A stretch of DNA of 60,042 nt from a virus, in IMG/VR virus record IMGVR_UViG_3300046028_006424, positions 1-60,042 of that record; one strand, 5' to 3'. Positions 1 through 60,042 of the stretch are shown piece by piece (within the stretch, counting starts at the first letter, position 1; each line of letters begins with the position of its first letter). The translations under genes and the position numbers were made by a program. The notes below the pieces were generated by a model that did not search any database, was not told where the DNA came from, and saw nothing but the letters and a program-made list of their open reading frames with translations.

Positions 1-214
1 GAAGCAGCCGCGAAAGCCGAGCGCGAGGCCGCAGAGAAAGCGCAGCGTGAAGCAGCAGCAAAGGCCAAGGCTGAACGCGACGCACTTGAAGCAGCCGCGA
101 AAGCCGAGCGCGAGGCCGCAGAGAAAGCGCAGCGTGAAGCAGCAGCAAAGGCCAAGGCTGAACGCGACGCACTTGAAGCAGCCGCGAAAGCCGAGCGCGA
201 GGCCGCAGAGAAAG
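1..214 (+). repeat. 87-bp tandem repeat array (units at 1, 88 and partial 175)
   Basis: Units start at 1 and 88, with a 40-bp partial unit at 175-214; a further unit starts at 59916. Each unit encodes 29 residues in frame 1. The repeat lies inside a coiled-coil coding region and differs from a CRISPR array because it has no unique spacers. Confidence 0.95.
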
Positions 215-522
215 AACTGGCCCGCATCAAGGCAGAGGCAGACGCAGCGGCCAAGAAGGAACGCGAAGCCCGCGCCAAGCTGGAATCTGAGCTTGCCGCC
301 AAGAAAGCTGCCGAAGAAAAAGCCGCTGCTGAACTTGCCGCCGCGCAGAAGAAAGCCGCCCGCGCCCCTGATAAGCAGAAGGCTCTCACCTTCGCTGCAA
401 CCGTCCGCACGCTCAAGGCTCCCGAGGCTTCCACCGCTGAGGGCAAGGCCGTCATGGCTGAGATTGCGCAGAAGGTCGAGAACTTCGCCAAGTGGATTGA
501 ACTTCAAGCCTCTAACCTGTAA
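1..522 (+). CDS. Repeat-rich coiled-coil protein, C-terminal part (wraps from 59259)
   Basis: This is the C-terminal part of the gene that begins at 59259 and crosses the circular junction. Frame 1 is open from base 1 to a TAA at 520-522. The first 214 bases are two and a half copies of an 87-bp unit encoding a 29-residue Ala/Glu/Lys/Arg heptad-like repeat. The coiled coil continues to about base 350, followed by a compact tail ending in a Trp/Leu-containing helix. If the 127-bp terminal overlap is removed, the joined protein is about 392 residues. It lies directly upstream of the annealing-protein and exonuclease genes, so a role beside recombination is plausible but unproven. Repeat number is uncertain because the assembly ends fall inside the repeat. 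Confidence 0.8.
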   Translation, partial: EAAAKAEREAAEKAQREAAAKAKAERDALEAAAKAEREAAEKAQREAAAKAKAERDALEAAAKAEREAAEKELARIKAEADAAAKKEREARAKLESELAAKKAAEEKAAAELAAAQKKAARAPDKQKALTFAATVRTLKAPEASTAEGKAVMAEIAQKVENFAKWIELQASNL

Positions 523-526
523 CACT

Positions 527-736
527 ATGCCACGCGACCATCAAATTAATGATGATGCAGTGCTGAGAATCGCACAACAAGGAGTAGCGAAACTGCTGCG
601 TAAAAAAGCAGAGCGCAAAATCTACCGCTGCAAAGACCGCATGTGTGGTGCTGATGACTGCCCGACATGTTACCCGGCAACTTATGAGCAAGCTTTGAGC
701 GAGTTAGACGCGCTCGATAACGAAACCGACGAATAG
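527..736 (+). CDS. Small zinc-finger-like protein, 69 aa
   Basis: The ATG at 527 lies four bases after the preceding stop, and the gene ends three bases before the next start. The N-terminal half is a basic helix. Near residues 43-54 four cysteines (C-x4-C-x4-C-x2-C) could bind one zinc ion, and the C-terminus is acidic. I do not recognise a named family. Its position between the coiled-coil gene and the annealing-protein candidate suggests an early nucleic-acid-binding helper. Confidence 0.7.
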   Translation: MPRDHQINDDAVLRIAQQGVAKLLRKKAERKIYRCKDRMCGADDCPTCYPATYEQALSELDALDNETDE

Positions 737-739
737 ACT

Positions 740-1855
740 ATGAACGAAACTACAACACTGGCCAATACGGTCAAAACATCGGGGGAGATGGCAGGTGCCG
801 CCTCCGCCTCACACGCCAAAGCCCTCGTTGAGGCCAAATACGTCATGGCCGTCCAGCGGCCTCGCAACCTGCTCTCCGTGCGTGACAAGATCCTTGAAGC
901 GTGCGCCCGCCCAGGATTCGCAGCATCGGCATGGTACGCCAAGCCCGTTGGCGGTGGCAAGGTTCGCGGCCCCTCCATCCGGTTCGCTGAGACGGCGATT
1001 CAGTGCATGACGAATATCTCTGTGATGCCCTCCATTGTTTACGAGGACCGCGAAAAGCTGGTTCTCGACGTGCAGGTGATCGACCTCGAAAGCAATACGA
1101 GCTACGGGGATCAGGTCACGATGACGAAGACCGTGGAGCGCAAAGACGGGAAAGGCCGCGAGATCATCGGGGAGCGCACAAACACGAACGGCGAAAAAGT
1201 CTTTATCGTGATGGCAACTGAGGACGAGATGGCGAACAAGACCAACTCGGCAAAGTCGAAGATCATCCGCAACTCGGGACTGCGCCTCATCCCGCAAGAC
1301 ATCATCGAGGAAGCTGAATGGTGCGTGCGTGAAACCATCGCCAAGGGCGGCGGAGATCCAGCGCAGGAGCGCAAGCGCATGGCTGACGACTTCTCTTTCA
1401 TCGGCATCAAGCCTGCCGAACTGGAGAAGTATCTCGGGCACACGCTGGACTCTATCTCGCCGGCGGAATTGGCCGACCTGCGCGAAGTCTTTGCCACTCT
1501 CAAAGATGGCGAGGCAAAATGGTCTGACTACGTGGAAAAGGGCGTGAAGCGTGCGGGGACTACAACCAGCGTGAAAGCACAGCCATTGGAGCAAGTCGCG
1601 ATTGTGGAGGCTGAATCCGCGCCAGTCGCGGCGGTGGATACTACTCCTGCCATGGAGGACAATCCCCAATTGCTCGACCTGCTCGACAGCATCGAACTGT
1701 CGAACACCTGCGAAGAACTCAACACATGCAAAGTGAAGTGCGCTGAAATTGAGCACGAAGCGCACCGCGAACTCGCCAAGAAAAGCGTGGTGAAAAAAGC
1801 AAAAGACCTTCAACTCGTCTGGGACAAATCCACCCACCAATACAAAGCAGCATGA
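740..1855 (+). CDS. Putative single-strand annealing protein (371 aa)
   Basis: I recognise this as a phage protein type that sits beside RecE-like exonucleases; it has no classical RecT signature. It has a compact basic N-terminal domain of about 200 residues containing a conserved-looking region around residues 55-90 (GGG then RGPSIRFAE), a helical stretch, and a variable acidic C-terminal tail from about residue 280. It overlaps the exonuclease gene by four bases (ATGA), so the two are translationally coupled. By analogy with RecT/Bet-exonuclease pairs it would coat or anneal the 3' strands made by the nuclease. The function is inferred mainly from context, and a structure prediction would be needed to place it in a known annealing superfamily. 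Confidence 0.6.
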   Translation: MNETTTLANTVKTSGEMAGAASASHAKALVEAKYVMAVQRPRNLLSVRDKILEACARPGFAASAWYAKPVGGGKVRGPSIRFAETAIQCMTNISVMPSIVYEDREKLVLDVQVIDLESNTSYGDQVTMTKTVERKDGKGREIIGERTNTNGEKVFIVMATEDEMANKTNSAKSKIIRNSGLRLIPQDIIEEAEWCVRETIAKGGGDPAQERKRMADDFSFIGIKPAELEKYLGHTLDSISPAELADLREVFATLKDGEAKWSDYVEKGVKRAGTTTSVKAQPLEQVAIVEAESAPVAAVDTTPAMEDNPQLLDLLDSIELSNTCEELNTCKVKCAEIEHEAHRELAKKSVVKKAKDLQLVWDKSTHQYKAA

Positions 1856-2709
1856 ACATCTACGAATGCAATCCGCGTGATTACCACGCCAAACTGAAAT
1901 GCAACCGGGCCAACGTTCTCGACCCTGACAGTTACTTGTCAAAATCGGTTCTTTGGGAACTGGATTCGTCCAGCCTTTGGAAGTGGCGCTACTACTACAC
2001 GAAGCCACGCGAAACCACCGCAGCGATGCGCTGGGGAAGTCTGATTGACTGCCTCACGACCACGCCAGAACTCGAAGGCTCTGACATCGCGCTTTCGCCC
2101 TATGACTCGTTTCGCACGAAGGATGCGCAGGCATGGAAGGCCATGCAGGAAGCGGAAAAGAAGATCATCGTCACCGCTGAGGATTTGGAAGAGGCGCGCA
2201 CCGCCGTGAAGATGCTCACAGAGACGTGCAAGGCGAGCGCCGACATCTTCGCCAAGTCCAAGTCACAGGTTATTGTGGCTGGCAACGTTCTTGGCGCGAA
2301 GGTCAAGGGACTCATTGACCTGGCCCCCGAGGGTGAAGACTTTCTGGCCGACTTGAAGACCGTGAGCACGTTCAGTCTCGAAGGCTTCGCAAAGGCAACA
2401 GCAAATTTCGGTTATCATGTTCAGGCCGGAATTTATCTCAATCTCTGGAACTCGCAGCATCCGAACGATCAACGCTCCCGATGGAAGTTCGTCTGGCAGG
2501 ATTCCGCCGCTCCTTATGAGGCGTGCGTGACCGAGCTTGCCCCGCAGGATATTGAGGCTGGATGGGCCTACGCTGTGACGCTGATTCAGCGTATCCTTGA
2601 CGCCACCGCCGCCGATTGCTGGCCGCTGGCATTCTCCGAGAAGGAGTCGATTACTACGCGCCCTACGTGGGCGGCAATGAACGAGGAATCCAAAATCACC
2701 ACCCCATGA
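1852..2709 (+). CDS. RecE-like PD-(D/E)XK exonuclease
   Basis: The 285-residue protein has the layout of the exodeoxyribonuclease VIII/YqaJ-like catalytic domain. An N-terminal helical region contains AMRWGSLIDCL (about residues 56-66). The core motif follows: GLIDL supplies the first acidic residue near 142, then DLKT (about 153-156) supplies the D-x-K pair, then QAGIY (about 178-182) matches the QxxxY motif of this nuclease clade. It would degrade the 5' strand of double-stranded ends and feed the annealing protein encoded just upstream. The ATG overlaps the upstream stop, and the stop overlaps the next ATG. Confidence 0.85.
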   Translation: MNIYECNPRDYHAKLKCNRANVLDPDSYLSKSVLWELDSSSLWKWRYYYTKPRETTAAMRWGSLIDCLTTTPELEGSDIALSPYDSFRTKDAQAWKAMQEAEKKIIVTAEDLEEARTAVKMLTETCKASADIFAKSKSQVIVAGNVLGAKVKGLIDLAPEGEDFLADLKTVSTFSLEGFAKATANFGYHVQAGIYLNLWNSQHPNDQRSRWKFVWQDSAAPYEACVTELAPQDIEAGWAYAVTLIQRILDATAADCWPLAFSEKESITTRPTWAAMNEESKITTP

Positions 2710-2879
2710 AAAAGCACTTCTACCCACCCTCCGCCGAGTCCATGACCGTGCTCACCTTTCGCCAGATGGCAGCGTGTGTCGCCGCCTTCACTGCCCTGTT
2801 CATCGTCGCGGTGTTCGTGGTGGTGAAGCGGCCAGCGGAGAAGGATGGGAAACATCAATCGGTGATCCTTGGGAAATGA
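2706..2879 (+). CDS. Small single-pass membrane protein, 57 aa
   Basis: The start at 2706 overlaps the exonuclease stop in an ATGA. A hydrophobic helix of about 20 residues (residues 21-41) is flanked by Arg and Lys residues, giving one membrane span with a short basic tail. No family is recognised. It is coupled to genes on both sides by overlaps, which supports real translation. Confidence 0.6.
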   Translation: MKKHFYPPSAESMTVLTFRQMAACVAAFTALFIVAVFVVVKRPAEKDGKHQSVILGK

Positions 2880-3166
2880 AGCCCCTCTTCATTCCGCTCA
2901 AAGGCGAGTTCTTCGATGCGTTCGAGGCTGGCACTAAGGACACGGAGTACCGCAAGCGTGGCCCGCGATGGAGCAAGCTAAACTGCGCAGTTGGTCGCCG
3001 GGTAACTCTATCGCGTGGCTACGGCAAGCATCGCCGCCTATCTGGCGTCATTACCGGCTTTCACTATGATACATGTCCCTCTAAACTTATCGGCTGGGTG
3101 GCATGCTACGGTGAAGGCGCCGGCGATGCCGCATGCATCAAAATCAAACTCGACATACACCCATGA
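2876..3166 (+). CDS. ASCH-domain protein, 96 aa
   Basis: The N-terminus reads MKPLFIPLKGEFFDAF, typical of phage ASCH proteins, followed by a positively charged strand (EYRKRGPRW) and a conserved ITGF-type strand near residue 60. ASCH domains have a PUA-like fold and bind RNA or modified nucleosides, so a role in RNA handling is likely; the exact ligand is unknown. It starts within the preceding gene's stop (ATGA) and overlaps the next gene the same way. Confidence 0.7.
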   Translation: MKPLFIPLKGEFFDAFEAGTKDTEYRKRGPRWSKLNCAVGRRVTLSRGYGKHRRLSGVITGFHYDTCPSKLIGWVACYGEGAGDAACIKIKLDIHP

Positions 3167-3546
3167 GAACTTTCAATCTCGGACTCGAAGACCACCAGCA
3201 GGCCGTTCTAATCGAATGGTGCGAACTGAACCGGCAAAAGTATCCGCAGCTTGATTCACTCTACCACATTCCAAACGGAAAAATGCGCCATCCTGCTATC
3301 GCCGCGCAACTCAAGGCCGCAGGAGTGAAGGCTGGCGTTCCTGACTTGCACTTGCCTTTTGCCGCTCATGGCTACCACTCGTTATACATAGAGATGAAGC
3401 GCCTTGTCGGCGGCAAACTCTCGAAGGCACAAAAGGAATGGCGCGACCGCCTCACCGCTCAAGGCAACCTCGTTGTCACCTGCGAAGGCTGGGAGTCAGC
3501 CGTCAAAACTCTCATTGAATACCTCACCCCGAAAACTCACACGTAA
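3163..3546 (+). CDS. VRR-NUC domain nuclease, 127 aa
   Basis: The protein has the order of motifs of the VRR-NUC clade of PD-(D/E)XK nucleases: an N-terminal Glu/Gln helix, HIPNG near residue 40, GVPDLHLP (about residues 64-71) holding the catalytic Asp, YIEMKR (about 81-86) holding the E-x-K pair, then LSKAQKEW and a C-terminal helix. Phage members are often Holliday-junction or structure-specific nucleases. Together with the exonuclease upstream it suggests a recombination module. Confidence 0.85.
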   Translation: MRTFNLGLEDHQQAVLIEWCELNRQKYPQLDSLYHIPNGKMRHPAIAAQLKAAGVKAGVPDLHLPFAAHGYHSLYIEMKRLVGGKLSKAQKEWRDRLTAQGNLVVTCEGWESAVKTLIEYLTPKTHT

Positions 3547-3553
3547 CCCTGTT

Positions 3554-3569
3554 CCCGCTGCGCAGCGGG
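3554..3569 (+). terminator. Perfect 7-bp hairpin between genes (weak terminator or RNA element)
   Basis: CCCGCTG-CG-CAGCGGG is a perfect inverted repeat just after the VRR-NUC stop, followed by ACATTTTG. There is no convincing U-tract, so it may be an mRNA-processing or stabilising hairpin instead of a true terminator. Confidence 0.35.
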
Positions 3570-3586
3570 ACATTTTGAACCACCAC

Positions 3587-3889
3587 ATGAGAACTATCCA
3601 ACAGAACGGCGCATCCGTCGCCCGAGAACATCCCGGCTTTATCGCCATCGCTGGCCCGTTTGCCGTCCAGCACACGAAAGAAGAGTTTGCGAAGAAGTAT
3701 CAAGATCAGGCAGTGGGTGCCTACCGGGAGCAGCGGAAGATTTGCCGCAAGGCGCGGATCGTCATGCACGGCACGCAAGCCTGGGTGATCCGCAAGAAGC
3801 CGCTCATCACCGAGGCTGCGGACAAGATGAAGACCTTCCATTGCGGAAGCTACGGTATCAAGGCAGGGAAGGGAGGGGCGCAGGGATGA
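3587..3889 (+). CDS. Hypothetical protein, 100 aa
   Basis: The start at 3587 is preceded by GAACCACC, the leader motif seen at several starts in this genome. The product is basic and looks like a small alpha/beta protein with a charged helix in the middle and a Gly/Lys-rich tail. I do not recognise it. It is coupled to the following gene by an ATGA overlap. Confidence 0.65.
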   Translation: MRTIQQNGASVAREHPGFIAIAGPFAVQHTKEEFAKKYQDQAVGAYREQRKICRKARIVMHGTQAWVIRKKPLITEAADKMKTFHCGSYGIKAGKGGAQG

Positions 3890-4140
3890 AGACCATGAAG
3901 CCACCCCTCATCAAATGCGAGTGCTGCAACGGCACCGGGAAGCACGAACTGTCCGCCGACCACTGGCGCACGCTTCAAATGATACCCTATGCGCCCGCCT
4001 CTACCTCTCGCCTCATGCTCGATGAAACAGGCGTGACACCAAACGCCATCAACAACCGCCTTATTTACCTTGAGCGTGCTGGCCTCATCCGCCGCGTGGG
4101 CAAAGACGGGAAGTTCATCTTGTGGGAGGCGGTGAAATAA
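3886..4140 (+). CDS. Zinc-motif plus winged-helix protein, 84 aa
   Basis: Residues 10-17 (CECCNGTG) match one DnaJ-type CxxCxGxG zinc half-site. The remaining 60 residues form a plausible winged helix (a helix ending in NAINNRLIYLERAGLI, then a short beta hairpin). This combination suggests a small DNA-binding regulator. A second in-frame ATG three codons later is an alternative start. Confidence 0.65.
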   Translation: MKTMKPPLIKCECCNGTGKHELSADHWRTLQMIPYAPASTSRLMLDETGVTPNAINNRLIYLERAGLIRRVGKDGKFILWEAVK

Positions 4141-4141
4141 T

Positions 4142-4525
4142 ATGTGCGACTGTGAAATGCCATCGTGCTACACCGAATCGAAGCCACGCGCCCGCAAGCG
4201 GCATCAATGCTGCGAGTGTCGCGGCTGGATCGAGATTGGCGAGACATACCAACTCATCACTGGCGTATGGGACGGAAGCGGCGCAAGCTACAAGACCTGC
4301 CCGCAGTGTGCGGCCCTGCGCCAGCGCATCCAAAAGCTAACGGGGTGCTGTGTCGGACTCGGCGGCATGCGCGACGACCTGCGTGACCTTGACGAATACC
4401 ATGGCACCACAGAGAACCAGCGTGAGATGTGGGCGGAGCATAACGCCATACGCATTCGACGGGGCGCGGCCATCTCGCCAGCCTACAAGGAAGAAGAGAA
4501 CGAACTCGCGGAGGTTTTTGCATGA
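4142..4525 (+). CDS. Zinc-ribbon phage protein, 127 aa
   Basis: Near the N-terminus a CCEC pair (about residues 23-26), preceded by Arg/Lys/His and followed by an ETY strand, faces a second CPQC pair near residue 55, giving a four-cysteine zinc ribbon. The C-terminal half is helical and charged. Proteins of this type are common, functionally unknown early phage genes. It overlaps the next start by four bases. Confidence 0.7.
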   Translation: MCDCEMPSCYTESKPRARKRHQCCECRGWIEIGETYQLITGVWDGSGASYKTCPQCAALRQRIQKLTGCCVGLGGMRDDLRDLDEYHGTTENQREMWAEHNAIRIRRGAAISPAYKEEENELAEVFA

Positions 4526-4707
4526 CCCTGCCCGCCATCGCCTCCCGCTGGAAGAACACCCCATGGTCAACAGGCCGCGAGCAGACCGTGACCGTCACGC
4601 GCACCGACGCCGGCTGGGTGTGGTATGAAAGCGAGCTCGGTCGGGGATTGGCTGCGCTGGATTATTTCGTCAATAACTTCACTCCCGTAACTGAATCACC
4701 ACCATGA
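4522..4707 (+). CDS. Hypothetical protein, 61 aa
   Basis: This small protein has a beta-strand-rich centre, is coupled by four-base overlaps to both neighbours, and has a C-terminal aromatic stretch. No family is recognised. Confidence 0.6.
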   Translation: MTLPAIASRWKNTPWSTGREQTVTVTRTDAGWVWYESELGRGLAALDYFVNNFTPVTESPP

Positions 4708-4994
4708 ACGAACCTCTCACTGACCGCCAAGCCGCCGTGATGGACTTCATCCGCGATTTCTACGCCCAAGAAGACCGGTTGCCTTCAACCCGCGACATCC
4801 AGACGTTCTTTGGTTGGAAGTCTCAAACCGGGGCCGTCAGCCATCTGCGCGCGCTCTGTCGCAAGGGCTACTTGGAGCATCGGCAGGGAGAGTTCAAAGA
4901 GCGCGGATGGTGGCGATTCGCTCGCCATGACAGGCCGATTCCCTCCCCTCCCCCGCCCGCAGGGCCTGCGCAGTTTTCACCACGGGCCGGTTGA
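4704..4994 (+). CDS. LexA-type winged-helix DNA-binding protein, 96 aa
   Basis: The first 65 residues follow the LexA N-terminal DNA-binding domain: LTDRQ at residues 5-9, a first helix with a FIRDFY core, RLPSTRDI leading into the recognition helix, then a wing ending in GYLEHR. The C-terminal protease/dimerisation domain of LexA is absent, replaced by a Pro-rich tail, so it cannot self-cleave in the LexA way. It is the best candidate here for an early transcription regulator, perhaps of the operator at 13537-13554, though that link is only inference. Confidence 0.75.
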   Translation: MNEPLTDRQAAVMDFIRDFYAQEDRLPSTRDIQTFFGWKSQTGAVSHLRALCRKGYLEHRQGEFKERGWWRFARHDRPIPSPPPPAGPAQFSPRAG

Positions 4995-5019
4995 CAGGCC
5001 GCGCTCGCGTATCTAATCT
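4991..5019 (+). promoter_or_regulatory. Putative promoter for the replication genes
   Basis: A perfect -35 box TTGACA (4991-4996) is followed after 17 bases by TAATCT (5014-5019), a weak -10. The downstream leader contains the direct repeat GTAACGC/GCGTAACGC (5036 region), which could be an operator. The replication initiator starts at 5055. Confidence 0.4.
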
Positions 5020-5054
5020 CACACAGTAACGCAGCGTAACGCTAAATAACGGAT

Positions 5055-5849
5055 ATGGCATACACGAAACTCTTCTCTACCATCGTCACCTCGTCAATCT
5101 GGTCGGAGGATGACGCCACCCGCATCGTCTGGATTACGATGCTGGCGCTTTCCAACAAGGACGGCGAGATTTTAGCCGCGCTCCCCGGCCTTGCCCGCAT
5201 GGCAGGCGTGAGCATGGAGGCATGCCAGAAAGCCATAGAGAAGTTTCTCGGGCCAGATCCTCACTCCCGCACCAAAGAAGAGGAAGGGAGGCGTCTGGAG
5301 GTGATAGACGGCGGCTGGGTGCTCATCAATCACGCCAAATACCGGCGCATGGCGAGCGACGAGGAACGCAAAGAGCAATCAGCCATACGGCAGCAGCGTT
5401 TTCGTGACCGTGCCGCCAAGAATAACGCACCCGTAACGCACCCGTCACGCAAGAGTGACGGCGATTCAGTGAAAGTAACGGCGGAATCACGCCAGATTTC
5501 ACATGCAGATGCAGAGTCAAATACAGAAGCAGACACAAACTCAGATGCAAAAGCAAAAGCAGTAGGCGCAAAAGCGCCGCGACCTCCCGCCACAACTGAC
5601 GAGGAATGGATTCAATCTTTGGAAAATGATCCGACCTATCAAGACCTGAACATACGCCAAGAACTCGGCAAGATGCAGAGATGGTGCGAAACCAACCGCC
5701 AGAAGCCTAGTCGTAAACGTTTTGTGAACTGGATCAACCGAGCAGAGAAACCCATCGGCGTGAACGGCCAGCGCCAACCCAAACACCCAGCCTATGACGC
5801 CAAGACGGCCACGGCGGGCATGACGGCAGAGCAAATCGGAATTTTCTAA
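5055..5849 (+). CDS. Replication initiator/replisome organiser-like protein
   Basis: The N-terminal 110 residues form a winged-helix domain of the phage replisome-organiser type (TSSIWSEDD, then IVWITMLALSNKDGE, then LARMAGVS and a GGWVLINHAKYR strand). A long low-complexity charged linker (about 130-190) leads to a helical C-terminal region. This layout and the adjacent DnaC-like loader match lambda O/P-like or DnaD-like initiation pairs: the protein would bind the phage origin and recruit the loader. The origin itself is not identified; lambda-type origins often lie within such genes. Confidence 0.7.
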   Translation: MAYTKLFSTIVTSSIWSEDDATRIVWITMLALSNKDGEILAALPGLARMAGVSMEACQKAIEKFLGPDPHSRTKEEEGRRLEVIDGGWVLINHAKYRRMASDEERKEQSAIRQQRFRDRAAKNNAPVTHPSRKSDGDSVKVTAESRQISHADAESNTEADTNSDAKAKAVGAKAPRPPATTDEEWIQSLENDPTYQDLNIRQELGKMQRWCETNRQKPSRKRFVNWINRAEKPIGVNGQRQPKHPAYDAKTATAGMTAEQIGIF

Positions 5850-5853
5850 CCCT

Positions 5854-6702
5854 ATGGACAACATCCCGCCCGATTTCAACGTTGTAATCCCCGACCGCGC
5901 CTTTGACCTTGCCGCGCTCGACCGGTTGGAAGCCACGATCCGAGCCAAGTCGGAAGCGTTCGACGCGATGCTGGATGCCTGCCAGCAGCAAATCTTGTGT
6001 GAGACTCATGCTACACGCTCAATTCTCAACCGGGAGGCATCCCGCGCCGCCGCCAGGCCCGTCTGGACCTGCCCGACGTGCGAGGGTGAAAGGCTCGCCA
6101 AACGGCATGCGCGGCGCATTGAGGCCGCTGGCATCCCGGCAGATGTGCGTCACGCGACTCTTGAGAACTTCGACACCAACCGGCCAGACGCGAAAAGGAC
6201 AGATGGGTGCGTGTCGCCGGCCAAGTTCATCGACGCCGCGAAAAGGCTACAGGCTGGCGAGGTGCGCAACGTGGGATTCGCGGGAACCCCAGGCATCGGC
6301 AAGGGCCATCTCGCCGCCGCGCTCTGCATCGACGCTATCGCGCACGGTAAGAGCGTGGCATGGATCGAATGCGCCCGCTTGTTCAACGCCTACCATCGGG
6401 CCTACAAGACCGACAGCACCGAGGAAGTCACCGACAAATACGCCACGGCTCACTTGATCGTGCTCGATGAAATCTGCCTGCGTGAGTTGCCTGCTGACGG
6501 TGAAGAGATCCTTTTCGCCATCTTGGACCGTCGCCATAAGGCAGGGCTGCAAACCATCTTCCTTGGCAACGCGCCAGCCGAGGCCATCCGCAAGTGGCTA
6601 GGCTCCCGCATCGTGGACCGGCTGAGATCGGGCGGCGTGGCTTTTTGTTACGGCGAATGGGCCAGCATGCGCGGAGCCACGGGAGACGGCGCGGAGTTTT
6701 AA
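5854..6702 (+). CDS. DnaC/IstB-like helicase-loader ATPase
   Basis: The 282-residue AAA+ protein has a zinc-like CPTC motif near residue 70, a Walker A box GTPGIGKGHL (about residues 144-153), a Walker B box LIVLDEI (about 202-208) and a sensor-1 segment ending FLGN near 238. This is the DnaC/IstB arrangement. It would load the host replicative helicase at the phage origin together with the product of the upstream gene. The N-terminal 60 residues are helical and probably contact the helicase. Confidence 0.85.
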   Translation: MDNIPPDFNVVIPDRAFDLAALDRLEATIRAKSEAFDAMLDACQQQILCETHATRSILNREASRAAARPVWTCPTCEGERLAKRHARRIEAAGIPADVRHATLENFDTNRPDAKRTDGCVSPAKFIDAAKRLQAGEVRNVGFAGTPGIGKGHLAAALCIDAIAHGKSVAWIECARLFNAYHRAYKTDSTEEVTDKYATAHLIVLDEICLRELPADGEEILFAILDRRHKAGLQTIFLGNAPAEAIRKWLGSRIVDRLRSGGVAFCYGEWASMRGATGDGAEF

Positions 6703-6716
6703 CCAGTGAATAAATT

Positions 6717-7067
6717 ATGAATAGCGAATTGAAAACAGAATCAAGCGGATGCCCGGTGACAGACTCATTAGTGAGTAAGATCATTCATTATTCACCGCCT
6801 GATGACTGGCAATGTTACAATGTGGCCTTCAAGCTTGTGGAGCGCGCCAAGGTCGGGCAGCAAAAGTACAAGACCAACTTGGCTCGAACCGACCTAACGC
6901 GAAAGCAATGGCTCACTCATGCGCAGGAGGAGGCGATGGATTTCGCGAACTACATGCAAGTGCTCATTCTTCAAAGCCCAGGCTACTCAACGCGCTTTGA
7001 TAGCATGCAAGACGAGGCTCTAGCCTTTGCCACCGAGCTGGCAGTTTTGATTGAAAAAGAATCCTGA
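6717..7067 (+). CDS. MazG-like nucleotide pyrophosphohydrolase-related protein
   Basis: Residues 40-85 resemble the all-alpha MazG/dUTPase-type fold seen in phage proteins: a helix with E-R-A..GQQKY, a TDL turn, then WLTHAQEEAMDFANY, where the E-E-x-x-D triplet would bind magnesium. Such enzymes hydrolyse noncanonical or excess nucleoside triphosphates. The N-terminus is polar and has no recognised motif. The assignment is by motif pattern only. Confidence 0.55.
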   Translation: MNSELKTESSGCPVTDSLVSKIIHYSPPDDWQCYNVAFKLVERAKVGQQKYKTNLARTDLTRKQWLTHAQEEAMDFANYMQVLILQSPGYSTRFDSMQDEALAFATELAVLIEKES

Positions 7068-7081
7068 TCTACACCACACTT
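7063..7081 (+). repeat. 19-nt leader copy 1 before ATG at 7082
   Basis: The bases just before the start at 7082 match 18 of 19 positions with the leader at 9896-9914, which abuts the start at 9915. The shared sequence begins CCTGATCT and ends CACCACACTT. Confidence 0.8.
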
Positions 7082-7219
7082 ATGAGCACACCAACAAGCC
7101 CGAATAAGATGCCCAGCGAATGGCATAACTCACCCAATCAAGTCCTCGAACTCGACAACGGGAAGCGTCCCACAAAAACTATGAGCGGCACCTTCGACGA
7201 GAAAGAGTTCTGGGGATGA
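7082..7219 (+). CDS. Small hypothetical protein, 45 aa
   Basis: The start at 7082 directly follows the 19-nt leader shared with the gene at 9915. The protein is polar and ends in an EFWG motif, and its stop overlaps the next start. No family is recognised. Confidence 0.5.
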   Translation: MSTPTSPNKMPSEWHNSPNQVLELDNGKRPTKTMSGTFDEKEFWG

Positions 7220-7407
7220 AGTTTTTCCAACGACTCTTTGCCCTGCGCCACTGCCTATTCGGCAAGCACCGTTACCGCCCATGGAATGTTATCTACCGGG
7301 GGCTGTCTCAATACGAATGCTGCTGCTGCAGGAAGCCTACTAAATGGATGACGCCAGCAGAGCGCCGATGCTTTGAACAAACCGAGAAGCCATCTTGGAG
7401 TAATTGA
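7216..7407 (+). CDS. Small cysteine-rich protein, 63 aa
   Basis: It has a basic N-terminus followed by an ECCCC cluster near residue 35 that could bind metal with an upstream His/Cys. It is coupled to the preceding gene by ATGA. Function unknown. Confidence 0.55.
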   Translation: MKFFQRLFALRHCLFGKHRYRPWNVIYRGLSQYECCCCRKPTKWMTPAERRCFEQTEKPSWSN

Positions 7408-7454
7408 ATGATCCCACCCTTCCAACTCAACAAACCCAAGCCTAAATTCAAATT

Positions 7455-7523
7455 ATGCCTCTAGCCACAATGCGCAAGCTTTCCGCGAATGGGCCAGCAA
7501 CTACACCCAAGGAGAATCTATGA
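7455..7523 (+). CDS. Possible 22-aa leader peptide
   Basis: A short frame from ATG 7455 ends at a TGA overlapping the next ATG (ATGA at 7520-7523), the coupling pattern used throughout this genome. Size alone makes it doubtful. The stretch 7408-7519 otherwise holds only another tiny frame (7408-7464). Confidence 0.3.
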   Translation: MPLATMRKLSANGPATTPKENL

Positions 7524-7732
7524 GCACAACACCCACTGCCATGAATGCCACCAAAACCGCTGCAATCTTCGGCTGTTCTCCGCAACAGGCAGAAGTGCAA
7601 ATGCGCAAGAACCTCGCTGGACTCCAATCCATGGAGGCGAAAGCGCGATCCACTGGCCGGAAGGTGAACGGCTACACCGCTGACGATCTCGCGGGCATGA
7701 TTGCCAAAGTGAAGAAAGGCTGGAACCTGTGA
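7520..7732 (+). CDS. Small helical protein, 70 aa
   Basis: It is Ala/Lys-rich and mostly helical, with a short N-terminal polar region. A GGAGAA sequence precedes the start, one of the few Shine-Dalgarno-like sites here. It overlaps the methyltransferase start by four bases. Function unknown. Confidence 0.6.
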   Translation: MSTTPTAMNATKTAAIFGCSPQQAEVQMRKNLAGLQSMEAKARSTGRKVNGYTADDLAGMIAKVKKGWNL

Positions 7733-9525
7733 ATTATTATAATGAATTCGACCCAAAAGCTGCCGCATGGCTCCGAGAACTCATCGCCCGAGGACATATC
7801 CCCGCCGGCGTGGTTGATGAACGATCAATCGAAGACATCACGCCGAAAGAACTCGAAGCGTTTACCCAGTGTCACTTCTTTGCAGGAATCGCCGGCTGGC
7901 CCCGTGCTCTTTGGCTTTCAGGATGGCCGGATGACAAGCCCGTCTGGACCGGATCATGCCCATGTCAACCTTTCAGCACGGCAGGCAAAGGCAAGGGGAT
8001 TGCTGACGAGCGCCACCTGTGGCCCGCATTCAGAAAACTCATTGCAACTTGTCGTCCCTCGCGTATTTTTGGAGAACAGGTTGCATCTAGAGATGGTCGT
8101 CATTGGATGGAGCGTGTTAGGTTTGACTTAGAATCTATTCACTACTGGAGCCTTTATCATGAAAACTTGCACACACTGCTTGCAGCCAAAACCGCCAACC
8201 GACTTTCGGAAATACTCGGGGAGATCGCGGGACGGTCTGAGGCCTTTGTGCAAGCCATGTCAGAGGGCGTACGAGAGCACATGGAGACAGTCCAACAAAG
8301 AGAGGAGGAGGGTGAGTCGAGCGCAGCGAGCTCCCAAGGAAAAGGCATACAGGCTAGTGTACAACGTGTTGAATCGCGGGAGACTTCTTGCCACAGAAGC
8401 AATTCGGCGGAGTTCGAGGAAGAATTTGCCTTGCGATTTGGAAAGGCACCTGCCGGAGATAGAGGAGAGAATACAGATGGGGGTTTGCGAGATGACTGGC
8501 CTACCGTTCAACTTTCACTCGACTGGGATAGCATGGAACAGCCCGTCCATACATCGGCGCGATCCGAAGATGGGATATACTTACAAGAACATCCAAATCG
8601 TGTGCTTTGGTATAAACGCGGCCCTGGGGAATTGGGGGGAAGCGGCGCTCAAAGAGATTGTAAACGCATGGTTAGGGAGGGACACTTAAATGACGAGCGA
8701 GCAATTGCAGAAATCTTTGGGGCAATCATTGAGGCGTCGTTTGAACGCCTTCGTCTCGCCGGAATACAAACTAACGTGGAAGGAATGGCCTATGCTGTCG
8801 GGGCCGCAGATCTGTGCGCTGCGGGCATCGGCGCGCCGCACATCAGACAGCGTCTTTACTGGATGGCCCACAACGGGAGCGGGCGACGAGAAATGGCGAT
8901 GCTCCACGGAGCAAGCGGCACTCAGGCGGGGGGACAGCGGGAAACAGGTGTCATTGGAGGTGGTGGCCTGCCTCTCGGGCTGGCCCACATGCAAGGCTCA
9001 GAACGCAACGGGGACAGGGCCGTCACGAGTGGGCAACAAGGCGGATCTACAAAGGATAGCCGGGTGGGCAACGCCAGACGCCAACGCGATGAATTTGGGC
9101 GAGGGACTGGAGACGTGGGATGCACGGCAGGTCAAGAACAAGGAGAAGGAGAAGCATCACAACGGGAACGGAGCAGGGATGCCGATAGCCATCCAAGTCC
9201 AGACGATTCAGGGATGGTGCAGCCCGACAGTAACGGATGCGTCACGCGGTATCCTACCGCCGCGTCCGCAGGATACAGGCATTCCCCTGACTCAGCAAGT
9301 TTCTGGGCTGACTCACGAGTCATCACCACCCGCGACGGTAAAAATCGCCGGATTCCGACTGAACCCGCACTTTTCCCTTTGGTTGATGGGCTACCCTACA
9401 AACTGGCACCATGCGGGAGTTGCATCCCTGCGCTCCTCAAGGGAAGCGGCAATGCAATCGTCCCCCAAGTCGCCGCGCAGTTCATCCAAGCCTGTGAAGA
9501 AGCCAGCAACGACATAACCCCATGA
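7729..9525 (+). CDS. DNA (cytosine-5) methyltransferase carrying a large in-frame insertion
   Basis: Recognisable C5-methyltransferase motifs occur in frame 1: motif I FFAGIAGWPRAL (residues 50-61), motif IV GSCPCQPFS with the catalytic Cys at about 79, a motif VI-like FGEQVAS (114-120), GAPHIRQRLYW (368-378) as motif VIII, and motif X GNAIVPQVAA near 573. Residues 136-351 do not belong to the family: this 648-nt stretch contains the HNH gene 8159-8689 in another frame, and frame 1 merely stays open through it. Removing it leaves about 382 residues, a normal size for a phage Dcm. Whether the 598-residue product is active, or the insert is removed at RNA or protein level, is unknown. The start overlaps the upstream stop. 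Confidence 0.75.
   Translation: MNYYNEFDPKAAAWLRELIARGHIPAGVVDERSIEDITPKELEAFTQCHFFAGIAGWPRALWLSGWPDDKPVWTGSCPCQPFSTAGKGKGIADERHLWPAFRKLIATCRPSRIFGEQVASRDGRHWMERVRFDLESIHYWSLYHENLHTLLAAKTANRLSEILGEIAGRSEAFVQAMSEGVREHMETVQQREEEGESSAASSQGKGIQASVQRVESRETSCHRSNSAEFEEEFALRFGKAPAGDRGENTDGGLRDDWPTVQLSLDWDSMEQPVHTSARSEDGIYLQEHPNRVLWYKRGPGELGGSGAQRDCKRMVREGHLNDERAIAEIFGAIIEASFERLRLAGIQTNVEGMAYAVGAADLCAAGIGAPHIRQRLYWMAHNGSGRREMAMLHGASGTQAGGQRETGVIGGGGLPLGLAHMQGSERNGDRAVTSGQQGGSTKDSRVGNARRQRDEFGRGTGDVGCTAGQEQGEGEASQRERSRDADSHPSPDDSGMVQPDSNGCVTRYPTAASAGYRHSPDSASFWADSRVITTRDGKNRRIPTEPALFPLVDGLPYKLAPCGSCIPALLKGSGNAIVPQVAAQFIQACEEASNDITP
8159..8689 (+). CDS. HNH homing-endonuclease-like protein inside the methyltransferase gene
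   Basis: The 176-residue protein begins with a zinc ribbon (CTHCLQ then CKPCQ, residues 4-34), a feature of phage HNH enzymes, followed by a basic linker. The C-terminal part has the order ERIQMGVCEMTGLPF, SPSIHRRDPKMGY, NIQIVCFGINAALGNWGE, typical of HNH proteins in which SPSLDRID-KGY precedes the metal site; here the usual Asp is His (IHRRD). A GGAG sequence lies eight bases before its ATG. It lies out of frame between methyltransferase motifs VI and VIII, as expected for an invading homing endonuclease gene. Confidence 0.75.
   Translation: MKTCTHCLQPKPPTDFRKYSGRSRDGLRPLCKPCQRAYESTWRQSNKERRRVSRAQRAPKEKAYRLVYNVLNRGRLLATEAIRRSSRKNLPCDLERHLPEIEERIQMGVCEMTGLPFNFHSTGIAWNSPSIHRRDPKMGYTYKNIQIVCFGINAALGNWGEAALKEIVNAWLGRDT
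8690..9517 (+). CDS. Overlapping frame-2 ORF of the LTWKEW/WLMGYP phage family
   Basis: This 275-codon frame fully overlaps the 3' half of the methyltransferase in the +1 frame and starts immediately after the HNH stop. It contains blocks I recognise from many database phage proteins: SPEYKLTWKEW (about residues 23-33), CALRASARRTSD, repeated GW(P/A)T segments, and a C-terminal LNPHFSLWLMGYPTNW. The same bases in frame 1 encode methyltransferase motifs VIII and X. In related phages this family is the +1 reading of the methyltransferase gene, so it may be a true overprinted product or a recurrent misannotation. Confidence 0.4.
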   Translation: MTSEQLQKSLGQSLRRRLNAFVSPEYKLTWKEWPMLSGPQICALRASARRTSDSVFTGWPTTGAGDEKWRCSTEQAALRRGDSGKQVSLEVVACLSGWPTCKAQNATGTGPSRVGNKADLQRIAGWATPDANAMNLGEGLETWDARQVKNKEKEKHHNGNGAGMPIAIQVQTIQGWCSPTVTDASRGILPPRPQDTGIPLTQQVSGLTHESSPPATVKIAGFRLNPHFSLWLMGYPTNWHHAGVASLRSSREAAMQSSPKSPRSSSKPVKKPATT

Positions 9526-9761
9526 AGAAAAACCCCAACGCGCAAGCCCTCGGCAGTCTCGGCGGCAGAGTGAAATCCCCCGCCAAGGCCCGTCTCTCCG
9601 CCTACGGCATGCAAGCCCTGGCGACGGTGGCGAAGTGCTCCACGGACACGGTATCGCGGGCGGTTGTTGCCGGGGATATCGACATGGAAAGCATGGAGTC
9701 GGCGCTGATTTGGGTCGGGAACCGCAGGAAGAAGATCAAACCAACCACGAAACCAGAATGA
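9522..9761 (+). CDS. Putative DNA-binding protein, paralogue of 51211-51552
   Basis: The 79-residue protein shares a block of about 47 residues with the protein encoded on the opposite strand at 51211-51552: SAYG, LATVAKCST, a variable helix, DMESMES and LIWVGNRR. The ATVAKCS-x-x-TV segment followed by a second helix resembles a helix-turn-helix in which the second helix reads DNA. The paralogues differ outside this block. It probably regulates transcription, but no direct evidence is visible. Confidence 0.65.
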   Translation: MKKNPNAQALGSLGGRVKSPAKARLSAYGMQALATVAKCSTDTVSRAVVAGDIDMESMESALIWVGNRRKKIKPTTKPE

Positions 9762-9988
9762 GTGCAGACCATAATCCGGCAGGCGACTGGCAGCACAGGA
9801 GGCTCAACGGGTTGAGCTTATTCTGGCTGGACCTCATCAATAGAACCAACAATCCATGGAGCCCCCATTGGCAGCGGGCCATAAACTTGAACAACCCTGA
9901 TCTTCACCACACTTATGACCGTATACATCACCAAATACGCCCTCACGCAGGGTATTCTCGAAGTCGAAAGCATTCCCGTAACCAGTAA
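9758..9988 (+). CDS. Hypothetical protein, 76 aa
   Basis: The start overlaps the preceding stop (ATGA). The first 50 residues look like a real Trp-rich polar protein. The last 25 codons overlap the next gene, are His/Arg-rich, and may be shadow sequence, so the natural C-terminus is uncertain. Confidence 0.45.
   Translation: MSADHNPAGDWQHRRLNGLSLFWLDLINRTNNPWSPHWQRAINLNNPDLHHTYDRIHHQIRPHAGYSRSRKHSRNQ
9896..9914 (+). repeat. 19-nt leader copy 2 before ATG at 9915
   Basis: This is the second copy of the CCTGATCT...CACCACACTT leader found before 7082, with one mismatch. It directly abuts the start codon and lies inside the overlapping gene upstream. Confidence 0.8.
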
Positions 9989-10169
9989 TCACAAGACAGT
10001 TCTGGTGGGTTTTGATCTACCTGGATTATGCCGTCAATACGCTTCTCCTGCGCACGCGCATGAAACTAAAGATGCAGCTATCGCCAAGGCTGAAAAGATG
10101 CGCCTCAAGGCTATCGACTCGCTCACAAAGAAGCTCGCGGAACTCGGAAAACTCACCTTCCAACCATGA
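9915..10169 (+). CDS. Hypothetical protein, 84 aa
   Basis: It has a beta-rich N-terminal half beginning MTVYITKYALT and a helical C-terminal half rich in Lys/Ala. Phage proteins with this opening (converting a keyword-like first strand to a long helix) are common but uncharacterised. It is coupled to the next gene by an ATGA overlap. Confidence 0.65.
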   Translation: MTVYITKYALTQGILEVESIPVTSNHKTVLVGFDLPGLCRQYASPAHAHETKDAAIAKAEKMRLKAIDSLTKKLAELGKLTFQP

Positions 10170-10780
10170 CACCATCCCCATTCACCGAGCTACAACAAAT
10201 TCAGGAGGCGCAGCGCGAGGGCTGCGTGCCTGAGCACAAGCCAGCGGTGGCGACACCGAGAACAGATAAGCTCGAATACGACCAAGAATGTAACTTTGAT
10301 GTTCCATGGGAGGATGAGTGCCGCAAGATGGAAGTCGAGATTACCGAACTCAACCATCGTCTTATCGACCGCCAAAAAAGCGTTCAGGCGCAGTTGATCC
10401 GCATCGAAGATGGGTGGCGGGAGAAGCTGAGGGAATCGCAGGCGCAGATTGTTGCGCTGCGGGACGCGGGGCAACTATCGGAGATCACTAGTTTGCACCA
10501 TTTGCTCGATGAAGCAGGAGTTGAACTCGCCAAAGCCAACGCCGAGCTTGAGCGGCTGCGGTGGCGGAGTGTGGAGGTGAAGCCGACGACGGAGGATGCT
10601 GACTGGAAAGGTCCCTTCTGCCCACCACCAGCACCCACAGCCGAGGAGGTGAGCAGGGCGAAATTCAACACGTGGTACGATGCACGCTGCAAAGACCCGT
10701 CAAAGCACAAAACGGCTCTCCGCGAGGCCATGTTTGATTCATGGCAAGCCGCTCGCGCATCGAAGGAGGAGAAGGCGTGA
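10166..10780 (+). CDS. Coiled-coil protein, 204 aa
   Basis: A heptad-patterned central region (about residues 50-130, rich in Glu/Leu/Gln) predicts a long coiled coil, followed by a Pro-rich linker and a C-terminal helical segment containing FNTWYDARCK and FDSWQAAR. No family name can be given. The stop overlaps a GTG start. Confidence 0.6.
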   Translation: MTPSPFTELQQIQEAQREGCVPEHKPAVATPRTDKLEYDQECNFDVPWEDECRKMEVEITELNHRLIDRQKSVQAQLIRIEDGWREKLRESQAQIVALRDAGQLSEITSLHHLLDEAGVELAKANAELERLRWRSVEVKPTTEDADWKGPFCPPPAPTAEEVSRAKFNTWYDARCKDPSKHKTALREAMFDSWQAARASKEEKA

Positions 10781-10962
10781 TCACCGTATCCTCCGCCCTC
10801 ACCGCTGCTCTAGCCCACCTGCAAACCCAGGGGGCGGGGCATTCTATCACCCTGCCCTATAGCGCATTTGGCAACGTGAGTTCCATAGTGAACGACGGCG
10901 ACGGTGGCCCGGTGAGTTCATTTATTGCCAAGTGGCAGAAGCAACATGGACTCTCCACATAA
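10777..10962 (+). CDS. Small hypothetical protein, 61 aa (GTG start)
   Basis: The GTG at 10777 overlaps the upstream TGA and is preceded by a strong AGGAGG-like site within the upstream coding sequence, which decides the start. The product is a small mixed alpha/beta protein with a C-terminal WQKQHGL helix. Confidence 0.55.
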   Translation: MITVSSALTAALAHLQTQGAGHSITLPYSAFGNVSSIVNDGDGGPVSSFIAKWQKQHGLST

Positions 10963-11062
10963 TTTCCTCGGCAACGGGGTCTGGCGGTACCAGTTGATCC
11001 GCTCCGTAGTCATCCAAGGAGGTGAAACGGCTTCATTCAACGACTCGGGCAGGCGGGCGTAA
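10946..11062 (+). CDS. Possible 38-aa protein before the terminator
   Basis: A short frame from ATG 10946 overlaps the end of the preceding gene and stops 20 bases before the terminator hairpin. Composition is plausible, but size makes it uncertain. Confidence 0.35.
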   Translation: MDSPHNFLGNGVWRYQLIRSVVIQGGETASFNDSGRRA

Positions 11063-11081
11063 TTGGCTGGCCCTGCACAAA

Positions 11082-11118
11082 AACGCCGCACCCTGAAAAG
11101 GTGCGGCGTTCTTTGTTT
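11082..11118. terminator. Bidirectional intrinsic terminator
   Basis: A perfect 11-bp stem (AACGCCGCACC/GGTGCGGCGTT) with a 7-nt loop CTGAAAA is followed by CTTTGTTT and preceded by an A-run. It lies between converging gene blocks and would terminate transcription from both directions. Confidence 0.9.
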
Positions 11119-11127
11119 GACGGTGGA

Positions 11128-11454
11128 TCACGCTTTGAAAGCGTGCCGCTGGCAGGAGTCAAAGAACGTCACTTCCGCGTCGCGTTGATCCTTCCGCAGC
11201 ACGCACTGGCCGAATTTGGCCCGCCGCATGGAGTCAGGCACGAAGTTGACGCAGTTCTGGCAAATCACCTTCGCGGCCATGACCGCCTGCGTTCCCTCCC
11301 ATCGCACGTTGGCAGCGTCCTCCATAAACTGCGACCTGGCCGCAGGGTCCATGCTTTTCCACCGCGCTTTGCCTGCTCTGACACGCGCCGGCGACTTTGT
11401 GCCCGCTTTCCTGGCGGTGAAGTGGTGTTGGCACTGGGGGCAGCAGGTGGTCAT
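11128..11454 (-). CDS. Zinc-finger protein, 108 aa
   Basis: The protein starts MTTCCPQCQHHF (a CxxC-H pattern), continues with a basic Lys/Arg/Ala helix similar to short DNA-binding tails, and has a second pair CQNC near residue 65 and a Cys near 83. It is the last gene of the leftward operon and overlaps the upstream gene's stop. Probably nucleic-acid binding; no family assigned. Confidence 0.65.
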   Translation of the reverse strand: MTTCCPQCQHHFTARKAGTKSPARVRAGKARWKSMDPAARSQFMEDAANVRWEGTQAVMAAKVICQNCVNFVPDSMRRAKFGQCVLRKDQRDAEVTFFDSCQRHAFKA

Positions 11455-11708
11455 GCTTTTGTGGCTGTAAGGGCTTCGTGAGCGGCGAGAGACTTGTTTC
11501 CTATGGTGCAGTAGCCGAAAACGGACTCGTTATCGTTGATGACTTTTTGAATCGTGCGAAGATCAGCCGCCAACCGTCTCTCATCCTCGCGGGCTGCGTC
11601 GCGCTGGAGCTCAAACTCGCGGGCAAAGTCCAATACTTGATAGTAGCCAGTGCCAAGGCCGCGTGTAGGCAAGGCAAAGGCGTCAGTTTCGGGGGTGGGC
11701 ATGCTCAT
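11451..11708 (-). CDS. Coiled-coil phage protein, 85 aa
   Basis: The start at 11708 overlaps the preceding stop (ATGA). The N-terminus MSMPTPETDAF, followed by a FAREFELQRDAAREDERRL helix, matches a common type of short phage protein beginning TPETD. It is predicted coiled coil with unknown role. Confidence 0.65.
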   Translation of the reverse strand: MSMPTPETDAFALPTRGLGTGYYQVLDFAREFELQRDAAREDERRLAADLRTIQKVINDNESVFGYCTIGNKSLAAHEALTATKA

Positions 11709-12115
11709 GGCGGTGGTAGAAGCGTAAACGGTTGCGGGTGGTTGGGGTGGGGTGCGTAGCCGCGATAGGCCGGGGTGAGCCAGCCTGCTGCATAGGAGAG
11801 GTTGGGAAATTCGTGAATCCAGGCGTGGCACTGAGTGCAGACTTGCACGACTTCGAATAGGCGATCTTCGCAGCGCCCGCTGGGGTGATGAGGCTGAAGG
11901 GGTCCGCATTGCGAGACATGCCACGCGCACCGCTGGCAGCGTGGCAGTCCGTGCATGGCGATCTTGACCCACTCGCGGTATTCACGATCTCGGGCCGCGT
12001 TGCCCTTTGCCGCCTTGCGGAGCGCCTGCCGTGGCTTCCCGGCCACAAGCCCCGCTTTGCACTTCTCCTTGTAGGTGAGGCGCTTGGCGGGCTTGTGCTG
12101 GAACTCGGGGATCAT
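11705..12115 (-). CDS. HNH nuclease-like protein, 136 aa
   Basis: A basic N-terminal helix is followed by CQRC (about residues 60-63), PHHPSG (74-79), a bridging strand, CTQCHAWIHEFPN (about 92-104): the Cys pairs and the HH...H spacing are those of an HNH site with structural zinc. The C-terminus is Pro-rich. It could act in packaging, recombination or as a mobile nuclease. Confidence 0.7.
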   Translation of the reverse strand: MIPEFQHKPAKRLTYKEKCKAGLVAGKPRQALRKAAKGNAARDREYREWVKIAMHGLPRCQRCAWHVSQCGPLQPHHPSGRCEDRLFEVVQVCTQCHAWIHEFPNLSYAAGWLTPAYRGYAPHPNHPQPFTLLPPP

Positions 12116-12378
12116 GGCTGCGGAGTAAGCAGTTCAACAAGTTCGGTGATGAGGTTTATCACTCGCTCGTTGTGTGTGGGCTGAGGCGCTGCGTCCTTGG
12201 GCTTTGGCCTCGGCGCGAAGATGGCAAACAAGCCATCCCAGCAGGCTTTGCAGAACACAAGCTTGGTGCCGCTTGTGTCGTAGTAACCGATGGTTATTTT
12301 CACCGTGGCGCTATGGTCGTACTCCGCATTGGGGATGACCGCGTTGCATTTGTCGCAGGTTCGAGTTTGTGTGATCAT
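12112..12378 (-). CDS. Small zinc-ribbon protein, 88 aa
   Basis: CDKC near residue 8 and CKAC near residue 47 form a typical zinc ribbon separated by beta strands (KITIGYYDTSGTKLVF). The start is fixed at 12378 by ATGA overlap with the previous gene. Function unknown. Confidence 0.7.
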   Translation of the reverse strand: MITQTRTCDKCNAVIPNAEYDHSATVKITIGYYDTSGTKLVFCKACWDGLFAIFAPRPKPKDAAPQPTHNERVINLITELVELLTPQP

Positions 12379-12548
12379 GGGATGAATTTGGCGTCTTTCT
12401 CGCTCTCGGTGAAATTGGTGGACGTGTTGGCCCTCGGCTTCCGCTTGGCGGGAAGCTCCACGGGTGGCAGGCTGGCGGAGAGCAGGGAAAGCCGTCTTGT
12501 GTCGGCAATTTGCTGGTCGATTTGGGTTTGGAGGTGGGGAGGGGTCAT
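12375..12548 (-). CDS. Small hypothetical protein, 57 aa
   Basis: A helix beginning MTPPHLQTQIDQQIADTRR is followed by a Pro/Lys-rich tail. The start lies two bases after the stop of the frameshifted upstream gene, and the stop overlaps the next start. Confidence 0.55.
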   Translation of the reverse strand: MTPPHLQTQIDQQIADTRRLSLLSASLPPVELPAKRKPRANTSTNFTESEKDAKFIP

Positions 12549-12550
12549 GG

Positions 12551-12953
12551 CTATTCGTCCTCCCCCTTGATGAACTCGCGGATGTCGGGATGCTTCGGCC
12601 AGTTGGTGATGATGCCTTGCTCGTTGATCTTGAGCGAGACGTAATCGCCGTATTCGCCGGGGATGAGGCCGTGCGGCACATAGTTCTGTTCGATGGAACA
12701 GTACCACGTTGCCAGCGGCATCCAGCAAGGTGTATGAGCCTTCGTCGCACACCTTCATGTACTTAATCTCGCCCGCTTGACCCTCGGGCCAGCCGAGAAT
12801 CTTACCAGTGTCCATCTCGATTTTCGCCTCCCATTTCTTGCCATGGCGGAGCGGGAAGTTGTTGGGGATGTCCTCTTCCTCGTAGCGGACGGGCAGCGTC
12901 ACAAGGACGTGCGTGATTTCTACTTCTTTGGTGGTGGGTATCAGTGCTTTCAT
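12551..12953 (-). pseudogene. Frameshifted conserved phage protein (KVCDEGSYTLLD...IPGEYGDYV type)
   Basis: The N-terminal 90 residues (start ATG 12953, preceded by GAACCACC) and C-terminal 45 residues (YVPHGLIPGEYGDYVSLKIN, then GIITNWPKHPDI) belong to one phage protein type whose halves join near YTLLDAAGNV. Here they lie in different frames: one extra base around 12680-12692 separates them. The first frame would continue into nonsense and run to 12375. Either a recent mutation, a sequencing error or an unrecognised recoding event explains this; no slippery heptamer is visible. Confidence 0.65.
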
Positions 12954-12972
12954 CGGTGGTTCTGTGTGTGGG

Positions 12973-13125
12973 TTAAAATCCAATCTGCCCGCATTTGGAG
13001 CAGATCAATGGAGCCGAGGGTTTACCCGGCTGCTGCCAGTCGTGCTGGCCGATGGCCGCAAGCACCGCACGCTTAGTGCGCGTGTCGGTGAGGGCGAAGA
13101 ATACTTTCGTGATGGTGGAGTGCAT
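12973..13125 (-). CDS. Small hypothetical protein, 50 aa
   Basis: The start ATG 13125 follows a GAACCACTCACCACT leader related to the GAACCACC motif. A basic helix is followed by a C-terminal CSKCGQIGF zinc half-site. Function unknown. Confidence 0.55.
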   Translation of the reverse strand: MHSTITKVFFALTDTRTKRAVLAAIGQHDWQQPGKPSAPLICSKCGQIGF

Positions 13126-13138
13126 AGTGGTGAGTGGT

Positions 13139-13477
13139 TCAAATGTTGCGATAAGCGGATTGCAGCACGGCATACACGTTACCGCCCTTGATTCGACGCA
13201 CGCGGGAGACGCTAGACTGCCAGTGACCGCAGCAATCATGCTCGCATCGGCATCCGCTCTGCATGGTATCGCGAATAGCATCCTTGATGCTCTGCTCCCC
13301 CTCCCCTGACTTGACCAGCAGAAGGGAGAACACGCGCTGGCTCTCCCCGTCGTTGCGCTTCGTGCGGCTGCTCACCACGCGGGCGGTGCCAACCTCTTCG
13401 TTGTCGTCCAGGTGCGACCATCCCACGTTGTAGCGGTGCGTAAGACGGCGTTCGAGTGTGATTTTATGATTTTCCAT
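13139..13477 (-). CDS. First gene of the leftward operon, 112-aa hypothetical protein
   Basis: It begins MENHKITLERRLTHRYNV about 50 bases downstream of the predicted leftward promoter, with AACCACC in its leader. A cysteine/histidine cluster (CRCEHDCCGH, about residues 79-88) suggests metal binding. An SRTKRNDGESQRVF segment resembles small DUF-type phage proteins of unknown role. As the promoter-proximal gene it may be regulatory. Confidence 0.6.
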   Translation of the reverse strand: MENHKITLERRLTHRYNVGWSHLDDNEEVGTARVVSSRTKRNDGESQRVFSLLLVKSGEGEQSIKDAIRDTMQSGCRCEHDCCGHWQSSVSRVRRIKGGNVYAVLQSAYRNI

Positions 13478-13532
13478 AATATGAGAGGTGGTTAATGCAA
13501 ATAACTGGCGGTAATGCGGGCGGTACAAAGTC

Positions 13533-13561
13533 AGTATGCTAGCATTGCTAGCATCCGTCAA
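13533..13561 (-). promoter_or_regulatory. Leftward promoter with operator in its spacer
   Basis: On the minus strand TTGACG (13561-13556) and CATACT (13538-13533) are separated by exactly 17 bases. The spacer and -10 box are made of two tandem copies of a palindromic 9-mer, so a bound repressor would block polymerase directly. Confidence 0.6.
13537..13554. repeat. Tandem TGCTAGCAT operator-like repeat
   Basis: Two abutting copies of TGCTAGCAT at 13537-13545 and 13546-13554; each is nearly palindromic around GCTAGC. They overlap the leftward promoter. Confidence 0.85.
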
Positions 13562-13668
13562 CGTAATTTGTCTTCACAAGCGCCGCATGAGCTGCCAAAA
13601 CACGAGATTTGGCGCGAAAAGCCACTGAGAGTCAACCGATTGCAATCGTGCCAGCCATGGAAGAAATG

Positions 13669-13697
13669 TTGCACTTTCGCCCGTGCCATGGAAGAAT
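13669..13697 (+). promoter_or_regulatory. Possible rightward promoter for the structural region
   Basis: TTGCAC (13669-13674), 17 bases, AAGAAT (13692-13697) lie 30 bases before the ATG at 13727. Matches are partial. A duplicated GCCATGGAAGAA (about 13654 and 13685) surrounds it. Confidence 0.3.
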
Positions 13698-13726
13698 CGG
13701 CGCAGAAACTTCCACTCCTTTACCCT

Positions 13727-14212
13727 ATGGCATTCCAAAGTATCACACCGAAGGGCTTTCAGATGCCGCAGATCGCCCCGAAACAGGCGAGCGCCGCGAC
13801 GACTGGCTTCTCCCCGACCTCGGCAGCCGCGAAAACGACGCAGCAAGCTCAGTACGCAGCGAACGACGCGCAGGCAGAGAGCGAGGGCGCGAACTATCAG
13901 GCCGCAGCCAACGCCGACGCTGCCAACAAGACGAACGCGCTGGCGCAGACCTTGGCGCAGGCCCGCAACTCGACACCGGGGGGCGGCATCCGCATAGGCA
14001 TCCAGGCGGGCGCACAGAGCGCGAATGCTGCATCTTCCGGCCTGACCGCAGCGAATGCGGCTTCTCGCGTGGCACGCAAAAAGAACCTACTCAAAACACA
14101 GACCGACGCGCAGGCGGCAGCGCAGCAGCAGGCGACCCAGGAAGCCGCAGCGGCAGAACAGCGCGCCGCGTGGGGTGGTAGTTCTATTGGCACCCCCATC
14201 CGTATTTGGTAA
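13727..14212 (+). CDS. Ala/Gln/Thr-rich putative virion-associated protein, 161 aa
   Basis: The start ATG 13727 follows ACCCT, like several other starts here. The protein is low-complexity: long Ala/Gln/Asn/Thr helices with a Gly-rich break (TPGGGIRIG near residue 85) and an IGTPIRIW C-terminus. Such proteins often occur beside portal and internal virion genes. No catalytic motif is visible. Confidence 0.6.
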   Translation: MAFQSITPKGFQMPQIAPKQASAATTGFSPTSAAAKTTQQAQYAANDAQAESEGANYQAAANADAANKTNALAQTLAQARNSTPGGGIRIGIQAGAQSANAASSGLTAANAASRVARKKNLLKTQTDAQAAAQQQATQEAAAAEQRAAWGGSSIGTPIRIW

Positions 14213-14233
14213 ACCACTGACCGACACACGACC

Positions 14234-14674
14234 ATGAGCTACTACGGAGAAGAACAGCCCGACGAATCATCTGGCCAGCGCAGCCCAGACCCTTACGTCT
14301 GGACGAATCAAGGACCCGCCCGCAAGATCGGCCCGAAGTCCAAGTACGGCATGAACGCCAACACTGGCGACCAAGTGCAGGCCAGCCAGCGCCGCAAGAC
14401 ACCGACGCGCCTTGGATCTTCCCCGTCCCGTCTCGGTAGCGCGATGCCGCAGACTGAATCCCGGTTCTCAGCCAGCCAGCGCGAGGCAGCCGACCAGACG
14501 GCGGCAAATGCGTCCTATCTCGCCTCGAAGAATGGACCAGCGAAGAAGACATCAGCCGGTGGCAACTACGACGGCGGCAAGATGTCTCTCACCTCGACCT
14601 TGAGCGGCGCTCGCGGCGCCGCACGCAAAGCGAAGCGCGGCCCCGGCTACTCCAAGGGAAAGATGCACCTCTAA
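14234..14674 (+). CDS. Basic low-complexity protein, 146 aa
   Basis: It begins with Tyr/Glu-rich MSYYGEEQ and becomes Lys/Arg/Ser/Gly-rich toward a basic C-terminus (KRGPGYSKGKMHL). It could be an internal head protein or DNA-binding virion component, by composition and location only. Confidence 0.55.
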   Translation: MSYYGEEQPDESSGQRSPDPYVWTNQGPARKIGPKSKYGMNANTGDQVQASQRRKTPTRLGSSPSRLGSAMPQTESRFSASQREAADQTAANASYLASKNGPAKKTSAGGNYDGGKMSLTSTLSGARGAARKAKRGPGYSKGKMHL

Positions 14675-14684
14675 TCTCACGACC

Positions 14685-15248
14685 ATGATTAAGACCGACG
14701 CTCAACGCAAAGCTCGCACTATCGAGGGGAAGCCCGTGGGCGATTGGTTCAACTCCGCCGCTCAACGGCAGAAGCGAGACAACCAGTTCGCCAGCTACGA
14801 TTCACCGATGCGCCGCCCGCTTCCCGAGGCAGAGAAGGAAACGAAGGCAGAGCAGAAGACCGAGCCAAAGGGCGCGGAGAAAGCCGAAGCATCGACCGTC
14901 ACGAAGCGTTTGGCTGCGCCATCTGCGCAGGCAAAAGGCAAGGCGATGGGACTCTCCGCCATTGCCGACGCACGCAACGAGGGAATCAAAGCCTCACGCA
15001 AGCAGAACCGCACAGTGTTATTTCCTGCCCGTCCTGTTGAGAGCAAGCGCCCCTCTGACTCCTACGTGAGCAAACCAGGCAACAAGTCTGTGATGTCACT
15101 GCCCAGCGGAAACAAAGATGTTGAAGCCGCCAAGGTGAAGCGCGTGACCGACGCCAAAGCCAAGGAGGAGCGCCGCAAGAAAGATGTGGCTATGAATGTT
15201 GGTCGCACGCCCTACATGCCGAACAAGCCCCGTTCGTTCTCCCTCTAA
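14685..15248 (+). CDS. Charged helical protein, 187 aa
   Basis: Lys/Ala/Glu-rich protein with extended disordered regions and a terminal MPNKPRSFSL. It shares character with the two upstream genes and probably belongs to the same virion or assembly set. No family recognised. Confidence 0.55.
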   Translation: MIKTDAQRKARTIEGKPVGDWFNSAAQRQKRDNQFASYDSPMRRPLPEAEKETKAEQKTEPKGAEKAEASTVTKRLAAPSAQAKGKAMGLSAIADARNEGIKASRKQNRTVLFPARPVESKRPSDSYVSKPGNKSVMSLPSGNKDVEAAKVKRVTDAKAKEERRKKDVAMNVGRTPYMPNKPRSFSL

Positions 15249-15461
15249 ATGCCTGACTTCTCCAGCCAGCGGACGAAGCACGCCGCCCCCGTGGCGCAGG
15301 TACATGTCCCGGCTGTGACTAATGCGAGACGCGAGGTGGCCGCTATGGACCGCGCAGAACTCAACCGCATGACCCGCCAGCGCATCCAGTCTGCCGTTGC
15401 CGCCGAGTGGTGGGCAAAGCATAACCTGATGATCGGCCAGCAACTCCCCGCCAAAAACTGA
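15249..15461 (+). CDS. Small helical protein, 70 aa
   Basis: It starts directly after the preceding TAA and opens MPDFSSQR, similar to the opening MPDFSENR of the giant protein downstream, perhaps a trace of duplication. The C-terminal helix is AAEWWAKHNLMIGQQL. Confidence 0.6.
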   Translation: MPDFSSQRTKHAAPVAQVHVPAVTNARREVAAMDRAELNRMTRQRIQSAVAAEWWAKHNLMIGQQLPAKN

Positions 15462-15465
15462 TTTT

Positions 15466-15672
15466 ATGCCCCTCCTTCCCTACCAGCAACGTGTCGTCGA
15501 TGAAAAAGCCGAACTGGACACCAAGATCGAAGCCCTTGCGCTTTTTATCGGCACGTCGCCAAACTGGGGTGCTGTGCCTGAAGCTGAACAGAACCGCATG
15601 CGTTGCCAGCATACAGCGATGGTGACTTACTCCATCATCCTTGGAGAACGCATCGCTGCATTTCCCGCCTAA
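15466..15672 (+). CDS. Conserved small phage protein, 68 aa
   Basis: The opening PYQQRVVDEKAELDTKIEAL, later EQNRMRCQ and SIILGERIAAF, is a helical-hairpin type I recognise as frequent, uncharacterised, in tailed phages (crRNA-independent; often early). Predicted two-helix bundle. Confidence 0.7.
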   Translation: MPLLPYQQRVVDEKAELDTKIEALALFIGTSPNWGAVPEAEQNRMRCQHTAMVTYSIILGERIAAFPA

Positions 15673-15680
15673 TTTTACCC

Positions 15681-15785
15681 ATGAAACGTGCCGCCCGCGC
15701 TTTCCTCAAGAACCTCGCCATCCTGGCCGGAGTGAGAAATCGTGTGCCGTCTTCGTTCAACGCCTACCATGCCAGACTTCAGTGA
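15681..15785 (+). CDS. Small basic peptide, 34 aa
   Basis: ATG 15681 to TGA 15785 encodes a basic amphipathic helix followed by a short tail and overlaps the giant gene's start by 17 bases. It may serve translational coupling to the giant gene. Confidence 0.4.
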   Translation: MKRAARAFLKNLAILAGVRNRVPSSFNAYHARLQ

Positions 15786-18700
15786 AAACCGCCGCCGCAT
15801 TCGTACCCCTGGCGTAAACAGCCAGCAATCCCAGTCTCCTTTCATCTCTGACACACAGGTGCGGATGATGAACGCGCAACGAGGGCAGAGCATCATGGCC
15901 GACAAGATTGCCCGCGCCGGAGTTCCGTCTAGCTACACGCCGCGCAAATCCACATCAAGCCGCGACACGAACGGCGATGGCGTCATTTCATCTGGCGAAC
16001 GCGTGGACCACATCAAGCGCCCAGACGGCACGCTCGTTCCCGTGGCTGCCGCTACCGGCGACCCCTACCTTGTTCGGCCAAAGGGTGTAGATCACTACGT
16101 CTCCCCCCGCAGCGGCGATCGGTTCAAGGTTGACCCCGCTTCCCCGACTGGGTTGCTGTCCATCGGTAGCGCCCGTGACGAGGCGATGCGCAAGGCGGCA
16201 GAGAAGCAAGCCAAGGAGGACGCAGCCGCATCCAAGATCGAGGCAAAAGCTGTCACGGATGCCGACAAGGCCACCGCGAAGGCAGCCGCCGAGGCGAAGA
16301 AGCTCGCGAACGCCCAGGCTACGGACAAACTCATCGCAGAAGGCCGCGCCTACCATTTGTCCCGCGAGACTGGCACGCCGCTACCGGTGCAGACGGATGA
16401 AGAGTTCGCCAAGGCCAAGCAGGAGAAGATGGCAAAACTTCAGCAGGAGGCAGCCGCGAAGCCCTACAAGAAGCGCCTCGACGAGCTTCAGCTTGAACTC
16501 TCGAACCCTGACCTGCCCAAAGTCACAGACAAAGACCTTTCCGACGCCGACAACGAACGTGCTGCCGCTGAAACTGAACTCATGGCGCAGCGTGGAACCG
16601 ATGACCTCGCCACCCCGTTGACCGATGACGAGGTGAAAGCCGCGCTAGCCGATCCGTTGCGCAAGGATGCCGCGAACAAACTTCTCGCTGCACGCGAAAA
16701 AACCGCCGCGCTGCCGAAGCACGTCGCGAAGCGCCTGGCATTGGAGAAAGAAGCCTACGAGACAAAGAAGCGCATCCTTGACCCGCTAAAATACGCCGCC
16801 GACCTCAAGGCCGAAGCGCCGATGAAGTCAGACGACGAACTCAAGGCGCACGCCGACGAGATCAACAACCGCATCAAGGCCCGCGACGCCGATGTGAGGC
16901 AGGAAGCCGCCCGCATCACGCAGAAAGATGGCCAGTTCAGTCAACAATACGCGCTCACGAAGCAGAAGTACGACGAGGCGCTAACCGGTGGCGACCCGAA
17001 CGTTATCGGCACGCTTGGAGACTCCATGCGCGACCTTGAGCAACAGATGCTCCAATGGCAGGGTTCCAGTCAGGACCAGCGCGCTGCCGTCGATGCCGAG
17101 TCGGAGCAGATCAAGCATGATGCAAGTCATTTGCAAATCTTGGCCGATGAGCAGAAGAAGCGCGACGCCGTGCGGCAGGATCAATACACCGCCGCTCTCG
17201 ATGCCGCGCTCCCTAGCGCAGGCCAGAAGTACAAGTCCGTCACCGAGGACGCGTACAAGCGCCGCGAAGACCTGCGCGCCAAGTATCCCGACCCGTTCGC
17301 ACCTGAGGCAAAGGCTGCTTTTGACGCTCTGAACAAGGATTTCGAGGAGAAGGCCACGGCCATCACCAAGGAAGCAGATGCAGCCGCCCGCGCCAAGCAG
17401 CAGAAGCAGCAAGAACTCCGCGGCAAAGCTTTCGATGCCGCACAGGCCGCCAAAAGCGAGATCGCCAAGCAGCGCGCCGCCGATCCTGCCGCGCCGCACG
17501 GCCTCTCCGACCTTCTCTCAATCTCCAAATGGAAGAAGGCTTTCACGATGACACACGAAGAGCGTTCTGCTGAGGACTCTGCCCAGATGCAGAAGCAGAA
17601 GGCCATCATCGTCGAGCAGATGAAGAAGGCAGGACTGGACCCTGAGAACCCCGAGCATCAGACGTTCATGGAGGATGCTGAGAAGATGGACTGGTCGAAC
17701 GCCATCATTGCCAGCGACGAAAAGGGCGGGTGGGGCGGCAAGATGGGCGCAGAGCACGCCTTGAAGGGCATCACCAACATGCTGGCCAGCGGCAAAGACG
17801 ATTCCACCGCCGAGATCAGCCGCACGCTGTCTGATGGCACGCTGATGATCAACCCGCTTCTTGTGCAGGATGATGCTGGGTACAAGAAAGCCGTGGAGAA
17901 GGCCGACGCCAAGCCAGAAGCCAAGGCCGCCGCGCTGAAACAGCTGCCTGAGCTTCAAATCCAGCAGGCCGCCGCGCTCCTTCCTGCCTTGCTCGACACT
18001 CCGAAGGCAACCCCGGGCGAAAGCTACGAGTCATTCGAGAAGCGCCGCGAGACCGATCCCGAGCATGGGGAATGGTTCAAAGGACTGCGCGACGGTGAGA
18101 AGGTGCGCGAATACTTCAAAGAGCAGCAGAACCGGGGGAATCTGGTCAACGTTATTGACTACCTCGGCACCCAGGCCATGAGCGGCCTGCTCCAAGCCGG
18201 CACGATGGTTCTCGGCACCGCCGGTATCGCCACGGGCTTCATTCCCAAGGTTGGCGAGGCCATTTCACAGACTGCCGCCGAGGGCAGCAAGATCGCTTCG
18301 TCCATGACTGCCACCACCCGCCAGGAAACCGGAGCGGGCGGAGCACTGCGGACAGTCGGCCAGATCGCCAACATGGCCCCGCCGCTGGCGCTCGTCGCTC
18401 TGTCGGGCGGTCGCACCGCGCCAATGCTGGGTTTGTCCGGCATGCAGACGGCTGGATCCCAGTATGCCCAAGGCTATCAGGAGATGCGCGACAAAGGCGC
18501 CACGCACGCAGAAGCATGGAAGGCACAGGCGCTCCCCGCAGTGGCCTCCGGTATCGTTACGGCCGCACTGACGCACGCGGGCGGGCAGAAAGGTATCGAA
18601 GCACTGTATTCACCTGCTGGCCGTGCTGCCGCCAAGGAAGCGATCAAATCCTATTGGACCGCGCTCCCCAAAGCTTTCGTGAAGGAGGGCGGGCGTGAAT

Positions 18701-21700
18701 TCCTGTTCGAAGAACTGCCCGACGAACTGATTTCGACGATCATCGCGGCCAAGGCCAGCGGAGATGACCCAGCCAAGGCAGTTCACCAGCTGATCGACCA
18801 GCTTCCCGAGTTCGGAGCGGCCATCATGCTGCTTGGCGGAGCCGGTGGGGTGAAGGAAGCCATGCAGGAGAATAGAACAGCGAGCCAGCCGCCCGCCGAG
18901 GATCTTGCCGACGCTCCCACACCTTCCGTGTTGCCTGAGACAGAAGCCGCGAGAACCGCAGCGATTCAGGCATGGACCCCTGCCACGGTGCCAAACTCTG
19001 TGCTGAACGCCACCAAGGCCGCGCATGGCAAGGATGCCACCCCCGAGCAGCAAACCGACATGGCCCGCACCGCCGCGCACGCGCTGGTGGAGATTGCCGC
19101 CGGCGGAGATCCGCGCACGATGTCACCCGAAGTCCGCCGCGTGCTGGGCATCAAGATCAATTCCAAGGATGGCAGCATTGTGCCTGCTTCTGCCAACGTG
19201 ATGCCGCTGGTGGAGAGTGTGGCCGACCCCAAGGGGAACCATCAGCCCGTCATCACCGATGCCGCCCGCGCATGGCTGGCAAAGGAGGTGCCGACCGCTG
19301 CCGAAGCCATCAAGTCGTCCTATGCGGAGCGCGTGGAGCAGATCAAGAACCCGCCGAAGCCTGCGAAGAAACCGAAGGTAGAGAAAGCGCAGCCCGCCAA
19401 TGCAAGCCAAGAAATGTCGGCCACCAAGCTTCGTAAGCTGGCCCAGCAGAGGCAAAATGAGCTTTTATGGAAGAGGGACGGTAAAGCGGGCGGCACTGAT
19501 GAGATTGCAACTAGCCCGCGCCAATTATCCGCAGCGGAAAAGGCCGAACTTGAATCTTTAGACAAGCATCTTGCCGCAGATGACACCGAAGCGCTTGCAA
19601 AGCAGTACGGAGTAAAAATCAAGGCTCCGGTTGACGTGACATCACCGGCCACGACTCCAACTGAACCCGCTGCATCGCCAACTAAAGCGACTACTCCGCC
19701 AAGTAAGCCCGCCGAAAGCGTCAATTCAGGCCAAAGTAGCCCCAAACTCCCCCGCGAACTCGCTAGCGCCAAGCCTCGCTGGAAAGAATACGAACTGGAG
19801 TTTGAAAGCGACATTGACCGCGCCGCCTACATCGCCGCGCAGGAAAAGCCATCGAAGCGTGATGCTGACTACTTGGCGTTTGCCATGAAGCACGCGGGTT
19901 TGTCTGAGCCTGCCGTCCGTTCCCATGGGGCCGCAGTCCGCGCCTACATCAAAGCCAACACAGGCAGCGCCAAAAACAGCAAGACTGGACCGACCATCGC
20001 TATTCCATCGCAGATGGAGGCTAGGAAGCCTGCCGTTGAAATCTCCCCCCACTTGATTGAGACGGTTCCCGAGGATTTGGCACGCGCCCAGGAAGACCGC
20101 ACGGCCAACAATGAACGCTGGCAGCGGGCGGAGAAGTCAACCGACCCGATCCACGTCCTACAATTGCCAGGCGGCAAATACCGCGTGATCGACGGCCACC
20201 ACCGGCTGATTGACCGCCTCGCCAAGGGACAGCCCATCATGGCGACCATGGGAAAGGCCAAGACTCCACAAAAGGAGGAAAAACCACAGCCAACAGAGCA
20301 AGAAAAAGCTCCACGCGGAACAATTGAGCCGGTAGCCACCGCCCCCGAGGACCGCAAAGACGCAGCGCAAGGCTTGGCAGGCGGCGCTTTACTCGCTGCC
20401 GCTGAGAAGCAGTCGCAGGCCGTGGTATCGAAGATGCAGGGCGAAGAGAAGCAGCGGGCCATCATCGCCCGTGATGTCATCTTGGCCGTCATCCGCCGCT
20501 ACAATGGTCACTTGCCTATCGACCTTGCCAAGGGTGACAACGGTTTTTCGTTCAGCAACGAGGGCAAGGTGCTGATTAATCCCCGCAAGGCCATCATGGA
20601 CGTGGTAGAGGCCACAAGCAGCAATGCCGAAGCTAAGACCATGGCGGAGAAGTTGTTCGACCATGAGGTGATTCACCTGTTCGCGACGAGCAAGATTGAA
20701 CCCGCCCGCATCAAGGCCGTGTGGAACGACCTCCCGCAGGATGTCAAAAACGCCGTCATCAAAGCGTACTCCATCCGCCTTGTGGCATCCGGCCAGCCCG
20801 CCGTTGATTTGAACGACTTCGCCGGGGGCCATGAGTATTTCCGCGCCATGATCGAGGCCACGCGCACGGGTGTGCTCTCGGAGCAGGCCATCGGGCCAAA
20901 GCTGGCCGAGAAGTGGAAGCAGATCGTTCTCGACTTCCTCGCCATCCTAAAAGACCTCAAGAAGCAGTTCGCCAGCATCAAGTCGGAGGCCAAGCGCACC
21001 GAGCTTACCGCTCGCGTTGAAGCCATCCGCAAGGAAATCAGCGACGCCCTCGACCAGTTCGAGCGTTCCATCGCCCCCCAGGAAAGCAACAACCCCGGTA
21101 AAGAGCCTGCGCTGGCTACAAGTACCGGGGCTGTGAGCACGACCGAAACGTCTTCCGAGTCGCCGGTCAAGGGATCTACCGAAACCGTTGCTGCTGCTGA
21201 TGGGGTTACTTCTATCACAAATGCGAAAGAGTCAAGTGTCAAAAGTGAGAAGCAAGAAGCCATAAGGGCAGGTATCCCGGTGAAGGAGGTTACTACCCCT
21301 GCCGCTATCAAGGAGAAGAATCCAGCGGATGCTAAGGCGCTCCGTGAGATGAAGCGTTACCTGCTGGAAAAGATCGACGATGCCATTGCAACGGCTGGCG
21401 ACCCTTCGCAGCCCAAGGTGGTGATTGAAATCCCAGGAGACGGGACATTCACGCTGCACAACAACAAAAAGACGCTTCAGGAGTTTGCCAAGAAGGCCAA
21501 GAGTTTCCCGACATCGACGCCAGCGGCCACGGTGCCGAAGTTGACGGAAATCCGCCCTTCTGGTATCCCCGTGCTGAACAAAGGCAAAGTGACTACTGCC
21601 ACACTAGTAAAAGTGGCCGGCGCATTTGCCTCAACCGACGACTCGCGGCAAAGCATCATGCAAGTGGCCGACTTTGGCGACACGCTCGTTGCTACCGATG

Positions 21701-24700
21701 GCCGCATGATGTTCACGGCTCCCATCCCAGGGGAAGGAACCGAGGAAGACCCTGTTCTCTACTCCGCGAATGGTGCAAGACTTGGCCCACAGTCGAAGAA
21801 TGAGAAGTTTGGCAAATATCCAGGCTGGCAAGTCGCCATCCCGCAGGATGCGGAGGTTATTTACCGAGGACTCGACACGGGGCGCTTGTGGCAGATCCTC
21901 AAGCAGGCCAGCGCGGTGTACCGTGACACGAACTGGAAAGTCGTAAACGGCAAAGGGCAGACCGAAAACCAAACTCCTTACGTTCAAATCTTCATCAACC
22001 CCGACAATACCATTGGTGTGCGTGGGGAGGCCGACAACAGGACACAGGATGGTGGCGGCTACGTTTCAAATATCGACGTTTACGAGCATAACATGCAGCC
22101 AGGGGCGCAGATCGTTGGCCGTTTTGATGCTGACTTGTTCATGTCGGCGCTCGCGGCATTCCGTGCTATTGGCCAAGAAAAAGTTTCTATCAAAAGCACC
22201 GATGATAAGACGCAGGGAGCCATGATTCTTTCGTCCCGTGCTGCGGATGTCATTATCATGCGGGTGAAAGGCTTGTCTCCATCGGAGAAAGCCGCGCCGT
22301 CGCCAGCAGAAACCAAATCCCCAGCAATCTCCCCGCCCGAAATCAAGGATGATGCCCCATCCTTGAAATCTGAGGAACCCGCAGCACCGAAGGATGCCAT
22401 CGACAGCGCGCTGGACGAGGCATTCGGTGGCCTGTACGCGCCCCCGACTGGTAAAGGCACGCCGTTGGACCTCTCGGAGGCTATCAGCGCCGTGGAAGCA
22501 TTTTACGCAGATCCGAGCGAGCCGACCAACTGGCCCGAAGATTTGCAAGAAGACTTCGAGAAGGCTCCCTTGTCGCAGGCCGTTGAGAGCACCGATTTCG
22601 TGGCGTTTTACGAAGCACTGCCCGAGAATAAGCGCACCAAGGAGTTCACCCAGTGGTACGAGGAAGCCAAAGCCAACGAGACGGTGCAAAAGCGCCTCGA
22701 CGGCTTTTATTCCACGCTCAAAAAGAACCCGCAGGCAGCATTCACCGCCGACGAATGGGCCGCGCTGCAAGCCAGCCCGAACGAGGCAAGGCGCGACATC
22801 GAGACGCAAAAGCAAGTGACGGAGCGCGCCATTCAGCAACTCACCATTCCCGAGCGCAAAATCTATGACGACGACCTTGAAAACCTGAATGAGTTCTGGG
22901 AATCGGACAAGCCGCAGGAAATGGCGATGGCCGGATTCCTCCCGCAAGTGAAGGAGCGCGTTCAGTCCACGATCCAGCAAATCGAAGCCCTTGGCCGTCA
23001 CAAGTGGGACAAGACCATGCAGGCGTTCGACGAACTCGACGAGCCGCAGGTGCTATTCCAGAATCCCGGCCCGGTTGAGCAGGTGGCACTGCCCAAAGAC
23101 CGCCGCGACGCCATGATGAAGGCAGCGGGCGCACTGGTTGACCTTGGCTTGAAGACTCCCCAAGAACTCGCCGCCCGCCTCGACAAGCTGGCTCCAAACG
23201 GTGCGCTGCGCCAATACGCCCGCTCGTTCTGGCGTTTGATGACCGGATTTGACGCGGAACTGGACGAGAATCCAGACTGGCAGGCGATTTACGCGCCGAA
23301 GGTGGAAGCGCCGGCGACGGCAGAACCGGACGCAATTCGCGACCTGATTCTTTCCGATGACAGCCGCGCCAAAAAAGCGCAGGCCATGAAAAAGTTGTCA
23401 CAGGAGCGCGGCGAAACTATCAAGGAGACGCAGGAGTTCGTGGAATCTCGCCTTGTTCAGATCGCTGACGAGGTGGCACGCAATGGCGAGCCTGCAAAGG
23501 ATCGGTTCGACGAACTTGTCAGCATCTACGACAAGCAGCCCCTCTTTTCCGCTCGCACCAGCACAAGCATGGAGAACCAGGCGTATTCTACGCCAGCACC
23601 GATGGCGTTTGTTCTCGGTCACATGACCGGCGTGACTCCGCAGACTTCCGTTTACGATGCCACCGCAGGCAATGGCATGCTTGAAATCGGGGCCAATCTG
23701 GAGAACTCCGTCGCCAATGAGATCGACGAAACCCGCCGCACGGGGCTGCAACAGCTTGGAGTCGGCACGATCACGAACAAGGACGCGACATCGCCAGTTG
23801 GAGCGTTCAAGGACCGCGCAAAGGCCCAGGTGGTTCACTTGAACCCGCCCTTTGGCGGCATCCCGAACACGAACTTCGATGGATTCGGCATTCGCAAGCT
23901 AGAGCACATCATCAGCCTGCACGCCCTCAAGGAAGGCATGGCCGACAACGGCACCGCTGCTATCATCCTCGGTGCCACGATGCACAATCAAGAGCAGAGC
24001 AAGGGCGCACAGTGGGTGTTTGAGAACTACCTGTACGGGAACTACCACGTCATTGATAACTTCGAAGTTTCCGGCGACCTCTACGGCAACCAGGGCGCAA
24101 AATGGCCCGTTCGCATCCTCGTTATCGCTGGCCGTCGCGCCGTGCCTCTCACCAAGCAGGACTTGGCCCCCAAAACGGTTGACCGCCTCGAAACATGGGA
24201 TGATGTTTGGACACGCGCAGAGCGCACACGCCATGAAGTTGAACGCCAACGACAGATTCTCGGCACCGATGGACAATCCTCGGTACCTGCTGGTACTCCC
24301 ACAGGGAACGAAGGAACCCAAAAACCGGGATCAGTATCTAGCGGCCAACCTTCAAATGCTCCAACGCCTGCAAGCGGAGGCAAGCGAGGAGGAAATTCAG
24401 GAGGCAAATCAAGTTCTTCGACAACTGGAAACGGAAGTTCTGGACTGGATGCCTCAGGAACTTCTGAGCAATCCGCAGACGCTGGAACTGCTGACCAGTC
24501 TGACGCCAGTGGACGGAAGCCCACTTCAGGAGTGGAAGGCGGGCGAGGAAGCAGCACTAAAAGCCCCTCGAATGCTGGAAACGGAAGCCCGACAGATCGC
24601 GGAAACGCTGACGCTGGCGGGGCGGATCAGTCAAATGATCGAGGCGTAAAGCGCAAAAAGGCGGAGGCCACCGCAACGCAGGTTCCCTACGACCCTGCAT

Positions 24701-27700
24701 CAACGGGCAATCCATTTGAAACGCTGGTCCCTCGCGGCATTGGCGATGCGCTGCAATCCGCGCTCGCAGAAATCAAAGCCAACCGTGGCCCGATTGACCA
24801 GTACGTTGCCGACAGTCTCGATATGTCGGTTGCTGACCTGCAAAAAGCCATGGCTGCCGAGCAAATCGACGGCGTGGCGATGGCAATCTACCAGATGGAA
24901 ACGGGCGGGGCGCTTATCATCGGGGACGAAACCGGCATTGGCAAAGGCAGGCAGGCGGCATCGTTGATCCGGTTCGCCATCCTCAAGGGCAAGATTCCCG
25001 TGTTCTTCACCAAAGACCCGAAACTCTTCTCTGACATGTGGGGCGACCTGCGCGACATCGGTACGCAGATGTCAGAGCCAAATGCCTCGGCGTCAGATTT
25101 GTCTGTTCGCCCACTGGTGCTTGGCGATGCCGAGAAGGCGCAAATCAAGACGCCTGACAATGTGGTTGTACTGAAACCCGCTTCAAACGCTAAGCAGAGC
25201 AAAATCTTTGCCGCCGCCAAGGAAGAAGGATTCGCATCAACAGGCCACAACGCCATTTTTGCCACCTATTCCCAGATCCGCGACCCGAACGCCCGCCAGG
25301 AGTTCTTGGAGTGGCTGGCCGCGAATGACGATATCGTTGTCGTTCTCGATGAAGCTCACGAATCAGCAGGCGATGGAGAAACCTCCATGCAGGCTGCATT
25401 TATGATGGGCGGCACCATCAAACGCGGCAAAGGATCGGCCAAGACGGAGATTACCAAAAGCGGACTGTTGAACGGCCAAGGCGCCATGCACCCGCGTGGA
25501 GGTGTGTTGTACCTTTCCGCGACCTTTGCGAAGCGTCCCGACAACATGCCCGTGTATTACCGCACGGACCTGCGCCGAGGCGCTGATAACTTCAAGCAGG
25601 TGGTGGAAGCCATGACCAGGGGCGGCGTGGCGCTGCAACAGGCCATCACTGAGGCGCTGGCCGAGGCTGGTCAATACACCCGCCGCGAGCGTGACTTCAC
25701 CGGGGTAAGCTACTCCATGAAGCGTGTGGACGTGGGCGACGAAACGGAACTTGTCCGGCAGGTGGACGAAGTGACGAATGTTCTTTCTGAAATCTCTGCA
25801 TTCTCGAAGCGGATAAGTTCAATCGTTCAGGCTTCGACGGCGCAAAGCAATTCGCAAACGTCCATGACGGACTTTGCTTCCATCGTTCACAACCAAGTCG
25901 GGCAACTGCTGCTGGCCGCGAAGGCGGATGCGGTGGTCGATGAGGTGGTTGAAGCGCATAAGCGTGGTGAAAAGCCCATCGTGGCGCTGATGAACACCAT
26001 GGAGAGCTTTTTGCAGCAATACGTGGATGATTTGGACATCAAGCCCGGCCAACCGCTGAATTTGAACTGGTCAGCGCTGCTGGAATACGCACTATCAAGG
26101 ACGCTGCGAGCATCCGAGAAGCTGCCAAATGGCGACACGGAGATTTTCATCGTTGATCCCGCTGACTACAATTTGGCCGGAAGGTACAATGAAGTGCTGA
26201 AAGCCGCCCGTGCGGTATCGGTGGAGTTCCCAGTCAGCCCTATTGACTACATCATCCAGAAAGCCAAGGCAGGCGGTGTGAATGTGGGCGAACTCACGGG
26301 ACGCGAATCTGGCATCGACTACACCGATTTCAAGACCGGGGCGGGAACGTACCGCAAATTCAAGCGTGCGGACAAGAACACCCTCGTCAACACCTTCAAC
26401 AATGGCACTCTTGCGGGGCTGTTGCTGAATGCCAGCGGTTCCACAGGCTTGAGTATCCACGCCTCCGAGAAGTTCAAGGATCAGAAGCCACGGCACATGA
26501 TTATTGCCCAACCTGCGTTGGACATTAACGTGTTCATCCAGACTCTCGGGCGCATCAAACGCACGGGTATCGTGATGAATGGACGCTACCCAGGCGGGGA
26601 AGCCTACGGCGCTCGCTACTCGCATCTGACGTTGCCTCTCAACTCCGAAATGCGTCCCGCCATCATGGCGGCCCGCAAAATGAAGTCACTGAACGCCAAC
26701 ACCACGGGCGAAAGCGATTCGGCAGTGAAGATCGAGGCGGAAGACCTGATGAACCGGTTCGGCAATCAGGTGGTAGCCGAATACCTGTCCCGAATCCCTG
26801 AATTGCAGGGAGAACTCAACCTTGATGTCACGGAACGCGAAGACGGCACCGTGGAAGTGCCGCAGGACATCGCCCGCAAGTTCACTGGCAGGATGGCGCT
26901 GCAAACCAACGCCCGCCAGGGCGAAGCGTACGCGGAAATCATTGCAGACTACCGCCGCGCCGTGGAGCAAGCCAAGGTCACGGGAGACTATGACCTTGAA
27001 ATCATCATTCACGATGACTGGGACGCTACCAAGGCGAGCTCAGAGCAGATCGTTGCCGGTACCGACGAAAGCTCTATTTTCACATCCAGCGTGAACGTTC
27101 AGGGATGGGACATGACCGATACCCGGCCCACCCCATCCGGCGCTGACATGCTGGCGGAGTTCACCAAGGAAAACGGCAGCAATCAGCAGCTAGACACCCG
27201 CTGGCAGTCTTTTTCCCGCGAGGTGAACGAACGTCTCGACGGTCTGGAAAAGCGCACCCAAGCAAGACTGGGTGAGGCGCAGGCCACATTGGCAGGACTG
27301 GCCGAAGCAGATCCAGGGTACAAGGCTGCGGATCTTGCAGTTTCCATGCTTTTGCGCCAACAGGGCAACATTGCAGTCAAAAAGGCCCGCTGGCGCGACA
27401 CGCAGCGCCGCCTTGATGACATCATCGACGAAGCCGGGAAGCCCGTCATGCTGGAGAACGCCGAGACGAACGAGATGGATCACGGCATGATGACGCAGAT
27501 CAAGTTCCCCGACATCACGGGGCAACTGCGCATTGCTCCGAGTGCGTTCAAGATGACGTACCTTCTCAATCGCCCAGGTGGCCGCATCTACCCTTCGTTG
27601 GCAAGTTTCAAGGCGGACGGCTACACACAGGCCCGTTCTCAGTATTATCTGGAAGACATGACCGGCGACCGTGGAGGCCGCAGAGAGCGCCGCACCATCC

Positions 27701-30700
27701 TTGTCGGCAGCCCAATTCGTGCCTATGGCGCGACGGGCGGCAAGGGCAAGGTGGTTCGCTTCAAATCGCGTGACGGAGAACTCATCACGGGAATTATGAT
27801 GCCTCGTAGTTGGGGAATCTCAAATCTCGTCGAAGATCCACGCAAAGAACTGGCGGACGCAGCCGCCGTTGTTCGCTACATGCAGGAAAACCCGTATTCC
27901 GCTGGCTACGTGGAAAGCGGCGAGTCGGTGCGAATCCATCACAACTACGGAAGCTATCGGATCAGCGCCCCCTCGGCCCGCCGCACTGGTGGTGACATCT
28001 TCCTTGATGAAGAACTCCGCGACATCGTGGGAGACTTTAGCAAGAACGGCCAGCGCATGACTGCCGACCTCAACAGCAGCGATATTGAGCGTGCAGCCGC
28101 CCGCGTGGTGCAGATCACCGGTAAACGGTTCAAAGGCCAGGATTTGAACAAGGTACGGAAGGCAAACGGCACCGCAGAGGACAGCGCCGAATCCAAGACT
28201 GTCCGCCCAAAAAGCGCGCTCAAGGAAGCGGCAACGAAGGAATGGGACAAGCATATCGAAAAAGGCGGGTCACTCGGCCAGCCCCCCGCAGGCCGCGACG
28301 ACCCCAACAGCATCCGCAACGCGAAGCGCATCCGCTACCGTGGCCTGTTTAAGAACCAAGAATCAAGCAATGGCCGCGCAATCACCGAGAACCTGAACAA
28401 TCGCGCTCGCGCCGGCCAGATCATCCGCAGTTTCGAGCGCGATTGGGCACCGTTCTTCACCTACATCGACGACACGGCCCCCGAGGGTAAGCGCAAGGAG
28501 GCCCTGAAAAAGTTGGTGAACAAGTTCGCGATGTCTGACTCCCCTGAGAGCAAGTCGCTCTACAAGTGGTACTCGGAACTCCCCCTTGGCGAGCTTGTCC
28601 CCGAGGACACCGAGCGTGTGAAGGAAGCAAAAGAGCTGCTGCCGTATCTTGAGAATCTGACCATTTCCGCACCGACCGTAACGCACGTCATGCCCGATGG
28701 TGCGCAGTTGACCAGCGAAGGCGTGCAAACGCTCATGGCGAACCCTCGCGCCTACCACGGCACGCCCCACAAGGTGGACAAGTTCAGCATGGACAAGATC
28801 GGAACCGGAGAAGGCAATCAAGCTTATGGCTGGGGTCTGTACTTTGCTGAGTCCCGAATGGTGGGCATCGAATACAGGGACACCCTTGGAAACATGCGGC
28901 TGAAAATGCCCGATGGTGGCTATGTTGACGAGAAGCTGAGCACTTCAGGTGCAAAAAGAATCCTGCGCGAAGCGCGGTCCTACTGGATTGAAAAGAAAAC
29001 TCTGAAACAGTTCAGGAGTGATCTCGAAATGCAGCGAGATCGAGCACTGGTCTGGGCGAAACAAGGGAATTCAGCTGAAAGCAATCAGCAGTTCGCCGCT
29101 GATGCAGATGAGATTCTGAAACTTACGGATGATGCAGTTCTAGAAAGCACAGGGAACCTCTATACCGTCGATCTGTTGCCAGACGAGGAGGATTTTCTCG
29201 ACTGGGACAAGCCATTCCACGCACAAAGCCAGAAGGTTCAAGACGCCATCCGTGCATACTTGCCGACCAGCACGTCTATCCTCAAAAATCGTGACGATAT
29301 TGGCGAATTCGAAGGACAGCGCATCTACACATGGATCTCCAACAGCGGCGACAAAAAAGAGTGCAGCAAAGCCATGCTGGCAGCTGGCATTCCTGGCATT
29401 CGGTATCTTGATGGAAACAGCCGTTCGTTTGCTGGTTTCTGGGCTGAATCCAAACCCGATGAATTCGGCAGGTGGTGGGTCACGAACGGACGCGAAAGGG
29501 TATACACCAACTCGCAGAGCGATGCAGCGGCAGAGGTCAAGAAACGGAATTCGGATAACCGTGGCACCTACAACTATGTGCTCTTCGATGAAAGCCTTGT
29601 CCGCATCATCGCTGAAAACGGGAATCCTGTGGATGCCGCTCTGGGTGCGCCTCCTTCTTCCTACCGCTCCCCTGTCAGCATGCTCGAAGAAGCCGTTGGC
29701 AGACTCGGAGGCACCGCGCCAGCGAACAAGCCCGCCGGCCTCAGCAGCATGTTCAACCCAAAGGCGGGCCGTCCTGCCACCGGGGAGCGCACGCTGTTCG
29801 AGACGCCAAAGAATCCAGGGCCCGCATTCCAGACGAAAGACCTGCACGCCGCCTATCAGCGCGCCATCCGCAGCACCTCTACGATCTGGGCGAGCATCCG
29901 CAGCGTGTTCGATGAGGCGAAAAAGCTGAATCCATCCCTGAAAAAGGTCGATTTCATGGCCCAGTTGAAGGCGGCCTACTACTCGAATCTCGTTGGCATC
30001 GAGCCGTCCGAGCAATCGAGCACAGTCAATGCCGCCGGTGACTTCACCATGCGCGACTCTCTCGGCGTGGTTCACACAAACATGGTGTTCATGCCGACCA
30101 CCGAGGCCGAAATGATCGAAGCAGCGGAGCGCGACACAAGCTCGACTCCTGACCAGATCCTGAACGACTGGGCAAATTCTGAACTTTCGCAGCCGCCATC
30201 CCCTCCAATTGACCCGACCGTAGCCAACCAAGGCGACACCAGAGACAATCGGGAAGCGTTTGCGCGCATCCGAGGCTCTTACATTGCCGAGGAGATCACC
30301 CAGGCCAATTTCGACGAGATCCGCGAGAAAGTGCAAAGCCAGATAGACGAGGACGAAGAGGGGATGCTCGACAACATCCAATGGAAGGTTGCCAACGACG
30401 AGCAGCTGAGCCTTGAGGAGGAAATCGCCCGCCGAATGCTCGCCAACACCTTGCGCACCCGTGGTGTGCGGGAAAATGACCCTTCCCTTGTGGTGCTGGC
30501 AGATTCTCTGTGGGGCCAGGACATCCGCGACGCCACCGAGACCGCCCGCAAGCTCGCCGTGCGCGTCGACCAACTGCAATCACCGCAGGAACGCCTCGAT
30601 GCAGCCATGGGCCGCATCATCGCCCCAAACCGGGCAAAACTGCGCGAACGCCTCACGACTGCGTGGACGCCATCGGCCAAACGCCGGGAGATTGCACGCC

Positions 30701-33309
30701 TCGAAGGAGAGATTGCAAAGGCCGCGACAGCAGCCAGCCGAGCAAGCCTTGAAAGGACACTTGCGGAAGCCAAGGCCCGCATGGATCACAACGACCTCAT
30801 CGACAAGATGGCCGCTGAGAACAACGAGGCCGTGGACAAGATTTTGAAGCGTGTCGGCCTGACACAGGCAGACTTGACCATGACGCCCGATGACCGGCAC
30901 TCGCTGCAAACCGCCGTGCTGGACCTGCCGCCGGTGAAAAACGCCATGGTCACACTCTCCCCCGAGGTGCAAAAGGCCATCGAAATGAGCGTGCGCGGCT
31001 ACACGGACGCCGCAATCGCCCGTGACACTGGCCTGAAAACCGATGTTGTGGAGCGTGTCACCGAGCATTTCCGCAACGTGACTGCCAAGCAGGCCATTTC
31101 TCAGGCTGTCACCATCGGTAAGCAAACCCTCGGCGGATTCATCGAAGGCGGGAAGAACCTGATTCGCTGGATTCTTAAAGCGCCGCCCGCGCCGCTGCAA
31201 AACATGGTCAACATGGGGGTGAAGAACGCCGCCAACGTGCAGGCCCAGGTTCAGGCCATCTTAAACGCTGCCATTCCGACCCGCCGCAACCGCAACCGCC
31301 GCGCCCTGCATGCCGCCGTGGTGAACGGGAAGAAGGGCCAAAAGATCACCGTCTTTGTCCCCTACGACCCGACCGACTGGCAGCAGGTTTACCGTGTGGC
31401 CCGCGAACTCTCCACCCGTGACGCCACGGCGATGAACAAGGTGTACGAGTACTGGATCAACGGCATCCTGTCCGGCCCGCAGACGCATGTGGTCAACACC
31501 GCTTCAAATACCCTCTCGACGCTCTGGCACTACGGCCCGCAGTGGTTCGCCTCCGCGACCGTCAACACCATCATTCGCGACCCCAACTCGACGCAGTGGG
31601 GCGAGTTCCCGAAGGTGTGGGCAGGCTTTATGAAGGGCATTCAGCCCGCCATGGCAAACTTTGCGCTCGCATGGCGCACCGAGGCCGACCCCGTGGAGCA
31701 CACGTACCTCGACCGCCCGGTGACAGTTATGTTCAACGACGCCTCCCTTGAAAAAGCAGGTGGTGGCAAAGCCCCGTCCATTGGTGGCATTCCTGGCCGA
31801 ATCATTCGCTCGCCTGGCCGTTTCCTCGTCGCCATGGATGCGTTCGCCAAGACACTCATCATGCACGGTGAAGTGTCCGCCTACGCCTACCGACTTGGCA
31901 AACAGCGCGGCCTAGTCGGCGTGGCGCTCGAAAACTTCATGGCTTCGCAGATCGCGACCCATGGCTCTGAATCGTGGGAGCACTCCCTGCAAACGGCCAA
32001 GGAACTCACGTTCCAAGACGAGAATGACATTACGAAGGCCGTGGAGAAGGTCACGAATGCCGCCAAGCAGGCGAAGTACATCGGCCTCCTGTTCAAGTTC
32101 CTGCTCCCATTCGTCCGCACGCCGACCAACATCTACCGCACAGGCATGCGGAAAGCGGGCGGAAGCGCCGGTTTGCTGCTCTACCGTCTCGGCAAGGCCG
32201 GGTTCTATAAGATCCACAAGGGCGAAAACTTCTTCGACACCTATTCGAAGGGTAAGATGGTACAGGACGTGTCTGAATCGGTCATGGCTGGCGCTCTTTG
32301 GATGCTGGCTATGTCACTGTCCGAAGGCGACCCCGAGGACGAAAAGAAGGCGTTTGAGATCACTGGCGCACGCCCCTACGGCGTGGCAAATGCCGGGGAA
32401 CGTGCCAGCCAGCTACGGCAGGAGGGCGGTTCAAACCTCATCATCATTCGCAAGAACCCTGTCACGGGCGAGAAACTGGCCGATCCGATCCGCATCCCAT
32501 ACGGGCGATACGAGCCGATGGCGCTGACCATTGGCACGCTGGTGGATGCCGCCCGCGAGTTCAAGGAGTGGTCACGGCTGCCCGGTGGCGAGCAGACCGC
32601 CGACAAGCTGGCAGGCACGATCATGCAGCACATCGTTGCCCAGGCGCAGGACAAGACGTTCCTGCAAGGCATCTCGTCCGTTGCCCAGTTGGCCGAAGAC
32701 TTGACGCAGAACCGGCTTTCCCTTGGCGATTCCGTGGCAAAGCAGTTTGTCAACGGTGTGGTGCCGAACCTCATCCGCCAGACGCTTCGCCAAGCGCGGC
32801 CTGAACTCATCGACTCCAAGAAACCGCTGGAGGTGCTTGGATCGAAAACACTCGGCGGTGCGTTGTCCGAAGGGCAAGCCAAGATCAACGAGGCAGGGAA
32901 ACCCGTCACTCGCCGCGGCGGACCGGTGGGCAATATTCTGTTCCCCGGTGCCACCGAGCCGAGTAAGGCGCTGTTTGATACCGCGTTGAAGGACTGGAAC
33001 GCCCGCCATCCCAGCGAGAAGTGGAACCCTGACCCCATCACGAAGGGCGACTGGTTCATCTATGACCCAGCCATGGGCAGCAAAAAGGGCAAGTTCCCGC
33101 TCAAAGATTCGCGCCAGATTTCCCTGTTCGAGAAGAACGTGGGCATCATGTTCGACAAGCTGGCCGCGCAAGCCTTGGCGAAAACCGGCTACCGTCCCGG
33201 CGTCAAAGTCACCCCCGACCAGATCGAAGCCATCAAAGACGCTCGAACTGCCGCTATCAAACGTGTTCGTTCTATGCCACCATCAGCCTTTACTGTGAAG
33301 ACCAAATGA
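15769..33309 (+). CDS. Giant polyvalent protein (about 5,846 aa): metallopeptidase, clamp-like, N6-methyltransferase, SF2 helicase, ADP-ribosyltransferase
   Basis: One uninterrupted frame, start taken at ATG 15769. An EF-hand-like loop lies at residues 66-77 (D-x-N-x-D-G-x-I-x3-E) within a charged coiled-coil region to about 780, then a Gly/Ala-rich hydrophobic segment (about 798-945). A ParB-like IDGHHR motif is near 1473; a zinc peptidase HEVIH lies at 1632-1636. A clamp-like region (about 1945-2170) contains LVATDGRMMF. An N6-adenine methyltransferase follows (DATAGNGM near 2630, NPPF 2692-2695). After a Gly/Ser linker comes a strawberry-notch-type helicase (GDETGIGKGR 3052-3061, DEAH 3194-3197, QTLGRIKR 3591-3598). 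An ADP-ribosyltransferase starts YHGTPH at 4329 with GWGLYFAES. Conserved polyvalent segments follow from about 5200 (NGILSGPQTHVVN; PFVRTPTN). By analogy with P1 DarB it is probably packaged and ejected. Confidence 0.85.
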   Translation: MPDFSENRRRIRTPGVNSQQSQSPFISDTQVRMMNAQRGQSIMADKIARAGVPSSYTPRKSTSSRDTNGDGVISSGERVDHIKRPDGTLVPVAAATGDPYLVRPKGVDHYVSPRSGDRFKVDPASPTGLLSIGSARDEAMRKAAEKQAKEDAAASKIEAKAVTDADKATAKAAAEAKKLANAQATDKLIAEGRAYHLSRETGTPLPVQTDEEFAKAKQEKMAKLQQEAAAKPYKKRLDELQLELSNPDLPKVTDKDLSDADNERAAAETELMAQRGTDDLATPLTDDEVKAALADPLRKDAANKLLAAREKTAALPKHVAKRLALEKEAYETKKRILDPLKYAADLKAEAPMKSDDELKAHADEINNRIKARDADVRQEAARITQKDGQFSQQYALTKQKYDEALTGGDPNVIGTLGDSMRDLEQQMLQWQGSSQDQRAAVDAESEQIKHDASHLQILADEQKKRDAVRQDQYTAALDAALPSAGQKYKSVTEDAYKRREDLRAKYPDPFAPEAKAAFDALNKDFEEKATAITKEADAAARAKQQKQQELRGKAFDAAQAAKSEIAKQRAADPAAPHGLSDLLSISKWKKAFTMTHEERSAEDSAQMQKQKAIIVEQMKKAGLDPENPEHQTFMEDAEKMDWSNAIIASDEKGGWGGKMGAEHALKGITNMLASGKDDSTAEISRTLSDGTLMINPLLVQDDAGYKKAVEKADAKPEAKAAALKQLPELQIQQAAALLPALLDTPKATPGESYESFEKRRETDPEHGEWFKGLRDGEKVREYFKEQQNRGNLVNVIDYLGTQAMSGLLQAGTMVLGTAGIATGFIPKVGEAISQTAAEGSKIASSMTATTRQETGAGGALRTVGQIANMAPPLALVALSGGRTAPMLGLSGMQTAGSQYAQGYQEMRDKGATHAEAWKAQALPAVASGIVTAALTHAGGQKGIEALYSPAGRAAAKEAIKSYWTALPKAFVKEGGREFLFEELPDELISTIIAAKASGDDPAKAVHQLIDQLPEFGAAIMLLGGAGGVKEAMQENRTASQPPAEDLADAPTPSVLPETEAARTAAIQAWTPATVPNSVLNATKAAHGKDATPEQQTDMARTAAHALVEIAAGGDPRTMSPEVRRVLGIKINSKDGSIVPASANVMPLVESVADPKGNHQPVITDAARAWLAKEVPTAAEAIKSSYAERVEQIKNPPKPAKKPKVEKAQPANASQEMSATKLRKLAQQRQNELLWKRDGKAGGTDEIATSPRQLSAAEKAELESLDKHLAADDTEALAKQYGVKIKAPVDVTSPATTPTEPAASPTKATTPPSKPAESVNSGQSSPKLPRELASAKPRWKEYELEFESDIDRAAYIAAQEKPSKRDADYLAFAMKHAGLSEPAVRSHGAAVRAYIKANTGSAKNSKTGPTIAIPSQMEARKPAVEISPHLIETVPEDLARAQEDRTANNERWQRAEKSTDPIHVLQLPGGKYRVIDGHHRLIDRLAKGQPIMATMGKAKTPQKEEKPQPTEQEKAPRGTIEPVATAPEDRKDAAQGLAGGALLAAAEKQSQAVVSKMQGEEKQRAIIARDVILAVIRRYNGHLPIDLAKGDNGFSFSNEGKVLINPRKAIMDVVEATSSNAEAKTMAEKLFDHEVIHLFATSKIEPARIKAVWNDLPQDVKNAVIKAYSIRLVASGQPAVDLNDFAGGHEYFRAMIEATRTGVLSEQAIGPKLAEKWKQIVLDFLAILKDLKKQFASIKSEAKRTELTARVEAIRKEISDALDQFERSIAPQESNNPGKEPALATSTGAVSTTETSSESPVKGSTETVAAADGVTSITNAKESSVKSEKQEAIRAGIPVKEVTTPAAIKEKNPADAKALREMKRYLLEKIDDAIATAGDPSQPKVVIEIPGDGTFTLHNNKKTLQEFAKKAKSFPTSTPAATVPKLTEIRPSGIPVLNKGKVTTATLVKVAGAFASTDDSRQSIMQVADFGDTLVATDGRMMFTAPIPGEGTEEDPVLYSANGARLGPQSKNEKFGKYPGWQVAIPQDAEVIYRGLDTGRLWQILKQASAVYRDTNWKVVNGKGQTENQTPYVQIFINPDNTIGVRGEADNRTQDGGGYVSNIDVYEHNMQPGAQIVGRFDADLFMSALAAFRAIGQEKVSIKSTDDKTQGAMILSSRAADVIIMRVKGLSPSEKAAPSPAETKSPAISPPEIKDDAPSLKSEEPAAPKDAIDSALDEAFGGLYAPPTGKGTPLDLSEAISAVEAFYADPSEPTNWPEDLQEDFEKAPLSQAVESTDFVAFYEALPENKRTKEFTQWYEEAKANETVQKRLDGFYSTLKKNPQAAFTADEWAALQASPNEARRDIETQKQVTERAIQQLTIPERKIYDDDLENLNEFWESDKPQEMAMAGFLPQVKERVQSTIQQIEALGRHKWDKTMQAFDELDEPQVLFQNPGPVEQVALPKDRRDAMMKAAGALVDLGLKTPQELAARLDKLAPNGALRQYARSFWRLMTGFDAELDENPDWQAIYAPKVEAPATAEPDAIRDLILSDDSRAKKAQAMKKLSQERGETIKETQEFVESRLVQIADEVARNGEPAKDRFDELVSIYDKQPLFSARTSTSMENQAYSTPAPMAFVLGHMTGVTPQTSVYDATAGNGMLEIGANLENSVANEIDETRRTGLQQLGVGTITNKDATSPVGAFKDRAKAQVVHLNPPFGGIPNTNFDGFGIRKLEHIISLHALKEGMADNGTAAIILGATMHNQEQSKGAQWVFENYLYGNYHVIDNFEVSGDLYGNQGAKWPVRILVIAGRRAVPLTKQDLAPKTVDRLETWDDVWTRAERTRHEVERQRQILGTDGQSSVPAGTPTGNEGTQKPGSVSSGQPSNAPTPASGGKRGGNSGGKSSSSTTGNGSSGLDASGTSEQSADAGTADQSDASGRKPTSGVEGGRGSSTKSPSNAGNGSPTDRGNADAGGADQSNDRGVKRKKAEATATQVPYDPASTGNPFETLVPRGIGDALQSALAEIKANRGPIDQYVADSLDMSVADLQKAMAAEQIDGVAMAIYQMETGGALIIGDETGIGKGRQAASLIRFAILKGKIPVFFTKDPKLFSDMWGDLRDIGTQMSEPNASASDLSVRPLVLGDAEKAQIKTPDNVVVLKPASNAKQSKIFAAAKEEGFASTGHNAIFATYSQIRDPNARQEFLEWLAANDDIVVVLDEAHESAGDGETSMQAAFMMGGTIKRGKGSAKTEITKSGLLNGQGAMHPRGGVLYLSATFAKRPDNMPVYYRTDLRRGADNFKQVVEAMTRGGVALQQAITEALAEAGQYTRRERDFTGVSYSMKRVDVGDETELVRQVDEVTNVLSEISAFSKRISSIVQASTAQSNSQTSMTDFASIVHNQVGQLLLAAKADAVVDEVVEAHKRGEKPIVALMNTMESFLQQYVDDLDIKPGQPLNLNWSALLEYALSRTLRASEKLPNGDTEIFIVDPADYNLAGRYNEVLKAARAVSVEFPVSPIDYIIQKAKAGGVNVGELTGRESGIDYTDFKTGAGTYRKFKRADKNTLVNTFNNGTLAGLLLNASGSTGLSIHASEKFKDQKPRHMIIAQPALDINVFIQTLGRIKRTGIVMNGRYPGGEAYGARYSHLTLPLNSEMRPAIMAARKMKSLNANTTGESDSAVKIEAEDLMNRFGNQVVAEYLSRIPELQGELNLDVTEREDGTVEVPQDIARKFTGRMALQTNARQGEAYAEIIADYRRAVEQAKVTGDYDLEIIIHDDWDATKASSEQIVAGTDESSIFTSSVNVQGWDMTDTRPTPSGADMLAEFTKENGSNQQLDTRWQSFSREVNERLDGLEKRTQARLGEAQATLAGLAEADPGYKAADLAVSMLLRQQGNIAVKKARWRDTQRRLDDIIDEAGKPVMLENAETNEMDHGMMTQIKFPDITGQLRIAPSAFKMTYLLNRPGGRIYPSLASFKADGYTQARSQYYLEDMTGDRGGRRERRTILVGSPIRAYGATGGKGKVVRFKSRDGELITGIMMPRSWGISNLVEDPRKELADAAAVVRYMQENPYSAGYVESGESVRIHHNYGSYRISAPSARRTGGDIFLDEELRDIVGDFSKNGQRMTADLNSSDIERAAARVVQITGKRFKGQDLNKVRKANGTAEDSAESKTVRPKSALKEAATKEWDKHIEKGGSLGQPPAGRDDPNSIRNAKRIRYRGLFKNQESSNGRAITENLNNRARAGQIIRSFERDWAPFFTYIDDTAPEGKRKEALKKLVNKFAMSDSPESKSLYKWYSELPLGELVPEDTERVKEAKELLPYLENLTISAPTVTHVMPDGAQLTSEGVQTLMANPRAYHGTPHKVDKFSMDKIGTGEGNQAYGWGLYFAESRMVGIEYRDTLGNMRLKMPDGGYVDEKLSTSGAKRILREARSYWIEKKTLKQFRSDLEMQRDRALVWAKQGNSAESNQQFAADADEILKLTDDAVLESTGNLYTVDLLPDEEDFLDWDKPFHAQSQKVQDAIRAYLPTSTSILKNRDDIGEFEGQRIYTWISNSGDKKECSKAMLAAGIPGIRYLDGNSRSFAGFWAESKPDEFGRWWVTNGRERVYTNSQSDAAAEVKKRNSDNRGTYNYVLFDESLVRIIAENGNPVDAALGAPPSSYRSPVSMLEEAVGRLGGTAPANKPAGLSSMFNPKAGRPATGERTLFETPKNPGPAFQTKDLHAAYQRAIRSTSTIWASIRSVFDEAKKLNPSLKKVDFMAQLKAAYYSNLVGIEPSEQSSTVNAAGDFTMRDSLGVVHTNMVFMPTTEAEMIEAAERDTSSTPDQILNDWANSELSQPPSPPIDPTVANQGDTRDNREAFARIRGSYIAEEITQANFDEIREKVQSQIDEDEEGMLDNIQWKVANDEQLSLEEEIARRMLANTLRTRGVRENDPSLVVLADSLWGQDIRDATETARKLAVRVDQLQSPQERLDAAMGRIIAPNRAKLRERLTTAWTPSAKRREIARLEGEIAKAATAASRASLERTLAEAKARMDHNDLIDKMAAENNEAVDKILKRVGLTQADLTMTPDDRHSLQTAVLDLPPVKNAMVTLSPEVQKAIEMSVRGYTDAAIARDTGLKTDVVERVTEHFRNVTAKQAISQAVTIGKQTLGGFIEGGKNLIRWILKAPPAPLQNMVNMGVKNAANVQAQVQAILNAAIPTRRNRNRRALHAAVVNGKKGQKITVFVPYDPTDWQQVYRVARELSTRDATAMNKVYEYWINGILSGPQTHVVNTASNTLSTLWHYGPQWFASATVNTIIRDPNSTQWGEFPKVWAGFMKGIQPAMANFALAWRTEADPVEHTYLDRPVTVMFNDASLEKAGGGKAPSIGGIPGRIIRSPGRFLVAMDAFAKTLIMHGEVSAYAYRLGKQRGLVGVALENFMASQIATHGSESWEHSLQTAKELTFQDENDITKAVEKVTNAAKQAKYIGLLFKFLLPFVRTPTNIYRTGMRKAGGSAGLLLYRLGKAGFYKIHKGENFFDTYSKGKMVQDVSESVMAGALWMLAMSLSEGDPEDEKKAFEITGARPYGVANAGERASQLRQEGGSNLIIIRKNPVTGEKLADPIRIPYGRYEPMALTIGTLVDAAREFKEWSRLPGGEQTADKLAGTIMQHIVAQAQDKTFLQGISSVAQLAEDLTQNRLSLGDSVAKQFVNGVVPNLIRQTLRQARPELIDSKKPLEVLGSKTLGGALSEGQAKINEAGKPVTRRGGPVGNILFPGATEPSKALFDTALKDWNARHPSEKWNPDPITKGDWFIYDPAMGSKKGKFPLKDSRQISLFEKNVGIMFDKLAAQALAKTGYRPGVKVTPDQIEAIKDARTAAIKRVRSMPPSAFTVKTK
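24269..24649 (+). CDS. Embedded +1-frame ORF, 126-aa helical protein
   Basis: Within the giant gene's low-complexity linker the +1 frame encodes, from ATG 24269 to TAA 24649, a sequence with ordinary protein character: NRDQYLAANLQMLQRLQ, a Glu/Ala/Leu helix, DWMPQELL, LLTSLTP and a terminal helix ISQMIEA. Over the same bases the giant frame is Gly/Ser/Thr/Asn repeats built mainly from GGA codons, as if constrained by the other frame. This suggests either an internal gene or a former domain frame. No Shine-Dalgarno site is seen. Confidence 0.4.
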   Translation: MDNPRYLLVLPQGTKEPKNRDQYLAANLQMLQRLQAEASEEEIQEANQVLRQLETEVLDWMPQELLSNPQTLELLTSLTPVDGSPLQEWKAGEEAALKAPRMLETEARQIAETLTLAGRISQMIEA

Positions 33310-35468
33310 ATCACCTGTCCCCGCTCATTCATTCCAGCATCGGCATGACCGCCGCTGACTTCCAAGAACTCGTTTCCTACATCAAGGCACGCACTATCTA
33401 CGAGCGCGACCTGCTTGGATGGGGAGACAACCGGTTCTTCAAGGCCAACTCACTGTTTGCCAAGTGGGCGCAGGTGGAGCGGCAGGTAGAGCAGGATTTC
33501 AAGGACCGAGTGCAGCCGAACAGCATTTACGAGGACTCAAACCTTTCGCAAAACCTGCCTTTCACCATCGCCAGCCAGCATCTTGACCGGATCACCCGCG
33601 ACCTGCTCGACGGCCCGAAGTTCTTTGATGTGAACCCCGAAGGCGACGAGGACGCCCGTTTGCAGGCACAACTTCTGTCGATGCAGCCGCCGATTGTGGA
33701 ACCGGGGCAGATCCTACCACAGACTCCGCAGAAGCCGACCGAAACCTTGATGCGCGTCCTTCACAAGGAGTCCCGCGTGCGAAACCTACATTCGACCCTC
33801 GCAAAAGGCGTGCAGAACGCCCTTTTTCGTGGCCATGAGATCCTGCGGCCAAGCTACGAGCGCCGGCAGATCCCCAAACGCGTGCAGGTGAACGCCTGGC
33901 AGGTAAACGGCGTCAATCTGCGCGACTCGAAAAACAAGGTGATGATGTGTGACCAAGGCTGGCAGTCAGACCCAAGCCAGCCGCCAGACAAGGCTGAAAT
34001 CGTGTCGTTGGCCGATCCGCGCATTCGCCTCCCCGCAGGTACCCTGCTGACCAAATCGCCCGAGCTTTACGGCGTCAACCGCATGACGACGGTGACAAAT
34101 GGGTGCGATGTGAAGCCGATCTATTGGGCCGACTTCGTGATTCCAGTCATTTCGACGTGGGAGGATGCCGACTTTCGCGGGCATTTCTTCCGCGCCTCCG
34201 TCGATGACATTATGTCGATGTACCCCAAGGAGACTTGGACGAACGACGGGGGAGCCTACTGGAAACGCCACATGAACGGCGGACTTGGCATCAACCAGCG
34301 TACTTTTCAGGTGGTAGCCACAGAAGCCGTGCTGGACCGTGGCGAAGTGCAGATATTCACGCAGGACAGCCCATCGTTCAACACGAAGGCATCCCGCCAA
34401 CAGCGGACCTTTTTCGAGTGGTGGGGGCGCTACGACGCCGACAAGGACGGGTACGCAGAACCGCTGCACATCGTGCTCGACTGGGAAGATGAGACGGTGA
34501 TTCGCATGGAGGGTGCAAACATTGTGCTTCCGTGGATGGAAGCCGCGATGCCAAACCCATACTTGAACATGCGGATCTTCCCCGTGGACAAGCGATGGTA
34601 CGGCAATGGCTACTACGACGTGTATTCATCGTGGCACCTTTTTGGGGACCGCTGCTGGAATCAAGCCGTGCTCGACATGGAGAACAGCGGAAACCTGTTC
34701 TTCCAGAACCGGGGAGCCTACGTCAACCCGAACGACGCCGACAACCTCGGCTTTCGCACGGGCCTTGTTTACGACATCCTCAGTTCAGCGGAAACGCCGA
34801 TCAAGACCGTTTCCGTGGCCTCAACAGCAGGCACCTACCTTGACGCCATGGACCGCGTTTCGCAGCGCATGCAGGCGCACGGCGGCACGATGGGGGCGGC
34901 AGATCCAGCCAGCAGCGCATTACCTGGCGCTGACACCCTCGGCGGCCTGAATAAAATATTGGAGCAGGGAGACGTTTTTGTCTCTGCCCGTGAACGCGAA
35001 CTCATGCCGGCGCTGAACGAGGCCGTGCGGCAGGTGGCCGACATCATGGTTTATGCCATCAAGCAAGATCCCAAGTCGATGATGGATCAGGTAGGAGAGA
35101 TGGCGGGCGGGATGCTCCTGCAATTCCTCAACGCACGGCCCGAGCACGTCCGCGACCTCATCGAAGTGAACCTTTCCAAGGCATTCGGCAGCGGGCAGGT
35201 GCAGACCGCGCAGGCCATTATTCAGAGTTTGGGCGCATGGATGGGAGTCCCGAGCCTCTACAAGGTGCAGTTCAGGCCAGCGTATGAGCTTGTCCTGCGT
35301 GGCCTCGGCGTGTCCGACCCGAAAACTTACCTTGCCGACCCCGAAGCCGCCATGCTGGCGCAACAGGCGATGATGCAGCAGCCGGAACAACCGGGAGAGC
35401 CGCCTGCTGGTGGACCTCCCGCGCCCGCCGGACAACCTCAACAACCCGCCCCGAATCAGCCACAATGA
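33306..35468 (+). CDS. Portal protein
   Basis: The 720-residue protein follows the giant gene with an ATGA overlap. Early motifs (ERDLLGWGDNRFFKANSLFAKW, IYEDSNLSQNLPF, DRITRDLLDGPKFF) and a long middle beta-rich region with WWGRYDADKDGYAEP, then GNGYYDVYSSWHLFGDR, match podoviral-type portals. The C-terminus is Pro/Gln-rich. It forms the 12-mer ring at the capsid vertex through which DNA enters and exits. It binds the terminase encoded at 52196-54544. Confidence 0.8.
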   Translation: MNHLSPLIHSSIGMTAADFQELVSYIKARTIYERDLLGWGDNRFFKANSLFAKWAQVERQVEQDFKDRVQPNSIYEDSNLSQNLPFTIASQHLDRITRDLLDGPKFFDVNPEGDEDARLQAQLLSMQPPIVEPGQILPQTPQKPTETLMRVLHKESRVRNLHSTLAKGVQNALFRGHEILRPSYERRQIPKRVQVNAWQVNGVNLRDSKNKVMMCDQGWQSDPSQPPDKAEIVSLADPRIRLPAGTLLTKSPELYGVNRMTTVTNGCDVKPIYWADFVIPVISTWEDADFRGHFFRASVDDIMSMYPKETWTNDGGAYWKRHMNGGLGINQRTFQVVATEAVLDRGEVQIFTQDSPSFNTKASRQQRTFFEWWGRYDADKDGYAEPLHIVLDWEDETVIRMEGANIVLPWMEAAMPNPYLNMRIFPVDKRWYGNGYYDVYSSWHLFGDRCWNQAVLDMENSGNLFFQNRGAYVNPNDADNLGFRTGLVYDILSSAETPIKTVSVASTAGTYLDAMDRVSQRMQAHGGTMGAADPASSALPGADTLGGLNKILEQGDVFVSARERELMPALNEAVRQVADIMVYAIKQDPKSMMDQVGEMAGGMLLQFLNARPEHVRDLIEVNLSKAFGSGQVQTAQAIIQSLGAWMGVPSLYKVQFRPAYELVLRGLGVSDPKTYLADPEAAMLAQQAMMQQPEQPGEPPAGGPPAPAGQPQQPAPNQPQ

Positions 35469-35767
35469 AAGCCCAAGCACCTACCGAAGCAGAGAAGGAG
35501 ATGCGCGCCCGAGTCGTTCAAGCGTGCGTTTTGATGGACGATGACTCGAATCTACGCCTCCTGCGTGACGACTACCTCGACGGCGAACAGGAGAACTTGG
35601 CCGCGCAGGCATTGACCCTTTTGGAGCAAGCCGTCACGCTCGAACAGTTTGCCCTCGCCAAATCCTGCGCCATCGCCCGTGTAAAAGTGCGTGCATTTCA
35701 GCAAAGTCTGGTGAAAATGGCGCAAGACAGCAAGAAAGATTCTGAAAAACCCACTCCTGCGCCATGA
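35465..35767 (+). CDS. Small helical protein, 100 aa
   Basis: Helical, Glu/Leu/Ala-rich protein between portal and decoration gene, overlapping both by ATGA. It may be a head-completion or assembly chaperone; nothing more can be said. Confidence 0.6.
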   Translation: MKAQAPTEAEKEMRARVVQACVLMDDDSNLRLLRDDYLDGEQENLAAQALTLLEQAVTLEQFALAKSCAIARVKVRAFQQSLVKMAQDSKKDSEKPTPAP

Positions 35768-36234
35768 CCTCCACTCCGACCATTGCAACAATCTTGGCAC
35801 AGGAAGACGGCCCCGTTGAGGAACGGCACTATCAGCGCCGGATGTTGGAAGCCGTGGGAGGCGTTGCCGCTACCTTGGCTGCTGGAACAAACACCATCGG
35901 CGCAACCAAGGACGCAGGCCCGTCGTGGACCGTGGCACGGCTTTACACGCCCATCACCACCGCCACGACCACCGACATCACGGCGGCTCCGACCAGCGGC
36001 CAAAAGATCGTGCTGGACGACTGCCTGATTTCCTGTGACGCGGCCTGTGCGGTGTCCATCGTGGAAGAAACCAGCGGCACGGTGTTTGCCAAGGTCTTCA
36101 TGCCTGCCAACGGCACGGTTCAAATCACCCTGCGCGACGCCCTCAAGGCGGCGGTGGCAAACAAGAAGCTGCGGGCGATCACGTCTGCGGCGGTGAATTG
36201 TTCCATCACTGCGTGCTATCACTCGGAGGCGTAA
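35764..36234 (+). CDS. Putative capsid decoration protein, 156 aa
   Basis: After a helical N-terminus (EERHYQRRMLEAVGG) the protein is Thr/Ala-rich beta structure with regularly spaced short strands and two Cys near 87-94, typical of small phage virion decoration or head-fibre proteins. A similar beta-rich protein is encoded at 45500 after the capsid gene. Confidence 0.5.
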   Translation: MTSTPTIATILAQEDGPVEERHYQRRMLEAVGGVAATLAAGTNTIGATKDAGPSWTVARLYTPITTATTTDITAAPTSGQKIVLDDCLISCDAACAVSIVEETSGTVFAKVFMPANGTVQITLRDALKAAVANKKLRAITSAAVNCSITACYHSEA

Positions 36235-36237
36235 CCT

Positions 36238-37071
36238 ATGGCTTTTCCTGCTGCCTGCTATCCCCATGGAGGTCAACAAGCCGCGCCGTTTGTGGGGGCG
36301 CTGGATGCTTACACTAGCGGTTTGAAAGTGTGCTGGAGCATCACAAAGCGTCAACTTACGTCATACGCAGGCACCGCCGCATTGGTTAGAGCCGACCGGA
36401 CGGGGCAACCGACTTACCAGATTCCATTCCTGGCTAATGGTGACTGGGATACAGCAGGGCTACTGAGCTTTGCGGGAAGTGACTCTGTGTATGTGGTGAC
36501 TGTGTATGACCAGTCAGGAGCTGCCATAGACTTGACACAAGCGACTGCCGTCATTCAGCCGCGAATCGTTAATGCTGGTTCTTTGGAGACTGCCGGGATG
36601 CGGTTTTACTCCAACCAGCGAATTAACACCGCTTCCCTTGCCTTCACCAATTTTGCGAGTGCAACAGCGGTGCAGGTGGTGAGTAAGGCGACGATTCAAA
36701 CAGGCGGCACCAACGCAAGGTTTTTTGATTTTGGACTGGCAAGCGAGATCGCTTCTTATCTCCCTTTTGGAACCGATGTCTATTGGGATGCTCCGCAAGC
36801 CACAGCACGTATGAACGCCACTCTTCCAGGCGGCACGGTGGGGAGTGAAAAAACTTTCAGTTTTGAGCGGAGTGGTGCAAACCAAGGAGTCGTCATTAAC
36901 GGCAGCAGTCTTGTGTCTGGCAGTGGGGCGGCTGGTAGCATCTCAGCCACAGCCCCGTTTTATGTCGCAAGTGATTCATTTGTAGCATCAACGTGGCGCG
37001 GTTGGATAGCCACCATGGTTCTCTGGGATAACACGACCGATGCCGCAGGGAGGGCGGCGGCGCTGGCATGA
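36238..37071 (+). CDS. Lectin-like virion protein, 277 aa
   Basis: Residues 30-120 follow the pattern of the alpha-L-arabinofuranosidase B/concanavalin-like fold: LKVCWSITKRQLTSYAGTAALVRADRTG, VVTVYDQSGAAIDLTQATAVIQPRIV. The rest is beta-sandwich-like with RFFDFG and WRGWIATMVLWD. Such domains in phages bind or cleave cell-surface glycans, so this may be a receptor-binding or depolymerising tail component. Active-site residues cannot be assigned. Confidence 0.55.
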   Translation: MAFPAACYPHGGQQAAPFVGALDAYTSGLKVCWSITKRQLTSYAGTAALVRADRTGQPTYQIPFLANGDWDTAGLLSFAGSDSVYVVTVYDQSGAAIDLTQATAVIQPRIVNAGSLETAGMRFYSNQRINTASLAFTNFASATAVQVVSKATIQTGGTNARFFDFGLASEIASYLPFGTDVYWDAPQATARMNATLPGGTVGSEKTFSFERSGANQGVVINGSSLVSGSGAAGSISATAPFYVASDSFVASTWRGWIATMVLWDNTTDAAGRAAALA

Positions 37072-37487
37072 ACGAAGATGTTTACATTCCTTCTGCGAAG
37101 GCGGAGGAGCTGACGGCGGCGCTGTGGGAGCTGTCTGATCCGAACCCGACACGGGGGACGACGGGGATGTTTCCGGGGGTGAAGGAGCGGGATGGATCGA
37201 TGTGCCTGCTGGTGCGGCAGGACTACGGTATTCCGGTGCATGGGACAGCGGTGCTGGGGAGGATCGGGGGGATCTTGCAGCCGTGGATTGACGATGAGCT
37301 GCTGCCGGCTGAGACGAATCAGAGACTGAGCGATTACATCATCTCGATGCGCGGACAGAGACTGGTGGTTTACCAGGCGTTTCCGGCGCTGTTCAAGCTG
37401 CGGGATGCGGGGAACCCGGAAGGGCTGGGGCGGACGAAGACGGAGATGATTGAAGAGGGAAGGCTGGAGGGGCCGAAGATGCCATGA
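37068..37487 (+). CDS. Hypothetical protein, 139 aa, GC-rich composition
   Basis: Coding uses many GGG, CTG, GCG and AGG codons, unlike the GGC/CGC-rich neighbours, suggesting later acquisition. The protein is mixed alpha/beta with a central RQDYGIPVHGTAVLGRIGGILQ stretch. It is coupled to both neighbours. Unknown function. Confidence 0.6.
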   Translation: MNEDVYIPSAKAEELTAALWELSDPNPTRGTTGMFPGVKERDGSMCLLVRQDYGIPVHGTAVLGRIGGILQPWIDDELLPAETNQRLSDYIISMRGQRLVVYQAFPALFKLRDAGNPEGLGRTKTEMIEEGRLEGPKMP

Positions 37488-37747
37488 GCGCGGCGGAACA
37501 GCTGACGGAGGTGCTGGATGCGAAGTTCCGGACGCCGGTGAGGTGGCTGATCGCGCTGGTGGTGTTTGTCATCATCGGGACGACAGCGGTGGTGACGATC
37601 GCCTATGACGTGCGGCAGATTGCCATCGACGCGAGACGGGATGCGGTGGAGGCGAAGACCACGGCGGCGGATCTGCGGGCGACGGTGATCGGGCATGAGA
37701 GGGACATTGCGGTGCTGAAAAGTCAACTGGGGAGGGGTGGGGAATAA
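37484..37747 (+). CDS. Single-pass membrane protein with coiled coil (holin/spanin-like candidate)
   Basis: Residues 19-40 form one hydrophobic helix (WLIALVVFVIIGTTAVVTIAY) followed by a charged coiled coil to the C-terminus. This topology suits an inner-membrane lysis accessory protein, but no family signature is visible. Shares the atypical codon use of the preceding gene. Confidence 0.5.
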   Translation: MSAAEQLTEVLDAKFRTPVRWLIALVVFVIIGTTAVVTIAYDVRQIAIDARRDAVEAKTTAADLRATVIGHERDIAVLKSQLGRGGE

Positions 37748-37757
37748 ATTTCAATTT

Positions 37758-38222
37758 ATGTGGCCATTCACTCCCAAGCCTCAAGCCAAACCTCTCCGCC
37801 GTCGGTTGACCGGCGAGACGGTGAGCGGGCTGGTGCGTGAGGCGCTGCTGGAAGAAGCGGCAACAAACCTGCGGGTGATCATGCAGAAGGACGAGATGGC
37901 CTGCGTGGAACTGGCGGAGCTGCATGCGCTGGCCAAGAAGTGCGCGATGCCGTGGCGCAAGGATGTGTGGGAGTGCGAGGACATTGCCCGGAACCTGGTC
38001 AACGAGGCGCAGAAGATCGCGGCGAATGAGGGTTGCTCGTGGGCCATCGGCACAGTGCGTGCGCGGCCTCCCGGTTGGAGCGAGATGCAGGTGAAGCCGG
38101 ACGCTTTGCATGTGTACGTCTGGTACATCACCCTCACCGGGCGCGTCTATTTCTACGATCCCGCGGCGCGGACGGCAGCGTATGAGGACGACGTTATCGA
38201 AGCAGACTACGCCATCACCTAA
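37758..38222 (+). CDS. Putative MOA-C/agglutinin-like domain protein
   Basis: ATG 37758 is preferred over an upstream GTG at 37737 that overlaps the previous gene. The second half (WECEDIARNLVNEA, then LHVYVWYIT, then YFYDP) resembles phage proteins with a W-x-C-D-D, then H-A, then EPQ pattern related to the MOA lectin cysteine-peptidase-like domain. If so, the Cys and His form the pair. The match is weak and the role is unknown. Confidence 0.45.
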   Translation: MWPFTPKPQAKPLRRRLTGETVSGLVREALLEEAATNLRVIMQKDEMACVELAELHALAKKCAMPWRKDVWECEDIARNLVNEAQKIAANEGCSWAIGTVRARPPGWSEMQVKPDALHVYVWYITLTGRVYFYDPAARTAAYEDDVIEADYAIT

Positions 38223-38225
38223 GCC

Positions 38226-38726
38226 ATGAGTACGCGCACCCTTTTCACCCCTGACATCGAGCCTATCAAGGATGCTGATTTTCTTTTTGGCATCTGGCCT
38301 TGGTCGCGTGGCCCCATGTGGGAACTGCAACCAGACTGGACGTTCGAGGTCGCCAACGGCGATTTCAAACAGCGATATGCCATCCCCGCTGGCTATCAGT
38401 TCGACAAAGCCAGCGTGCCTGCATTCTTTTGGAGTTTTGGCTATACGCCAGACGGACTTTGTACCGTCCCTGCGCTTGAGCATGACTTTCTCTGCGACAT
38501 CTACTCTGGCGGCTCTGGATGGCTCCACGAGAAGCTTGGAAGCATCCCTATCGCTCCGCCTGCGCAAGTGATTCACCGCCATTTCTACAACCAGCTTGTG
38601 AAGTGGGGCATGAGGCCAGGAAAGGCTCGCGTCATGTGGGAAGGCGTACGTAATTTTGGACCGGGGGGTTATATGCGCCCCTCTTCTTGGTTCCAATGCA
38701 AAGCAACAAACACACAACACTCATGA
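38226..38726 (+). CDS. DUF1353 phage protein, 166 aa
   Basis: The signature VPAGYxFDxASVP is present as IPAGYQFDKASVPAFFWS, followed by TVPALEHDFLC with conserved His/Asp and a later H-R-H-F. This is the DUF1353 family found in phage late regions, often near lysis genes. Molecular function is unknown. Its stop overlaps the lipoprotein start. Confidence 0.8.
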   Translation: MSTRTLFTPDIEPIKDADFLFGIWPWSRGPMWELQPDWTFEVANGDFKQRYAIPAGYQFDKASVPAFFWSFGYTPDGLCTVPALEHDFLCDIYSGGSGWLHEKLGSIPIAPPAQVIHRHFYNQLVKWGMRPGKARVMWEGVRNFGPGGYMRPSSWFQCKATNTQHS

Positions 38727-39007
38727 AACGCACCGCCCACTACTCCCTCATCCTCATCACCGCGCTCTTCTGCGCCATGCTCGCCTCTTGCGCCAGCGGC
38801 CCGCTCACCCAAGAGCAAGCCACCGCCAACGCTCTCGCCACCGCCGCCGCTACAGTCAACGGCTATCTCATTGGAGGCAAGGCAGGCGCAATCCTCGGCT
38901 TCACCAACCAAGAAGTGAAGAATCTCAACTCGCTGGCGCAGAAGGCGAACGCCGCCATCGCCACTCCAGTCACCAGCTCCAAAGAGCCAGTTGTTATTAC
39001 CCCATGA
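38723..39007 (+). CDS. Lipoprotein, 94 aa (outer spanin-like candidate)
   Basis: The N-terminus is a lipoprotein signal: basic MKR, hydrophobic core, lipobox LASC with Cys at about residue 21. The mature part is Ala/Thr-rich with a short GGKAGAILG helix. Together with nearby small membrane proteins it suggests a lysis cassette; a Gram-negative host would fit an outer-membrane lipoprotein. Confidence 0.7.
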   Translation: MKRTAHYSLILITALFCAMLASCASGPLTQEQATANALATAAATVNGYLIGGKAGAILGFTNQEVKNLNSLAQKANAAIATPVTSSKEPVVITP

Positions 39008-39105
39008 GTCCGCTGGAAATCGCCGCCCGAATCATCCTCGCCATCGCTGCTATAATCGGCGTGGTGGTCGGGGTGTTTTGGATTGTGCGACCGCGTGGCA
39101 GGTGA
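39004..39105 (+). CDS. 33-aa single-pass membrane protein
   Basis: ATG 39004 overlaps the lipoprotein stop. Nearly the whole protein is one hydrophobic helix ending in a basic RPRGR, consistent with a small holin- or pinholin-like peptide. Confidence 0.5.
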   Translation: MSPLEIAARIILAIAAIIGVVVGVFWIVRPRGR

Positions 39106-39138
39106 TAGCCTGCCAACGTTTGACATTCTCGAACCACC

Positions 39139-39300
39139 ATGAGCACAGAATCAGAATTGGCACGCCTTAGCAGCGAGCAGCGATACGGCGCGTTGCTATG
39201 TTGCGTAATTACCATTTGGCTTGCCGTCATATGGTTTAAAGCAGAAGACACTGAAAAACGCCTCCAAAAATTGGAGCAGCGGGAGGTGGCGAAGCCGTGA
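39139..39300 (+). CDS. 53-aa membrane-anchored coiled-coil protein
   Basis: The start is immediately preceded by GAACCACC. A transmembrane helix (LLCCVITIWLAVIWF, about residues 20-34) is followed by a charged heptad stretch. Candidate lysis accessory. Its stop overlaps a GTG start. Confidence 0.55.
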   Translation: MSTESELARLSSEQRYGALLCCVITIWLAVIWFKAEDTEKRLQKLEQREVAKP

Positions 39301-39980
39301 GCCTGTCACCCGTAATCGCCTACACAGTGGCGACCCCTGGATACTTTGAAATGGCCTATGAGTGCGCCCGCCGCATTCGCCAGTTTACTGGAATCGACTG
39401 CCTCATTTTAACGTCTGAAGATCGCGAAAATGGGTACTCGCTCAAATTTGAACTGGCCCGCCTAGCTGGTGGCCGCGTGTTTATATTTGCGGATGCCGAC
39501 TGGTGGGCAATCAAGCCTTTCTCGGTTCAGGAATTCATCGGTCTAGATGGTATGGCGATGGTTCGCGACCCAGCGGCAACGCATGAATCCAACCAGTTTC
39601 CCGCAACGGATTCGGTAGCCCTTGGTTTTCCTCCAAGCAGATATTCAAATACTGGTTTTTTTGTGGCGAACAGCCAAGACTCGCGTGTGATTCAAGCTTT
39701 CGACAAAGGCCACGTTTTGATGCAGGAAAAGCATGCTGGCCTTCACCCCGGAGTGAGAGATTCCACGGAGCAAAGCATGTTCAACAAGGCGCTGTTTGAC
39801 TGCCAGTTACCCACACAGTTCCTCCCGGCCAAATTCAACACGTACTATTACAGCGTCCCCGCTGGCCTGATTACCTCCATCCCCGCCGACATGGTGGCCG
39901 TGCATGCCGCAGGCGTCCCGCTTGAGCGCAAAATGGAGTGGCTGCAAATCCAAGTCAAAGCATGGGAGATTTACCACTGA
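39297..39980 (+). CDS. GT-A-fold glycosyltransferase, 227 aa
   Basis: The protein opens with VIAYTVATPGYFEMAYECARRI, typical of GT8/nucleotide-diphospho-sugar transferases, and has a DxD motif FADADWW (about residues 64-70). C-terminal HAAG and YYYSVPAG patterns also fit. It would transfer a sugar from a nucleotide donor to an unknown target (virion protein, DNA or host glycan). GTG start overlaps the preceding stop. Confidence 0.7.
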   Translation: MSLSPVIAYTVATPGYFEMAYECARRIRQFTGIDCLILTSEDRENGYSLKFELARLAGGRVFIFADADWWAIKPFSVQEFIGLDGMAMVRDPAATHESNQFPATDSVALGFPPSRYSNTGFFVANSQDSRVIQAFDKGHVLMQEKHAGLHPGVRDSTEQSMFNKALFDCQLPTQFLPAKFNTYYYSVPAGLITSIPADMVAVHAAGVPLERKMEWLQIQVKAWEIYH

Positions 39981-40651
39981 TGGACGAACGGGATGTTAGA
40001 ACCGCGCTTTCAATCATCTCGGACATGCCGAGGGCGAAACAGTATGAACTTGCGTGGAGTTGCCTTGCCGAGAAAAACAACAACATCAAAGCCAACGCAA
40101 AGTGCTGGCTCACGTACCGCACCATTGACGGCGGGATCACATTCGAGGACTGGCAGAAGCACGTCGAACAGTCTCCGGTACCGAATCTGTGTAATCATCC
40201 CCGCTGGTTCGTATCGCTGAACACGGGAACCGCTTACGTCAAGATGCTGAACGGCCAAGACGCGGTTCCCATCATTGAAGAGATCCGCGCTTTCGACATC
40301 ACGCCATGCCCAGGGATGCTTTTGAACTTCATGCGCGTGTCTGCCATCCTCGCGAATCACCTTTTCATCGAGCAGCTTCTAATCAACTGCATCGAGGTGG
40401 TTCACCAATCCATCGAAACTTGGCAGCGCGTCGTTTCAACCATCGACCTGATGAAAACGCCGTCATGGGTAGCCGATAACGGCTTTGACATGGCGCCGCT
40501 ACATTGCCTCCTTCGCATTGCGTCACGGCTCAAGATGACCGCCGTACCCATCGCCAACGAGGACTGGATAGACCACCTGCTCAAATCGCAGAAGCATTTG
40601 CCATGGTGGCGCTGCATCGAGAAACTTTCGCGGGAGAAAACGATATGGTGA
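39980..40651 (+). CDS. Hypothetical helical protein between glycosyltransferase and methyltransferase, 223 aa
   Basis: All-alpha, repeat-like protein of TPR-like appearance (helical pairs without a clear consensus). The start at 39980 shares its A with the preceding TGA. Its position between two transferases suggests a shared pathway, perhaps as scaffold or acceptor-binding protein. Confidence 0.55.
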   Translation: MDERDVRTALSIISDMPRAKQYELAWSCLAEKNNNIKANAKCWLTYRTIDGGITFEDWQKHVEQSPVPNLCNHPRWFVSLNTGTAYVKMLNGQDAVPIIEEIRAFDITPCPGMLLNFMRVSAILANHLFIEQLLINCIEVVHQSIETWQRVVSTIDLMKTPSWVADNGFDMAPLHCLLRIASRLKMTAVPIANEDWIDHLLKSQKHLPWWRCIEKLSREKTIW

Positions 40652-41145
40652 CGATCCGAACACGCGCAGAACTGGCGGAGAACCTATTCCGTGGAGTCGG
40701 TGCCGAGCTTGGCGTTGCCGCTGGCGCATTCTCCGCGCACATCCTGCGGCAGGAGCGCGTCTCGCTGCTCTACTCCATCGACCGCTGGAACGATCATCAC
40801 AACATGGCCGAGTACATGACGGCGCTGGCCCTGCTCAAATCGCACGGGAGCCGGTCGCTGGTGATTCGCGCATGCTTCGATGAAATCGCGCCGTGCATCC
40901 CGAATCAACACCTCCAGTTCTGCTATGTGGACGGGTACGCGCACACGGGACAGCACGGAGGCAAAACACTGGCCGACTGGTGGCCCAAACTTAAACCAAA
41001 CGGGATTTTTGCAGGACATGACTACTCGCCACGCTACCAACCAACAATGGACGCCGTGGACAGCTTCGTGAAGGCGCACGGGCTGGAGTTGAACCTTACC
41101 ACCGAGGACGAACTGCCGAGCTGGTGGATTCGGAAGCCTGTATGA
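40645..41145 (+). CDS. Class I SAM-dependent methyltransferase, 166 aa
   Basis: Rossmann methyltransferase of the Methyltransf_24 type: motif I GVGAELGVAAGAFSAHIL (about residues 14-31), motif II acidic residue in YSIDRW, VDGYAHTG and a late GIFAGHDY. Related enzymes modify small molecules or glycans. Adjacent glycosyltransferase suggests the pair decorates a glycan. Confidence 0.7.
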   Translation: MVTIRTRAELAENLFRGVGAELGVAAGAFSAHILRQERVSLLYSIDRWNDHHNMAEYMTALALLKSHGSRSLVIRACFDEIAPCIPNQHLQFCYVDGYAHTGQHGGKTLADWWPKLKPNGIFAGHDYSPRYQPTMDAVDSFVKAHGLELNLTTEDELPSWWIRKPV

Positions 41146-41557
41146 GCACAGACCCCAAGAAAGCAGCAGGCGAGCAGAAGCCGCAATTACAACTCATTCC
41201 GCCCGCCCTCAACCGAGAGACGGCCTTGCACTTACTCTGGGAGCGTCCAAGTACGGGCCTTGGAATTGGAGGCAGAACCGGGTAGAGATGATGACCTATC
41301 TAGGGGCCATTCGTCGGCACATCGACTGCGTTCTAAACGGCGAAGACCTCGACCCTGAGAGCGGGGCGCATCATCTCGGCCACGTTGCGGCAGGCTGCGG
41401 GATAATTCTGGACGCGATGAATCACGGCACCCTCGTTGATAATCGACCGCCGCTAGCTTCTTCCCCATCTGCGCGAAGAACTCGGAAGGCTGCATCACGT
41501 CCCCCGAGCAAAAGCAGCACCCCGCCCACAAGGAGCGGCCATTCTTCCAGCAGGTAG
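41142..41557 (+). pseudogene. Frameshifted DUF5664 (dATP/dGTP diphosphohydrolase-like) gene
   Basis: The first frame (from ATG 41142) encodes PKKAAGEQKPQLQLIPPALN, the hallmark N-terminus of this phage family, but ends at TAG 41283. The next frame continues the family exactly: GASKYGPWNW, TYLGAIRRHIDCVLNGED, PESGAHHLGHVAAGC. One base is missing near 41222-41228. Intact relatives are thought to hydrolyse deoxynucleotides; this copy is broken unless a frameshift occurs in translation or sequencing erred. The 3' end runs into a convergent gene. Confidence 0.75.
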
Positions 41558-41576
41558 GGCAGAGGGGGCGGGTCAT
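41232..41576 (-). CDS. Zinc-ribbon protein with C-terminus overlapping DUF5664 antisense
   Basis: The start at 41576 overlaps the upstream stop (ATGA). The first 45 residues (CPTC, then CCFC near 20) form a four-Cys zinc site and look genuine. The remainder is antisense to the DUF5664 gene and Arg/Ser-rich, probably read-through into foreign sequence. Confidence 0.4.
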   Translation of the reverse strand: MTRPLCPTCWKNGRSLWAGCCFCSGDVMQPSEFFAQMGKKLAAVDYQRGCRDSSRPELSRSLPQRGRDDAPRSQGRGLRRLERSRCADEWPLDRSSSLPGSASNSKARTWTLPE

Positions 41577-41875
41577 GCCTTTTTGAATTGCTCGCAGACA
41601 GCTTGGCGAAGCGCCGCCGCTAACTGCGCCTCGTTGCACGTTTCGGCATAATCGTCTGCGTCCAAGGTGCCTTGAACAAGGCCAGCTTTAATAAGGGGCG
41701 GCGCAAGATCGCAGGTGAACCAGCCGGAATTGCCAAATGGGCGTTTCCCGCTGAAGCAGTCCTGTTTGTGGATGAGAGTCAGAAGTAACTCTTGCAGGTA
41801 GTCGCGAACCGTCGCGGCGTTTGCATCATTGTCCCCCATGGGAAGATCGAGAATCGGATGCGGTGTGTTGTTCAT
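41573..41875 (-). CDS. Hypothetical protein, 100 aa
   Basis: Starts MNNTPHPILDLPMGDND. Contains an HKQDCFSGKRPFGNSGW segment seen in small phage proteins of unknown role and ends with an acidic helix. Convincing composition; ends in ATGA overlap with the next leftward gene. Confidence 0.65.
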   Translation of the reverse strand: MNNTPHPILDLPMGDNDANAATVRDYLQELLLTLIHKQDCFSGKRPFGNSGWFTCDLAPPLIKAGLVQGTLDADDYAETCNEAQLAAALRQAVCEQFKKA

Positions 41876-41904
41876 ACTGGTGCTTTCCTTGATGGCTTGA
41901 ATGG

Positions 41905-42021
41905 TTACACCTCGAAAGAGGGCAGCGAGCGAAGATCGCCACCCTTCGCGATAAATTCCCCGAGATAATGACTGCCGGGAGTTCTGCCAAGGATTTGAAT
42001 TTCGCTTTCTTCCACCCACAC
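41905..42021 (-). CDS. Possible 38-aa protein (GTG start)
   Basis: The GTG follows directly on the stop of the next entry, in the same frame. The predicted product (VWVEESEIQILGRTPGSHYLGEF...) looks protein-like. Alternatively it is the read-through tail of that gene. Confidence 0.4.
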   Translation of the reverse strand: MWVEESEIQILGRTPGSHYLGEFIAKGGDLRSLPSFEV

Positions 42022-42156
42022 CTATTTATCTTTGGAGGCGCAAAGTTTCCATTGGTTATCCTTCTCAGGATCGGCACGACGGATGATTTCACCTAGCCAT
42101 GTGAGGACGTGGCTGTCATTCACAACAGTGCCGTCGTTGTAGTAGCAATCCCCCAT
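42022..42156 (-). CDS. Small protein, 44 aa, possibly truncated
   Basis: Begins MGDCYYNDGTVVNDSHVLTWL, a recognisable phage protein style. In the same frame upstream, ATG 42210 (after GAACCACC) opens 15 codons that end at a TGA just before this ATG, so the gene may have been longer and acquired a stop codon. Confidence 0.5.
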   Translation of the reverse strand: MGDCYYNDGTVVNDSHVLTWLGEIIRRADPEKDNQWKLCASKDK

Positions 42157-42306
42157 AACTCGTCACTGCTGCGGTGGGCGAATGACATCGGTTTCTTCTT
42201 CGGTTTTCATATTCGGTGGTTCGTGTGTGTTTGCGTTCTCTCTCAGGCAGAACCCCTCCCTCCTCCCCGGCACGTACCAGAAAGAACGAGGGGAACCCTG
42301 CCGACC

Positions 42307-42441
42307 ATGTTTATCCTCGCGCCAGCACAGCACTTGCCGCTCCCTGCGAGTAGTCCAAGAGTTGACGCGATGGACGGCACTGGCTTTCTCACGGCCTGCA
42401 TTGTCGCGCTGCTAGCATTCCTGCTTCGCTGGCCTCTTTGA
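42307..42441 (+). CDS. Possible 44-aa membrane peptide
   Basis: ATG 42307 preceded by CCGACC encodes a Pro-rich start and a C-terminal hydrophobic helix GFLTACIVALLAFLLRW. It ends just before the 42465 hairpin. Size and location make it tentative. Confidence 0.3.
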   Translation: MFILAPAQHLPLPASSPRVDAMDGTGFLTACIVALLAFLLRWPL

Positions 42442-42464
42442 TTGAGTAGGCCAAGGATCAAACG

Positions 42465-42550
42465 AAAGGGCGCGCCCTGTGTCACCAGAACGCGCCCTTT
42501 GTGCTTGCGCAGGAGGCCGTGAGAAAATTGTTCTACGCTCTGGTGACACA
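42465..42550 (+). promoter_or_regulatory. GC-rich hairpin whose loop pairs with a downstream 12-mer
   Basis: AAAGGGCGCG (42465-42474) and CGCGCCCTTT (42491-42500) form a 10-bp stem. The 16-nt loop contains TGTGTCACCAGA (42478-42489), the exact reverse complement of TCTGGTGACACA (42539-42550). The RNA could form a pseudoknot or switch between two folds. It may also terminate rightward transcription before the scaffold promoter. Confidence 0.65.
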
Positions 42551-42630
42551 AAGCGATACCTTTCGGTAGGGGACAAAAGCAAACAAGTTTCAGCCCGTCA
42601 AGGCCGAAAAATGGCGATTTCAATTCTAGA

Positions 42631-42659
42631 TTGACCTTGTGGGGAATATAGACTTTAAT
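42631..42659 (+). promoter_or_regulatory. Late-type promoter for scaffold/capsid genes
   Basis: TTGACC (42631-42636), 17-base spacer, TTTAAT (42654-42659). The ATG follows at 42665, so the transcript may have almost no leader. Confidence 0.5.
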
Positions 42660-42664
42660 TCGAC

Positions 42665-43747
42665 ATGCTCCGAACCAATCACCCTCTTTTCGACCCCGCG
42701 ACCGACGCCCCGGTTGCAGCCGCCTCGTCTGTTCCCCCGGTGAACTTCAACGAGAACACCGAAACCGTGGGAATCGACGGCTTCACCGATGTGGGGGACT
42801 CCCCGGTCGGTACGATCATGGAAGTGTCGCCGCTGGCCCCGCCGATCAATCCGACGGCCCCGGTGCCGAATCCTGCCCAGCGCACGGCAGAGGATGTTTT
42901 CGAGCCTGAACCTGTCCCCGCTGCATTGCAGCCCGCCCCGGCCCCGGCCCCTGCACCAGCCAAGCCCGCAGAACAAGCCCCAGTTGACCCCGTGGCCGCA
43001 ATGGCATCGGCCATGCGTGCCGCGCATCCGCACGAATCCGCTGCCCAAATCTCCGCCCGTGTCGCCGCTGCTCTTGCCGAACCCGGCGAGGAAGAAGCTG
43101 GCGAGCATGAAGCCGACCCCGAGTTGATCGCTTTGCAGGACATGGACACGCGCCTTGAAGCCCTTCGCCAGCAGGCCAATGAAGAAGGTACGTCCGACTA
43201 CGATCAGGACATTCGTAATCTCGAACTCGAAAAGACGAAGGTGGAAGCCCGCCGCGAGATGCGCCAAGAACTCGCAGAAGGCCAGCAGATCGACGCTTTC
43301 TCCCGTGAAGCAACAACTTGGGACCAAGAAGCAGGCCGCGCTTTCCCTGCCGCCGACCAAGCAGGCCACCCCCTTGCCAACGCCGTGAACGCACGTGTTG
43401 CCGCCATCAAGGCGCAAGATCCAGACTTTTTCATTCGCTCCCCAGACGCCGGCTTCTCGCTCGTCGCCTCGGAGGCAGCAAAATTGGGCATCGCCCCAAT
43501 CGCTAAACAGACCGGACCCGTACCGTCCCCGCAACAGCCTGTGCCCATCGCGGCCCCGGTTGCCATGCCTGGATACGTGCAAGGGTCACACCGCCCCGCC
43601 GATGGACCTGCCCCAGATCCGACGATGGCTTTCCTTAACCGCATGGCCGACGCCGAGAAATCGGGTTCGTTCGCCTCGCAGTTGGATGCCGCTCGTTCCT
43701 TTTCTTCGGGTGGATTCAACGCGGCAGGGGTAGCCTTCGCGGGCTAG
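42665..43747 (+). CDS. Putative scaffold protein, 360 aa
   Basis: It immediately precedes the major capsid gene. The N-terminal 120 residues are Pro/Ala-rich and disordered, followed by a helical coiled-coil core (about 110-250: LEALRQQANEEG..., EKTKVEARREMRQEL) and a Gly/Ala C-terminus. This is the usual character of phage scaffolds, which guide capsid assembly and are then lost. No sequence family is claimed. Confidence 0.65.
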   Translation: MLRTNHPLFDPATDAPVAAASSVPPVNFNENTETVGIDGFTDVGDSPVGTIMEVSPLAPPINPTAPVPNPAQRTAEDVFEPEPVPAALQPAPAPAPAPAKPAEQAPVDPVAAMASAMRAAHPHESAAQISARVAAALAEPGEEEAGEHEADPELIALQDMDTRLEALRQQANEEGTSDYDQDIRNLELEKTKVEARREMRQELAEGQQIDAFSREATTWDQEAGRAFPAADQAGHPLANAVNARVAAIKAQDPDFFIRSPDAGFSLVASEAAKLGIAPIAKQTGPVPSPQQPVPIAAPVAMPGYVQGSHRPADGPAPDPTMAFLNRMADAEKSGSFASQLDAARSFSSGGFNAAGVAFAG

Positions 43748-43861
43748 ACAGACAGCCAGGTGTGCTGACGTGGCCGTGTGCTGCGGAACGAAATTTCTTC
43801 TCTTTGGGGAAAGCTTCTCAATCCGTGCTTTCGCACATAAACCACTCAATCACCTACTGTT

Positions 43862-45418
43862 ATGGCTACTTATACCTCTGTTAACGCTCAAGCCGTCGCC
43901 GCCGTCGCCGCCCAAATGGCCGACCCCAAAGAAATCGCTTGGAAGTGGAGTCTCCACACCCAGAAGCGATTCAACAACCCATATGACATGCTCACGGGCG
44001 GGTTCATGGGCGCTCGCCCCATCAAGGAAATCCTCGACACCACGAAGCAGCACGGTACCCGCGTCGTCTTCACCCGCCAGGCCGCTCTCGGCTCTCAGGG
44101 TGTTTCCGGCAACGGTACCTACGTGGGAACTGAAGAACAGCGCGTCTTCGGCCAGTATGAACTGAACTTCGGTCATCACTTCTTCGGCGTGTCTGAAGAA
44201 GACCTTGCAGGCGACCAGACCGTCGTGGGCATGGGTGGCAAATTCGACCAAGCCGCCGTTCCTCTACTCGCAGACCGTCTGCGCATGCACGACCGCGACG
44301 TTCTCGAAGCTACCGCCATCGCTGGCGCACACAGCCTCATCACCGTGTTCCCGAACTTCAAAGCCTCGGTGAACGCCCTCGGCACCGCTGACTACATCAG
44401 CCACACCAGCGTGCAGCAGTTCAAACTCCAGGCCCCTGCTGCCAACGTCCGCAGCATCAACGTTGCCAAGACGAAGGATCAGATCATCTCCAAGCACTTC
44501 CTCACCGGCAGCCAGTACGCTCTCGGCACGATGATGCAGTCCAGCAGCTTGCAGACGCTCATCAGCCAGGCCGGTAGCCGTGGCAGCGAAAACGAACTGT
44601 TCGGTGGCCAGCTTCCCGAGTGGGACGGCACCAAGCTCTACAAGTTCGAGATCGAAGACGACGACAGCGACGGCCCTAAAGGCTCGTTCTTCGCCCCTCG
44701 CGCCTACCTCGGCGTGGCAATCACGGCCAGCAACACCGCTCCCGTCATTTATGGCGGCGGCGTCAACGCTGGTTCCAGCATTGCTACGGCACGCTCTGCC
44801 GCTGCGTCTGCCAAGACCAACGTTGGCTACTTCCAGGCTTTCCCCGGTGCTCCGTACGCTGCCAATGGCCGCACGATCATCGCCCAGGAAACCAGCGACA
44901 ACAAGTATGTGATGATCCAGAACATGAGCGGCGCGAACGTGTTCAAGTTCGGGTTCTACACCTACACCACGACCTCGGGGAACACGATTGCCACCACGGA
45001 GCGCCTTCGTGCCTCCGCAAGTGGCGGCGCTGTCACCACGCTGACCGGCTCCACGATCACTTGGGACTCCGCTCCTTGGGTGGCAACCCCTGCCGCTGGC
45101 AGTGGCTACGCTGGCCTCACCGATGCTCACCCCATCGGCAGCCTCATCGTTCCCGTGAACTCCAAGGGCGTGTACACCGTGAAATCCTTGGTCATCGGCC
45201 AGGACTTCATGATGACCGGCTACGGAAGTGTGAATGGCAAAGCCACTGGCGCAATGGGCCTCCGCACCACGGAAGTTCAGGATCACCAGTCCAAGCTCGC
45301 CATCGGCCTCCGCCGTGTGTACGGCATGGATGTCATCAAGAACAGCTACGGCCTCGCCAACGGGTACTTGCTGGTGACGAGTGCGTACAAGCTGCCCGGC
45401 ATGCCCGACATCGCATAA
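43862..45418 (+). CDS. Major capsid protein (N4-gp56-like)
   Basis: The 518-residue protein has the N4-gp56/DUF4043 pattern: GTRVVFTRQAALGSQGVSG, YVGTEEQRVFGQYEL, FFGVSEEDLAG, PLLADRLRMHDRDVLEA (about residues 60-155), then beta-rich regions and a C-terminal IGLRRVYGMDVIKNSYG. A beta-rich insertion around residues 260-440 may form a surface domain. It would form the icosahedral shell. A strong terminator structure follows. Confidence 0.8.
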   Translation: MATYTSVNAQAVAAVAAQMADPKEIAWKWSLHTQKRFNNPYDMLTGGFMGARPIKEILDTTKQHGTRVVFTRQAALGSQGVSGNGTYVGTEEQRVFGQYELNFGHHFFGVSEEDLAGDQTVVGMGGKFDQAAVPLLADRLRMHDRDVLEATAIAGAHSLITVFPNFKASVNALGTADYISHTSVQQFKLQAPAANVRSINVAKTKDQIISKHFLTGSQYALGTMMQSSSLQTLISQAGSRGSENELFGGQLPEWDGTKLYKFEIEDDDSDGPKGSFFAPRAYLGVAITASNTAPVIYGGGVNAGSSIATARSAAASAKTNVGYFQAFPGAPYAANGRTIIAQETSDNKYVMIQNMSGANVFKFGFYTYTTTSGNTIATTERLRASASGGAVTTLTGSTITWDSAPWVATPAAGSGYAGLTDAHPIGSLIVPVNSKGVYTVKSLVIGQDFMMTGYGSVNGKATGAMGLRTTEVQDHQSKLAIGLRRVYGMDVIKNSYGLANGYLLVTSAYKLPGMPDIA

Positions 45419-45474
45419 CCCGCCCGCATCTGCATCTTCGAGCGCGGGCGGGTTAGAACTGCCCGCGCTCTTTT
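45417..45474 (+). terminator. Terminator with competing upstream hairpin after the capsid gene
   Basis: GAGCGCGGGC (45440-45449) pairs with GCCCGCGCTC (45461-45470) followed by TTTT. Bases 45444-45454 can alternatively pair with AACCCGCCCGC (45417-45427). The two stems exclude each other. Confidence 0.8.
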
Positions 45475-45499
45475 GCTGAACATCTCACTCCCCATCTTT

Positions 45500-46015
45500 A
45501 TGCCTACTCTTTTACTCGACAACATCCCCTCCAATCTCCGCGACCTGCCGCTCTTGACCGCCGCAGATCGTGCTTTGCTCACCAGCTACACCGCCAACGC
45601 TCAGGTAGTTTGCTTCGATGCCAACAACCCGCTTGCCCGTCCGTTTCGCATGGGCCTTGCGGAGTTCCTGACTTCGGCAGCACTCGCAACGCCGACGCTC
45701 ACCACTCCAACCATCGCGGGTGCGCTGAAATCAACCACCAGCACTCGCACGGGAGTTGGCGCGATTGATGTCACCTCGCTTGTGACCGAAATCGTTACCA
45801 CGGGGGCCAATGCGCTCACTTTGGCCGATGGTGTTGACGGGCAAATCAAAATCCTCGCCATGAAGACAGATGGCGGAGACGGCACCCTCACCCCGGCAAC
45901 CAAAACCGGGTTTACGACGATCACCTTCGACACTGCTGGCGACGGCTGCGTGCTGGTGTTCACAACGACAACCGGCTGGATCTGCGTCGCGAACAACGGT
46001 TGCACGCTGGCGTAA
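45500..46015 (+). CDS. Putative capsid decoration/head-fibre protein, 171 aa
   Basis: The start is ATG 45500; an upstream TTG at 45473 is unlikely. A helical N-terminus leads into Thr/Ala/Gly-rich beta structure (TLADGVDGQIKILAMKTDGGDGTLT, GWICVANNG). This is typical of small phage virion surface proteins encoded right after the capsid protein. Confidence 0.55.
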   Translation: MPTLLLDNIPSNLRDLPLLTAADRALLTSYTANAQVVCFDANNPLARPFRMGLAEFLTSAALATPTLTTPTIAGALKSTTSTRTGVGAIDVTSLVTEIVTTGANALTLADGVDGQIKILAMKTDGGDGTLTPATKTGFTTITFDTAGDGCVLVFTTTTGWICVANNGCTLA

Positions 46016-46132
46016 GCTGGCCTTTTCTCAATTCCGTGGAAACCGGTGGTTCGAGCTAAGCGGAACGGCGCACGGTGCTTGCTTTTGGCGGCATCGTGCG
46101 TCATCCTTTGGCTTTTCACCTACTGAACCACC

Positions 46133-46660
46133 ATGACTCTCCGCTACCTCGTCTCTTACCATGATGTGAACACCTCGCAGCCCATCCGTGACGTGATGGG
46201 GGCGCTGATTTGCTTCACGACGCTGCAACCGAATGGCAAGTTTGCCGCCGTCCTGACACGGTTGAAGTGGGACTTGCTGCGGGCGACCCGGTGGACATCT
46301 CCGATTCAGGATATTGGATTCCTCATCCCTGACGTGGACTTTCAGGCCAACGATGGGAAGATTTTCACCACGTTGGAGGAGTGCGCGGAGCATGAGCAGT
46401 CCCTTTTTCTGAACGAGGAAGAAAAATCAGACGCAGGTGCCGCTTGTTGTGTTTTTGACGACATCCACGCCTCTACCGACCTCACCGTTCTCGAATCCCG
46501 CATCCTGACCGCCGTTTCCCAAGGGTCGGTTCACACCAAAGACCTGCGCGAACAACTTGAAGTCAGCGGGGAGGACATCAAGGCCGTGGTGAGTGCGTCA
46601 CAATTCCTCGTCTGGAAAGGCCCGCGTGTCGCGCTGGCTGCAATCTCTACCCCCTCCTGA
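46133..46660 (+). CDS. Hypothetical protein, 175 aa
   Basis: The start directly follows GAACCACC. Mixed alpha/beta N-terminal part, then a helical C-terminal domain of winged-helix appearance (LESRILTAVSQGSVHTKDLREQLEVS, then a wing). It may be a head-associated or regulatory protein. No family recognised. Confidence 0.6.
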   Translation: MTLRYLVSYHDVNTSQPIRDVMGALICFTTLQPNGKFAAVLTRLKWDLLRATRWTSPIQDIGFLIPDVDFQANDGKIFTTLEECAEHEQSLFLNEEEKSDAGAACCVFDDIHASTDLTVLESRILTAVSQGSVHTKDLREQLEVSGEDIKAVVSASQFLVWKGPRVALAAISTPS

Positions 46661-46662
46661 CC

Positions 46663-47532
46663 ATGCCAACGATGATTAACCGACTACGGGACCGCGCACT
46701 AGGTCTGATGGGCCTTGAGGACATCAGCCACGCCCCCGCCGCGCTCACAAATCGGATCATCGACGACTGCAACCGGGCGCATGCCAAGATCAGCGCATTC
46801 CTTGATGACACCTATCATTTCGAGGACGTGCGCGGCGTGTATGTCCAGCCGCAAGTAACGACCACCGTTGACGCGACCCGTGGCAGCCTCACGATTACCA
46901 ATCTGTCAGGATCGGCGGCATGGATGAACGGTTGCACCTGCCAAGTAGGGGATTCCACGACCCCCAACCGACTCCGCAAGAACCTTGCTTCTGGCACGTT
47001 TGAACTCGCGTTGCCCCACATGGGGACCACGGGTACGGGCGTTCAGATCAAGGTGTGGCATGACTCGGTTCAGCTTCCGACCGACGTTCTGCGGATCAAG
47101 GGACCGTTCAAGTATGATACGACGTGGATCTACCCCACCGAGGCCAACACCATCCGCCGCAACTTTGGAGATACGGCGCTGCCAGGCACGCCAACCCGGT
47201 TCGCGGAAATCACGGTACGCGGTGGCGATGCCGCCCAGTACCATGCGCTGCTGCTCGACCAGATCCCCGCTGGGAACTCGGTTATTACCTACACTGCCGT
47301 TGGCAAGATCGCCAATTTCGCAGATTTGAACGATGCACGCGAGCACACGGTGCCGTTCGACATGGAGGCTTCCATTCTCTTCCCGATTTTCAGCTTCTAC
47401 CTTGCTGGCTTCCCGCTGTTCGAAGGTTCTAAGGATGAACTCAGCCGCGATTACGAGGAAGCCCACCTTTGCCTGCAACGGCTTGGCAAACGCTCCGCTC
47501 AACCTCACCACCTCGTACGTCCAAAAAGATGA
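46663..47532 (+). CDS. Head-tail connector/tail tubular-like protein, 289 aa
   Basis: The order capsid, connector, large tail protein, lysin, and the protein's helical N-terminus, central beta domain (RGSLTITNLSGSAAW...) and helical C-terminus (KDELSRDYEEAHLCLQRLG) match podoviral adaptor proteins that dock on the portal. Sequence-level family assignment is not secure. Confidence 0.55.
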   Translation: MPTMINRLRDRALGLMGLEDISHAPAALTNRIIDDCNRAHAKISAFLDDTYHFEDVRGVYVQPQVTTTVDATRGSLTITNLSGSAAWMNGCTCQVGDSTTPNRLRKNLASGTFELALPHMGTTGTGVQIKVWHDSVQLPTDVLRIKGPFKYDTTWIYPTEANTIRRNFGDTALPGTPTRFAEITVRGGDAAQYHALLLDQIPAGNSVITYTAVGKIANFADLNDAREHTVPFDMEASILFPIFSFYLAGFPLFEGSKDELSRDYEEAHLCLQRLGKRSAQPHHLVRPKR

Positions 47533-47711
47533 CACCTTCCCGACAAAACACCCTCGCCCAGGCTGAGACGCACCGTGCTGCCATCGAAGGCGCACGCGGC
47601 ACCGCTCCTGCCGCGCACTCTGCCGAATACGGCGGTGGATCTCGCCAAGGGTGGCAGAATCAAGCTGTGCAGACCGCTGCGAAACAACCCCCTGCTGTCA
47701 AAAAGCCATAG
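47529..47711 (+). CDS. Small basic protein, 60 aa
   Basis: Gln/Ala-rich small protein overlapping the connector's stop. Possibly a virion-associated minor component. Confidence 0.5.
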   Translation: MTPSRQNTLAQAETHRAAIEGARGTAPAAHSAEYGGGSRQGWQNQAVQTAAKQPPAVKKP

Positions 47712-47717
47712 CCCATC

Positions 47718-50687
47718 ATGCGCGAGTTCACGACCTACCCACTTCGACGCTTCGGGACTTTGGCGAGTACCGTTGACACTGTGGACGTGGGGAACGGATC
47801 GCTTCTCACCGCCACAAATGCCATCCTCCGACCAACCGGCGCTGTCAGGGGGCCAATGTTTTACTCCCGCCTCTGGCTGCTGGGAGAAGATAAAGCGCCT
47901 GCAACGGTCACTTCGGTGGATACGGCGGCAAATACCTTTGCCAAGTCTGCCCATGGCCTCGTTCTTTACACCGTCGTGCGCCTTTCCAGTACCGGCTCAC
48001 TTCCCGCGCCGTTTCAGGCAAATACGGACTACTACGTCGCCAACATCCCGAACGCCAACGCCTTCAAGCTGTCGGCCACCCAGGACGGCAGCGTCATCGA
48101 CATGACCACGGGGGGCAGCGGGACGATTACCTATACGGCCACAATCACCATTTCGGCGCTGTACCGCAGCCTGACCTTTTCGGGGTTCGCGTCTGGTGTC
48201 GGCAACACGTCCGGCCACCGAGTCACAAACAAGTGCATCGCCGTTCGCCACTGGCGGCAGGGAAAGAACTTCGTCGCGCTCTACGACCTCGTAAACGACA
48301 AGGGGCGCGGAGTCTTCTACATGGGGGACGACGGCACGTACACGGGTTCCTATGACTTCCTCGCAGGAACCGCTCAAAGCGAGGTTCTGGCCGTGGGGCT
48401 TGATTCGGATGCCATGTGGTTCGGGGGCCGAATCGCTGGCCTCCTGATGCTGCAAAACGGCGTGGACGATCCAGTAGCCGTGCAGCTTGACCGCTCCAAG
48501 ACGCCGGGGAAGTGGCGAAAATGCGCCTCTGATGCGTTCCCGGCCAAGGCCAGCGTTGCGCTTGTCCCGCCCGCGACATCGAGCAACCGCCAGTCTGATT
48601 TGGTAATTCCAGGCGCTACCGTTTTCACTGCCGCCGACTTCTTGAACAACAAATTGCAGGTGGACGGCAAGGCTCTCGTCGATGGCCTGACCTTTACGGC
48701 AACGACAACCACGACGCTGCCGGGGGGGATGGCTGCTGCCACGACCTATTTCATTCGCGATGCGGTGTATGATCCGGTGGCAAACAGGACGATCTTCAAA
48801 ATCGCCGCTACCCTCGCCGGGTCGGTTATCCCTATCACCGATGCGGGAACAGGCGTTCACACGCTCAATTCTCGCGCTGGCGCTGGTGACTTGATTTTCA
48901 ACATTAAGGAGTCCTACAAGGTGGGCGCGAGCGGGAACACGATCTTCAAGGTGGTGATTCGCTCCACGTCCTACACCAAGGCGATTTCATCGACGCTGAC
49001 CGGTATCGGCGTTTCAGGCAATCCCTACATTTACACGATCACTTGCGGCAATGCGGCCTCATCATCGAGCACGGATGCGATTGCAAACTTCGTGTCGAAC
49101 GACGGCAAGGTGATTCCGCTGATTACCTGCTCCAAGAGCGTTTCAGACAACACGGTCAGTACCGACGAGTGCAGCCTGTTCATCCAGAACGGCACAGGAA
49201 CCGGCGTCAGCCAGGGGTTCACAAACAAGACGGTCACGGTGTACCTGCGCTACTTCGATACGGGCGCGTCTGGCTACGGCTACGAAAGCCCAAGCTCTTT
49301 GATTTCAGACTCCGGTTTCATCATTGAGACGGCAAATAATGACATCCTCGTCACGATCACGACCGACCCGACCGCCGAGGGGGGCAGGTTCGACAAGGTG
49401 CGCGTCTATCTCCAGTTCGACGAGGGCGCGGCAGCCATTTGGAGCCTCATGGGCGATGTGGACAACACCGCAGGCACCAAAACGTTGCAGATCGGCACGA
49501 ACACGCCAATCAGCCAGGCATTGAGCCAGTACGACCAGCGCCGCCCGCTGCCTCACAAAGCCATCGTCAACGCATCCTCCCGCACATGGCGCGGCGCGCA
49601 GCTTGACGAAGGATTCCGCGACCGGTTGTACATCTCCAAGCTTGCCACGACCGACGAACGCGCCCCCGAGGGTGTCGGCCTCGAAGGGTATCAAGTGGTC
49701 GATGTGCCAGACGCCACGGTGCCGATTCAGATCACGGCGCTGTACTCCGACCTTTTCCGGCTGCACATCCACTCGAACGCGGGGATTATGATCCTCGATC
49801 CGTCTAACATTGCCACGGCCCCACAAAAGCCAGCGGTGAACGTGGGGGCCATCAATCCGTCCTGCTTCGGCTACGGCCCGAACAACGCCATCTTCTACGT
49901 GGGTAAAGACATCCAGATTTACGACTTTGACGGCGCACGCTATGGCCGGCGTAACGTCAAGAGCGCCACGCGGGAGTCTGCGGCTATCCTGCGCGCCGTG
50001 GCAAATCTCGACACCGTGGGGCAGAACGGCGACGTGGTGAACTCGTTTCAAGATCAGGACTCGCTCATCTGGTGGTTCTTCCCCGACCGGAACGGCGTCA
50101 TCAAAGGGATGTGCTACGACATCGAGCAGGAGGGCGTGGTTGGTCCTTTTGATTACCCCCAGGCTGTCAGTTCGTGCGCGATGGAACCTACCCGGCCCGA
50201 GACGATCATACAGGACGTGGCAGGCAATGTTTTCCTGTACGACGTGACCGCGCAGAATGACATCGGTTCGGATCTTCCCGCCGTCTTCACCTTCTCACCT
50301 ATCTCGACCTCCATCGCGCCGACTGCTGGCAGCCTCGGATTCGGCTACGTCGATTACAACGGTGTGCGGTACCTTCGGGCGTCATGGACCGTTTTGGAGA
50401 CAGGCCACCTGGATCTTGGATCACCGTCCAAAATCAAAGCGTTCAACGGTGTAAGTTTTCGCCCGGTAAATAATTCTCGCGGGCTGATGATCGCGACTTT
50501 TACGGGCGTGACCAGCGGGCAGATTGTGACCCGCACCTTTGGAGAAATGGGGCTGTTCTCTGACGCTGGCCCAAAAAGGATTCTCCTGAATTTGTCCGAC
50601 TCCGCCGTAAAATTGAAGTTGGAGATTCTAAGCGCCGAGGCAAAACCTTGGATAATCAGGGACGCAGTTGTACTTTTCCGAGGCTAA
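47718..50687 (+). CDS. Large tail tube/nozzle-like protein, 989 aa
   Basis: The beginning YPLRRFGTLASTVDTVDVGNGSLLTATNAILRPTGAVRGPMFY and a later beta-propeller-like region (DRLYISKLA, FGYGPNNAIFYVGKDIQIYDFDGARYGRRNV, WWFFPDR) resemble podoviral tail-tubular-B/stabilisation proteins that form the tail nozzle. Low-complexity beta segments around residues 60-150 and 290-470 look like inserted Ig-like domains. Location after the connector supports this. Confidence 0.65.
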   Translation: MREFTTYPLRRFGTLASTVDTVDVGNGSLLTATNAILRPTGAVRGPMFYSRLWLLGEDKAPATVTSVDTAANTFAKSAHGLVLYTVVRLSSTGSLPAPFQANTDYYVANIPNANAFKLSATQDGSVIDMTTGGSGTITYTATITISALYRSLTFSGFASGVGNTSGHRVTNKCIAVRHWRQGKNFVALYDLVNDKGRGVFYMGDDGTYTGSYDFLAGTAQSEVLAVGLDSDAMWFGGRIAGLLMLQNGVDDPVAVQLDRSKTPGKWRKCASDAFPAKASVALVPPATSSNRQSDLVIPGATVFTAADFLNNKLQVDGKALVDGLTFTATTTTTLPGGMAAATTYFIRDAVYDPVANRTIFKIAATLAGSVIPITDAGTGVHTLNSRAGAGDLIFNIKESYKVGASGNTIFKVVIRSTSYTKAISSTLTGIGVSGNPYIYTITCGNAASSSSTDAIANFVSNDGKVIPLITCSKSVSDNTVSTDECSLFIQNGTGTGVSQGFTNKTVTVYLRYFDTGASGYGYESPSSLISDSGFIIETANNDILVTITTDPTAEGGRFDKVRVYLQFDEGAAAIWSLMGDVDNTAGTKTLQIGTNTPISQALSQYDQRRPLPHKAIVNASSRTWRGAQLDEGFRDRLYISKLATTDERAPEGVGLEGYQVVDVPDATVPIQITALYSDLFRLHIHSNAGIMILDPSNIATAPQKPAVNVGAINPSCFGYGPNNAIFYVGKDIQIYDFDGARYGRRNVKSATRESAAILRAVANLDTVGQNGDVVNSFQDQDSLIWWFFPDRNGVIKGMCYDIEQEGVVGPFDYPQAVSSCAMEPTRPETIIQDVAGNVFLYDVTAQNDIGSDLPAVFTFSPISTSIAPTAGSLGFGYVDYNGVRYLRASWTVLETGHLDLGSPSKIKAFNGVSFRPVNNSRGLMIATFTGVTSGQIVTRTFGEMGLFSDAGPKRILLNLSDSAVKLKLEILSAEAKPWIIRDAVVLFRG

Positions 50688-50704
50688 TTAAACCAACATA
50701 CAAT

Positions 50705-51196
50705 ATGAAACTACCCTCTGCTATCGTTCGCGTTGCTACCCATGAGATCGGAATCGAGGAGGTAGATGGCACGAACTGCGGCCCCCGCGTGGACGACTAC
50801 AAGGCCGCAACAAACTTGCCGCCGCATGAATCCTGGCCGTGGTGCGCTGCCTTTGTGGATTTCTGCGTCAAGACGGCCATGGAGGCCACTGGCATCAAGG
50901 AAACGGCCACATTTAAGCGCCCGACTACCGCAGGCGCGTGGGATTTAGAGAATTGGAGCCGGAAGCAGGACAACACGACCAGCACGAAGAAGCCACATGA
51001 CGGTGATATTCAGGCCGGCGACCTCGTTATTTTCACATTCAGCCATGTGGGGATTGCTATCTCAGCGCCCAAAAACGGTTTTGTTGAAACCATCGAGGGG
51101 AACAGCGACCTGCAAGGCAGTAGGGAGGGCGGAGCAGTCGGCAGGCATACCCGCAAGCTGAGCCAGATTCGCGGCCGCATCCGATTCACCATTTGA
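50705..51196 (+). CDS. CHAP-type peptidoglycan amidase/endolysin
   Basis: The protein has the NlpC/CHAP catalytic layout: WPWCAAFVDFC (catalytic Cys about residue 44), GDLVIFTFSHVGIAI (His about 115) and ETIEGNS with the third polar residue. This is the TIGR02594-like family of phage cell-wall amidases. There is no export signal, so release would need a holin. Confidence 0.75.
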   Translation: MKLPSAIVRVATHEIGIEEVDGTNCGPRVDDYKAATNLPPHESWPWCAAFVDFCVKTAMEATGIKETATFKRPTTAGAWDLENWSRKQDNTTSTKKPHDGDIQAGDLVIFTFSHVGIAISAPKNGFVETIEGNSDLQGSREGGAVGRHTRKLSQIRGRIRFTI

Positions 51197-51210
51197 CGCA
51201 GTGGCGGAGT

Positions 51211-51552
51211 TTATGGAGCGGCTGGCGTAGTTGGCAAAACATTCCGCAACGGATAGCTAGGCTTTGGATTTTGACGCCATGGCGTTTCTTTCCCGCAGTC
51301 CTCGCAGTAATCTCGAATGAGATCGTCAGGAATGGTCATGCGCTGCTTCCACCTGCGGTTCCCCACCCAAATAAGCACGCTCTCCATACTCTCCATGTCC
51401 AGCGCCCCCGCATCAATCGCCCGCTCAACAGTGCGCGTGGAGCACTTTGCTACGGTGGCGATGGCGAGAATACCATAGGCTGACATGGGAGCTTTCGCGC
51501 CTTTGAAGGCTTTCTGCTCGATTACTACGGTTACTTTGCGGCGGGAGGTCAT
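51211..51552 (-). CDS. Paralogue of the 9522 putative DNA-binding protein, 113 aa
   Basis: Shares SAYG, ATVAKCST-x-TV, DMESMES and LIWVGNRR with the protein at 9522-9761, plus a C-terminal extension with CEDCGK (possible zinc). One copy in each major transcript suggests duplicated regulators with distinct timing. Confidence 0.65.
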   Translation of the reverse strand: MTSRRKVTVVIEQKAFKGAKAPMSAYGILAIATVAKCSTRTVERAIDAGALDMESMESVLIWVGNRRWKQRMTIPDDLIRDYCEDCGKETPWRQNPKPSYPLRNVLPTTPAAP

Positions 51553-51559
51553 AGGGGTG

Positions 51560-52165
51560 TTATTTCAAAAGTTTTGACCATCTGGCCTTGGCTGATGAGT
51601 CAGGGATAGATCCGTTTTTGTTTGAGCGATAAAGGCGAGTTGTCCCGACCCTGTTTTTGCTGCGGTCACGTACGCGAGGCTTGGAGGTGTATTCAATAGC
51701 CCATCCTGACGCTTTGTAGATCGTTCCTGTGTGAACATCAAGGTCTTGGTAGCTGATGCACTTCTCACGTTCGGGACATTCTTTTTGGAAGAAGCGGAAC
51801 ATCCATGCAATCATCCGGCTTGGGGTGTTTTTCGGAGAATCAGGGGAGCATGCCATGCGTCGAAGCTCCAACCAATGATGCGGCAGACTTCGAGTGCATG
51901 GGTTGTTCCAAAGAGCGACCGCATAAGTCACCCCATCTTTTTGAGCACGAAACGCATACTGCCAAGGGCCAGCCTGACACCCAGGCAAACGCGAATGCCA
52001 CAACTCAACCATGCTTACAGCGTGGGATTTCTCACATAGTTCAAACGTCAATTCTCTGGCATGGAGCGCGATGGTCGGAATTGAACCGCCATTTTCCAAT
52101 TGGAATAGAGGATGTGTTACCCTTACACTAATCGCGCATTTTTCGCCGTTGAAATCTTGGGCCAT
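51560..52165 (-). CDS. Mom-like GNAT acetyltransferase-fold protein, 201 aa
   Basis: ATG 52165 is chosen over a TTG upstream. The C-terminal half follows the GNAT/Mom pattern seen in phage DNA modification proteins: LELRRMACSPDSPKNTPSRMIAWMFRF, ISYQDLDVHTGTIYKASGWAIEY. Phage Mu Mom carries out an adenine carbamoylmethyl modification. By analogy this could modify phage DNA to block restriction, although XF1762-type GNATs of unknown function are also related. Confidence 0.6.
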   Translation of the reverse strand: MAQDFNGEKCAISVRVTHPLFQLENGGSIPTIALHARELTFELCEKSHAVSMVELWHSRLPGCQAGPWQYAFRAQKDGVTYAVALWNNPCTRSLPHHWLELRRMACSPDSPKNTPSRMIAWMFRFFQKECPEREKCISYQDLDVHTGTIYKASGWAIEYTSKPRVRDRSKNRVGTTRLYRSNKNGSIPDSSAKARWSKLLK

Positions 52166-52195
52166 GTCGCTAACTACGCCGCACAACCCGCCAAG

Positions 52196-54544
52196 TCAAC
52201 GGTTTTTCATCCGTCCCGGCGTATTCTCGCGCCCGCCTTCAACGCGATGCCCGCCCGACTCCTGCTGAATCGCGGCGCGGAACAGCGTCGCGTGGTCATG
52301 GCAGAGCGTCGCCAACGCAGCCCCCCGCACAAGATCAATCGGTACGCCGTCGCGCCATTCGGGCAGGCCAGCGGTGGAGTTCTGTATCTCTTGGCACTGG
52401 ACGACCAGCGAAGGGCAAGCCAGCACGATTTTACCCGTCCTGATTCGGCCTTGCAGGGTGATGAGCGCGTGTTGCGCCACATCGGCGTTCCATTCCCAGC
52501 CTTCGTGCATCGTGGCTTCTTCCTGCCCAAGGGGGCGCTTCCCGGCGACCTGCTGCCGCGCCATGAGGAACGATCCCAGCTTGCGCAATTCCTGAACGCC
52601 GCCTGGGTGTGACACGACATCGACGGCGATAGGGGCGAGGCCGTAGAATGCCGATACCTGCGCAGCCCAGCGGTAGAAAAGGGAATGGTCGGGCTGCTGA
52701 ATCCATGGGGGGGCAGCCTGCAACGCCATCGGGCCGTCTGGACCGTCTGACTGCCAGACCTGCAACGAGCGCCCGATGAGCGTCACAAGGTAGCGCCTGC
52801 CCTGCCGCGGGCCGTTCCAGACTCGGAGCCAGCCGCCCGTGTCAGGAGCGTCTGTGACGTGCCGCACGGGCCTCCCTGCCCCATCGGAGCAGTTCAGGGT
52901 TACGGTGCGCGGAGGGTTGGCCGCTGCGTCGCTGCTGGCTACCGCGAGCGTGCCGGGGTCAAAGAATGGGCGAGTGGCCACGGCGTTACCGGTGCCTGGC
53001 AGGAATCCCAGCAAATCGGCCTCCCCGATGTAGCGGGCGCTGTCCGCTTCGTGACTCGTCCAATCTTTCACGACTTCATCTAGAAACCGGTTTTCGTCCT
53101 TCGGATCTGGCCGGCGTCGATATGCTTCCGCCGCTTTGATGAAGTCGGTGCATCCCCGATCAATCAGGAAGGTGTTGAACATGCTCGTCATGTGGTTCAC
53201 CCCCGGCCAAATGCTCGTTGCACGGGTGATGACCTCCAAGCGCCCGCTGCATCCCTGCTTCGCGAGTTCTTCACGGAATGCCTTCTCGAACGTCACCCCT
53301 GTTCGAGCCGTCTGCGCCCCGTCATGGGGGATGAAGTGCGTCCGGTACTTGTAGCCGCGCAGGATTAGCCCGCGCACAAGGTCGGGAAGCTCAGACCATC
53401 CGCCCGACTGGCTGGCGATGAGGTGCCGGTAGCCGCCCCGGTGCTGCACGAACTTGATCGACGTGTTATCAGGCGCTCCAAGATCCCAAAACGAATCAAC
53501 TTCGAGTTCGGGATCATGGGGAACGTTGGTGATTCGCCCCTCGTTTCGAGCCTTCGCGATGGCCTCGGCCCAAATGACTCCTTTGACGGGCGCCTCCCAG
53601 CATTCATCGAGGAAAGTTGGGTTTTCCCGCTTCATATAGATGCCCTGGGTACGGTTTTCCTGCGCCCACCAGCGTTTTTGCCCCTCGGAGAGAGTGACGC
53701 CAAACTCATGCTTGAGGCGAACGTCTGCCTTCAGGAAGTACTGGAACGAGTCGGCATCAAGCTCGGCATTCGACACGTTGCGCGGATCTTTCCACCACGG
53801 GCAGAAGCTCACATCCCAGTCGTGTGACCGCTTCTCCATGGTCGGTTCGATAATGTCCCACAACTTGCCGCCGCGTCCGCCCTTCCAAGTAGTTTCCACA
53901 AATTTGACGCCCCATCGAGCGGAGGGGAACGCCCCTGACACGATTTCATCCGCACGGGGTGAATCATCAAACTGGATGACGCCAAGCTCTGAGGCCCAAA
54001 GGAAATCGCAGGAACCGCCTCGGCCACGGGTGCCAGCGTAGAAGGTGGAAGCGCCGCCGTCGTGTGTGAACACGGTCAACTCGCTGTCATTCGACTTCCC
54101 CACCTGCAACGGCCAGACCAGCATGAGCGAGTCCAGGGCCACTTTCACGATGTCGTTCATCTTCCGCGTGGCATCCGTGGCAATTTGGTCAATCAGCGCG
54201 GCGGTGAAGTTGCGGCGGAAGCCAAGGCAGTCGGCAACAAACACGCCGATGGTGGTGGAGAAGCCGAGTCGGCGGGCCTTGAGCTTCACCCGCTGCACGA
54301 CATCCAGCCGCATTTGTGCCAGCGCCGCCTCTTCGCCCTGTTCGTGGAGGATCTTGGCATTTTGCTTTGATGCCTCCACGGCGTTTAAAAGCTCTTTCAG
54401 CAATTCGACCTGTTCAGGCCGTGGCATAAACGGCACGATGCCACGACCGTCCGCTGTTTTGATCTTGTAGATCATGCCCGACGTGAGACGCCAGACGGAA
54501 TCTGATAGGTTTGCTTCGAGGATGGCGATGTCTTCGGCTGTCAT
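52196..54544 (-). CDS. Terminase large subunit with extra C-terminal domain
   Basis: Residues 1-510 are a TerL: Walker A-like KARRLGFSTTIG (89-100), Walker B CDFLWASE (179-186), and nuclease Asp residues in WDLG (D354), PHDG (D408) and EADSARY (D501). It pumps and cuts DNA at the portal. About 250 further residues (530-782) follow, with RRYLVTLIGRSLQVW, VDVVSHPGGVQELRKLG and DLVRGAALATLCHDH, resembling a second, degenerate RNase H-like nuclease fold. The start overlaps the upstream NUMOD3 stop. Confidence 0.85.
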   Translation of the reverse strand: MTAEDIAILEANLSDSVWRLTSGMIYKIKTADGRGIVPFMPRPEQVELLKELLNAVEASKQNAKILHEQGEEAALAQMRLDVVQRVKLKARRLGFSTTIGVFVADCLGFRRNFTAALIDQIATDATRKMNDIVKVALDSLMLVWPLQVGKSNDSELTVFTHDGGASTFYAGTRGRGGSCDFLWASELGVIQFDDSPRADEIVSGAFPSARWGVKFVETTWKGGRGGKLWDIIEPTMEKRSHDWDVSFCPWWKDPRNVSNAELDADSFQYFLKADVRLKHEFGVTLSEGQKRWWAQENRTQGIYMKRENPTFLDECWEAPVKGVIWAEAIAKARNEGRITNVPHDPELEVDSFWDLGAPDNTSIKFVQHRGGYRHLIASQSGGWSELPDLVRGLILRGYKYRTHFIPHDGAQTARTGVTFEKAFREELAKQGCSGRLEVITRATSIWPGVNHMTSMFNTFLIDRGCTDFIKAAEAYRRRPDPKDENRFLDEVVKDWTSHEADSARYIGEADLLGFLPGTGNAVATRPFFDPGTLAVASSDAAANPPRTVTLNCSDGAGRPVRHVTDAPDTGGWLRVWNGPRQGRRYLVTLIGRSLQVWQSDGPDGPMALQAAPPWIQQPDHSLFYRWAAQVSAFYGLAPIAVDVVSHPGGVQELRKLGSFLMARQQVAGKRPLGQEEATMHEGWEWNADVAQHALITLQGRIRTGKIVLACPSLVVQCQEIQNSTAGLPEWRDGVPIDLVRGAALATLCHDHATLFRAAIQQESGGHRVEGGRENTPGRMKNR

Positions 54545-55014
54545 CGTGTGTCAGATAGAGTTGCCATTCCAAGCAGCATCATAAGGGCAGCGGGCATTTT
54601 TGTGCCTGCTTTGATGCCGACAAGCTCAGACGGTGGTTGTGGAAACTCACCAGTGAAACGCCTTTTCTTATTCGCCGCGCCGATTTTAGCTTTATGTTCA
54701 GGAGTTAGACGGCGTTTCTGCATAGCTTTCCCAATGGCTAAACGATGCGACATGCTATGCTTTTTGCCGATCTTTGCCAACCTCATGCGTTCTCTAGTCT
54801 CGGCGGAAAACACCCTGCCTTTGAGGGCGTTGGAAATGCGCAACTTCCACTCGGGGTTAAAAATCCTTCCCTTCATAGCTTTAGATATTTTTTCTTTCGC
54901 CTCTTGCGTTAAATGACTGCCTAGAAGCTTATTTGAAATCTTCAAACAGGTTTCGGCGCTTCGCTTCTTTCCTGTGTTTGCCTTCGCAAATGCAGCTTTT
55001 GCATTCGGGTGCAT
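54541..55014 (-). CDS. NUMOD3 module plus displaced DUF7694 tail
   Basis: Several copies of the NUMOD3 DNA-binding repeat are visible (KANTGKKRSAE, ...AMKGRIFNPE, ...ALKGRVFSAE, KIGKKHS...). The last 30 residues (RFTGEFPQPPSELVGIK...) resemble the end of DUF7694 proteins. It is in the same frame as the GIY-YIG part upstream, separated by one TAA. It could be translated on its own from ATG 55014. Confidence 0.65.
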   Translation of the reverse strand: MHPNAKAAFAKANTGKKRSAETCLKISNKLLGSHLTQEAKEKISKAMKGRIFNPEWKLRISNALKGRVFSAETRERMRLAKIGKKHSMSHRLAIGKAMQKRRLTPEHKAKIGAANKKRRFTGEFPQPPSELVGIKAGTKMPAALMMLLGMATLSDTR

Positions 55015-55065
55015 CGGCCTTCCTGTTTTTTTCCCGCGCCTAGACTTACTCCATGCAGCTTTGGT

Positions 55066-55386
55066 TTATTCTGAGTGCCTGTATCCAGAAACACCCTCGC
55101 CGCCAGATGTTGTATTCACAAGATCATGACCGCTATTACGGAATGCAATGATGGTTTCGCATTCCTCTTTGTTTCCATTTCCATCCACCTCGGCAAAGAG
55201 CGTTATTACAGGGCTGTGGCCTTCTTCTAGCATAGACCTAATCCAGTTATCGCGGTGATGCTTATGAGACCCTTTTTTTGCAGCACATAGGTGCTGCATT
55301 AATCTCAATCTAAGAGGTCGAATGGTCTTTCCTATATAGCGAGGCTGGCCCGTAAAATCACAGAGAGAATAAATCTTGGTTTTCAT
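55066..55386 (-). CDS. GIY-YIG homing endonuclease catalytic domain
   Basis: KIYSLCDFTGQPRYIGKT (residues 3-20) supplies the GIY-YIG strands, RLRLMQH the catalytic Arg helix and EECETI the Glu. It ends at TAA 55068 immediately before the in-frame NUMOD3 segment, so the natural protein (54541-55386) appears to be split by a nonsense codon. It starts inside the DUF7694 stop (ATGA). Confidence 0.8.
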   Translation of the reverse strand: MKTKIYSLCDFTGQPRYIGKTIRPLRLRLMQHLCAAKKGSHKHHRDNWIRSMLEEGHSPVITLFAEVDGNGNKEECETIIAFRNSGHDLVNTTSGGEGVSGYRHSE

Positions 55387-55739
55387 ATCAAAATCTTCGG
55401 AGGAGTTGGGAACTCTCCTTGAAACCGGAATAAATGCAAACATCCCTTATGGATATTCACATACTCCGACTCGGGCGGGTGGAACTGAACGACGCAGTCG
55501 GTCGCGTCCCAGAACAGCCCTTTCACGATGCACATTTCCTCCCATGACGGGCATTTGGCTGGAGAGTCAGGCAAGCTGATGCTCACATGGTCCCACTGTG
55601 TTTCTGTCCCATCGTTGGCGATGATGTACAGGATTCTCCCGTTCGCTGCACGCCCAGGAATGCGAAAGACTCCATAAGGAGAGCCGGGGGCACTTTTCAT
55701 GCCAAAGTGTTGATCGCGGAATTGTTCGGGGAATTTCAT
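55383..55739 (-). CDS. DUF7694-type phage protein, 118 aa
   Basis: The pattern WDHVSISLP...CPSWEEMCIVKGLFWDATDCVVQFHPPESEYVN...CLHLFR is that of a common phage protein of unknown function. The last residues FQGEFPTPPKILI appear to be a replacement supplied at the homing-endonuclease insertion site. Confidence 0.75.
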   Translation of the reverse strand: MKFPEQFRDQHFGMKSAPGSPYGVFRIPGRAANGRILYIIANDGTETQWDHVSISLPDSPAKCPSWEEMCIVKGLFWDATDCVVQFHPPESEYVNIHKGCLHLFRFQGEFPTPPKILI

Positions 55740-55743
55740 GGTT

Positions 55744-56253
55744 TCATTTCCTTAGTTTGCTCACCAGTGCCGTCAGCGCCTCGGCCACCGACCCGCTACC
55801 CTTGGCTTGTGCTCCATCGCCGGAAAGATCGTTGTCGAGTTTCATCGCCGCGAGTTTGTCGGGATAGTCGTAGTTGGTGCCGAACTGGGTCTTGCGGATG
55901 CCTGACAGGATGTGACCGTGTGCTATGGGGTCAAATTCCAACGGCTTGAACCGCACGCACTCGGCCAAAAACCGGCGCTTTTCCTCAATGTCCAAGAACA
56001 CGGGCAGCGTGCCGTTTGCCTCTGCCTCCGCGTTGATCGCCTCGGCGCGCACGCGGATGTCGGCTTGCAGTTCAGCAATGCGCTTTGCCACGGCGTGCGT
56101 TGGCTTCATCCAGTGGGACGCAAGATCAGATGCCGTTTTCACCTTCATGCGAGGGTTCACGATCTTGCGGACCAGCGCGGCAAGGCTCTGTGACGGATCG
56201 CGGACATAGGCCAGCGCAAAGGATTCGTAGTGGGCGAGAGTTTCGGCTTTCAT
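55744..56253 (-). CDS. Terminase small subunit-like protein, 169 aa
   Basis: Helical protein upstream of the large subunit. The N-terminal LAHYESFALAYVRDPSQSLAALVRKIVNP looks like the helix-turn-helix DNA-recognition domain of small terminases, followed by a long helix and an acidic linker. It would recognise the packaging site. Confidence 0.65.
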   Translation of the reverse strand: MKAETLAHYESFALAYVRDPSQSLAALVRKIVNPRMKVKTASDLASHWMKPTHAVAKRIAELQADIRVRAEAINAEAEANGTLPVFLDIEEKRRFLAECVRFKPLEFDPIAHGHILSGIRKTQFGTNYDYPDKLAAMKLDNDLSGDGAQAKGSGSVAEALTALVSKLRK

Positions 56254-56771
56254 GCTAATTCGTTGGGTAGATCAGTTTCACCCTGCGGCACACCGCCAAA
56301 GTTGACCAACTCGAAGACCTCGCGCTCCTCCTCAAGGTTGCGAAGCTGCCCCTCGCAGAACTGGATGGGGTAGTGTTTGAATCCCCGCTGCTGCGGCATG
56401 GGCAGCATGGAGTAGGTGATTTCGCCCACCAGTCCGAACCACTCGCCGGGAACGGTCAGATCGTCCTGAAGGAATGCCAGAATTGCTGTCATTCGCTGCT
56501 TGCCGTCAATCACTGCGATGCAGTCGCTTTTTTCCAGCCCCCATGATGCCTTGTCGCTGTTGTAGGATGCGGAGAAACGATCATTGATGATGATGGAAGG
56601 AATTGGCACGCCAAGAAGGATTGAGCGAATCAGATTCCTCTGGCGGATCTGTCCCCACACATCGCCCCGTTGATATGGCGGGGACAGTTCCAGATGGCCT
56701 TCATCATGCCAATAGCGGATGACCTCAATCGGTCTGTTTGTGGCGCTCAAGCGCAGGCGTTCAATTTTCAT
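56250..56771 (-). CDS. DUF262 (GmrS-like/ParB-fold) protein, 173 aa
   Basis: Contains PPYQRGDVWGQIRQRNLIRSILLGVPIPSI and IAVIDGKQRMTAI, the two hallmark blocks of the DUF262 domain found in GmrSD and related NTPase/nuclease systems. Only the N-terminal domain is present. It may antagonise or mimic a host defence component, or act on DNA during packaging. Placed beside the terminase genes. Confidence 0.75.
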   Translation of the reverse strand: MKIERLRLSATNRPIEVIRYWHDEGHLELSPPYQRGDVWGQIRQRNLIRSILLGVPIPSIIINDRFSASYNSDKASWGLEKSDCIAVIDGKQRMTAILAFLQDDLTVPGEWFGLVGEITYSMLPMPQQRGFKHYPIQFCEGQLRNLEEEREVFELVNFGGVPQGETDLPNELA

Positions 56772-57148
56772 GCTGCTTTTGATGCAAGGATTTGACGGAT
56801 ACGGGTACCAGTGACGCCAAGCCGTGCAGCGTTCTCACTGACGCTCTTGGATGGGTCGATTTGATCGGCGGTGCATTTGCGATAGAAGGAACTGGCATCG
56901 CGGAGTTTACGACCCTGCCTACCGCGTGGCTTCTTGAGTTCCCGGCGCTTGCGGGCCACGATGTAGGCGAGGACTCCCAGTTTTGCGGCAATGGCGTTCG
57001 TCGTCCAATCCCAGTCAACCTTGCTCCACAGGATGCGCTCAAGCTGAACCGTCTCGCATTTGCATGAGCACATGAACGGAACCAGCGGTTTCACACCTGG
57101 CAGGGAGCGAACGCGGGAGCAGTTGGGGCAACGATAGTCAGAGTTCAT
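56768..57148 (-). CDS. Zinc and helix-turn-helix protein, 126 aa
   Basis: CPNC and CSCKC pairs (residues 7-34) could form one zinc site; the C-terminal half has SKSVSENAARLGVTGTRIRQIL, a helix-turn-helix. A regulator or DNA-recognition factor near packaging genes. Confidence 0.65.
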   Translation of the reverse strand: MNSDYRCPNCSRVRSLPGVKPLVPFMCSCKCETVQLERILWSKVDWDWTTNAIAAKLGVLAYIVARKRRELKKPRGRQGRKLRDASSFYRKCTADQIDPSKSVSENAARLGVTGTRIRQILASKAA

Positions 57149-57618
57149 GGTGGTATCTTGCCGATGCAGATCGGTTTGAAATGCTGCATGGCGTAGGTGG
57201 CGGGTTGGTTGACGCTGGCAAGCCATTCCTCCATCTGCATTCCCCATAGGGTATGCTCCCAGACTTCGGAGGCTGGCGGGCGAGCGCCTTTCAGTAGCGG
57301 GAAACCATCGGGGACGGTGATTTGCTCGTCTGTCCACGCGGAGATTGTGCCGTAGAACGGGTTCGAGTCATTCGTGACGATGATGCCAAGAACGAGGTAA
57401 CCACGGTACAGGCAGACGGCGTACGTTTCCTGCTCGCCTTCCGACTTCGGCCCAACCATGTGGTGATGTTTCTCGAACTCGCTGAAGAAGTCGAAAACGG
57501 CTTCCGATGGCGCGAGGATGATACTGATTCGCTGTCCTGCTGCCGCTGCGTCTTTCTCTGCCTTGTCCACAAACGAGGCGAACATGTCCAACGCCGTGCC
57601 TTCTTGTGGCTGGCTCAT
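57145..57618 (-). CDS. Hypothetical protein, 157 aa
   Basis: Mixed alpha/beta protein with conserved-looking AVCLYRGYLVLGIIVTN strand region. No motif. Coupled to both neighbours by overlaps. Confidence 0.6.
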   Translation of the reverse strand: MSQPQEGTALDMFASFVDKAEKDAAAAGQRISIILAPSEAVFDFFSEFEKHHHMVGPKSEGEQETYAVCLYRGYLVLGIIVTNDSNPFYGTISAWTDEQITVPDGFPLLKGARPPASEVWEHTLWGMQMEEWLASVNQPATYAMQHFKPICIGKIPP

Positions 57619-58166
57619 GGCGCGACCTCCTCAACGAGTTCTTCGGCGGGTTCCTCTTCTTTCGGTGCGGCAGCAATGATGACCTGCATCAACGCTGGCG
57701 ACGGCTCAACCTGCGCAGGGCCGCGCCGGGTCAGTTTGATGGCATCGCGTTGCAGCCGTTGCGTGACAAAAACCATGTCCATGCCGTTGCGTACCTCCGA
57801 TGACCACGGGAGCAGCGCAGCGGGATACTCGGTAAACGTGCGCGGCCAGTGCAGCGGGTGACGATCAGCCCAGCCGATGACAACTCCCGCTTCAAAGCCT
57901 GCGTGGCAAAGGATGTGAACCCCGCCGTTCGCGTGTTCAGGAACAGGCAGCCATAGGACGATTGCGAGATTGCCGTTCTCTTTGTAGCGCAGGGATTCGG
58001 CATGCGCCTGAACGAGCTTCGTCCCGAGTTCAGCAGCACGCGCACGGCTCAAGCGCAGCGCCGACCAGCGCGGCAGGCCAAAGAGCACAATGGGAACGTC
58101 ACGCGGGCGCATTGCTGCTTCGCGTAGTTGGTTGAGAAGGTCGGGGCCGGTGGTGTCTGGGTTCAT
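57615..58166 (-). CDS. Hypothetical protein, 183 aa
   Basis: ATG 58166 overlaps the stop of the upstream 32-aa frame. Alpha/beta with an acidic Glu/Ala-rich C-terminus; GGVHILCHAGFEAGVVIGWADRHPLHWP is its most distinct stretch. Unknown. Confidence 0.6.
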   Translation of the reverse strand: MNPDTTGPDLLNQLREAAMRPRDVPIVLFGLPRWSALRLSRARAAELGTKLVQAHAESLRYKENGNLAIVLWLPVPEHANGGVHILCHAGFEAGVVIGWADRHPLHWPRTFTEYPAALLPWSSEVRNGMDMVFVTQRLQRDAIKLTRRGPAQVEPSPALMQVIIAAAPKEEEPAEELVEEVAP

Positions 58167-58261
58167 CGTTTGACTGGGAAAATGACTCTTGTTCCTCGTT
58201 GAGATGGTGGCAGTTCGGATGCTTGAATAACTCGGAACGTTCCATCTGCCTGCTTTATCAT
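58163..58261 (-). CDS. Small protein, 32 aa
   Basis: ATG 58261 and stop 58163 overlap both neighbours (ATGA). Short basic strand-rich peptide. The double coupling supports translation. Confidence 0.45.
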   Translation of the reverse strand: MIKQADGTFRVIQASELPPSQRGTRVIFPVKR

Positions 58262-58365
58262 GCCGCATTGAACCGCTGTTTTGATTCCTCATTGCTGAGT
58301 TCATCGACCTGTTTTTTAGGCGACGGCTGATTTTCAATAGCCCACTTTTGCAGGTGCTCGCTCAT
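58258..58365 (-). CDS. Small protein, 35 aa
   Basis: Starts MSEHLQKWAIENQ; ATG 58365 overlaps the upstream stop. A charged helix. Function unknown. Confidence 0.5.
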   Translation of the reverse strand: MSEHLQKWAIENQPSPKKQVDELSNEESKQRFNAA

Positions 58366-58730
58366 CGTGGGAGGTAGTAGGGAAAGAAAACGTTCGAGTT
58401 CGGGTGCGATAACTGCCAAGACTGGATCAGCATCAAATTTTGCATCTGCCGTTGCGCTGCTTGCTGCCGTGCCTGCTCCGACTGGATGGATTGAATCCGC
58501 AGCGCCTCCATGCGACCGCTGGCGACTGCTGCATTATAGATCGCATGCAGCTTGATGGTAGCCTGTCGCCTTTCCTCATCGGTGGACGTGGTAGACGTGA
58601 GGACAGAGCGGGCGGCGAGAGTGCCAGGCTGAACGCCGGACTCGGCAATGGCTGCACTGATGCAGGTGTCGAGCAAATCGCCCGCCATGGATTGAGCACT
58701 GAACAGGATAATGAAAAGAATCGTTTTCAT
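58362..58730 (-). CDS. Secreted/periplasmic protein with signal peptide, 122 aa
   Basis: ATG 58730 is preferred over a GTG at 58748. The N-terminus MKTILFIILFSAQSMAGD is a signal peptide; the mature part has one Cys near 28 and a Gln-rich coiled coil. It might alter the envelope during infection. First gene of the long leftward block. Confidence 0.65.
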   Translation of the reverse strand: MKTILFIILFSAQSMAGDLLDTCISAAIAESGVQPGTLAARSVLTSTTSTDEERRQATIKLHAIYNAAVASGRMEALRIQSIQSEQARQQAAQRQMQNLMLIQSWQLSHPNSNVFFPYYLPR

Positions 58731-58736
58731 GAGATA

Positions 58737-58765
58737 GGAATAATTCACGACTTCGATTTACGCAA
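58737..58765 (-). promoter_or_regulatory. Possible leftward promoter
   Basis: Minus strand TTGCGT (58765-58760), 17 bases, TATTCC (58742-58737), six bases before ATG 58730. Partial matches only. Confidence 0.3.
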
Positions 58766-58800
58766 CCGGAAATATATTTTCGCTGATTACACGATTTAAT

Positions 58801-58829
58801 TTGCGCGCATTCACGAATTGTGTTTTCAT
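58801..58829 (+). promoter_or_regulatory. Possible rightward early promoter
   Basis: TTGCGC (58801-58806), 17 bases, TTTCAT (58824-58829), six bases before ATG 58836. TTCACGA occurs twice in this divergent region (58744 and 58810). Confidence 0.35.
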
Positions 58830-58835
58830 GCAGCC

Positions 58836-59249
58836 ATGAGCGAAATTTCACACTGCAACAAATGCGCCTCACTGATGCGTAGCGCCGACCACCGCGACGA
58901 GTCCGTTGAACAAGACGGCATGTGCATCTCCTGCCGCAAGCTGCTGGAGCAATGCCGCGAGGAAGAGGCGACGGCGAGTTTCTGCGAAGGCCGTCCGCGT
59001 CCAATCGCCACATGGTACGCCAACATTATCACCGGCTGCGGATTCAAATACGAGTCCCGCCGCCCCGTTGACATCAACGAAACCTGCCACCGCCTGACAT
59101 ACAGCCATCCCGGTTACTCATTGGAGTTCATGGGGCGCACCGTCACACTTCAGCCGACCAACAAAGACTGGTGCATCGAGTTCTATGTGATGACTCCTGA
59201 AAAACTCGTTCTTTCCGCCATCAAAACCGCACTCGAAACCTCCAAGTAA
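58836..59249 (+). CDS. Zinc-finger protein, 137 aa, first early gene
   Basis: CNKC (residues 7-10) and CISC (about 31-34) form a treble-clef-like site, followed by a charged helix and an alpha/beta C-terminal domain (YANIITGCGFKYESRRPV..., WCIEFYVMTPEK). Possibly an early regulatory or host-takeover protein. Confidence 0.65.
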   Translation: MSEISHCNKCASLMRSADHRDESVEQDGMCISCRKLLEQCREEEATASFCEGRPRPIATWYANIITGCGFKYESRRPVDINETCHRLTYSHPGYSLEFMGRTVTLQPTNKDWCIEFYVMTPEKLVLSAIKTALETSK

Positions 59250-59258
59250 TCCTTTCCC

Positions 59259-60042
59259 ATGACCACCACCGACACACCCACCGCTGAAAACACCGCTATT
59301 GCAATCGTCGTCCCTGAAAAGGACCAACTGCCACCGTCCCTCCTGACCAACATTGAAACCGGCTTCAAATCCGCATTCGAGCAAGCGGAGAAGTGGCGCG
59401 TCCAGGCTCTCGCCATCCAAGTTACCAGCCTTGACCAAAAAGCCGAAATGAAGCTGGCCCGCACGATCCGGCTCGAGCTGAAGGCCGTTCGCGTCAACGC
59501 CGACAAGGCGCGCAAGGCTCTCAAAGCTGACGCGCTCCTGATGGGCCGCGCAATTGACGGCGTGTACAATCTGCTTGAAGCGGCAATTGTCCCCATGGAG
59601 CGCCATCTGGACGAACAGGAGAAGTTTGCAGAGCGTCTGGCTGAAGCTGAACGCCTGCGACTCAAGGCTGAGCGCGAATCCGCTCTTTCGCCTTTCCTCG
59701 ATATGACCATAACGATGGCGATTCCTGATTTGTCATCCATGACCGCCGAACAATGGGAGTGCTACCTTGCCGATGCCAAATTGCTGCACAACGCCAAGAT
59801 TGAGCAGGCACAACGCGCCGAAGCTGAACGCATCGCCGCAGAGCAGGCCGCAGCCGCAGAACGTGAGCGCCAGCGCATTGAACTTGAACGCCTGCGCAAG
59901 GAGGCCGTAGAACGTGAAGCAGCCGCGAAAGCCGAGCGCGAGGCCGCAGAGAAAGCGCAGCGTGAAGCAGCAGCAAAGGCCAAGGCTGAACGCGACGCAC
60001 TTGAAGCAGCCGCGAAAGCCGAGCGCGAGGCCGCAGAGAAAG
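59259..60042 (+). CDS. Coiled-coil recombination-associated protein, N-terminal part
   Basis: ATG 59259 begins a frame open to the window edge that continues at base 1. The N-terminal helix region (SAFEQAEKWRVQALAIQVTSLDQKAEMKLARTIRLELKAVRV) matches the coiled-coil protein type (DUF1351-like) common near phage recombinases. A short compact segment (SPFLDMTITMAIPDLSSM) precedes the long Ala/Glu/Arg coiled coil that enters the 87-bp repeats. The gene's true length depends on repeat number. Confidence 0.8.
   Translation, partial: MTTTDTPTAENTAIAIVVPEKDQLPPSLLTNIETGFKSAFEQAEKWRVQALAIQVTSLDQKAEMKLARTIRLELKAVRVNADKARKALKADALLMGRAIDGVYNLLEAAIVPMERHLDEQEKFAERLAEAERLRLKAERESALSPFLDMTITMAIPDLSSMTAEQWECYLADAKLLHNAKIEQAQRAEAERIAAEQAAAAERERQRIELERLRKEAVEREAAAKAEREAAEKAQREAAAKAKAERDALEAAAKAEREAAEK
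59916..60042 (+). repeat. 127-bp terminal redundancy (identical to 1-127)
   Basis: Bases 59916-60042 equal bases 1-127 exactly and consist of one 87-bp repeat unit plus 40 bp. The length matches a common assembler word size, so this is best read as circularisation overlap, though a short direct terminal repeat cannot be excluded. Confidence 0.9.

Follow-up and report, generated by a model that had tools for sequence, protein, structure and literature searches.

The DNA analysed here is a complete 60,042-nucleotide virus record (IMG/VR IMGVR_UViG_3300046028_006424, hereafter "the window"), and it encodes at 15769..33309, on the plus strand, a giant polyvalent protein of 5,846 amino acids and 637 kDa that contains a single cysteine. 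The preferred reading of this protein, to which a probability of about 0.7 is assigned, is that it is carried in the virion and ejected, and that it combines a conserved chassis with a replaceable antirestriction cassette and an ADP-ribosyltransferase. In this view the phage builds a protein, probably injected, in which enzyme cassettes can be exchanged on a conserved chassis, and a sliding clamp is suggested as one of the delivered parts.

The reading frame extends from an ATG at 15769 to 33309 through 5,846 codons with no stop in frame; all five alternative frames are full of stops over this interval (63-256 each), with a maximum open run of 479 codons, which confirms the single frame of about 5,846 codons proposed in an earlier, sequence-only reading of this DNA. 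The longest possible start is a GTG at 15742, and the ATG start gives a product beginning MPDFSE, resembling the MPVTFS with which the giant protein of a sister phage begins. The giant's ATG lies within a 34-codon frame at 15681-15785 that was recognised by eye, and this overlap might couple translation of the giant to an upstream message. At the other end, the giant's stop codon overlaps by 4 bp the portal protein gene (33306..35468, plus strand; phrog_1216, 1.7e-9), so that the proposed position directly before the portal also stands. The giant gene, which occupies 29% of the approximately 60-kb genome, is encoded among virion genes, since the portal, the major head protein (43862-45418) and the large subunit of terminase (52196-54544, minus strand) are all found in the window. 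Other genes of the window encode a 989-residue tail-fibre-like protein, an endolysin, an exonuclease VIII-like protein and a DnaC-like loader, and a homing-endonuclease-like gene lies immediately upstream of the terminase gene on the minus strand (54541-55014). No separate tape measure was recognised in the window genome, and the product of 38226-38726 resembles a tail assembly chaperone, which makes a short-tailed virion less than certain. Positions 1-127 of the window are identical to positions 59916-60042, and it is from this exact overlap of the ends that the record is taken to be a complete genome; because 127 bp is a common assembler word length, the overlap suggests circularity and no true terminal repeat, and the genome is probably circularly permuted.

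All of the motifs named in the sequence-only reading were located in the giant, with support that varies by motif and is strong for the methyltransferase and the helicase (every feature of the giant given below lies on the plus strand). The N6-adenine DNA methyltransferase, which had been proposed on the strength of its NPPF motif, is found at 23476..24168 (residues ~2570-2800), with YSTP at residue 2606, a TAGNG motif and NPPFGG at residue 2692; its match in PHROGs is weak (E about 3e-3). A Gly/Ser-rich linker (24256..24648) connects it to a helicase whose N-terminal half (24844..25743; GDETGIGKGR at residue 3052, DEAH at residue 3194) matches the Pfam family AAA_34 at 2e-23, or 83.1 bits against a cut-off of 27, and whose C-terminal half (26239..27003; GRIKRTG at residue 3594) matches Helicase_C_4 at 4e-12, or 46.8 bits against a cut-off of 30.5. 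These two families form the Strawberry-notch pair, and with both halves above the Pfam cut-offs the suggested strawberry-notch-type helicase is substantiated. The motifs of the methyltransferase and the helicase are invariant in five homologues, four of which are 30-76% identical to the window, and the invariance of catalytic motifs over five homologues that have diverged in this way points to selection for activity. The closest relative of this methyltransferase-helicase dyad is 73-78% identical (locus L002, whose frame is cut at its 5' end), and beyond the dyad it has little in common with the window giant, apart from 25% identity in the C-terminus.

The comparison that separates the dyad from the remainder of the protein is provided by the sister phage (IMG/VR contig 3300042905_003262, loci L167-L172), the only other phage found with the clamp region described below. 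Its genome is equal in size to that of the window phage, and its giant, of ~5,470 residues, is encoded on the minus strand at 29670-46079 of the contig. The two giants match over window residues 141-1425 (31% identity), 1489-1845 (40%), 1833-2304 (42%), part of 2429-2576 (46%) and 4818-5834 (54%), so that they have in common the N-terminus, the HExxH region, the clamp and the C-terminus. The methyltransferase and helicase have no counterpart in the sister giant; AAA_34 finds nothing in the sister contig, and the dyad profile has no match in the examined part of that contig. The order of the parts differs as well, with the clamp located downstream of the LPKDRRDAMMKAA segment in the sister and upstream of the LPKDRRDAMMKAA segment in the window giant. 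Since the sister has kept the chassis without the dyad, the dyad behaves as a cassette, and since L002 shares the dyad and little else, the dyad and the chassis have separate histories. It also follows from the sister's lack of a dyad that methylation cannot be a protection on which every member of the lineage depends.

The remaining segments can be characterized to differing degrees. A Gly/Ala-rich segment at residues 660-1080 (17746..19008), 32% identical to the sister giant, is a possible membrane or channel segment; the giant has no strongly hydrophobic 19-residue segment, so that the membrane assignment is a guess. The ParB-like region (residues ~1405-1500; 19981..20268) has a DGHHR at 20191 (residue 1475), with a chance expectation of 0.0002 in the giant. 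Because the region matches no Pfam or library model and DGHHR was not found in the sister phage, it is rated as a motif only, and the earlier proposal holds at that level and not beyond it. The candidate zincin-type metallopeptidase (residues 1561-1760; 20449..21048) has HEVIH at 20662 (residue 1632), followed by HEYFRAMIEA. An HExxH is expected by chance 0.06 times in a protein of the giant's composition, and the region has no Pfam match; the HExxH motif reported previously is nevertheless corroborated by its retention in the sister phage, where the region is 45% identical, the motif reads HELIH, and the HEY(F/Y)RAM(I/L)EA that follows downstream, with its conserved E, is common to both phages. 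The predicted ADP-ribosyltransferase, of the ART-PolyVal type (28747..29262; YHGTPH at residue 4329), falls under the curated Pfam cut-off at 3.5e-4; tblastn aligns its region with two phage records (35-37% identity, about 1e-15), which gives the earlier assignment weak support. The conserved C-terminal module that aligns with both the sister and L002 (30220..33270) has the position taken by LPD38 in other family members, and no Pfam match to LPD38 was obtained in the window protein.

The least expected part of the giant is the clamp-like region, on which the sequence-only reading had merely touched. The putative DnaN-like sliding-clamp domain spans residues 1925-2170 (21541..22278) and is 54-56% identical to that of the sister phage. 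When a DnaN profile compiled from sequences of bacterial genomes and of three phage clamps was compared in hhalign with a profile of two sequences, the window and sister giants over residues 1833-2304, the score was 42.7 (probability 61%, E 8e-5), against 28.0 (E 0.004) for the trimmed clamp region by itself. As controls, the columns of the trimmed alignment were shuffled twenty times and all windows of the giant outside the clamp region were scored; none exceeded 18.7, and windows of the giant that overlap the clamp region scored up to 29.3. The DnaN hallmark G-FP-x-VIP (G-(F/Y)P-IP) falls within the alignment, the giant's version being GKYPGWQVAIP. AlphaFold models of the region are of low confidence (mean pLDDT 41 and 51); two beta-alpha-beta-beta-beta units can be made out in their better-modelled part. 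For both models Foldseek ranks sliding clamps first, with B. subtilis DnaN at the top and low TM-scores. Pfam DNA_pol3_beta has no match in the region, and a sequence search of the PDB returned no sliding clamp. With hhalign scores far above the controls and sliding clamps at the top of the structural matches, the region probably derives from DnaN, and it likely has a clamp-derived fold, as judged from profile comparison and low-confidence models.

No homologue of this clamp other than that of the sister phage was found in IMG/VR or in phage records. Three phages with dyad giants (L195, L196 and L197) have stand-alone DnaN-like genes of 257, 466 and 216 residues, which are separate short frames outside their giants; such genes are possible sources of the fused clamp. 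A virion-delivered sliding clamp has no example in the literature searched, and the text of Iyer et al. 2017 (PMC5512222) makes no mention of a sliding-clamp domain, so that the clamp seems to be new for the polyvalent protein class. It is put forward tentatively, as a proposal that is more doubtful than probable, that the giant ejected protein brings a sliding clamp of the phage's own into the cell, where the clamp ring would tether to the incoming genome whichever cassette the chassis bears, or recruit the host replication machinery to that genome.

The window giant is not exceptional in its kind, as dozens of viral contigs encode giant relatives. Searching IMG/VR by alignment yielded 175 loci, and 80 of these were retained; complete frames among the relatives range from 2,285 to 5,951 amino acids, and one relative (L018) is split into shorter frames. 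Record size was considered as a special feature of the window giant and was rejected, given relatives of 5,951 residues (L012) and at least 6,604 residues (L086, a 5'-open frame whose start lies beyond the locus) and a known plasmid member of the polyvalent class with 12,242 residues (PMC5512222). LPD38 is present in 13 of the 31 relatives examined, and the N- and C-terminal parts of the relatives contain the further polyvalent domains ART-PolyVal, LPD39, ddrB-ParB, InPase, PBECR2 and SLT. The portal is the next gene after the giant in the Bacteroides phage BS-TP4 and in four viral contigs (L056, L080, L082 and L086), and in other relatives the giant is the last gene of the structural module. 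The signature polyvalent domains of the relatives and the order of giant and portal place the window protein in the class of phage polyvalent proteins of Iyer et al. 2017 (PMC5512222), whose members combine multiple domains that act as effectors or on DNA in one polypeptide, often longer than 2,000 residues; the designation as a giant polyvalent protein is in this way sustained by its length, AAA_34, Helicase_C_4, the N6-adenine methyltransferase motifs and ART-PolyVal.

A further property of the family is its depletion in cysteine. The window and sister giants have one cysteine each, and the 77 viral giants together have 107 in 305,377 residues, compared with 2,769 expected from the rate in neighbouring genes; 49 of the 77 have none at all. 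The p-values of this depletion overstate the independent evidence, because the 77 include near-duplicates and share common ancestry. Homologues of the dyad in bacterial genomes (frames under 2,000 residues) have a median cysteine content of 0.48%. Among proteins proven to be ejected, N4 gp50, T7 gp15 and gp16, and P22 gp7, gp16 and gp20 contain no cysteine; N4 gp51 and gp52 and the DarB-like giants of BcepMigl and SopranoGao likewise have none, T7 gp14 has one, and P1 DarB has nine although it is in the virion. The genes directly upstream of the giants (L007-L086) contain 16 cysteines in 31,506 residues. A rationale for such depletion, passage through the tail and into a disulphide-forming periplasm, was given for N4-like polymerases by Ceyssens et al. 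2010 (PMC3715699), and a comparable argument has been made for phage StenR_269 (PMC10747016); in the literature found, the idea does not extend beyond N4-like virion RNA polymerases and their presumed look-alikes. The near-absence of cysteine across the family is independent support for ejection. The major capsid proteins of the window phage and of N4 are also cysteine-free, so the depletion fits any particle-internal protein and is no proof of ejection. As a simple sequence signature, the cysteine test may nonetheless serve to find ejected proteins in uncultured phages.

The preferred reading, in which injection is the best explanation, agrees on this point with the ejection into the cell that the sequence-only reading had proposed. 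According to it, the giant would be produced late, in step with the portal, and packed in the head, from which it would cross the tail and the periplasm unfolded, nearly cysteine-free and alongside the DNA. The chassis, consisting of the N-terminal segment, the HExxH peptidase, the sliding-clamp domain and the C-terminal module, would provide for packaging, passage, processing and DNA tethering. The cassette of N6-adenine methyltransferase and Strawberry-notch translocase would then methylate the incoming phage DNA ahead of host restriction, and the ADP-ribosyltransferase would act on a host target. The late-operon position is also compatible with an enzyme that acts late inside the cell, methylating progeny DNA before packaging and not being ejected, and DNA methylated in this manner would arrive in the next host already protected, with no need for a carried protein. 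This alternative is nevertheless considered unlikely, because cysteine is near-absent in the phage family and higher in the bacterial homologues, because an architectural relative has been identified as a virion protein by mass spectrometry (PMC9144972), and because a polyvalent architecture adjoins the portal.

Conservation between the window and sister giants, which takes in the N-terminus, the HExxH region, the clamp and the C-terminus and leaves out the dyad, is what would be expected of a mainly structural ejection or channel protein that carries its enzymatic domains as passengers or in partly inactive form; the invariant catalytic motifs of the methyltransferase and helicase are difficult to reconcile with this possibility, which is judged quite improbable. 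It is very improbable that the frame encodes a tape measure or that faulty assembly has joined several genes into one. The chaperone-like gene downstream and the want of a separate tape measure would suit a tape-measure role, but the giant lies before the portal, contains enzyme domains and would imply a tail of more than 800 nm, and an artefact is contradicted by independent contigs, and by the isolated phage BS-TP4, in which relatives of similar length also occupy one frame.

Of the known systems with which the window giant may be compared, the one invoked by the sequence-only reading is DarB of phage P1. P1 DarB is located in the virion head and protects against type I restriction. Like the window giant, DarB (2,255 residues) has a methyltransferase followed by a superfamily II helicase, and its gene is beside that of the portal; its location in the head is documented (PMC9024508). 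The helicase motifs of DarB are GLGKT and DEGH, of the SWI2/SNF2 type, whereas the window helicase is of the Strawberry-notch type, and the methyltransferase motif is NVPF in DarB and NPPF in the window giant. A direct BLASTP comparison gave no significant match and no alignment of the helicases, and orthology with DarB was rejected on this result and on the difference in helicase family. The dyad family profile matches the DarB methyltransferase alone, at residues 90-190, with a marginal 5.9 bits. The likeness to DarB thus survives in the order of methyltransferase and helicase, and fails in the helicase family, while the methyltransferases seem barely related. Judged by these sequences, the giant is an analogue of DarB and no homologue along its length, and a DarB-like function may reasonably be suggested by analogy.

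The DarB-like giants of Bcep22-like phages, one of which (4,515 residues) was found in purified virions by mass spectrometry (PMC9144972), exceed 4,500 residues in JC1 gp69, which is virion-borne, and in BcepMigl gp69, which is cysteine-free. Their dyad matches that of P1 DarB, which the Strawberry-notch dyad of the window does not, and their gene is at the end of the structural module, ahead of the lysis genes, whereas the window giant precedes the portal. The virion RNA polymerase of N4 is also a giant, cysteine-free protein, counted as polyvalent, of which a few copies are ejected with the DNA; at 3,500 residues it is smaller than the window giant, as the sequence-only reading had stated, and it has an RNA polymerase core in place of the methyltransferase-helicase dyad. 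A further comparison is with gp3 of BS-TP4, a phage isolated on Bacteroides salyersiae (PQ571277; 5,391 residues, four cysteines), which is about 28-31% identical over the dyad region and is likewise encoded directly before the portal; the other strand of that genome has a terminase-like gene. It has no BLASTP match to the N- and C-terminal regions of the window giant and no match to the clamp profile, and no publication on BS-TP4 was found.

The polyvalent proteins of Iyer et al. resemble the window giant in being large multi-domain proteins encoded beside virion genes, with a methyltransferase-helicase dyad and an ADP-ribosyltransferase; their zincin MPTase domain, common in the class but not universal, has a candidate counterpart in the HExxH region of the window giant, and Strawberry-notch-type helicases have been noted among them "in a few instances" (PMC5512222). 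The window giant differs from them in its clamp-like domain and in that LPD38 was not detected, LPD domains being optional in the class. What it adds to this known class is a probable sliding-clamp domain, an example of a swapped cassette and a depletion of cysteine that extends across the family.
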